33,260 bases of DNA from Gemmatimonadota bacterium (GTDB lineage: Bacteria > Gemmatimonadota > Gemmatimonadetes > Gemmatimonadales > Gemmatimonadaceae): NCBI GenBank assembly GCA_021299375.1, contig JAJTGR010000056.1, positions 1 through 33,260 of the forward strand. Reading direction: 5' to 3'. A program made the translations under genes and the position numbers. Positions 1-33,260 of this stretch are shown in pieces. Positions within the stretch are counted from its first letter, which is position 1, and each line of letters opens with the position of its first letter. The notes under the pieces were generated by a model. The model was not told the origin of the DNA. It saw nothing but the letters and a program-made list of their open reading frames with translations, and searched no databases.

Positions 1-326
1 AGCCACGCGGCATCGTCGAGATCGTCGAGCGCAACGGCGTCCTCACCGGCATCATCCGCGGCACCCTCGTGCCGGGCGAGCCCGAGGGCCTCTGCGACAA
101 GTGTCCCGGCGACCGCCGCAACCAGCCCATCACCGGGCTCGAGATGATCCGCAACGTCCGTCGCGATGGCAACACGTGGGGCGGGGGCGAACTCCTCGAT
201 CCCGACAACGGCAAGACGTATCGCATCAAGCTCACCCCGAGCCCGGACGGCCGTACCCTGGAGGTTCGCGGCTTCATCGGCATCTCGCTCTTCGGCCGCT
301 CCCAGACGTGGCGGCGTGCGCCATGA
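1..326 (+). CDS. DUF2147 family protein, C-terminal part (5' end outside window)
   Basis: The open frame is already running at the window edge (first whole codon at base 3), so only about 107 C-terminal residues are seen. The pattern matches DUF2147: a beta-rich start with G-x-L-T-G-I-I, then a CDKCPGD stretch with Q-P-I-T-G-L-E-M-I, then W-G-G-G-E-L-L-D-P-x-N-G-K-T-Y, and an end of V-R-G-F-I-G-I-S-L-F-G-R-S-Q-T-W. Known members are small exported proteins of about 120-150 residues with a beta-barrel-like fold and no assigned biochemical role. The export signal would lie upstream of the window. The TGA stop overlaps the ATG of the next gene (ATGA), so the two are probably translationally coupled. 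Family assignment is good; function is unknown. Confidence 0.85.
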   Translation, partial: PRGIVEIVERNGVLTGIIRGTLVPGEPEGLCDKCPGDRRNQPITGLEMIRNVRRDGNTWGGGELLDPDNGKTYRIKLTPSPDGRTLEVRGFIGISLFGRSQTWRRAP

Positions 327-1153
327 CCCCCCGTCAACCGCGCCATCGCGTCGCCCTGCTCACCGGCGCGTCGTCTGGCATCGGGGAGGCCCTGGCCGCC
401 GCGCTGGCCGCAACGGGCACACACGTCCTGCTCGCCGCGCGTTCGGTGCCACGCCTCGAGGCGCTCCGCGCGCGGATCGAGGCCGGCGGCGGCCGCGCCA
501 CGGTACTCCCGGCCGACCTCGCGGCCCCCGGGGCGGCCCGGCGCCTGTTCGATGAGGTCGAGCGCCTCGCCCTGCCGGTGGACCTGCTGGTGAACAATGC
601 GGGCTTCGGGTTCCACGGGGGCTTCGAGACCGAGGCCCCCGACCACTTGAGCGACATGCTCCAGGTGAATGTCGTGGCGCTCACCGAGCTGACCCGCCAG
701 TTCGTCCCCGCCCTGCTCGCGCGTCGGGGCACGGTGCTCAACATCGCCTCGACGGTGGCCTTTCAGCCGGCCCCGTTCATGGCCGCCTACGGCGCGACCA
801 AGGCGTATGTGCTCTCGCTCTCCGAGGCCCTCTGGGCGGAGTACCGCCGGCACGGGCTGCACGTCGTCGCCCTCTGTCCCGGCCCCGTCGATACCCCGTT
901 CGTCGACGCCGCGGGACCCGGCGCCCGTTCAACGCCGGTCTTCCGCCGGCTGCTCACCGTCGCCGACGTGGTCGAGGCGGCCATGGCCGCGCTCGAGGCG
1001 CGACGCCCGACCCGCATTGTCGGCCGGCTCAACCAGATCATGGCCCAGTCCGCCCGCCTCTCGCCCCGGGCCCTCACGGCCCGCATCAGTGCCGCGTTGC
1101 TCGCGCCGCCCGAGACATCCCCCCCCCGAACCCCAACCGGACGCCTCCCATGA
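323..1153 (+). CDS. Short-chain dehydrogenase/reductase (SDR), classical type
   Basis: A 276-residue NAD(P)-dependent oxidoreductase of the classical SDR family, the usual length being about 250-280. The Rossmann cofactor motif T-G-A-S-S-G-I-G is at residues 14-21, N-N-A-G begins at 91, and the catalytic Ser143, Tyr156 and Lys160 (Y-x-x-x-K) are all present. An Arg after the second strand (A-A-R-S) hints at NADP preference, which is inference. The substrate cannot be told from sequence. The ATG at 323 is chosen because it overlaps the preceding stop and lies just before the Rossmann strand; the same frame is open further upstream but reads as a shadow of the DUF2147 gene. The stop overlaps the next start (ATGA), so it sits inside a small operon. 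Confidence 0.93.
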   Translation: MTPRQPRHRVALLTGASSGIGEALAAALAATGTHVLLAARSVPRLEALRARIEAGGGRATVLPADLAAPGAARRLFDEVERLALPVDLLVNNAGFGFHGGFETEAPDHLSDMLQVNVVALTELTRQFVPALLARRGTVLNIASTVAFQPAPFMAAYGATKAYVLSLSEALWAEYRRHGLHVVALCPGPVDTPFVDAAGPGARSTPVFRRLLTVADVVEAAMAALEARRPTRIVGRLNQIMAQSARLSPRALTARISAALLAPPETSPPRTPTGRLP

Positions 1154-1569
1154 CCCTCTCCCGCCCCGCCCGCCTCATGGCGGGCCTCACGCTGCTCACC
1201 GTCCCGACCATCGTCTACGGCGGCCTCACCCTGCTGGGGATCGTGACCGGCAGCGCGCACGGATTGCCCCCGGGCTTCGAGCTGACGCCCACGCAGCAGG
1301 CACTGTTCCGCGCGGGACACGCGCACGCCGGGGTCCTGGTGATCCTCTCCCTTGTCCTGCAGGGGCTGCTGGACTCGGCGACCCTGCCTGAGGGCGCGCG
1401 CTGGGCCGCCCGGATTCTCGCGGTGGCGGGGGCCATGCTGCTGTCGGGGGGGTTCTTCGGCCTCGCCTTCCACCCCGGCTTTGCCACACTGCTGTGGCTG
1501 GGGGCGGCGTGCGTGGCCACGACCGTGCTCGTCACCGGCGTCGGGTTGGTGCGGCGTGGCCCCCCCTGA
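1150..1569 (+). CDS. Small four-helix membrane protein, unknown function
   Basis: A 139-residue hydrophobic protein with four probable transmembrane segments, at about residues 8-30, 55-77, 84-107 and 113-135. A His-rich motif A-G-H-A-H-A-G lies at the start of the second helix, and the chain ends in R-R-G-P-P. Histidines at a helix entrance could bind metal or heme, but nothing else in the sequence shows this. The start overlaps the SDR stop (ATGA), which argues for co-expression with the dehydrogenase. I do not recognise a named family. The codon pattern is typical of the window, so the gene is very likely real. Confidence 0.8.
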   Translation: MTLSRPARLMAGLTLLTVPTIVYGGLTLLGIVTGSAHGLPPGFELTPTQQALFRAGHAHAGVLVILSLVLQGLLDSATLPEGARWAARILAVAGAMLLSGGFFGLAFHPGFATLLWLGAACVATTVLVTGVGLVRRGPP

Positions 1570-1661
1570 TGGGCACTCCCCGACGGCCATCCAGTCCATC
1601 GACGCGACGCGGGCGGTAACTTTGGCGTTCGGCTTCCCCTTTCCCCGTCGCCCCTGCCACC

Positions 1662-2483
1662 ATGCCCTGGACGAACACCGTCGCCTTCATCACCGGAGCA
1701 GGCTCCGGTATCGGTCGCGCGTTGAGCCTCGAGCTGGCCCGCCGGGGCGCGCAGGTGGTGGTCGCCGATATCGACGGTGAGGCGGCCGAGCGGGTCGCGG
1801 CGGCGGCGGGGGCGGGGGCGCGCGCCGTCGAGGTGGACGTGCGCGATGCGGAGCGACTGCGCGCGGCCATCGAGGGGGCCGCCAGCGGCGGGCGTCTCGA
1901 CCTGCTCGTCAACAACGCCGGCATCGGCATCTCGGGTGAGGTGCACGAGATCCCGCTTGCCCATTGGGAGCGCATCCTCGACATCAACGTGCGTGGCGTC
2001 GTGCATGGCGTGGCCGCGGGCTACCCGATCATGGTGCGTCAGGGGCACGGGCACATCCTGAACGTGGCGTCACTTGCCGGCCTCGGTCCGGCACCGCTCT
2101 TCACGCCCTACGCGATGACCAAGCACGCCGTGGTCGGCCTGAGCACGAGCTTGCGCATCGAGGCCGCGGTGCACGGCGTGCAGGTGCACGTGCTCTGCCC
2201 ATCGGCCATCGAGACGCCGCTGCTCGATTCCACCCCGCCGGCCGATCTGCCCGCTGTACCCTGGCGTCCCGACACGCGCCGCCTCCTCGAGGCGTTCGCC
2301 GGACCACCCTACGGCGTCGAGGCGCTGGCGCGGGAAACACTCGACGCCGTCGAACGCAACGAAGGCATCATCGTGCGCCCGTCGCGGGCCCGTTTCCTCT
2401 GGCGCCTGGGGCGCTGGTTCCCGGCGCTCGTCGAGCGCGGCGGCCTCGCCGCCGTTGAACGGGAGCGCCGCGCGCGGCGGTGA
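1662..2483 (+). CDS. Short-chain dehydrogenase/reductase (SDR), second copy
   Basis: A 273-residue classical SDR. The cofactor motif T-G-A-G-S-G-I-G is at residues 11-18, N-N-A-G follows at about 86-89, and the catalytic residues Ser137, Tyr150 and Lys154 are present. An acidic residue at the end of the second strand (V-V-A-D-I-D) points to NAD(H) rather than NADP(H), unlike the SDR at 323. The C-terminal tail after residue 230 is Arg-rich. It is separated from the upstream operon by 92 bp with a C-rich leader and no Shine-Dalgarno sequence, so it may have its own promoter. The substrate is unknown. The two SDRs differ clearly in sequence and are not a recent tandem duplication. Confidence 0.93.
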   Translation: MPWTNTVAFITGAGSGIGRALSLELARRGAQVVVADIDGEAAERVAAAAGAGARAVEVDVRDAERLRAAIEGAASGGRLDLLVNNAGIGISGEVHEIPLAHWERILDINVRGVVHGVAAGYPIMVRQGHGHILNVASLAGLGPAPLFTPYAMTKHAVVGLSTSLRIEAAVHGVQVHVLCPSAIETPLLDSTPPADLPAVPWRPDTRRLLEAFAGPPYGVEALARETLDAVERNEGIIVRPSRARFLWRLGRWFPALVERGGLAAVERERRARR

Positions 2484-2640
2484 CACGGTCGATTCCGGTT
2501 GGCACGTCGGTCTGCCAGCAAGCCCGCCCCACGCCGCGGCGTGAAACGCAGCACGGAGGCGACGGCAGTGCGGCGTAGGCGCAACAGCGGGGCCGAGGCC
2601 GTCGAGCCGCTCGTCACTGGCCGCAGGAGTGAAGTTACCC

Positions 2641-2669
2641 CCAGCCTCGCCTGCCGAGGGGCTGGCCTC
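2641..2669 (+). terminator. Possible weak terminator downstream of the second SDR gene
   Basis: An imperfect hairpin with arms CCAGCCTCG (2641-2649) and CGA plus GGCTGG (2655-2665, with a two-base bulge). A competing short stem GAGG/CCTC (2656-2669) follows and is directly succeeded by a GTTTT run, rare in this GC-rich DNA. It lies about 160 bp after the SDR stop and about 90 bp before the PEP-CTERM gene. Assignment is tentative. Confidence 0.3.
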
Positions 2670-2758
2670 AGTTTTGCAACTTCGAATGGCAGGTAACGAC
2701 CCGATGGACCCGGCGGCATGGTGCCGACCGGCTGCCCCCCTCCTCAGATGGAATCGCC

Positions 2759-3451
2759 ATGCAGCGCATGATGACCAGACTCCTCGCCCTGATGCTCCTG
2801 TCCATCGGGAGCACCGCGACGGTTCAGGCCCAGACGTGGAACCTCGCGAACGACTTCTCGGACACGAACGGCGGCACCAGCCCATGGTCCTACGGGTACT
2901 ACACCTCCGGGCTCTCGCCGGCGTCTTTCCAGGCGTTCTCCACATATGCTCTGCGTGATGAGGGACGGCTCGCGACCTGGTATCGGGGGAGCCCCGTCGA
3001 CCCCAACATCCAGAAGAACGTCACCACGAGCGCATACTCCCAGCCGGGCACCGGCATCACCTTCAATCCGGGCGAGGTCACGTTCGGGCCGCTCGGCGGG
3101 CCGACGGTAGCGCGCTGGACGGCCATCGAAGGGGGCGTCTTCAACATCAGCGCGATGTTCAAGTGGGTACAGACGAAGAACGCAGCGCCCAATGCCTACG
3201 TGTACGGCAACACGCAGCAATGGTTCTCCCAGACGGTTACGGAGACCGGGGTCAGCTGGAGCAGCGCTGGGCCGGTAACGCTCGCGGCCAACGAGTCAAT
3301 CGACTTCGTCGTCTGGGGCGGCGGCCATGAAAACAAGACGACGCAGGTGCAAGCCACGATCACGGCGGTGCCGGAACCGGGCGCCTTCGTGCTCGTGGTT
3401 ACCGGACTGCTCGGCCTTGGCGCGGCCGCACGACGGCGCCAGCGCGTCTGA
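2759..3451 (+). CDS. PEP-CTERM sorting domain protein
   Basis: A 230-residue exported protein. The N-terminus is a signal peptide, with a hydrophobic core at residues 6-18 and probable cleavage after the A-Q-A region near residue 25. The mature part opens with a Trp/Asn/Asp-rich stretch (N-D-F-S-D-T-N-G-G) typical of secreted PEP-CTERM proteins. The C-terminus has the full tripartite sorting signal: V-P-E-P at about 204-207, a hydrophobic helix, and the basic tail R-R-R-Q-R. In known systems exosortase (EpsH/XrtA type) cuts at this signal and the protein reaches the cell surface or extracellular matrix. No exosortase gene is in the window. The ATG at 2759 is the first start; a second Met three codons on is possible. 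Confidence 0.88.
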   Translation: MQRMMTRLLALMLLSIGSTATVQAQTWNLANDFSDTNGGTSPWSYGYYTSGLSPASFQAFSTYALRDEGRLATWYRGSPVDPNIQKNVTTSAYSQPGTGITFNPGEVTFGPLGGPTVARWTAIEGGVFNISAMFKWVQTKNAAPNAYVYGNTQQWFSQTVTETGVSWSSAGPVTLAANESIDFVVWGGGHENKTTQVQATITAVPEPGAFVLVVTGLLGLGAAARRRQRV

Positions 3452-3474
3452 CGAGGGGGACACAGGTCGCTGAC

Positions 3475-3510
3475 CTCGGGGGCGTCGCCAATGCTGGCGG
3501 CGCCCCCGAG
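3475..3510. terminator. Strong hairpin between convergent genes (likely bidirectional terminator)
   Basis: A 16-bp stem, CTCGGGGGCGTCGCCA against TGGCGGCGCCCCCGAG, with one G-T pair and a 4-base ATGC loop. It begins 23 bp after the PEP-CTERM stop and ends 47 bp before the stop of the convergent - strand gene. There is only a weak T-run on either side, so it may work as a hairpin-only terminator or transcript-end stabiliser for both strands. Confidence 0.7.
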
Positions 3511-3557
3511 TTCGTACAAGGGCCACGGATTCGATGGCACCAGTCCTCGCGCCGCCG

Positions 3558-3842
3558 CTATGGCCGCCGGGACCGCCTCAGTCGCAGTAGCGCGTACCCG
3601 TTGTTCAGGACCGTCAGCAGCAGCACCGCCACGAGGCCGATAAGGGCATCCAGGCGGTCCAGCACCGCGATCAGCCCCGCGACCCCCGCGACATAGACGA
3701 GCACGAAACCCGTCAGCCCCGCGCGCGCGATGACCGCACGGTGGAATCCGTTGGCCTCGATGGCGGCGCCGGCCATCCGGACCCCGATGACCGTGGTGAC
3801 GAGATCAAGTAGCGCCAGACCGATGGCGAGGGAGAGCAGCAT
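3558..3842 (-). CDS. DUF5658-like small membrane protein
   Basis: A 94-residue protein with about three transmembrane helices. The first helix carries L-D-L-V-T-T-V-I-G and is followed by E-A-N-G-F, resembling the D-x-x-T-T...E-A-N-P signature of the DUF5658 family of unknown function. The C-terminus is basic (R-L-R-R-S-R-R-P), as expected for a cytoplasmic tail. I chose the ATG at 3842; an in-frame TTG at 3851 would add three residues. It is the last of three - strand genes with short gaps (35 bp upstream to the next gene, or 26 bp if the TTG start is used), so it is probably in their operon. Confidence 0.72.
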   Translation of the reverse strand: MLLSLAIGLALLDLVTTVIGVRMAGAAIEANGFHRAVIARAGLTGFVLVYVAGVAGLIAVLDRLDALIGLVAVLLLTVLNNGYALLRLRRSRRP

Positions 3843-3877
3843 GGGTGGCAAGGAGGGTGGGAACGACAGCCGCCCGG

Positions 3878-4630
3878 TTACCCACGTCGCTCCGGCGCCG
3901 CGTCCTTCGCGAGTACGTCGCGAACACGCCGCTCGGCTTCGTGAATGGGTAGCGCCACGCGCGCCAGATCCGGCGCACCGGACACGCCGAGCACCTCCAA
4001 CACCCGGTCCGGGCCCGACTCCCCTCCGTCATCGAGCCCCTCGATGCGCCGGATGGGGATCTTCCGGCCAGTGTAGCGGGCTCGCTGGACGGTCCCGGCG
4101 CAGTAGTGCAGCCGCCAGTACGCCGCTTGGCGGGTTCGTCGGGCCTGCGATTCACGCGGATCGTCGGCGATCGTGGACACGTCGAGCAGCACCGTGCCGC
4201 CGTGCCCATCGTCAACGCAGTAGAACATGCCGTGCTCGTGCGGCATCGCGAAACTCGTCTCGTCGAACTCGACCACCACCACCCGCTCCCAGCCATCCGC
4301 CAACGCCGCCTCGGCACGCCGTTGCTGCTCGCGGAGCGCCTCGTGCGAGTACCGGCTGTCCCGGAGCGACACGATCAGCAGGTAGCCGTACAGGAGGCCC
4401 AGCGCCCAGAGGGCGGCAGGCAATCGCCGCTGCAGATCCGGCAGGGCATTGAACCACCAGAATGCCGCCACCATGATGCCTGCAACGGCACACAACAGAA
4501 CCACAAAGACCCCGGTCATCTGCACCACCAGACTCCAGCGTAGCCTGGTCAACGAGCCGTGATAGGTCGCCGCCGCACGCAGGCGTGTGCTGGCCTGTGG
4601 CGAGAGCGGGACATCCGTCATGGAGAACAT
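3878..4630 (-). CDS. Two-helix membrane protein, unknown function
   Basis: A 250-residue protein with two adjacent hydrophobic helices (about residues 31-60 and 70-88). A charged helical stretch rich in Arg, Glu and Gln (about 92-112) follows, then a soluble domain. That domain holds V-V-V-E-F-D-E-T-S-F, an F-Y-C-V-D-D-G-H-G-G turn, and a strand T-V-L-L-D-V-S-T-I. The C-terminal helix is rich in Glu and Arg. I do not recognise the family. Met1 at 4630 and Met4 at 4621 are both possible starts. It lies 33 bp after the gene at 4664-5254 and is likely cotranscribed with it. Confidence 0.75.
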   Translation of the reverse strand: MFSMTDVPLSPQASTRLRAAATYHGSLTRLRWSLVVQMTGVFVVLLCAVAGIMVAAFWWFNALPDLQRRLPAALWALGLLYGYLLIVSLRDSRYSHEALREQQRRAEAALADGWERVVVVEFDETSFAMPHEHGMFYCVDDGHGGTVLLDVSTIADDPRESQARRTRQAAYWRLHYCAGTVQRARYTGRKIPIRRIEGLDDGGESGPDRVLEVLGVSGAPDLARVALPIHEAERRVRDVLAKDAAPERRG

Positions 4631-4663
4631 GGTGAGCGCCCCCCTGTCAGTACCGGTCGGGCA

Positions 4664-5254
4664 TCACGGCGCCAGCGACGAGGCCACCGCCGCGACCGCG
4701 CGATCGCGGTGTGCGCGGAAGTCGTAACGGCAGTCTTCACGCATGGAGGCCAGCGCGTCACGCAGCGACGGCGTCTCTCGGCTCACGGGCACGATGTGAC
4801 GATCGGTGAGGGCAACCCCTGCTGCGACGGGCCCCTCGTAGCAGTGCAGCACGAGGCCGATGTAGGCCACACCGGACTCCAGGACCGCCGCGAGAAAGCC
4901 TTCCCAGCGGGCCAGATCCGTGTCGGCCCTGGCGGTATGGCGCGCCCGGGCCTGCTCGCGCTGGGCCAGCGAGCGCGCGATCCTGGCGTTGCTCCAGCCC
5001 TTGGCGGCCAGTTTTCGGGCTGCGTGGGCCTGAGGACGTGCGCCCCGTCCGGACGCCCGTACCAGATGCCCCAGCGCGGTATCGCAATCGCAGGGACCGG
5101 CTGTGGTGAGCACGTACTGCTCACCCGGCCTGAGATGTGCGCCAAGGCCGGGGCCGGCGAGCGGCGCGAGGTGACGTCCGAACCGCGTGGCGATCGGACC
5201 CAGCGCTGCCAAGGACGCGTCTGGCGGAAGGATCGCCGTGACGTAGTAGCACAT
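4664..5254 (-). CDS. Cysteine-containing soluble protein, unrecognised conserved type
   Basis: A 196-residue soluble protein beginning M-C-Y-Y-V-T-A, with no signal peptide. Visible motifs are G-E-Q-Y, a C-D-C-D-T-A-L-G cluster near residue 55, a basic helix with G-W-S-N-A-R-I-A-R-S (about 85-95), H-C-Y-E-G near 139 and E-D-C-R-Y-D near 174. The spaced cysteines and the C-x-C pair could bind metal, which is inference. The pattern of a C-D-C-plus-G-W-S helix gives me the impression of a widespread uncharacterised family, but I cannot name it. It is the first gene of the three-gene - strand operon, and its promoter must lie in 5255-5616. Confidence 0.72.
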   Translation of the reverse strand: MCYYVTAILPPDASLAALGPIATRFGRHLAPLAGPGLGAHLRPGEQYVLTTAGPCDCDTALGHLVRASGRGARPQAHAARKLAAKGWSNARIARSLAQREQARARHTARADTDLARWEGFLAAVLESGVAYIGLVLHCYEGPVAAGVALTDRHIVPVSRETPSLRDALASMREDCRYDFRAHRDRAVAAVASSLAP

Positions 5255-5616
5255 ACGGACGCCGTGGGCCGGTGAGTCGTGGGGAGTGACGGAAGCGCCG
5301 GATGCCTCGCGGCGAGGGGACGAAGCACGGCAGACAAGGTATCAGCGGGTAACGGATTGCGTGTCCACCCCGCACGTGCACCCTCTGCCTGCCGCGCGCG
5401 TGACCGGCGGCAGTACGAGACACGCCGCCGGTGTGACGCGGTGTTTCAGTGCCGGCCATGAGCTTCAGAATGTCCGGACCTGTGCACGGCCCATGACAGC
5501 CGTCGCGCGTGGAGCCCCCCAGCATACGTGCACGCTAAGGGCAGCTCAGTGGTGGAACGCTGCTCGCGGAGGGGCATCCTCCGATCGGCGCACCACACCA
5601 TTCACCGAGTACGTCT
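5255..5616. other. Divergent intergenic region, 362 bp
   Basis: This stretch separates the - strand operon (start 5254) from the lipoprotein gene (start 5617), so it should carry promoters for both directions. No convincing -35/-10 pair can be read by eye. It holds a perfect inverted repeat at 5403-5432 (listed separately) and a tRNA D-arm-like stretch near 5543-5563 that does not extend into a tRNA. I see no protein gene in it. Confidence 0.6.
5403..5432. repeat. Perfect 9-bp inverted repeat in divergent intergenic region
   Basis: Arms ACCGGCGGC (5403-5411) and GCCGCCGGT (5424-5432) with a 12-base spacer. It sits 149 bp from the - strand gene start and 184 bp from the + strand lipoprotein start. 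It could be an operator or a leader hairpin. No T-run follows, so a simple terminator is unlikely. Confidence 0.45.
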
Positions 5617-6222
5617 ATGTTCACCTCGCTTCGCGCACGCCTCACGCCGCGCCTTGCCCGCACGCTGCTGTTCGCGGGTGCCGCCGGGCTGGCTCTGGGA
5701 ACCGCCGCGTGCACCACGGACGGGCCGACCAGCCTGCCCTCTCAATCGGCCAGCCTCGCCAGAGCGGCGGTCAGCAACAGCGCCTTGGCCGCGGAAGTCA
5801 CGGCGCTGGCGTGGACGAAGCCGGCCAAGGAACGGACCGCGTCGGCCGTGATCGGCAAGGCTGGCGGCGAGCTCAAGATCCCCAGCGGCGCGCGCCTCGT
5901 CGTGCCGGCCGGTGCCGTGAGCGGCAACGTCACGTTCCGCGTCACGCAGGTCGCCGGTTCGATCGTGGCCTACGATTTCGAGCCGCATGGCATCACCTTC
6001 GCGGTGCCGCTGGTGCTCGAGCAGCCGGTCAACGGTACGAACTTCGGAGGCTTCACCGGCACCGCGGTGCGTGGCGCCTACTACAAGGATGCGGGGCAGC
6101 TCGACCAGCGCACTGGCAAGGCCATGGTCGACGAGTTCCGCCCGACGCTGATTTCGACGGACAAGAAGTGGATCCGCTTCTCCGTCGATCACTTCTCCGG
6201 GTACATCGTGGCGATGGACTGA
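5617..6222 (+). CDS. Lipoprotein with ZU5-like beta domain
   Basis: A 201-residue lipoprotein. The N-terminus has Arg residues, a hydrophobic core and a lipobox G-T-A-A-C with the modified Cys at residue 32. The mature part contains I-G-K-A-G-G-E-L-K-I-P-S-G at about 78-90, then V-V-P-A-G-A-V-S-G-N-V-T-F-R-V-T. This is the strand pattern seen in ZU5-like domains of bacterial surface lipoproteins (G-G-x-L...L-x-I-P-x-G-A-L). Later strands (G-I-T-F, P-L-V-L, D-H-F-S-G-Y-I-V-A) complete a beta sandwich. The role is unknown; a cell-envelope interaction module is likely. It is probably monocistronic or paired with the small ORF that follows. Confidence 0.85.
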   Translation: MFTSLRARLTPRLARTLLFAGAAGLALGTAACTTDGPTSLPSQSASLARAAVSNSALAAEVTALAWTKPAKERTASAVIGKAGGELKIPSGARLVVPAGAVSGNVTFRVTQVAGSIVAYDFEPHGITFAVPLVLEQPVNGTNFGGFTGTAVRGAYYKDAGQLDQRTGKAMVDEFRPTLISTDKKWIRFSVDHFSGYIVAMD

Positions 6223-6265
6223 GCGGCGACGTTCGCCGGTCTTCCCCTTCTTCTTCCCCTCATCC

Positions 6266-6478
6266 ATGCGCGTTCGCACTTCGTCGTGCCCTCGTCGCCG
6301 GTCCGCCTTCGGTGGACTGGCCCTGGCGGCCGCGACCACGATGGCGGCGCCGGAATCGCTCGCGCTCGATCCGGAGGCGTCAGTCGACGCCGGGCGCTCA
6401 GCCCCGGAGCTGTTCAGCGGATGGCACCACCCGGCGGGGCGTGCCGTGCTCGCCGGCTACACCGTGGTCGCCGACTAG
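6266..6478 (+). CDS. Doubtful 70-residue exported peptide
   Basis: A short ORF 43 bp after the lipoprotein. It has a basic start (R-R-R), a hydrophobic stretch (G-G-L-A-L-A-A-A-T-T-M-A-A) resembling a signal peptide, and a short mature part with W-H-H-P. Third codon positions are about 83% G or C, similar to real genes here, which supports coding, but I recognise no family and the length is short. A 7-bp hairpin lies just beyond its stop. It may be a small secreted protein or the remnant of a larger one. Confidence 0.35.
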   Translation: MRVRTSSCPRRRSAFGGLALAAATTMAAPESLALDPEASVDAGRSAPELFSGWHHPAGRAVLAGYTVVAD

Positions 6479-6496
6479 ACAAGCAGGTTCTCCTCA

Positions 6497-6516
6497 CGGT
6501 GCGCGTTTCCGCACCG
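6497..6516 (+). terminator. Short hairpin after the 70-residue ORF
   Basis: Arms CGGTGCG (6497-6503) and CGCACCG (6510-6516) are perfectly complementary around a 6-base loop, starting 19 bp after the stop at 6478. No T-run follows. It could end the lipoprotein transcript before the large signalling gene, or be chance in GC-rich DNA. Confidence 0.3.
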
Positions 6517-6725
6517 ATGGCCGGCGAAGTCTCTCGCCGTGCCGTCGGTGCGGTTTCGGTTCGGGGGTGACGTCCTGCGGCACGTCGGCGTCCTGCAGAT
6601 CGAAGATCCTGCGTTGTCGTGCCGACACTCCCCGCCATGCCCGTTCGCTTCGCCCCCGCTCTGATTGCACTCCCGCCCGATGGCGCCGCCGGGCCGCTGG
6701 CGCACGGTGTCTGGAGTGCGGTGCC

Positions 6726-9700
6726 ATGAGCCGCTCGGCGCACCCGCGAGGCCTGACGCTGGCACGGCTGGCGACCGCCGATTCTCCGGCGCCGGTCACG
6801 ACGCGCGCGTGCGAGGTGCTGCTGGAGGAAGGGCAGGCCGCCGAGCGGCGCGGGCAGCGAGCGGAGGCCCGGGCCCTGTACGAACAGGCGCTGGGGTCAC
6901 TCCGCACCGAGGCGGACGGAGCGCGTACGTCCACGATCCTGCGCTGGATCGCCCGCACGTATGTGGGCGATGCGCAGATGGACGCGGCGCTCGATTGCCT
7001 GAACGCCGCGGTCGCGATCGCCGAGGCCTGCGGTGACGAAGGGGCTGCCGGCAGTGCGATCAACATTCAGGCCGTGGTGCACTGGCAGCTGGGCGACCTC
7101 GACGAGGCCGAGCGCCTCTATCTCACCGCGCGCACGCGCGCCCTGCGGGCGGGCGATGCGAAGCTGGCCGCGATGACGGCACAGAACCTCGGGGTCATTG
7201 CGAATGTGCGCGGTGAACTCACGGAGGCACGCCAGCACTACGAGGCGAGCCTCGAGGAGTATCGCGCGCTCGGATCGGCGAAGGACATGATCGGCGCCCT
7301 CAACAACCTCGGGCTGCTGCACACCCACACCCAGGACTGGGCGGCGGCGGAGCATGCCTTTGGGGAGGCCATACGCATCAGCGAGTTGCAGGATGATGTG
7401 AGCACCCGGATGCTGATCGATGTCAACCTTGCGGAGATGTGGGTGGCGCGGCAGGACTACGGACGTGCTCACGTTGCCGTCCGGCACGCGATGGAGCTTG
7501 CGAATCGCTCCGGCGATGGCAGCTCCATGGGGCAGGCGAGCAAGCTCCTGGGCGTCATCGCGCGGGAAACCGGCGACCCCGCCGACGCCGAGGAGCACTT
7601 CCGTCGCGCCGAGGAGATCGCGGCAACGCGCCAGGACATGCTGCTGCAGGCCGAGGTGGCCCGCGAGGCGGGCGAACTCGCGCGGCGTCAGGGGCATAAC
7701 AAGGATGTGCTCCGGTACCTCAATCGTGCTCACCGCCTCTTCGCGCAGTTGCGGGCCCGGCGGGATCTGGCCGACATCGACCGGCGCAACAGCGAGCTCG
7801 AGGCCGAGTTCCTGCAGGTGGCGCGGCGCTGGGGTGAATCGATCGAAGCCAAGGACCGCTACACGCAGGGCCATTGCCTGCGCGTGGCCGACCTGGCGTG
7901 TGCCATGGCCGCAGATCTGGGGATGGCCGATCAGGACCTGTTCTGGTTCCGCATCGGCGCCCTGCTGCACGACGTCGGCAAGATCGTCATTCCCGAGGCG
8001 GTGCTGAACAAGGCGGGGAAACTGACCGACGCCGAGTGGGCGCTCATGCGAAGCCACACCACGGCGGGGGTGGACATGCTTGCCGGCGTGGAGTTCCCAT
8101 GGGACGTGCTGCCCATCATTCGCTCGCATCATGAGAAATGGGACGGCACGGGCTACCCCGATCAGCTCCGGGGAGAGGCGATCCCACTCGTCGCCCGCAT
8201 CTTGTGTGTGGCCGACGTGTACGACGCCCTGACCAGCACCCGCAGCTACAAGCGCGCGCTCGCGCATGTGGATGCGGTCGAGATCATGCGGCGCGATGTC
8301 GGTGTGATGTTCGATCCTGCCGTCTTCGCGTCGTTCGAACGGGTGGTCTCGGCGTGGGCGTTGCGCACCGAGCCGGCGGTGTCAGCTCCCGTGGCCCCGG
8401 AGCCCGAGGCGGCGGCACCGGCGGCGGCACCGCCGGCGGCACCGGTCCCGGAGCTTGACGACCTGACCGCGCTGCCCCTGCGTCGGGCGTTCCGCGAAGC
8501 CGCCGAGCGGGTGCTCGATGCGCGTCGGACGACCGAGCGCCCGGTGTCGCTGCTGGTCATGGACATCGATCACTTCAAGCTGGTGAACGACTGCTTCGGT
8601 CACCAGCAGGGGGACGATGCCCTCCGGATGGTCGCGACGCTGCTGCAGCAGGCCGCGCGCCGCAGCGACTTTATCGCCCGGTATGCGGGTGACGAACTGG
8701 TGGCGCTCCTGCCGGGGAGCACCCTCGAGGACGCCGTCGCCATGGCGGAGCATCTGCGGGCCGGCGTGGAGTGCGCCTCCTGCCCCCGACGGGACGGATC
8801 GCCGGATCCGGTACGGGTGACGTTGTCGATCGGCGTGGCCTCGGCCCCGACCCATGGGCAATCGTTCGATGAGTTGTTCGCCGCGGCCGATGGGGCGCTC
8901 TACGCTGCGAAGCGCCGCGGCCGCAACGCAGTGGCCATGGCCAGCGCCACGACCGGCTCGCCTGAGGCGGCGCTGCTGCTGGACGGCTTCATTGGACGCC
9001 ACGCGGAGCGGCAGCGGCTGCGCCAGCTGCTCGAGGTGGCCGCCAACGGTGCGCCCCGGGTGGTTGCGGTCGTGGGCGAAGCGGGGATCGGCAAGTCGAC
9101 GCTGTTGCGCCAGCTCGGTCCCGAGATCGGTGTGCGCGCCGGCGCACTGCTGGTGGGGCGCTGCCTCGAGGCCGATGTGCGTCCACCCTACGGGCCATGG
9201 GCCGACGTGATCGGGGCCATCCACGCCCTCGGCCTCGTGCCGCTGCGCCCGTGGCGCGAGCTCGGTCGGCTGGTGCCGGCGTTGGGGGCTCCCGCCGATC
9301 GGCCGGAGACCCCGGTGGCAGCGTCGGCAGCCCGCTATACCCTCATGCACGAGATCGAGGAGTACCTCACCCGCGCGGCCACCGCGCGGCCGTTGGTGAT
9401 CGTGCTCGACGATATGCACTGGGGCGACCGCGAAACGTGGGACGTGCTCGAACTGCTGGTGCCGCGCCTTTCCGGCCAGCGCCTGCTGCTCTGCCTCGCC
9501 CTGCGGCGCGAAGATGTCCCAGCGGACGTCGCCCAGCGGATGTCCCGCCTGTCGCGTCATGAGTGCGTGAGTGAACTGACGCTCGGTCGCCTGTCGCACG
9601 ACGAGTTGGAGCACTGGTTGCGCAGCGCCCTCGGCGGCCGCCCCCTCGACTCGGCGCTGCTTGACCACGTGGCGGATCACACCGAGGGGAACCCGCTCTT

Positions 9701-11585
9701 TGCGGTGCAGTCGCTGCAGATGCTGCTCGAGGAAGAGGTGCTGTCCTTCGATGACGGCGCATGGCGGTATCGCCCGCAGGCGGAACAGCCAATGCCGACC
9801 GCCGTGCGCGAGTTGCTCACCCGGCGGCTCGCGCGGCTGTCCGACGCCACGCGGGAGGTACTCACGGCCGCCGCCATCGTGGGCACCCGGTTCGACGCCG
9901 ACCTGCTCCTCGCGACGACTACGCGCGACGAGGGGACGGTGCTCGAGGCGCTCGACGAAGGCGTACGCGTTCAGGTGCTCACGTCGGGTGCGCCGGACAG
10001 TCCGACCACGTACGAGTTCACGCACGGACTGCTGGCGGATGTCCTGCGCCGGTCGGGCAATCCGCTGCGGATGCGACGCATGCACGAACGTGTGGCGCGG
10101 CTGCTCGCCGCACGCCCGACCTCAGCCCCCGCCGACATCGCGACCCACTTCGATCAGGCCGGGTGCGGCCCCGAAGCGCTCAGCCAAGCCGTGTGCGCTG
10201 CCGATCGGGCCATGTCGGTGTACGCCTACGATGCGGCGGCCACCTGCCTGACGCTGGCGTCGCGGCATACGGTCACCCCGGTGGAGCACGCCGATGTCGT
10301 GTGGCGCCAGGCCATGCTCGACGAAACGGTCGGACGCTATGAGAAGGCCGAGCGGCACTGCGAGGCGTTGCTCACTGAGCACGGTGCAGGCGCCACGGCG
10401 ATCGGCGTGACCCGGAAGGCCCGCCGCATGGTACAGCGACTGCGGTTGCTGCGTGGTGCCTCGGCGGCCGAGGTGGGCATCAGCTGCCAGCAGCTGTACG
10501 AGGCGGCGCTCGCCGCCGACGATCACGCGGAGTCGGTCGCGCTGCTGATGATGCTGTCGCAGGTGCACGGCCGGCTGGGGAACGACGCCGAGGCCGAGCG
10601 CACGGCCAGCACAGCGGTAAGCGTGGCCCGGTCGCTCGGTGACACGGCCCTGCTGGCCGACGCTATCATGCGCGAAGGCTCGGCCATGCTGACCACGGCC
10701 CCGGCCGATACCGTGCGCCACTATCGCCAGGCGCTCGACCTGTTCACGCAGCGCCACGACCGGCGTGGCCAGCTGCGCTGCCAGATCAACATCGGCGTCG
10801 CGTGTGACCGGGCCGGGAATCACCCGGCCGCCGAGCTGGCCTACGCCAGCGCCCTCGACATTGGCCGCGAGGTCCAGGCCGCGGACCTCACGGCGCTGGC
10901 ATCCATGAACCTGGGCGTGCTGCTGATGAAGCTGGGCCGCTTTACCGAGGCGTCCCAGCGATTCGAGGACACCCTGCGGAGCGCGAGCGCCGCACACCAC
11001 GAGCCGCACCGGCTGGGTGCGCTGTACAATCTCGCGCACCTGGCGCGCGAGCGCGGCGACCCGGCCGGTGCCACCGAGCGGTATGGCGCGGCGATCCGGC
11101 TCGCGCGCCAGCTGGGGCAGCTCGACATCCACGTGGGGGCGACCTGCGGCATCGGGCTCGCTGAGCTGGCCCTCGGGCGCCTCGCCTCAGCCCGCGCCCA
11201 GTTGCAGGCCGCGCAGTCCATTCTCGACGGGCGGCCACAGTGGTTCCAGGGGCGCGAACTGTTTGTGGCCCTCGGGGTGCGGCTGCAGCTGGCCGCGGGG
11301 GCGACCGACAACGCAGTGCGGACGCTCTGCGACACGCTGGCGGTGGCAGATGGATTCGATTCGTACGCCGCCGTCTGGCTGGCCGCCGAGTGCGCCGCGG
11401 CCGTGCGTGCCGTCGGTGGGCCCCCGGACCGGTGGCACGCGGTCAATGCCCGGTACACCGTGCATGCGCGGGCACTTGGGTATGCGCCACTCCTGGACCG
11501 CCTGGCGGGGACCACACCGGAACACCGGATGCCCGAGGGCGGTCTGGCGGACGGTGAGGCCCCGAGCGGACGCTTCGCCGCCTGA
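6726..11585 (+). CDS. TPR / HD-GYP / GGDEF-type / STAND ATPase / TPR fusion signalling protein
   Basis: A 1619-residue cytoplasmic protein with no signal peptide or membrane helix. Domains in order: TPR repeats (about 28-365); an HD-GYP phosphodiesterase (about 372-535) with His383, H415-D416, H468-H469 and G476-Y477-P478; an Ala/Pro-rich linker (about 555-578); a diguanylate-cyclase-type domain (about 580-745) with M-D-I-D-H-F-K at 612-618, signature A-G-D-E-L at 654-658 and an upstream R-x-x-D inhibitory site at 645-648; and an AAA/STAND ATPase with Walker A G-E-A-G-I-G-K-S at 784-791 and Walker B ending D895-D896. More TPR-like helices run to the end. HD-GYP domains degrade and GGDEF domains make cyclic di-GMP; both sites look largely intact, though A-G-D-E-L departs from G-G-D-E-F. 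There is no DNA-binding domain. The ATG at 6726 is the first in-frame Met near the TPRs; the frame is open far upstream but overlaps the lipoprotein. Confidence 0.93.
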   Translation: MSRSAHPRGLTLARLATADSPAPVTTRACEVLLEEGQAAERRGQRAEARALYEQALGSLRTEADGARTSTILRWIARTYVGDAQMDAALDCLNAAVAIAEACGDEGAAGSAINIQAVVHWQLGDLDEAERLYLTARTRALRAGDAKLAAMTAQNLGVIANVRGELTEARQHYEASLEEYRALGSAKDMIGALNNLGLLHTHTQDWAAAEHAFGEAIRISELQDDVSTRMLIDVNLAEMWVARQDYGRAHVAVRHAMELANRSGDGSSMGQASKLLGVIARETGDPADAEEHFRRAEEIAATRQDMLLQAEVAREAGELARRQGHNKDVLRYLNRAHRLFAQLRARRDLADIDRRNSELEAEFLQVARRWGESIEAKDRYTQGHCLRVADLACAMAADLGMADQDLFWFRIGALLHDVGKIVIPEAVLNKAGKLTDAEWALMRSHTTAGVDMLAGVEFPWDVLPIIRSHHEKWDGTGYPDQLRGEAIPLVARILCVADVYDALTSTRSYKRALAHVDAVEIMRRDVGVMFDPAVFASFERVVSAWALRTEPAVSAPVAPEPEAAAPAAAPPAAPVPELDDLTALPLRRAFREAAERVLDARRTTERPVSLLVMDIDHFKLVNDCFGHQQGDDALRMVATLLQQAARRSDFIARYAGDELVALLPGSTLEDAVAMAEHLRAGVECASCPRRDGSPDPVRVTLSIGVASAPTHGQSFDELFAAADGALYAAKRRGRNAVAMASATTGSPEAALLLDGFIGRHAERQRLRQLLEVAANGAPRVVAVVGEAGIGKSTLLRQLGPEIGVRAGALLVGRCLEADVRPPYGPWADVIGAIHALGLVPLRPWRELGRLVPALGAPADRPETPVAASAARYTLMHEIEEYLTRAATARPLVIVLDDMHWGDRETWDVLELLVPRLSGQRLLLCLALRREDVPADVAQRMSRLSRHECVSELTLGRLSHDELEHWLRSALGGRPLDSALLDHVADHTEGNPLFAVQSLQMLLEEEVLSFDDGAWRYRPQAEQPMPTAVRELLTRRLARLSDATREVLTAAAIVGTRFDADLLLATTTRDEGTVLEALDEGVRVQVLTSGAPDSPTTYEFTHGLLADVLRRSGNPLRMRRMHERVARLLAARPTSAPADIATHFDQAGCGPEALSQAVCAADRAMSVYAYDAAATCLTLASRHTVTPVEHADVVWRQAMLDETVGRYEKAERHCEALLTEHGAGATAIGVTRKARRMVQRLRLLRGASAAEVGISCQQLYEAALAADDHAESVALLMMLSQVHGRLGNDAEAERTASTAVSVARSLGDTALLADAIMREGSAMLTTAPADTVRHYRQALDLFTQRHDRRGQLRCQINIGVACDRAGNHPAAELAYASALDIGREVQAADLTALASMNLGVLLMKLGRFTEASQRFEDTLRSASAAHHEPHRLGALYNLAHLARERGDPAGATERYGAAIRLARQLGQLDIHVGATCGIGLAELALGRLASARAQLQAAQSILDGRPQWFQGRELFVALGVRLQLAAGATDNAVRTLCDTLAVADGFDSYAAVWLAAECAAAVRAVGGPPDRWHAVNARYTVHARALGYAPLLDRLAGTTPEHRMPEGGLADGEAPSGRFAA

Positions 11586-11600
11586 ACCCGCGGGGAGTCG

Positions 11601-11678
11601 GCGCGCCACGGAAGCGCGCCACGGAAGCGCGCCACGGAAGCGCGCCACGGAAGCGCGCCACGGAAGCGCGCCACGGCA
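11601..11678. repeat. Six tandem 13-bp repeats, GCGCGCCACGGAA
   Basis: Five exact copies (11601-11665) and a sixth ending CA instead of AA (11666-11678), with no spacers. The array starts 16 bp after the stop of the large signalling gene and ends 25 bp before the stop of the convergent permease gene. Since GCGCGC is self-complementary, neighbouring units can pair as 6-bp stems with a CACGGAA loop, giving up to three hairpins in a row. It may act as a transcript end in both directions. Confidence 0.95.
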
Positions 11679-11702
11679 TCGGGAAACGAGGGCGCGCGCG
11701 GC

Positions 11703-12548
11703 CTACGGGCCAGTCAGCCGATCGGCGAGACGGGCCACCGCCAGTACGGTGAGCACCAGCAGCAGCGCCGGCGCCATCGCGACCCACCACGCGCTCCCCA
11801 GGTAGGCCACGCCGTCCTGCAGGATCGTGCCCCAGCTGGGCGTGGGCGGACGCACCCCGAGACCCAGGAAGGACACGCCCGCCTCCACCGCCAGCAGATC
11901 GGCCAGCAGCGTGGCGCTGGCGGCGCCCACCACCCGCGTCAGTTGCGGGGCCACGTGGTGCACCAGTACGCGTCGCGGCGGCACACCAAGCGCCTCCGCG
12001 GCCCGCACGAATTCGCGGGCGCGCACCGCGCGCGCTTCGGTGTAGACCACCTGCGCCAGCGCCGTCCAGCTTCCGGCCCCCAGCAGCAACGCCAGCATGA
12101 GCACCGACGGGTGTGGCACCACCAGCATGATGGCCAGCAGCAGCAGCTTCCGCGGTATCGCCCGCAGCGCATCGGCCATATCCATCAGCAGGCCACCGAC
12201 AACGGACCCGCTCGAGGCGGCCATCACCCCCCATGCGGTCGCGAGGATCGTGGCGACCACCGTGGCCAGCCCGCTCACCGCGAGCGACACGCGGCCGCCG
12301 TGGAGCAGGCGGCTCAGCAGGTCGCGCGAGTAGGGATCGGTCCCCAGGGGGTGCGCAAGACTGGGGGGGGCATTCTTGAGCCCCACGATGTCCAGCTGCT
12401 GCGAGGGGTCGTAGGGGGCGAGCCACGGGGCCGCCACGGCCGAGAGGACCATCAGCACCAACAGCGCGGTGGACAGCGGCAGGCGTCGTGCCAGCCATCG
12501 CGGCCGCGCCAACGGCGGCGCGTACCCGGCGCGCAGCACGACACTCAT
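11703..12548 (-). CDS. ABC transporter permease, DppC/OppC type
   Basis: A 281-residue inner-membrane permease of the dipeptide/oligopeptide/nickel importer class. The N-terminus has one membrane helix (about 25-42), then A-P-Y-D-P and the class hallmark H-P-L-G-T-D-P-Y-S-R-D-L-L-S-R-L-L-H-G. About five further helices follow, with the ATPase-coupling loop A-E-A-L-G-V-P-P-R-R in the second half. The ATG at 12548 overlaps the stop of the upstream permease (ATGA); the frame is open further but that part shadows the other permease. It forms the channel with the DppB-type partner. No ATPase gene is next to it. Confidence 0.92.
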   Translation of the reverse strand: MSVVLRAGYAPPLARPRWLARRLPLSTALLVLMVLSAVAAPWLAPYDPSQQLDIVGLKNAPPSLAHPLGTDPYSRDLLSRLLHGGRVSLAVSGLATVVATILATAWGVMAASSGSVVGGLLMDMADALRAIPRKLLLLAIMLVVPHPSVLMLALLLGAGSWTALAQVVYTEARAVRAREFVRAAEALGVPPRRVLVHHVAPQLTRVVGAASATLLADLLAVEAGVSFLGLGVRPPTPSWGTILQDGVAYLGSAWWVAMAPALLLVLTVLAVARLADRLTGP

Positions 12549-13531
12549 GGGCGAGGCGTCTCGTCGGTGCGCAGCCGCGGATCGAGCCGCGACACCAGCA
12601 GCTCGGTGAGCAGCGATCCCGCCGCCACCGCCGCCGACACGACGATCACGATGCCGCCCACCAACGGCGCGTCGCGCAACGTGACCGCCTGCACCAGCAG
12701 TGACCCCATGCCGGGCCACGAGAAGAGCGACTCCACGACGATGGTTCCACCGACCACGGCCGGGAGCATCGTGCCCAGCAGCGCCACGCTGCCCGCCACC
12801 GACGGACGGAGCACATGCCGCATGAGCAGCCGCCACGGGGCAACCCCGCGTGCCCGAGCCGCACGGACGTGCGGGTCAGCCGCCATGGCGCGCACCGCCT
12901 GGCGCTGCTGCCGCACAAGCCCGGCGCTCCATGACAGCGCCAGCGCGGTGGCCGGGAGCACCAGATGCCAGCCCCGATCGCGCCAGCGGACCATTCCGGA
13001 ACCGGTGAGCGCCACCAGCGGATCGTCGAGTCCGCCGGCGGGGAAGAGGCCAAGGTGCAGGGCGAACACGGCCAGGAGCGCGGTACCGAGCACGACCTCG
13101 GGCATGGCATACCCCGCGGTGAGTGCCGTGGCCGCGACGCGCGCCCCACGGCTGTCCGGGCGCCAGCCGTGGAGCGTACCGATGCACATACCCAGCAGGG
13201 TCGCGAGGACCAGGGCGGTGCCGGAGAGCAGGACCGTGGCCGGCAGCGCGTCGCCAAGGACGGCGACGACGGGCCGGCCTTCGCTGCTGGAGACGCCCAG
13301 CCGACCGCGCAGCACGTCGCCGGCGTAGCGGGCGAGTTGCACCGGCAGCGGCCGCTCCAGACCCAACCGCTCGGCCAGCGCCGCCCGCGCGGCCACCGAA
13401 CGCCCACGCCCCTCCACCGACCCGGTTGTGGCATCCCCCGGAGCCAGGCGCAGCAGCGCGAAGCTGGCGGTCGTCGCCAGCAGGACGACCAGCACCGACC
13501 GGCCCACCCGCCGGATGATCGACACGCGCAT
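12545..13531 (-). CDS. ABC transporter permease, DppB/OppB type
   Basis: A 328-residue permease with the DppB-type layout. An N-terminal helix (about 9-27) ends in L-R-L-A-P-G-D, a periplasmic region contains E-R-L-G-L-E-R-P-L-P-V-Q, and about five further helices follow. The coupling loop A-A-R-A-R-G-V-A-P-W-R-L-L is at about 215-227, and V-E-S-L-F-S-W-P-G-M-G, typical of this subfamily, is near 270. It is the first gene of the - strand permease pair and diverges from the binding-protein gene with 103 bp between starts. The substrate class is probably peptides, but nickel or other small solutes use the same fold. Confidence 0.92.
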   Translation of the reverse strand: MRVSIIRRVGRSVLVVLLATTASFALLRLAPGDATTGSVEGRGRSVAARAALAERLGLERPLPVQLARYAGDVLRGRLGVSSSEGRPVVAVLGDALPATVLLSGTALVLATLLGMCIGTLHGWRPDSRGARVAATALTAGYAMPEVVLGTALLAVFALHLGLFPAGGLDDPLVALTGSGMVRWRDRGWHLVLPATALALSWSAGLVRQQRQAVRAMAADPHVRAARARGVAPWRLLMRHVLRPSVAGSVALLGTMLPAVVGGTIVVESLFSWPGMGSLLVQAVTLRDAPLVGGIVIVVSAAVAAGSLLTELLVSRLDPRLRTDETPRP

Positions 13532-13575
13532 GACGCAAAGTCTCGACTGGGTGCGACCGATACTTCATCGCGAGG

Positions 13576-13598
13576 GGCGGGTGTCCGCACGACCCGCC
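13576..13598. promoter_or_regulatory. Inverted repeat between divergent ABC importer genes
   Basis: Arms GGCGGGT (13576-13582) and ACCCGCC (13592-13598) with a 9-base spacer, 36 bp before the binding-protein ATG and 44 bp from the permease start. The position suits an operator shared by both directions or a leader hairpin. No matching repeat was noticed elsewhere in the window. Confidence 0.35.
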
Positions 13599-13634
13599 TC
13601 CGGCCCCCTTCGTTCCCGATTCGCCGACCTCGCC

Positions 13635-15317
13635 ATGACGACGTCCGTTCGCCCCCGCCTCGCCCACCCGGTCTCCACGCCCTGCGCCTTCCTGCTTGGC
13701 CTCCTCCTCACCGGAGCCTGCGGTGAACGGGCCGCGGGCGATGCCGTCGCAGATCCGGCCAGCACAGCCGGCGTCGTGATTGCCACGGCCGCCGACGCCG
13801 ATGCCCTAGTGCCGCCGCTCGTCGCCACGACGGCCGGCAAGCAGGTCGTCGATCTGCTCTTCGATCATCTCGCCGAGCCGACGTCGACCCGCGTCCGGAC
13901 CGATGGCGATGCCGGCTTCGCGCCGCGCCTCGCCCACCGCTGGCAGTGGTCGGCTGACTCGCTCTCGATTGCCTTCGCGCTCGATTCGGCGGCGCGCTGG
14001 CACGACGGACGCCCGGTGACCGCCGCCGATGTGCAGTTCTCGTTTGCGCTGTACACCGATCCGGCCGTGGGGTCGATGCACGCGCGCGGTTTCGATGGCA
14101 TCGATTCCGTGACTGTGCGGGACACCCACACGGTGGTGGCGTGGTGGCACCGGCGGCACCCCGAGCAGTTCTTCCAGTTCGTCTACAATCTTGCCGTGAT
14201 GCCGAAGCACCTGCTCGATACCGTGCCGCGCGATGGCTTGCTGGCGTCGGCGTACGCGAGCGCCCCGGTGGGGAGTGGGCGCTACCGTTTCGGCACGTGG
14301 GAACGCAAGCGGCGGCTGGTGCTGGTGGCCGACAGCGTGAACTATCGCGGGCGCCCCCGCTTCGATCGGGTGATCTGGTCGGTGGCGCCCGATCCCAATA
14401 CGGCCACGATGGCGGTGCTCACCGGTCAGGCCGATGTGTTGGAGGTGCTGCGCGGTGATGCGGTCGGCAAGGTGGCCGCCACGCCGACGCTCAAGGCCGT
14501 CGAATACGGCAGCCTCGATTACGGCTATCTCGCGCTCAACCATCGGGCCCCACGCGGGCGCGCATCGCTGTTCGCCGATCGGGCGTTGCGGCTCGCGCTG
14601 ACGCAGGCCATCGATCGTGGTGCCGTGGTGCGGAATGCGCTGGATTCGCTGGGGCGGGTGGCGCTGGGCCCCTTCACGCGCTCCGACGTCACGGTCGACA
14701 CGACCGCTCTCGGCATCGCCTTCGATTCCGCGGCCGCGGGTCGGGCGCTCGACTCGCTCGGGTGGCGTCGGGTGGCCGGGAATCCGGTGCGGGTGAAGAA
14801 CGGCCGCCCGCTGCGCTTCGCCATGTTGGTGCCGGCCTCGAGCGGCACCCGCAGGAAGCTGGCGGTGCTGCTGCAGGGCCAGCTGGCCGCGGCCGGCGTG
14901 GGCGTCGAGATCGAGCCGGTGGACGCGGGCGTGTTTGCCAGCCGGCTGCAGCAGGGCGACTTCGAGGCGGCACTCAACGTGTGGCGGAACGACCCCAGCC
15001 CCTCGGGGCTCCGGCAGGCCTGGGGCGCACCCAAGGGCGACGATGTCGGGGCCAATTTCGGGCGCTATGCGAGCGCCGCGTTCGACGCCACACTGGACAG
15101 CGCGATCGCGACCTTCGAGCCGGCCGCGCGCACGACGCTGTTCCGGCGCGCCCACGCCCTCCTCGTGGCCGACGCGCCCGCAATCTGGCTGTACGAACCG
15201 CGCAACCTCGCCGCCGTGCATACCCGGCTGGTGCCGGTGGGGGTACGCCCCGATGCCTGGCTGGCGCAGCTTGGCGACTGGCGCGCCGACGGTACCCGGA
15301 CGGCGGCGGCGCGGTAG
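13635..15317 (+). CDS. ABC transporter substrate-binding lipoprotein, SBP family 5
   Basis: A 560-residue periplasmic solute receptor tethered by lipid. The signal peptide ends in a lipobox L-T-G-A-C with Cys29. The mature protein follows the family 5 pattern: V-V-D-L-L-F-D-H-L-A near 75, W-H-D-G-R-P-V-T-A-A-D-V-Q-F-S near 120, P-V-G-S-G-R-Y-R-F near 213, and L-A-L-N-H near 298 followed by R-L-A-L-T-Q-A-I-D-R. Family 5 proteins bind di- and oligopeptides, nickel or opines. The ATG at 13635 is used because it places the signal peptide correctly; the frame is open upstream. It diverges from the two permeases and is convergent with the IclR gene. Confidence 0.93.
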   Translation: MTTSVRPRLAHPVSTPCAFLLGLLLTGACGERAAGDAVADPASTAGVVIATAADADALVPPLVATTAGKQVVDLLFDHLAEPTSTRVRTDGDAGFAPRLAHRWQWSADSLSIAFALDSAARWHDGRPVTAADVQFSFALYTDPAVGSMHARGFDGIDSVTVRDTHTVVAWWHRRHPEQFFQFVYNLAVMPKHLLDTVPRDGLLASAYASAPVGSGRYRFGTWERKRRLVLVADSVNYRGRPRFDRVIWSVAPDPNTATMAVLTGQADVLEVLRGDAVGKVAATPTLKAVEYGSLDYGYLALNHRAPRGRASLFADRALRLALTQAIDRGAVVRNALDSLGRVALGPFTRSDVTVDTTALGIAFDSAAAGRALDSLGWRRVAGNPVRVKNGRPLRFAMLVPASSGTRRKLAVLLQGQLAAAGVGVEIEPVDAGVFASRLQQGDFEAALNVWRNDPSPSGLRQAWGAPKGDDVGANFGRYASAAFDATLDSAIATFEPAARTTLFRRAHALLVADAPAIWLYEPRNLAAVHTRLVPVGVRPDAWLAQLGDWRADGTRTAAAR

Positions 15318-15455
15318 CGGGGGCCGCAGCCTCCGCCCCTGGAGGAGCCGCAGACCCGGTACGCCGGCCAGGGGCACCGCGTCCACCGGGTGCACGAGCG
15401 GCACGGGCCAGCATTCACCACGGGGCGCCGGGCGAGCCTCGGGCGCCTTCTCGCC

Positions 15456-16286
15456 TCAGTCGCGCCGGCGGCGGCGGCGATCCGACGCCAAGGGCCGGCG
15501 CGTCAGCGCCGCCGCCAGTGCCGGCGCGTCCGCCACGGCGGCCACGCCTGACGTGCCGCCCAGCACGGCCGTGCCCTCGACGCCGGCGCGTGCCACGAGC
15601 GGTTGCAGCTGACGCAGGCGGGCGGCACCGGCACGCACCGACGGAAAGCCGATGGTAACGGCGGCCACCGCCGCCCCGGTGTGGTCCCAGACGGGGGCAC
15701 CCATGCCGTACACGTCGGCGTACCACTCACCACGGGCGATGGCGATGCCCGAGGTGCGGACATCGTCGAGCTGGTCCATGAGCGTCGGCACGTCGGTGAT
15801 GGTGGCGGCCGTGTAGCGCGTGAGCGTGTCCCCCAGCAGCGCACGCCGCTCCCCGTCGGCGAGCCAGGCCGTGAGGACTTTGCCGCCGGCTGACGCGTGG
15901 AGGGGCGGATGCCCGCCGAGGACGCCCGGGACCACCAGCGGTTGCGGCGCATAGACGATGTCGACGGTGGTCGCGATGGCGCCGGACCGGACGACCAGCG
16001 TGGCGCACTCGCCGGAGTCACGCGCAAGACGAATGAGGACGGGATGCAGCGCCCGCTGCAGCGGGGACGACTGCTGGGCGAGGGCGCCGAGTGCCGCCAG
16101 GCGGATGCCCAGCCGGTACCGACCGGAGCGCTCATCGTAGTCGAGAAACCCGGCCTGCTCGAACGTACGGAGCAGCCGATAGACCGAACTGCGGGGGCGA
16201 CCCAACCGCTCGGCGATGTCGAGTGCGGCAAGTTCGGGAGTGCGGTCGCTGAACAGCGCGAGCACCGTGTTCAGGGTGGAGAGCAT
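15456..16286 (-). CDS. IclR family transcriptional regulator
   Basis: A 276-residue regulator. A winged helix-turn-helix fills residues 1-60, with L-D-I-A-E-R-L-G-R-P-R-S-S-V-Y-R-L-L as the recognition unit and G-R-Y-R-L-G-I-R-L as the wing end. The C-terminal effector domain (about 80-245) has the family features P-L-H-A-S-A-G-G-K-V-L-T-A and an I-A-R-G-E-W segment. IclR proteins sense small metabolites and often control adjacent catabolic genes, as activators or repressors. It lies 105 bp downstream of the P450 on the same strand, and the P450 diverges from susC. The three-half-site element at 17762-17787 is its best visible target. The C-terminal tail is unusually Arg-rich. Confidence 0.93.
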   Translation of the reverse strand: MLSTLNTVLALFSDRTPELAALDIAERLGRPRSSVYRLLRTFEQAGFLDYDERSGRYRLGIRLAALGALAQQSSPLQRALHPVLIRLARDSGECATLVVRSGAIATTVDIVYAPQPLVVPGVLGGHPPLHASAGGKVLTAWLADGERRALLGDTLTRYTAATITDVPTLMDQLDDVRTSGIAIARGEWYADVYGMGAPVWDHTGAAVAAVTIGFPSVRAGAARLRQLQPLVARAGVEGTAVLGGTSGVAAVADAPALAAALTRRPLASDRRRRRRD

Positions 16287-16391
16287 GATGGAGGAGAAGA
16301 GGCCGGCGCACGGGCACGGTGCGGAGGCAAGCTAGAGGTCCGGGGAAGCGCGAGGAATGATCGGCGCGGGCGCACTCGGCATGCCCACACG

Positions 16392-17570
16392 TCATTCCCA
16401 GAGCACGTCGAGGCGAGGCGGCTTGCGGAACTCGTGTCCGTGGGGGCGGCTGGGGCGCTCGGAGTCGAGGCGACTGCGCGGATGCCGGCGGAAGAGCGCA
16501 AGCAGCGCGGTGCGCGCCTCCAACCGCGCCAAGGCCGCACCGAGGCAGAAGTGCCGGCCGAAGCCGAACGCCAGATGCGGCGTCGGATCGGCGCGCGTTG
16601 GGTTCCAGCGGTCCGGAGCGCGGTAGCGGGCCGGGTCGCGGTTGGCAGCCCCCAACATGCACTGCACGATCGCTCCCGCCGGCAGGGGCACGCCCCCCAG
16701 TGTCACCGCTTCCGGCGCATAGCGGCTGCACGTCTGGACGGCCGGCTCCCAGCGAAAGGTCTCCTCCACGCATCGATCCATCGCCTCGGCGTCGAGCTGG
16801 CCGACGTCCAGCGCCGACGGGTGCGACAGCATCGCCCACAGCGTGTTGGCGATTGAGGCCTCCGTGGTTTCGATGCCACCGAAGAGCACGATGAGGGCGT
16901 TGGCGGCGATCTCCTCGTCGTCGAGCAATCGGGGGTACGCTCGGGCGAGGGTGTGCAGCAGCGCCTGCGAGGCACGATCGGGCGAGGCCAGAACTGGCCG
17001 CAGCGACACCCGAAAGGCGCGCACGGCCGCCTCGGCGCGGCTCCGTGTACCCGGGTCCCCCGCGTAGTTGATGAGCGCGTCTGCGAAGGTGTCGTACCAT
17101 TCGCGCAACAGCCCGTCGCCCGCCGGGTCCAGCCCCAGCACGCGAGCGACCGTGGCGACCGCCACCGGGGCGGCATAGGCGGACCGCAGCTCCGCACCCG
17201 TGGCGGGGAGCGCCCCGGCGTGTGCCGCGACCACCTCGTGCACCAGGGGCGTGAGCGCGTCCACGGCCTTGGCGTTGAACGGGGGGGCGCACGCCGACTT
17301 GTAGCGCCGCTGCAGCGCCCCCTCGGTCGACAGCATCTGCGGCCCGAACGTCTCGCGAATGGGCGAGCGGGGATCGTCGGTGCGGAAGTGCGCCGTATCC
17401 CGCAGCACCTCCATGATCAGGTCCCGGCTGGTGACCAACCACTGCCCGATCGCCGGCGCCCACGTCACCGGCTCGGTGGCCCGCAAGTGGTGAAAGACCG
17501 GATAGGGATCGTCGGCCAGCTGGTCGATGGTAACCGTGGCCCCGATCGGGAATGACGTGGAGGCGGACAT
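16392..17570 (-). CDS. Cytochrome P450
   Basis: A 392-residue soluble bacterial P450 monooxygenase. The I-helix oxygen-binding motif F-G-G-I-E-T-T lies near residue 231, the E-x-x-R pair (E-T-F-R) near 270, and the heme loop F-G-F-G-R-H-F-C-L-G has the axial Cys342. Length and lack of a membrane anchor match class I bacterial P450s, which need a ferredoxin and reductase; neither is encoded in the window. The start at 17570 gives M-S-A-S-T just before the first strand; the frame is open upstream into the intergenic region. It is followed by the IclR gene on the same strand and is divergent from susC, so a role in modifying the substrate of that operon is plausible but unproven. Confidence 0.93.
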   Translation of the reverse strand: MSASTSFPIGATVTIDQLADDPYPVFHHLRATEPVTWAPAIGQWLVTSRDLIMEVLRDTAHFRTDDPRSPIRETFGPQMLSTEGALQRRYKSACAPPFNAKAVDALTPLVHEVVAAHAGALPATGAELRSAYAAPVAVATVARVLGLDPAGDGLLREWYDTFADALINYAGDPGTRSRAEAAVRAFRVSLRPVLASPDRASQALLHTLARAYPRLLDDEEIAANALIVLFGGIETTEASIANTLWAMLSHPSALDVGQLDAEAMDRCVEETFRWEPAVQTCSRYAPEAVTLGGVPLPAGAIVQCMLGAANRDPARYRAPDRWNPTRADPTPHLAFGFGRHFCLGAALARLEARTALLALFRRHPRSRLDSERPSRPHGHEFRKPPRLDVLWE

Positions 17571-17761
17571 GGTGTGGTCGGGCGGGGGAGAAACCGGCGC
17601 ACCGTCGGCTCCGCGACACCGTGCGGCGCCGGAGATGCTGCCGCACGGGCAGCGGCGGGGAACCACCGGGGGGAACTGGCGGGGAGAGAACCATCGGCGG
17701 AGGGACACGACGACGCTCGCTTGCCGAAGTCGGGGCCCAGCGGTACGATGGGATGCAAGAT

Positions 17762-17787
17762 TTGAGACTGGATCTCAATATATGAGA
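17762..17787. promoter_or_regulatory. Candidate IclR operator with three half-sites
   Basis: An AT-rich island in GC-rich DNA. Half-sites are TGAGA at 17763-17767, its complement TCTCA at 17773-17777, and TGAGA again at 17783-17787, so starts are exactly 10 bp apart. The first two form the palindrome TTGAGA-CTGGA-TCTCAA, and the second and third form TCTCA-ATATA-TGAGA. It ends 37 bp before the susC start and 192 bp from the P450 start. The palindrome-plus-third-repeat plan resembles the operators of PcaU-type IclR regulators. The overlap with TATA-like sequence suggests the susC promoter core lies here. Confidence 0.6.
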
Positions 17788-17824
17788 ACATCCGGTCGCG
17801 TGCCTCCCACTGGCCCCCACCCCC

Positions 17825-20800
17825 ATGCCCCGTCCCAGCCCAAACGCCCACGTCACCGCCCTGCTGTGGGGCGGTGGGTTGGCCGTCCTCGCGGCCACCG
17901 CGGCCCCCGCACTCGCCCACTCGTCGGCTACGCTGGGGGCCTCCCCTTCGGTCGTCCCACGCCTGCAGACCGATTCCATCACCGGAACCGTGACCGACAC
18001 CCGCGGCCGTCCCGTCGAAGGCGCGCGGGTGCTGGTGGTGGGCACCAGCGCCACGGCACTCACCGACCCCCGTGGCCGCTTCCGCCTCACCGGCATTGGC
18101 GGTACCGATCGAACCGTGCGGGTCACCGCCATCGGCTATCAGTCGCAGTCGCGAACCATTGGCGCGGGGAGCGCCACGCTCGCCTTCGTGCTCGGCGAGC
18201 TCTCGGTGAAGCTCGATGAGGTGGTGGTCACGGGGACAGCGGGCACCGTGGAGCGCCGAGCGGTGGGCAATGCAATCACCAAGATCGATGCCCGCGGCAC
18301 CCTGGAGCGGATGCCGGTGACCGACGTGTCACAGCTCATGAACGGGCGCGCCTCGAACGTGGTGCTCACCGCGAACTCGGGCATGGCGGGTGCGGGAACG
18401 AAGGTCAACATCCGTGGCCGCAACAGCCTCGCGCTGTCCGGGGCGCCGCTCGTGTACGTGGATGGCATCCGGGTGGACGCCGCGCAGGCCTCCGGCCCGA
18501 CGGTTCAGGGGGCGAACGTCGTCTCCCGCCTCAACGACATCAACCCGGCAGACATCGAGTCCATCGAGGTGATCAAGGGGCCCGCAGCGGCCACCCTCTA
18601 TGGCACCGAGGCGTCCAACGGGGTGATCCAGATCATCACCAAGTCCGGGCGTACCGGAGACAGGGCCCGCTTCACCTTCACGGCGGATCAGGGGACGAAC
18701 GAGTTCACGGACCCGGCCGGACGCATCCCGACCAACTATGCGCGCTCGCCGCAGGGGCAGATCCTCTCGTTCAACGCCGTGGACAACGAACGGACGTTGG
18801 GGAACGACATCTGGCGCACCGGCCAGTTCCAGCGGTACGCCCTCGGCATCGATGGCGGCTCGGGGCCGGTCAGCTATCGCGTGGGCGGCGTCCTGCAGGA
18901 TGACGAAGGGATCGACCTCAACAACCGGCAGCAGCAGTCGTCGCTCCGCGCCAACCTCCAGTTCCTGCCGCGCCCTACCCTGACGGCTCGTCTCGACCTG
19001 GGCGTGGTGACGGGCAAGACCAGCTTTGCCCCGCAGGAAGGGATCGGCGCCCCGCTGTTCAGTGCGCTCAACGCCCAACCGCTGACCGCGGGTAGCCCCA
19101 GCCGTGGCTTCTTCCAGGCGCCGCCCGAGGTGCTGTACGGCGTCAACGACGTCTTTCAGCTGCTGCAGCGCACCACCGTGTCCGCCCAGCTGCAGCACCA
19201 GCTGGGCAGCCGCCTCACGCAGCGGCTCAACATCGGCACCGACCTGGTGCAGGAGAACAATCAGAACATCGTGCGCCGCATGACCCCGGATCAGGCGCGC
19301 TTCTACAGCCCGGCGGTCGCAGCGGGGCGCAAGGATGTGCAGTTGCGCGACGCACGCACCAACACGCTGGACTACAGCGCCTCCTACAACGCCACGCTCC
19401 GGGAGGGGCTGACCAGCCAGACCAGCGTGGGCGCGCAGTACTTCGGCCGCCTCACGCGCTTCACCACGGTCAGCGGCCAGCAGTTCCCCGCACCGGGGCT
19501 CAGCACCATTCTGGGCACCGCGGTGCGCACCGGCGGCGACGATTACATCGAGAACACCACCATCGGAACGTACGCCCAACAGCAACTGGGATGGCGCAAC
19601 CGCCTCTTCGTGACCGGCGCCGTCCGCGTGGACAACAACAGCGCCTTCGGCACCGACTTCCAGGCCGCCACCTATCCCAAGGTCAGCACCAGCTGGGTGG
19701 CCAGCGAAGAAGGGTGGTGGAAAGGCGGCGTGATGAACACGCTCAAGCTGCGCGCCGCCTACGGTGCCGCCGGCCAACAGCCCGACGCCTTTGCGGCGCT
19801 GCGCACACTGGGGCCCGTGACCGGCCCCAGTGACCAGCCGGCGCTCACCACGCAGGCCGTGGGCAACCCCGACCTCAGGCCCGAGCGGGGCACCGAGCTG
19901 GAGCTGGGTTTCGACGCGGGACTCTTCCAGGACCGCGTGGCCATGGAGTTCACCTGGTTCCGGCAGAATCGCCGCGACGCGATCGTGCTGGCGCCGGTCC
20001 CTCCCTCGAGCGGCTTCATCGGCACGCGCTTCACCAACCTCGGGGCCATCCGCAACGACGGCTTCGAGCTCCGCACCACGGTGGCGGTGCTCAATGGCCA
20101 ACGGCTCGGGTGGGATCTCACCGCCACGCTCAACTCGAACGAGAACGAGATCACCGATCTGGGCGGGCAGCCGCCGATCTTCGTGGGCACCTTCCCGCGC
20201 GCCCAGCAGCACCGCGTGGGGTTCCCGGTGGCGGCCTTCTTCGGACAGCGGCTGACCAGCGCCACGCTGGATGCCAACGGACAGGCCACCGACCTCCAGT
20301 GCGAGAGCCCCGCCGGCCCCACACCCTGCGCCACCGCGCCGCTCACCTTCCTGGGCCGCTCCACCCCCAGGTACGAGGGCGCGGTGACCTCCACCGTGCG
20401 CCTCGGCCAGCGGCTCCGGCTGTACACCATGGTCGACTTCCGGCAGGGGATGCGCCGCTTCGCCACCAACCTCTGGGCGCGCTGCACGGTGTTCCGGCTG
20501 TGCCGGCAGAACTACTATCCGCAGGAGTTCGATCCGCGTGACGTGGCGTACGCGCAGCGCGGCAGTGCGCTGGTGCTCACCAGCGGCTTCATCAACGACG
20601 CCTCCTTCGCCAAGCTGCGCGAGATCTCGGTGTCGTACGACCTGCCCGATGTCCTCGCCCGCCAGGTCCGCGCCTCGCGCGCCTCGCTGCTGCTGGCCGG
20701 CCGCAATCTCTACACCTGGACCCGCTGGACGGGGCTGGACCCGGAGACGGAACAGCCGGGTGGCTTCGGCGAGCTGACTGCCAGCGAGCAGGCCAACCTG

Positions 20801-20845
20801 CCGCTCCCGCGGCAGGTGCGGTTCTCTCTCAACCTGACCTTTTGA
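17825..20845 (+). CDS. SusC/RagA-type TonB-dependent outer-membrane transporter
   Basis: A 1006-residue outer-membrane nutrient channel. The signal peptide covers about residues 1-31 (A-L-A-H cut region). A CarboxypepD-reg-like beta domain follows (about 50-125), with I-T-G-T-V-T-D-T-R-G-R-P-V-E-G-A. The TonB box region L-D-E-V-V-V-T-G is at about 131-138, and the plug (about 140-270) contains V-N-I-R-G-R-N-S and V-Y-V-D-G-I-R. The beta barrel runs to the terminal L-N-L-T-F, ending in Phe as outer-membrane barrels do. SusC proteins import oligosaccharides or peptides with a SusD lid using TonB energy. The associated peptidases point to peptides. It is the first gene of the long + strand operon. 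Confidence 0.95.
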   Translation: MPRPSPNAHVTALLWGGGLAVLAATAAPALAHSSATLGASPSVVPRLQTDSITGTVTDTRGRPVEGARVLVVGTSATALTDPRGRFRLTGIGGTDRTVRVTAIGYQSQSRTIGAGSATLAFVLGELSVKLDEVVVTGTAGTVERRAVGNAITKIDARGTLERMPVTDVSQLMNGRASNVVLTANSGMAGAGTKVNIRGRNSLALSGAPLVYVDGIRVDAAQASGPTVQGANVVSRLNDINPADIESIEVIKGPAAATLYGTEASNGVIQIITKSGRTGDRARFTFTADQGTNEFTDPAGRIPTNYARSPQGQILSFNAVDNERTLGNDIWRTGQFQRYALGIDGGSGPVSYRVGGVLQDDEGIDLNNRQQQSSLRANLQFLPRPTLTARLDLGVVTGKTSFAPQEGIGAPLFSALNAQPLTAGSPSRGFFQAPPEVLYGVNDVFQLLQRTTVSAQLQHQLGSRLTQRLNIGTDLVQENNQNIVRRMTPDQARFYSPAVAAGRKDVQLRDARTNTLDYSASYNATLREGLTSQTSVGAQYFGRLTRFTTVSGQQFPAPGLSTILGTAVRTGGDDYIENTTIGTYAQQQLGWRNRLFVTGAVRVDNNSAFGTDFQAATYPKVSTSWVASEEGWWKGGVMNTLKLRAAYGAAGQQPDAFAALRTLGPVTGPSDQPALTTQAVGNPDLRPERGTELELGFDAGLFQDRVAMEFTWFRQNRRDAIVLAPVPPSSGFIGTRFTNLGAIRNDGFELRTTVAVLNGQRLGWDLTATLNSNENEITDLGGQPPIFVGTFPRAQQHRVGFPVAAFFGQRLTSATLDANGQATDLQCESPAGPTPCATAPLTFLGRSTPRYEGAVTSTVRLGQRLRLYTMVDFRQGMRRFATNLWARCTVFRLCRQNYYPQEFDPRDVAYAQRGSALVLTSGFINDASFAKLREISVSYDLPDVLARQVRASRASLLLAGRNLYTWTRWTGLDPETEQPGGFGELTASEQANLPLPRQVRFSLNLTF

Positions 20846-20865
20846 GGCGCCCGGTGCCCATCTCC

Positions 20866-22146
20866 ATGACCACCCGTACCCGCGCCGCTCGCACGGCCGT
20901 GCGCGCCAGCGCCCTTGCCCTCGTTGCCATCACGGCGGCCTGCGGCTCCCTGCTCGAAGTCGATGTCCCCAGCCGAGTCCCTGCCGACGGCGCCGTCGTG
21001 CCGGCGAACGCCGCCATCCTCATGAACTCCGTGATCGGTGAGTTCGAATGTGCCTTTGGTGGGGCCGTGACGAGCGGCGGCACGTTGGGCGACGAGCTCT
21101 CCAACTCCTCCCCCGGCAACACCACCTGGCAGGTGGATCGCCGCGACATCGCCACCAGCTCCACCATCAGCACCGGGGGCTGTGGCGGGCTGGGCCCCTT
21201 TGGGGCCCTCAACGTCACACTCTGGCTCTCCGGTGAGTTGCAGAAGGGGCTGGAGTCGTGGAGCGATGCCCAGGTCACCAATCGGCGCCAGCTGCTCGCC
21301 ACCAACGCCGCCTACGCCGGGTATGCCCTGGTGCTCCTCGGCGAGCAGATGTGCACCGCGACTATCGATGCCGGACCGGAGCTGACCAAGGCGCAGGTGT
21401 GGACGCGCGCCGAGGAGCGCTTCACGGCAGCCATTGCCGACGCGCAGGCCAGCAACACCGCGGACATCCTCGCCATGGCGTATCTCGGCCGCGCCCGCGC
21501 CCGTCTCAACCAGGCCCGCTTCCCGGAGGCGGCGGCCGACGCGCGGCAGGTTCCCGCCAACTTCGTGCGGAACGCCACGTACTCCAGCGCAGACCCGCGC
21601 CGGTTCAACCCCGTGTTCAACAGCAACAACCAAGCCGCGGGGCTCACGGTGGGTCCGGTGTACCGGGCCATGACGTTCGCCGGCGTGCGGGACCCGCGGG
21701 TGCCCGTGACCAACGCCAACCGCACCGGCTCGAACAACTCGGACTCACTGTACTTGCAGACCAAGTACACGAGCCTCGCCGCTCCCATTCCCATCGCCAA
21801 GTGGGCCGAGGCGCAGCTGATCATCGCCGAAGCCGAGTTGGCGGCAGGCAACGTGGCGGCGGCGGTAGCGATCATCAATACGCTGCACGCCCGCACCACC
21901 CCCGCCCTGCCCCCGTTCGCTTCTACCTCAGCGGCCGAAGTGCGGGCCCAGCTCACGTACGAGCGGCGCGCCGAGCTGTTCCTCGAGTCGCAGCACCTTG
22001 GCGACTATCAGCGCCTGTCCCTTCCGTTCGTGCCGGCCACGGGCGCCCCGTTTCCCTTTGGCGGCGGCTTCTACGGCACCAATCGCTGCTTCCCGCTCCC
22101 CGACCTGGAGCGCACGACCAACCCCAACCTGAACGGCCAGCGATGA
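20866..22146 (+). CDS. SusD/RagB-type outer-membrane lipoprotein
   Basis: A 426-residue surface lipoprotein that forms the substrate-binding lid over SusC. The signal peptide ends with lipobox I-T-A-A-C (Cys26). Helical repeats in the middle resemble SusD TPR-like scaffolds (A-Y-L-G-R-A-R-A-R-L-N). The C-terminal SusD domain shows L-T-Y-E-R-R-A-E-L-F-L-E-S-Q-H-L-G-D-Y-Q-R-L, the best family signature. The ATG at 20866 gives a normal signal peptide; an in-frame TTG at 20842 overlapping the susC stop would add eight residues. Its stop overlaps the next start (ATGA). Compared with Bacteroides SusD proteins it is on the short side. Confidence 0.93.
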   Translation: MTTRTRAARTAVRASALALVAITAACGSLLEVDVPSRVPADGAVVPANAAILMNSVIGEFECAFGGAVTSGGTLGDELSNSSPGNTTWQVDRRDIATSSTISTGGCGGLGPFGALNVTLWLSGELQKGLESWSDAQVTNRRQLLATNAAYAGYALVLLGEQMCTATIDAGPELTKAQVWTRAEERFTAAIADAQASNTADILAMAYLGRARARLNQARFPEAAADARQVPANFVRNATYSSADPRRFNPVFNSNNQAAGLTVGPVYRAMTFAGVRDPRVPVTNANRTGSNNSDSLYLQTKYTSLAAPIPIAKWAEAQLIIAEAELAAGNVAAAVAIINTLHARTTPALPPFASTSAAEVRAQLTYERRAELFLESQHLGDYQRLSLPFVPATGAPFPFGGGFYGTNRCFPLPDLERTTNPNLNGQR

Positions 22147-23999
22147 CCGTCCCCACACGCCCCCGGGCGCTCGCCAGCGCCGTCCTGCTGCTTGCGGTCG
22201 CCCTGCCGCCGGCGCTGGCACCGGCCCGGGCCGAAGCGCAGGGACGCGCGCGGGAGCGGGCGTCCGGGGGCGTGGCGAGAGGAGACAGCGCCCGCATCAC
22301 CGCCATCGCCGACGCCCTGTGGGGGCGCATCGTGGCCAATGAGGCAGGGGTGCGCCTTCGCACCGGGTTGCCGGTGCGGCGCCTGCCGGTGCCGTCGCTC
22401 GAGGAAGCGGAGGAGGACGCGATCTTCGGGCAGCGGATTCTGGCGCAGCTGGACAGCGTCGGGCAGCCACCCGTGGGGAGCGAGGCCTGGAGTCTGGCGG
22501 CCGTCACGCGGGCGCGCGCGGACGTGATGGCCGCTGAAGCCGATGCCTTCTGGTTCCGCAACCCGGTCTCCCCGTATGCCAACGATTTCGTCGGGCTGCA
22601 CGCGATCCTGGGCGCCCAGCGCTTTGCGGCCCCCGACGACCTGACCCGCTACCTCGATCTGGCCGGGCAGTATGCCGGGGTCGTGGATGCGGTGCATGGC
22701 TACTTGCGGGGGCAGGTGCGGCACGGGTACCGCATGCCGAAGCTCGAGGTGATGGCGGCCGTCACGCTGCTGCGGCAGTTCCGCACCGAGCCCGTACGCA
22801 GCCCGCTGGCGGTGGCCGAGGCGCGGTTGCGCGGGGTCCGCGGGCAGGACAGCGCGGCCGTGGTGCGCTTTCAGGAGCAGCTGGCCGCTGAGGTGGTCGA
22901 CCGGGTGAACCCGGCGTTCGACCGGCTCATTGCGTGGCTGGAGGGGCCCTACCTGGCGGAGGCCCCCGTCACCGTGGGGCTCGCGCAGTATCCCGGGGGA
23001 GAGGCCCACTATCGTCGGCTGGTGCGCGCGTCGCTCACCTTCGACCGGACACCCGAGCAGATCCACGAGTTGGGGCTCCGCGAGATCGCACGCATCACCG
23101 CCGAACTGGACTCGATCCGCCAGACGCTCGGGAGTACGGCGGGGGATGCGGCAGGGCACACGGGCACGCGCGACGCGTTTCATCAGTACCTGCGCACGGC
23201 CCCACGCTTCGTGCCCTCCTCCCCCGACGTCATGCGCGACAAGATGCTGGGGCATCTGGCCTCGCTGCGCCCTCGGCTGGGCGAGCAGTTCGCCGACATC
23301 CCCCGCGCCCCGTACGATGTGCGACGACTGGACCCGTCGCTGGAGGCGGGGATGACCTACGGCTACTACCGCCAGCCATCGGCCGCCGACTCCACGGGGG
23401 TGTACTTCTTCAACGGCGGGCAGCTCGCGCAGAAGACCACGGTCTGGTTCGAGGGGCTGGCCTACCACGAGATTCTCCCCGGGCACCACTTCCACCTGGC
23501 GCTGGTGCAGGAGGTGCTGGCCAACAAGCATCCGCTGCGCCGCAACTATGCCAGCACGGCCTACACGGAGGGGTGGGGCGAGTACGCGGCAGCGCTGGCC
23601 GAGCTGATGGGGGGCTACCGCGATCCGTACGACCGCTACGGACGCCGCATCATGGAACTCAACAGCGCGGCGCGGCTGGTGCTCGACACCGGGCTCAATC
23701 TGCTCGGATGGAGCCACGAGCGCGCCATCGCCTACCTGCGCGCGAACTCGGTGATCTCCGACGCCGAGGTGGCGTCGGAAGTGCTGCGCTACTGCTGCGA
23801 CATTCCCGGCCAGGCGCTGGGCTACCGGATGGGCATGTTGACGTTTCAGCGCCTGCGCACGCGCGCCGAGCAGGCGTTGGGGCCGCGCTTCGACCCGCGC
23901 GCTTTCCACCGGGTGATTCTGGCCGACGGGCCGCTGCCCTTCTTCGCGCTCGAGCAGCGCGTAGACGCGTGGGTGGCCCAGCAGCGAGGCACTCGCTGA
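22143..23999 (+). CDS. DUF885 family exported metallopeptidase-like protein
   Basis: A 618-residue exported protein. The signal peptide has a hydrophobic core at about 10-26 and probable cleavage after A-E-A at residue 32. The rest is helical and fits DUF885. The zinc-site-like motif H-E-I-L-P-G-H-H begins at His442-Glu443, with His448/His449, and E-G-W-G-E-Y begins at Glu476 and could supply a further ligand. Proteins of this family are believed to be metal-dependent peptidases with an HExxxGH variant of the usual motif; biochemical evidence is thin. The ATG overlaps the susD stop. It is likely periplasmic and acts on material entering through SusCD. Confidence 0.9.
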   Translation: MTVPTRPRALASAVLLLAVALPPALAPARAEAQGRARERASGGVARGDSARITAIADALWGRIVANEAGVRLRTGLPVRRLPVPSLEEAEEDAIFGQRILAQLDSVGQPPVGSEAWSLAAVTRARADVMAAEADAFWFRNPVSPYANDFVGLHAILGAQRFAAPDDLTRYLDLAGQYAGVVDAVHGYLRGQVRHGYRMPKLEVMAAVTLLRQFRTEPVRSPLAVAEARLRGVRGQDSAAVVRFQEQLAAEVVDRVNPAFDRLIAWLEGPYLAEAPVTVGLAQYPGGEAHYRRLVRASLTFDRTPEQIHELGLREIARITAELDSIRQTLGSTAGDAAGHTGTRDAFHQYLRTAPRFVPSSPDVMRDKMLGHLASLRPRLGEQFADIPRAPYDVRRLDPSLEAGMTYGYYRQPSAADSTGVYFFNGGQLAQKTTVWFEGLAYHEILPGHHFHLALVQEVLANKHPLRRNYASTAYTEGWGEYAAALAELMGGYRDPYDRYGRRIMELNSAARLVLDTGLNLLGWSHERAIAYLRANSVISDAEVASEVLRYCCDIPGQALGYRMGMLTFQRLRTRAEQALGPRFDPRAFHRVILADGPLPFFALEQRVDAWVAQQRGTR

Positions 24000-24004
24000 T
24001 TCCC

Positions 24005-24026
24005 GCGGGGGCCACTCGGCCCCCGC
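24005..24026 (+). terminator. Hairpin inside the operon, between the DUF885 and S9 genes
   Basis: A perfect 9-bp stem GCGGGGGCC (24005-24013) and GGCCCCCGC (24018-24026) around an ACTC loop, starting 6 bp after the DUF885 stop and ending 14 bp before the S9 start. No T-run follows, so it is more likely an mRNA stabiliser or partial attenuator than a full terminator. It is the only strong hairpin seen between genes of this operon. Confidence 0.45.
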
Positions 24027-24040
24027 ACTCTCTACCGGTC

Positions 24041-26374
24041 GTGTCCGTGCCACTGCTCCCCCACCTCTCCGCAGGTCCCACCGCGCGCGGCGCGGCGGTA
24101 CTCGCCGGCGCCCTCGCTGTCTCATCATCGCTGGCGGCGCCACTCACGGCCCAGACGGCCCCGATCACCCCGGCGCGGCGCGCCGTCTACGACGCATACC
24201 TCGACTTTGACCAGCTCGTCCCGGGCGGGCGCGTGGTGCCGGGGTGGATCCCGGGCGGCACCAGCCTCTGGTACGCCGAGGGCGGCCCCAACGACCGCGT
24301 ACTCCAGCGCGTGGAGCTGGCCACCGGGCGCACCACGCCGCTGCTGGATGCCGAGCGGCTACGGCGCGCCCTGACCGAGCGGTTGGGGTACGAGCCAGCC
24401 GGGCGCGGTGTGCCGTTTGCCCAGATGGCGTTCGTCAGTCCGCAACAGCTGCGCTTCGAGCTGGAGGGGGACAGCTGGCAGCTGGACCTCGCCACCTATG
24501 CGCTGACGCGGCTACCGCGCCCCACGGCCAACGAGGGCGATCGTCTGGCCACCAGCGAACTCACCCGACAGCGGCCGCAGCCCTTCTGGCAGGAGTCCTT
24601 CACCGGCGGCGGAGAGACGCGCAACCTCGAGCGCCGCTCTCCCGACGGCCGCTGGTACCTCGGTGTACAAGGGCACGACATCGCCCTGCGCTCGGCCACC
24701 GATGGGCGCACGCTCATGCGCACCACCGACGGCACCGCCGACTCGCTGTGGACCGTGGAGACGCGTCGCTGGGAACCCTGGTCTCCCAGCGGGACGCGCT
24801 TCGTGGCGCAGCGCCACGATGTGCGCGGCATGCAGAAGATGCTGGGCGCACAATGGCTCAAGATGTTCGTGGAACCGCTGGAGACGCGGTGGACGCGGGC
24901 GGGCGGCGTGCTGCAGGCGACCTCGCTGTATGTGCTTGACGTGGTGTGGGGGCGCCCCATTGCGCTGCGGCTTGGCGAGACGCGCGACAGCTATCTCGAG
25001 GTCATGGGGTGGTTGCCCGACGAATCGCGCGTACTGGTAGCCAAGTACGATCGCCTGCTGCACAGCGTCGAGGTGTGGGCGGCGGACCCGTCCACCGGCG
25101 AGGCCCGCGTCATCATGAGCGAGCGCTCCCCCACCTTCCTCACCAACCACCACGAGGTGGTGTGGGGCGACGACTTCCCGTGGACGATGCTTCCCGACGG
25201 CACGGGGTTTCTCTGGCGCTCGGAGCGCGACGGTTGGGATCACCTGTACCGCTACGACCTGAATGGGCGAATGGTGGCCCGCCTCACGCAGGGCAGCTTC
25301 CCCGTGACGTCGGTGGTGCGCGTGGACCAGGCGCGCGGGTGGGTGTACGTCCTGGCCCAGGGTGACCCGGCACGCCCGTACGATCGGCATCTCTATCGGG
25401 TGCCGCTGGCGGGCGGGGGGGCGGCCCAGCGCCTCACCGAGGGGGCGGGTATGCACGAGGTCACGATGTGCCCGCTGGCCGACTGCTTCGTGGACACGTG
25501 GTCGTCCCCCGCCGGTGCGCCGCGCACGGCACTGCGGCGAACCGACGGCTCGCTGGTGACCGCGCTGGGGGAGGCCAGCCTCGACCGCCTGCGTCGGGTG
25601 GGGTGGACCCCGCCGCGCGAGTACGTCGTGAAAGCCGCCGACGGGAGTACCGACCTGTGGGTCACCATGTACCTCCCCTTCGACTTCGACAGTACGCGCA
25701 CGTATCCCGTGGTGGAGTTCCTCTACGCGGGGCCACAGATCGCGGTGCGCCCGACCACCTTCGCGGAACCCGGGACGGCGCAATACAACCGCGCGCTGGC
25801 CAATCTGGGCTTCGTGGTGGTCACGCTCGACGCGAGAGGGACCCCGGGACGATCGAAGGCCTTCCACGATGTCGTGTTCCGGAAGTGGGGCACCTTCGAG
25901 ATCGCCGACCATGCCGGCGCCATTCGCCAGCTGGGGGCCCGGCTCCCCTTCATGGATCTCACGCGCGTGGGCATCTGGGGGCGCTCGTGGGGCGGGCACT
26001 ACGCGCTGCGCGCGCTCGCGCAGGCCCCCGACCTCTACGTGGCGGCCTCGGTGGAGGTGCCCGGCTTCGATCCCGTGGGCAACCAGCTGTACGAGACGTA
26101 TCTCGGACTGCCGCAGCAGAACGCGGCGCTCTACGACCAGGCCAACGCCATCCTCCTGGCCCCCAAGGTGCGCGGCCACCTGCGACTCATGAGTGCCCTC
26201 AGCGATGTCGCCACCTTCCCCGAGACGATGCGCATGTCCGAGGAACTGGTGCGGCTGGGCTTCCAGCACGAGCTGTCGATTTTCGCCAACTCGGGCCATG
26301 GTCAGGCCGGCCAGACGGCCCGCTACAACGACGAGCAGCGCACGCAGTTCTTCGTGCGGCACTTGCGCCCGTGA
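24041..26374 (+). CDS. S9 family peptidase, dipeptidyl-peptidase IV-like
   Basis: A 777-residue exported serine peptidase. The signal peptide (about 1-36, ending L-T-A-Q) leads to an N-terminal beta-propeller (about 60-500, DPP IV N-terminal type) and a C-terminal alpha/beta hydrolase domain. The catalytic triad is Ser649 in G-R-S-W-G-G, Asp722 in L-S-D-V-A and His753 in S-G-H-G. Enzymes of this type cut dipeptides, often X-Pro, from peptide N-termini. The GTG at 24041 is chosen because it begins a normal signal peptide; a second GTG at 24047 is also possible. No Shine-Dalgarno sequence is visible. It follows DUF885 by 41 bp that contain a hairpin. Confidence 0.93.
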   Translation: MSVPLLPHLSAGPTARGAAVLAGALAVSSSLAAPLTAQTAPITPARRAVYDAYLDFDQLVPGGRVVPGWIPGGTSLWYAEGGPNDRVLQRVELATGRTTPLLDAERLRRALTERLGYEPAGRGVPFAQMAFVSPQQLRFELEGDSWQLDLATYALTRLPRPTANEGDRLATSELTRQRPQPFWQESFTGGGETRNLERRSPDGRWYLGVQGHDIALRSATDGRTLMRTTDGTADSLWTVETRRWEPWSPSGTRFVAQRHDVRGMQKMLGAQWLKMFVEPLETRWTRAGGVLQATSLYVLDVVWGRPIALRLGETRDSYLEVMGWLPDESRVLVAKYDRLLHSVEVWAADPSTGEARVIMSERSPTFLTNHHEVVWGDDFPWTMLPDGTGFLWRSERDGWDHLYRYDLNGRMVARLTQGSFPVTSVVRVDQARGWVYVLAQGDPARPYDRHLYRVPLAGGGAAQRLTEGAGMHEVTMCPLADCFVDTWSSPAGAPRTALRRTDGSLVTALGEASLDRLRRVGWTPPREYVVKAADGSTDLWVTMYLPFDFDSTRTYPVVEFLYAGPQIAVRPTTFAEPGTAQYNRALANLGFVVVTLDARGTPGRSKAFHDVVFRKWGTFEIADHAGAIRQLGARLPFMDLTRVGIWGRSWGGHYALRALAQAPDLYVAASVEVPGFDPVGNQLYETYLGLPQQNAALYDQANAILLAPKVRGHLRLMSALSDVATFPETMRMSEELVRLGFQHELSIFANSGHGQAGQTARYNDEQRTQFFVRHLRP

Positions 26375-26392
26375 CCCTTCACTGACTTGCTC

Positions 26393-27852
26393 ATGACCGT
26401 CGCCCGCCGCGTGCGTCGCACGCTTCCGCACGCCGTCGCCCTGATGGCGACCCTTGCGCCCGCCCAGTCACCCGGGCAGGTGCCCGACGCCACCCATCTG
26501 ATGGCGCAGCGTACTGTCACCATTGAACGCTCGGCGATGGCGGTGTGGCCGTACATCGTGGAGCCGTCGTCGTGGAAGCAGGGCAACCGGCTCACCCACG
26601 CGGGGGGACCGTGGGGCGCGTCCGGTGAGGTGTTTGCCGCACGTCCGGCAGCCGGGGGCGCCCCGGACTACTACGTGGTGAACGCGGAACTCGTGCCGTA
26701 CCGCCGTCGCGCCATGAAGCTGGTCGGGACGGATGGGACGCTCATGGGGTTCGCGACCTATTCGCTCGAGGAGCACGACGGGCGCACCACGGTGCGCTAC
26801 GACGTATTCGCGGAAACGCGCCTGCCGGCGGGGCTGACGCCCGGGGCGGCGGACACCGCGCGGGCGCGCGCCGCGGTCGCGCAGCGGACCTCCGTCCAGC
26901 GCTTCGATGCGGAGCTGGCAGCCCTCAAACGCCTGGTCGAGGCGGGACCACCGGAGCGTACGGGCTACGCTACGACGCCCGACGGCGTACGGCTCTGGTA
27001 TCGTGAAGTGGGGCGCGGCCCCGACGTCGTGCTGGTGAACGCCGCCAACTATTTCGCCGCCAGTCTGGACGCCCTGGCCTCCGACACGCGACGTGTGGTG
27101 ACATACGACATTCGCGGACGCGGACGCACCGACTCGGTGCCACCGGACAAGATGGGCATTCTCGAATTCGATGCCATCGACCCGGAGGTGATTCGCCAGG
27201 CCGTGGGCGCCGAGAAGGTGACCATGGTGGGGTGGTCGGGCGGCGCGCTGGCAGCCTATCGCTACGCCGAGCAGTTCCCGGCGCGCGTCGCGCGGCTGGT
27301 GCTGCTGACCCCGGTGGGCCCGCGCTTCTCACCGTGGTGGGAAGACATGCGCAAGAATTCGGCGCCCCGCATGGATCCCGCGCTGCAAAAACAGATGGCC
27401 GCCCGGGTCGCCGCCGGCGAGTTTGCCGGCGACGAAGTGGCGCGGTGTCGGAACGGGGCGTGGATGGGGCTGCGCACCAACTGGCCCGACTCCACGCAGT
27501 GGTATCGCGCCCCCGATGTGTGCGACTCCCCCAACGAGATCGGGTCGCGCTACAACGACTTCGTGCCTCGACTCATTGCCAAGCTGGGATTGTTCGACTT
27601 CCGCGAGGGACTCTCCCGCTTCGGGCTCCCCCTGCTGGTCGTGCACGGCGACCGCGACAACCCACCGCTGGGGGGGAGCCGGGAGTGGGTGGCCGGCATG
27701 GCGCAGGGGCGCCTGCTCGTGATGCCCGGCATGGGGCACTGGCCGCAGTATGAACGCCCCGCCGAGTTGCTCGCGGCGCTGCGCGCCTTTCTTGACGGTG
27801 GGTGGCCCACGGGCGCCGTGGCGGTGCCCAAGGCGCCCGCGGCGAAGGCCCC

Positions 27853-27856
<4 letters not shown>
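26393..27856 (+). CDS. SRPBCC-alpha/beta hydrolase fusion, exported
   Basis: A 487-residue protein with a signal-like N-terminus (basic residues, then hydrophobic core at about 12-24). Residues 35-180 look like an SRPBCC/polyketide-cyclase-type ligand pocket, with T-I-E-R-S-A-M-A-V-W-P-Y-I near its start and helix A-E-L-A-A-L-K-R-L-V-E at its end. Residues 190-480 are an alpha/beta hydrolase with the nucleophile elbow G-W-S-G-G (Ser282), the acid-loop motif H-G-D-R-D and catalytic His in G-M-G-H-W. Both parts are familiar; their fusion is not common. The hydrolase domain resembles peptidase S33-like or esterase enzymes, and its substrate is not known. The start follows the S9 gene by 18 bp; the stop overlaps the next ATG. 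Confidence 0.85.
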
Positions 27857-29177
<1,321 letters not shown>

Positions 29178-29178
<1 letters not shown>

Positions 29179-30344
29179 TGCTGAACGGGCTCTATACGCT
29201 ACTGTCGCAGCCGTTTGGTGGAGCACTGCTGGGCGGCGTCCTGTTGGTGCTGGGAGGGCTGGTCGTGCTGGCAACCCGTCGCCTCGGTCGGGCGCTGCGA
29301 CTGGTGGCGCTGGCTCCCGCGCTGATCGGGGTGGTGCTCACTGCCATGGGCATCAAGGGCGGCCTCGATCAGCAGCGCGCCATGGCGGCGGTGCCACCGC
29401 CGGGGAAGCTGGTGGATGTCGGAGGATACCGACTGCACCTGCTCGCCGAAGGGAATGCGCGCGGCGGTGCCACCGTGGTGTGGATCCCCGGTGCACACGA
29501 GCAGGGGAATGCGCTGTACCACCTGCATCGGGCCATGCGCGGCGAGACCCGGTCGATCCTCTTCGATCGCGCGGGCACGGGGTGGAGTGACCCCGGGCCG
29601 TTTCCTCGGAGGACCCGGGTGGAGGCGGAAGAGCTGGAGGCCCTGCTCCGTGGTGCCGGTGAGCCGGGGCCGTTCGTGCTGGTGGGGCATTCGTACGGGG
29701 GCCTGTTGGCCGCCAACTACGCGCGGCGCTATCCGGCGCGCACGGCGGCAGTGGTACTGCTGGACGCCACGCCCCCCGATGCCTTCGTGTACGCCCCGGT
29801 CTTCGGAGCTGCGGCGGCGCAGGGGTTGGTGATGCAGGGACGCCTGATGGGCGTGCGCAGTGCGTTCGGCCTCTGGGCGCCGCGGCCGCGCCCCGGCCCC
29901 GATGCCCCGCCCTTCCTGCGCGCCCGCGACACGCTGCTGGCCGACGTGCGCGAGGCCATGAACGGCGGCATGGCACGCGCCGCCAACGCCTTCGCGAGCG
30001 CGTCGATCTTCGAGGAGTTTACCGCCCCCGTGGTGGGGCGTGAGGCCCCCGATCTGGTGGTGTACGACGGGGAACTGGATAGCCTGCCAGTGTTCGTCGT
30101 CATCCCGAGCGGGGGCGCGGACGAGGAAATCCGGCCGCTGCGCCTGCCCCCCGATCTCGAGCGGCGCGCGCTTGGCTTCTTCCCGCGATCCCGCGTGCGC
30201 TACCTGGCGGTCTCGAACCGGGCGGAACTCATCCATCCGCCCAAGGGCGCGTCGCATAACTTTCCGTACGAGTATCCGGACACCGTGATCGGGGCCGTGC
30301 GCCGCGCCCTCGGTCACGCCGCGCCGCCCGACTCTGCCCGCTAG
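29178..30344 (+). CDS. Membrane-anchored alpha/beta hydrolase
   Basis: A 388-residue protein with two N-terminal membrane helices (about 14-33 and 39-58) followed by an alpha/beta hydrolase domain from about 75. The nucleophile elbow V-G-H-S-Y-G-G holds Ser172, and F-D-R-A-G-T-G-W-S-D, the usual strand before it, is present. A likely catalytic His is in G-A-S-H-N-F near residue 358; the acid residue is not obvious. This is one of few genes here with a good ribosome site, AGGAGG at 29166-29171. It lies between the dipeptidase and soxB, so it is probably part of the same pathway, perhaps as an esterase or amidase. The substrate is unknown. Confidence 0.88.
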
Positions 30345-30351
30345 CCCCTCC

Positions 30352-31566
30352 GTGGAACACGCCTTTCGCAATCCGGCCGTCCTGTGGCGTCACCCCGACC
30401 CCCGCGCCCACTACGACATCGTCGTGGTGGGCGGGGGGCTGCATGGGCTCTCCACCGCGTACCATCTGGCGCGCGAGCACGGGATCACCAATGTGGCCGT
30501 GGTGGAGCGTGGCTGGCTGGGCAACGGCAACGCCGTGCGCAACACCACGATCATCCGCTCCAATTACCTGCGCGAGGAGAGCATGCCGCTCTTCGAGTTC
30601 TGTGTGCGCCGGTGGGAGCAATGGCCGGAGGAACTGGGCCCGGAGATCCTCTTCGACCAGCGTTCGCTGCTCACGCTCGCCCACTCGCAGGCCGAAGCGG
30701 CGGCAGCGCAGCGCGTGGTGTATGCGAATCGCATGGCCGGCATTGACGCCGACTGGGTGACGCGTGACGACCTGCCCCGCCTCTGCCCCATCCTCGATAT
30801 CTCCGACGCGCCGCGCTATCCGGTCTACGGCGCGGCGCTGCAGCCACGCGGCGGGATCGCGCGTCACGATGCGGTCGTCTTTCACCTCGCGCGCGCCTGC
30901 GATGCCGCGGGGGTCCACCTGCTGCAGGGGTGCGAGGTCACCGGGTTCCTGCAAAGCGGCAACCGCGTCACCGGGGTGCGGACCACGCGCGGCGACATCG
31001 CGGCCGGCCGCGTCGGGCTCGTGGGCGCGGGGCGCACCCCGCTGCTGGCCCGCCTCGCGGGGCTGGACATCCCCGTGCAGAGCTACCCGCTCCAGGCACT
31101 CGTCTCGGACATTCACGAGCCGTTCCTGCCCTGCGTCGCGCTCTCCGGGCGCCTGCACATGTACGTGAGCCAGGCGCACAAGGGTGAACTGGTCATGGGC
31201 GCCGCCCGTGATCCCTATCGGTCGTACGCGCAGCGCGGCTCCTCGCACATTCTCGAACAGCAACTCCAGGCGGCCATGGAGCTGTACCCCATCATGGCGC
31301 GCGCGCATCTGCTGCGCGTGTGGGCGGGTACGGTGGATGTCTCGCCCGATGCGGCCCCCATCATCGGCGCCACACCGCGCGACGGGCTCTTTCTCAACTG
31401 CGGCTGGGGCACCGGTGGCTTCAAGGCCACGCCCGGATCGGGGGTGGTCTTTGCACACACGCTTGCCACCGGCACCCCGCACCCGTTGAGTGCCGCCTTC
31501 GGACTGGAACGCTTCACCACCGGCGCGCTCGTGGACGAGCACGGCGCCGCAGGGGTGGCGCATTAG
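30352..31566 (+). CDS. soxB: Sarcosine oxidase beta subunit
   Basis: A 404-residue flavoprotein, the normal length for the beta subunit of heterotetrameric sarcosine oxidase. The FAD-binding motif V-V-G-G-G-L-H-G has glycines at 27-29 and 32. The segment G-G-I-A-R-H-D-A-V places His172 where this family attaches FMN covalently. The C-terminal G-W-G-T-G-G-F-K loop near the flavin is also present. The enzyme oxidatively demethylates sarcosine to glycine, passing the methyl carbon to tetrahydrofolate and making hydrogen peroxide. The start is GTG, 7 bp after the upstream stop. Being followed by soxD and soxA supports true sarcosine oxidase rather than hydroxyproline or opine oxidase relatives that lack soxD. 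Acts in the cytoplasm. Confidence 0.94.
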   Translation: MEHAFRNPAVLWRHPDPRAHYDIVVVGGGLHGLSTAYHLAREHGITNVAVVERGWLGNGNAVRNTTIIRSNYLREESMPLFEFCVRRWEQWPEELGPEILFDQRSLLTLAHSQAEAAAAQRVVYANRMAGIDADWVTRDDLPRLCPILDISDAPRYPVYGAALQPRGGIARHDAVVFHLARACDAAGVHLLQGCEVTGFLQSGNRVTGVRTTRGDIAAGRVGLVGAGRTPLLARLAGLDIPVQSYPLQALVSDIHEPFLPCVALSGRLHMYVSQAHKGELVMGAARDPYRSYAQRGSSHILEQQLQAAMELYPIMARAHLLRVWAGTVDVSPDAAPIIGATPRDGLFLNCGWGTGGFKATPGSGVVFAHTLATGTPHPLSAAFGLERFTTGALVDEHGAAGVAH

Positions 31567-31567
31567 C

Positions 31568-31837
31568 ATGCTGCGCATTCCCTGCCCCCACTGCGGCCCG
31601 CGTGACGAAGTGGAGTTCCGCCACGCGGGCTCCGGCGTGCCCCTCCCCGCTCAGGCGACCGACGAGGAGTGGGCACGGGTGCTGTACGTGCGCGACACTC
31701 CGTTGGGCCCGCTGACCGAGCAGTGGGTACACGTGCACGGCTGTCGGCAATGGATCCACGTGGTGCGCGATACCCGCACCCACGCGATCCTGGAGACGCG
31801 GCCGGTGAGCGCGCCGCCGTCGGAGCCCGCCTCGTGA
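31568..31837 (+). CDS. soxD: Sarcosine oxidase delta subunit
   Basis: An 89-residue subunit, near the usual size of about 90-100. Zinc ligands expected for the family are present: Cys6 and Cys9 in I-P-C-P-H-C-G, and His55 with Cys59 in H-V-H-G-C-R-Q-W, keeping the family spacing. It bridges the other subunits structurally. The ATG at 31568 begins one base after the soxB stop; the frame is open upstream but shadows soxB. The TGA overlaps the GTG of soxA. The W-V-H-V-H-G-C-R-Q-W core is strongly conserved in the family. Confidence 0.95.
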   Translation: MLRIPCPHCGPRDEVEFRHAGSGVPLPAQATDEEWARVLYVRDTPLGPLTEQWVHVHGCRQWIHVVRDTRTHAILETRPVSAPPSEPAS

Positions 31838-33260
31838 AGCGCCTCCCAGAGGGTGGCCTGGGGATCGACCGCACCCAGCCGCTGTCGTTCAGTTGGAACG
31901 GCACGGCGCTTCGCGGCTTCGCCGGCGATACGCTGGCGTCGGCGCTGCTCGGAGCCGGTGTGCGCGTCCTTGGCACGAGCGTGTCGGCGGGGCGCCCGCG
32001 CGGCATCATGAGCGCGGGCCTCGAGGAAGCCACCGGTTTCGCCCAGGTGACGAGGGCGCCGGTGGAGGAACCGCTGGTGCGCACGACGGCGCTGCCGTTG
32101 TACGAGGGGCTGTCGGCCCGGGGGCGCATCGTGAAGGGGGCGCTGGTGCCCACGCGCGATCCGGCCCGCTTCGACTGGCGGTATGCCCACTGCGACCTGC
32201 TGGTGGTGGGCGGCGGGGCGGCGGGACTGGCGGCGGCCCTGGAAGGCGCGCGCGCTGGCGCGCGGGTGATCGTGGCTGAATGCGCACCGGTGCTGGGCGG
32301 CGCGTTGCGGCGCGAGGCGCGCCATATCAATGGTGCTCCCGCCGAGGCGTGGCTGGCGGCGGCCGAACACGAACTGCGCGCCGCGCCCGACGTCGCGGTG
32401 CTCACCGGCACCACCGCCGTCATGCCGCTCGACCAGAACGGCATGTGGCTGGCCCAGCGCGTGGGGGGCGCCCTCCCCGAGGCGGCGCGCGGCGCGCGGC
32501 CCGAACAGCGGCTCTGGCAGGTGCGCGCGCGGGCCATCGTGCTGGCCACCGGCGCACTGGAGCGCCCGTTGGTCTTCCCTGACAACGATCGCCCCGGGAT
32601 CATGCTGGCGGGCGCCGCACGCCACTACCTGCGGCAGCATGCGCTGGCGCCCGAGCGCGGTGTGCTGTTCACCGCGCATGACGATGCCTACCGCACGGCG
32701 CTGGCGTGGCTCCAGGCCGGCGTGTCGGTCACCGCTGTCGTGGACATGCGCCCTCCTGGCACCAGTGCGCTGCGGGCCGCGGTGCGCGCGGCGGGCGTCC
32801 GCGTGTTCGACGAGGCCCAAGTGGTGGGCACCGACGCCGACGTGCATGGCGCACTGCGCGCCGTGCACGTGCGGACCGGCGACGCCACGCTGACGCTGGA
32901 GACCGACCTGCTCGCCACCTCGGCTGGGGTCGATCCCAATCTGCACCTGCATCTGCACCTGGGTGGCACCAGTACGTACGACGCCCGACTGGGCACCGCC
33001 GTGCCGTCTGCCCCGCTCCCCGGGCAATGGCTCGCCGGCGCCGTGACCGGTCGATTGACCCTCGCGGACGCGCTCGCCGGGGGAGCGACCGCGGCGCGCG
33101 CGGCGTTGGGCCTGGCCGGCGAAGCGACGGCCCCGGGAACCGACGACGTGGACGAGGACCTGCCCGGGCTGATGTGGCAGGTGCCTGCCCCCGATGGCGA
33201 CGAGTCGCGCAGCTTCGTGGATCTGCATCGCGATGCGACCGTGGCCGGCCTCTGGCGCGC
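31834..33260 (+). CDS. soxA: Sarcosine oxidase alpha subunit, N-terminal part (3' end outside window)
   Basis: About 475 residues are seen; the frame is still open at the window end. Full alpha subunits have about 950-1000 residues. The N-terminus shows I-D-R-T-Q-P-L-S-F, G-D-T-L-A-S-A-L-L-G-A-G-V and G-R-P-R-G-I-M-S-A-G, then an FAD/NAD Rossmann motif V-V-G-G-G-A-A-G from residue 124 (glycines 126-128 and 131). The linker before the Rossmann fold is about 45 residues shorter than in the Corynebacterium-type subunit and lacks the F-Y-Y-K-T-F-M-W-P-like segment. A Leu-His alternation (L-H-L-H-L-H-L) occurs near residue 372. The C-terminal folate-binding half would follow the window. The start is GTG at 31834, overlapping the soxD stop. 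Confidence 0.9.
   Translation, partial: MKRLPEGGLGIDRTQPLSFSWNGTALRGFAGDTLASALLGAGVRVLGTSVSAGRPRGIMSAGLEEATGFAQVTRAPVEEPLVRTTALPLYEGLSARGRIVKGALVPTRDPARFDWRYAHCDLLVVGGGAAGLAAALEGARAGARVIVAECAPVLGGALRREARHINGAPAEAWLAAAEHELRAAPDVAVLTGTTAVMPLDQNGMWLAQRVGGALPEAARGARPEQRLWQVRARAIVLATGALERPLVFPDNDRPGIMLAGAARHYLRQHALAPERGVLFTAHDDAYRTALAWLQAGVSVTAVVDMRPPGTSALRAAVRAAGVRVFDEAQVVGTDADVHGALRAVHVRTGDATLTLETDLLATSAGVDPNLHLHLHLGGTSTYDARLGTAVPSAPLPGQWLAGAVTGRLTLADALAGGATAARAALGLAGEATAPGTDDVDEDLPGLMWQVPAPDGDESRSFVDLHRDATVAGLWR

Follow-up and report, generated by a model that had tools for sequence, protein, structure and literature searches.

The locus analysed here raises the question of what a single protein does that joins domains for both the synthesis and the breakdown of c-di-GMP to a STAND ATPase and two TPR arrays. 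It lies in a Gemmatimonadota bacterium of the family Gemmatimonadaceae (assembly GCA_021299375.1, contig JAJTGR010000056.1); the window means the whole stretch of 33,260 nucleotides that was analysed. Little is known of how c-di-GMP enzymes that lack PAS, GAF, REC or membrane sensors are controlled, and Gemmatimonadota are a phylum with little-studied signalling; the top-ranked paper retrieved for c-di-GMP in this phylum mentions the messenger in its reference list only.

Reading frame and domain organisation

An ATG-started frame at 6726-11585 on the plus strand runs through 1619 codons without a stop. The mechanical open reading frame begins upstream at GTG 5286. The in-frame extension 5286-6725 was discarded as non-coding, because a real lipoprotein gene read in a different frame (5617-6222) overlaps it. 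The 1619-aa protein showed neither a signal peptide nor a match to a DNA-binding family. Its most hydrophobic 19-residue stretch averages 1.45 on the Kyte-Doolittle scale, below the level of a membrane helix. This is in agreement with an earlier sequence-only reading, which had described one soluble chain of 1619 residues without membrane or DNA-binding domain; its coordinates and domain order are borne out by the open frame and by Pfam. The features of the gene are as follows.

6726..11585, plus strand: whole gene, TPR-HD-GYP-GGDEF-STAND-TPR protein, 1619 aa (open frame; Pfam; full-length relatives)
6801..7760, plus strand: N-terminal TPR array, residues ~26-345 (Pfam TPR_12 and others; all-helical model, pLDDT mostly >90)
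7818..8348, plus strand: HD-GYP phosphodiesterase domain, residues ~365-541 (Pfam HD_5 1.6e-36; PDB phmmer 5z7c, 4mcw)
8454..8939, plus strand: GGDEF diguanylate cyclase domain, residues 577-738 (Pfam 5.6e-41; TIGR00254 4.9e-45; residue table)
8973..10385, plus strand: STAND/AAA_16 nucleotide-binding region and STAND subdomains, residues ~750-1220 (Pfam AAA_16 4.7e-26; Foldseek 6mfv)
9072..9101, plus strand: Walker A VGEAGIGKST, residues 783-792 (GK in 33/33 full-length proteins)
9396..9422, plus strand: Walker B VIVLDDMHW, residues 891-899 (motif reading, family residue table)
10398..11525, plus strand: C-terminal TPR array, residues ~1225-1600, presumed STAND sensor (Pfam TPR_MalT/TPR_12; model pLDDT mostly >90)

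Along the chain, the Pfam assignments are TPRs in the N-terminal third, HD_5/HD at 373-533, GGDEF at 577-734, AAA_16 at 755-921 and MalT-like TPRs at 1328-1539, with domain matches at E 1e-15 to 1e-41.

Catalytic residues

The HD-GYP domain possesses the HDxxK motif (HDVGK 415-419), the HHExxDGxGYP motif (HHEKWDGTGYP 468-478) and the metal-ligand set, with the catalytic and ligand residues D377, H383, H415, D416, K419, H444, H468, H469, D497 and D500. All of these except D377 were intact in 53/53 HD-GYP-bearing family members, and D377, which matches PmGH D183, is invariant in alignment A3. The catalytic set is that of PmGH (PMC4159591), except that the E185 ligand of PmGH is replaced by Y379 in the window protein and that Tyr occupies this position in 45/53 HD-GYP members. 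With no carboxylate there, the domain falls outside the trinuclear (E/D-T-G) HD-GYP subgroup; Y or F at this position marks the other, binuclear subgroup (PMC4159591), to which the window HD-GYP is predicted to belong.

The GGDEF domain carries the signature AGDEL (654-658), an RRSD inhibitory site (645-648) and GHQQGD, including the metal Asp D613, the GxxGD Asp D630 and the core G655-D656-E657. Thirty of the 33 full-length proteins keep this core (metal Asp, GxxGD, G-D-E), the window protein among them, and 27/33 keep the RxxD I-site. AGDEF is the family-wide signature, present in 26 of the 33 (AGDEL 2, AGDEM 1, GSDEF 3, GGDEF 1), and AGDEL is a minor variant of it. Three full-length members (L032, L036, L123) have degraded cyclase residues yet retain Walker A; cyclase and Walker A are thus not strictly tied. 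The sequence-only reading had reported intact HD-GYP catalytic and Walker motifs, an AGDEL signature and an R-x-x-D inhibitory site, all of which were found at their sites, with the HD-GYP and Walker motifs conserved over the family. In the window chain, an HD-GYP and a GGDEF with I-site, both residue-complete, are combined with a TPR-sensor STAND ATPase.

Predicted structure

In AlphaFold2 models of residues 1-745 (pLDDT 91.6) and 562-1619 (pLDDT 90.5), both TPR arrays form long solenoids, the HD-GYP and GGDEF domains are well formed and the core is of the AAA type. Domain search and structure prediction, proposed earlier as checks, agree with the domain calls. The best Foldseek match of the 562-1619 model in the PDB is 6mfv, PH0952, a STAND ATPase with a TPR sensor (E 1.8e-14), with low full-length TM-scores (0.22/0.33), as expected of a flexible multidomain model. 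The AAA_16 match, the Walker motifs and 6mfv together give the features of a TPR-sensor STAND protein, namely a nucleotide-binding domain with Walker A and B, a C-terminal repeat array and a PH0952/MalT-like fold. No HTH family was matched by Pfam, including the LuxR helix-turn-helix of MalT/LAL regulators; the C-terminus is TPR. GGDEF and TPR matches took up the whole VIA-align list of the STAND model, leaving it silent on the ATPase part. The C-terminal TPR aligns with Rap-pheromone structures at Z ~24-25, and an unrelated TPR protein (an APC/C subunit) aligns higher, at Z 28.

PH0952 and MalT are described as ADP-closed at rest; on inducer binding they become ATP-open and multimerise, and the sensor makes contacts with the core (PMC6468293). 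The sensor of these and other TPR-type STAND proteins is the C-terminal TPR (PMC6468293), and the earlier description of the chain as being without a sensor is probably wrong.

Distribution and history of the family

Family matches at E 1e-60 or better were present in 73/149 genomes, own genome counted. By domain content, 66 family proteins comprise 33 full-length proteins (window counted), 16 TPR-HD-GYP proteins, four TPR-HD-GYP proteins with a degenerate GGDEF and 13 separate GGDEF-STAND-TPR proteins of about 1020-1160 aa. Full-length relatives share 34-86% identity with the window protein, and the closest record with a name comes from a Gemmatimonas sp. MAG, at 86% identity over full length. 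Among 200 genomes drawn over the phylum, full-length matches were confined to the window's own family, with none of the full architecture outside it, and TPR-HD-GYP alone also occurred in further families within the order and the class. A genome contig scan, which detects close relatives only, returned the full architecture only in the Gemmatimonas record. Five genomes of other phyla gave single- or few-domain matches only, and no plasmid-borne copies were found at E 1e-40. The family is lineage-wide, with separate half-proteins, and no isolated oddity.

These relatives also settle whether the assembly joined two separate genes, a sequencing join that the earlier reading had named as a threat to its claim. 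TPR-HD-GYP and GGDEF-STAND-TPR do occur as separate genes in relatives, as such an artefact would need, but many independent full-length copies have the same domain order and unbroken frames, including G020 (one contig) and G045 (four contigs). A join is already refuted by them, and we leave it practically no probability.

In the HD-GYP tree, most TPR-HD-GYP proteins of the order fall in a separate, starred clade, and the other side holds the full-length, truncated and TPR-HD-GYP-GGDEF forms. The TPR-HD-GYP-GGDEF forms are nested among the full-length ones and look like products of a later loss of the C-terminal part. In the ATPase-region tree, one branch (91/91) parts full-length from separate forms. 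The simplest reading is that a GGDEF-STAND-TPR gene fused once to an old TPR-HD-GYP gene to give the full protein, and that TPR-HD-GYP alone, the most widespread form, is ancestral; both trees have midpoint roots, so this history is an inference.

Nine of the 13 separate GGDEF-STAND-TPR proteins have lost the cyclase residues and the Walker A lysine together, and four retain both. The nine form one clade, which makes this a single event and not statistical proof of coupling. In this clade (L129-L134, L147-L149) Walker A reads GxGT/GxGS, a pseudo-enzyme version of GGDEF-STAND-TPR, and a ZU5-like lipoprotein gene still adjoins in most cases. A further cluster, L190:1575-7296 (G023), consists of SBP, DppB, DppC and TPR-HD-GYP, without GGDEF-STAND-TPR; its HD-GYP sequence is nearly identical to that of the full-length relative L027, and the short form is either a recent loss or an assembly break.

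A ZU5-like lipoprotein gene upstream

The gene is preceded by the following feature.

5617..6222, plus strand: ZU5-like lipoprotein, lipobox Cys32, C-terminal HFSGY (alignment A4; linkage test)

The window lipoprotein reached 18.7 bits against Pfam ZU5 (PF00791, gathering score 21) and its relative L166 reached 21.6. It has a single BLAST match in its own genome. Across 90 genomes, 45/75 strong lipoprotein-profile matches lie within 2.5 kb of a family gene, 42/45 of them on the same strand; chance linkage is ~0.2% per match, and the profile was built from family-gene neighbours, which biases it toward linked copies. Around the remaining matches 20 sites were examined, and 12/20 adjoin a TPR-only, TPR-HD-GYP or STAND-TPR gene. 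In the window's genus, a strong copy (E below 1e-40) was present in 11/11 genomes with the family gene and in 0/19 without it. The lipoprotein gene lies mostly upstream of TPR-HD-GYP-type genes and downstream of separate GGDEF-STAND-TPR genes. The full-length gene L023/L167 has one lipoprotein gene on each side, as a fusion would leave.

At the lipoprotein C-terminus, HF-S/T-x-Y is near-invariant, with S or T at the third position in 49/49 distinct profile-alignment sequences. The motif is followed by 7-54 residues across the homologs (window plus L158-L167, L129-L151), 8 of them in the window. PIDD cleaves itself at HF/S (PMC3210808). By analogy, this family is a possible bacterial autoproteolytic lipoprotein, and the conserved motif may also be purely structural. 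In ZU5 domains, residues past the cut can stay in place as an integral piece of the fold, which makes the release of a peptide far from certain.

TPR-only proteins of ~350 aa also adjoin ZU5-like lipoprotein genes (L167:5155-6291, L141:4795-5838, L174:7982-9034, L175:8089-9159). TPR-only protein plus lipoprotein is the minimal form of the pairing, without an enzyme domain. No ZU5 lipoprotein with a TPR partner was found in the open-licence literature searched.

Peptide-type importer genes downstream

Three conserved or linked genes follow the family gene.

11703..12836, minus strand: DppC/OppC-type ABC permease; the N-terminus of the ORF may be too long (Pfam BPD_transp_1, OppC_N; conserved neighbour)
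12545..13531, minus strand: DppB-type ABC permease (Pfam BPD_transp_1; conserved neighbour)
13428..15317, plus strand: SBP_bac_5 (peptide/nickel type) solute-binding protein, SBP (Pfam 1.4e-60; linkage)

In 90 genomes, 12/12 best SBP matches (56-100% identity, window counted) lie within ~2 kb of a family gene; matches at 51% identity or less are mostly elsewhere, away from family genes. By these matches, the SBP belongs to one orthologous group. Several relatives have SBP, DppB, DppC and the family gene all running in the same direction, with a distance of ~30 bp between DppC and the family gene (L163, L164). The window's own DppBC genes lie on the opposite strand to the family gene. The SBP/DppB/DppC cassette is linked to the family gene across genera (window 11703-15317; L163:11987-15401; L164:11743-15049). 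No ABC ATPase gene was present among the neighbouring ORFs scanned.

Further downstream, the window encodes a SusC/SusD-like pair (TonB receptor plus SusD_RagB), then an S9 prolyl oligopeptidase and an M19 dipeptidase (17825-22146 and 22934-29178). This group, which lies beyond Dpp, has the appearance of a cluster for taking up and degrading peptides.

The linkage of importer and lipoprotein, neither of which the sequence-only reading had pointed out, suggests an envelope-derived input, which may be a peptide that is imported or the importer itself, and makes these neighbours concrete candidates for that input. MalT, which binds its inducer at the TPR region and is inhibited by the transporter subunit MalK, provides an earlier example of a STAND protein coupled to an ABC importer.

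Proposed function

We propose that the protein is a soluble, ligand-gated STAND switch with opposing c-di-GMP activities that would flip between net hydrolysis and net synthesis, a reading to which we give about even weight for and against. The 1619-aa protein is probably the inner half of a sensing circuit with the lipoprotein and the importer. At rest, the STAND core would be ADP-bound, monomeric and held shut by the C-terminal TPR, with the unpaired GGDEF idle and HD-GYP degrading c-di-GMP. A ligand or partner on the TPR arrays would open the core to its ATP form, which would oligomerise and pair the GGDEF domains, making the protein a c-di-GMP source. Synthesis would be limited by product bound at RxxD. 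GGDEF enzymes require two domains face to face, and STAND multimerisation would therefore be a natural way of turning the cyclase on.

This mechanism is supported by the conservation of HD-GYP (53/53), GGDEF core (30/33), RxxD (27/33) and Walker A GK (33/33), by PH0952 as best fold match with its ADP-closed/ATP-open, multimerising cycle (PMC6468293), and by the linkage to SBP/DppBC and the ZU5-like lipoprotein. The single-fusion split (91/91) was counted in favour of this best explanation, as were the separate GGDEF-STAND-TPR proteins (nine with double loss, four intact). Counted against it were the ancestral gene with TPR-HD-GYP only, which may make hydrolysis the chief role, the three full-length members with degraded cyclase residues, the single-clade origin of the double loss, the low TM-scores of the PH0952 match and the lack of a PilZ match in the genome. 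ATP-driven control, an idea raised from the sequence alone, is backed by Pfam, by residue conservation in the 66 family proteins and by the STAND fold match; the control itself we infer. If the mechanism is true, c-di-GMP synthesis and breakdown would both be under a STAND ATPase, the class of switch found in MalT and NLR-type immune receptors, which would be a new control principle. The own genome (G000) encodes about a dozen GGDEF domains, yet no PilZ domain, and thus no PilZ receptor, was found in it.

Alternative explanations

The main rival is a phosphodiesterase in which HD-GYP is the sole output and GGDEF and STAND are regulatory, through GTP/ATP sensing and dimerisation. Hybrid proteins are known whose GGDEF binds GTP and activates the phosphodiesterase. 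The invariant HD-GYP residues in 53 members fit this account, as do a GGDEF that is degenerate in 4/4 TPR-HD-GYP-GGDEF and 3/33 full-length proteins and the ancestral, most widespread TPR-HD-GYP form. We nevertheless consider it rather unlikely, given the cyclase core in 30/33 and the I-site in 27/33 proteins; a mere GTP sensor would not need an I-site. Catalytic residues so strictly conserved also point to a need for catalysis, and this speaks against a protein that is mainly a scaffold, whose TPR arrays and STAND oligomers would recruit partners and whose enzymes would supply a local c-di-GMP pool at the transporter or envelope. Two TPR arrays, the role of STAND proteins as multimeric hubs (PMC6468293) and the tight gene linkage to envelope genes speak for such a scaffold, which we regard as improbable.

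The enzymes could also act on another cyclic dinucleotide, such as 3'3'-cGAMP, instead of c-di-GMP, and by sequence the HD-GYP domain indeed matches a 3'3'-cGAMP phosphodiesterase (5z7c) best among PDB entries. However, the second-best match is PmGH (4mcw), a c-di-GMP phosphodiesterase, and Asp is retained at GHQQGD residue 630, a position occupied by Ser in cGAMP-making Hypr cyclases; we hold this substrate to be very improbable. A bolder version of the switch would have the lipoprotein cut itself at HF/S, like PIDD, and free a C-terminal peptide (SGYIVAMD, 8 residues, in the window) or give a signal-sequence peptide, which SBP/DppBC would import and the TPR arrays of the STAND protein would bind, switching c-di-GMP output. 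The evidence for it consists of the HF/S motif and the gene linkage, and we treat it as a long shot; if true, it would give Gram-negative bacteria a counterpart to pheromone/RRNPP systems whose output is a second messenger.

Relation to known systems

Cyclase-STAND-TPR proteins are already known for cAMP/cGMP-type cyclases, and class III cyclase or kinase-AAA_16-TPR examples include the mycobacterial Rv0386 type and mammalian soluble adenylyl cyclase. In contrast to the class III cyclase proteins, the window protein has a diguanylate cyclase, not a cAMP/cGMP cyclase, and an opposing HD-GYP in the same chain. The TIGR03903 TOMM kinase/cyclase is similar in placing a cyclase ahead of a STAND NTPase and TPRs, and its model matches the window ATPase region best; the window protein scores 153.3 bits against a whole-model cut-off of 705.75 and lies outside that family. 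Similar to PH0952 and MalT, it has an AAA_16/STAND core followed by a TPR array and a presumed ADP/ATP switch. It lacks the LuxR-type DNA-binding output of MalT, and differs from both in possessing N-terminal GGDEF and HD-GYP domains plus a second TPR array. Bifunctional GGDEF-EAL and GGDEF/HD-GYP enzymes also unite opposing activities in one chain; unlike hybrid c-di-GMP enzymes, the window protein has no PAS, GAF, REC or membrane sensor and would be controlled by a STAND ATPase.

GGDEF or HD-GYP together with STAND/AAA_16 and TPR in one protein was not recognised in the open-licence literature searched, in line with the earlier remark that the architecture was not recognised as characterised. 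Each module is known; the five-part c-di-GMP protein and the three-part locus appear undescribed in that literature. Kaur et al. 2020 describe NTP-dependent conflict systems in which GGDEF occasionally stands in place of a cNMP cyclase in VMAP-type proteins (PMC7159879); those systems have other core proteins, partners and context, and no TPR-HD-GYP. Outside the phylum, a Desulfonema limicola MAG encodes a protein (L039:2152-5844) in which AAA_16 likewise directly follows GGDEF; it differs from the window protein in having neither HD-GYP nor N-terminal TPR, and shares ~25% identity with it over residues 570-1123.
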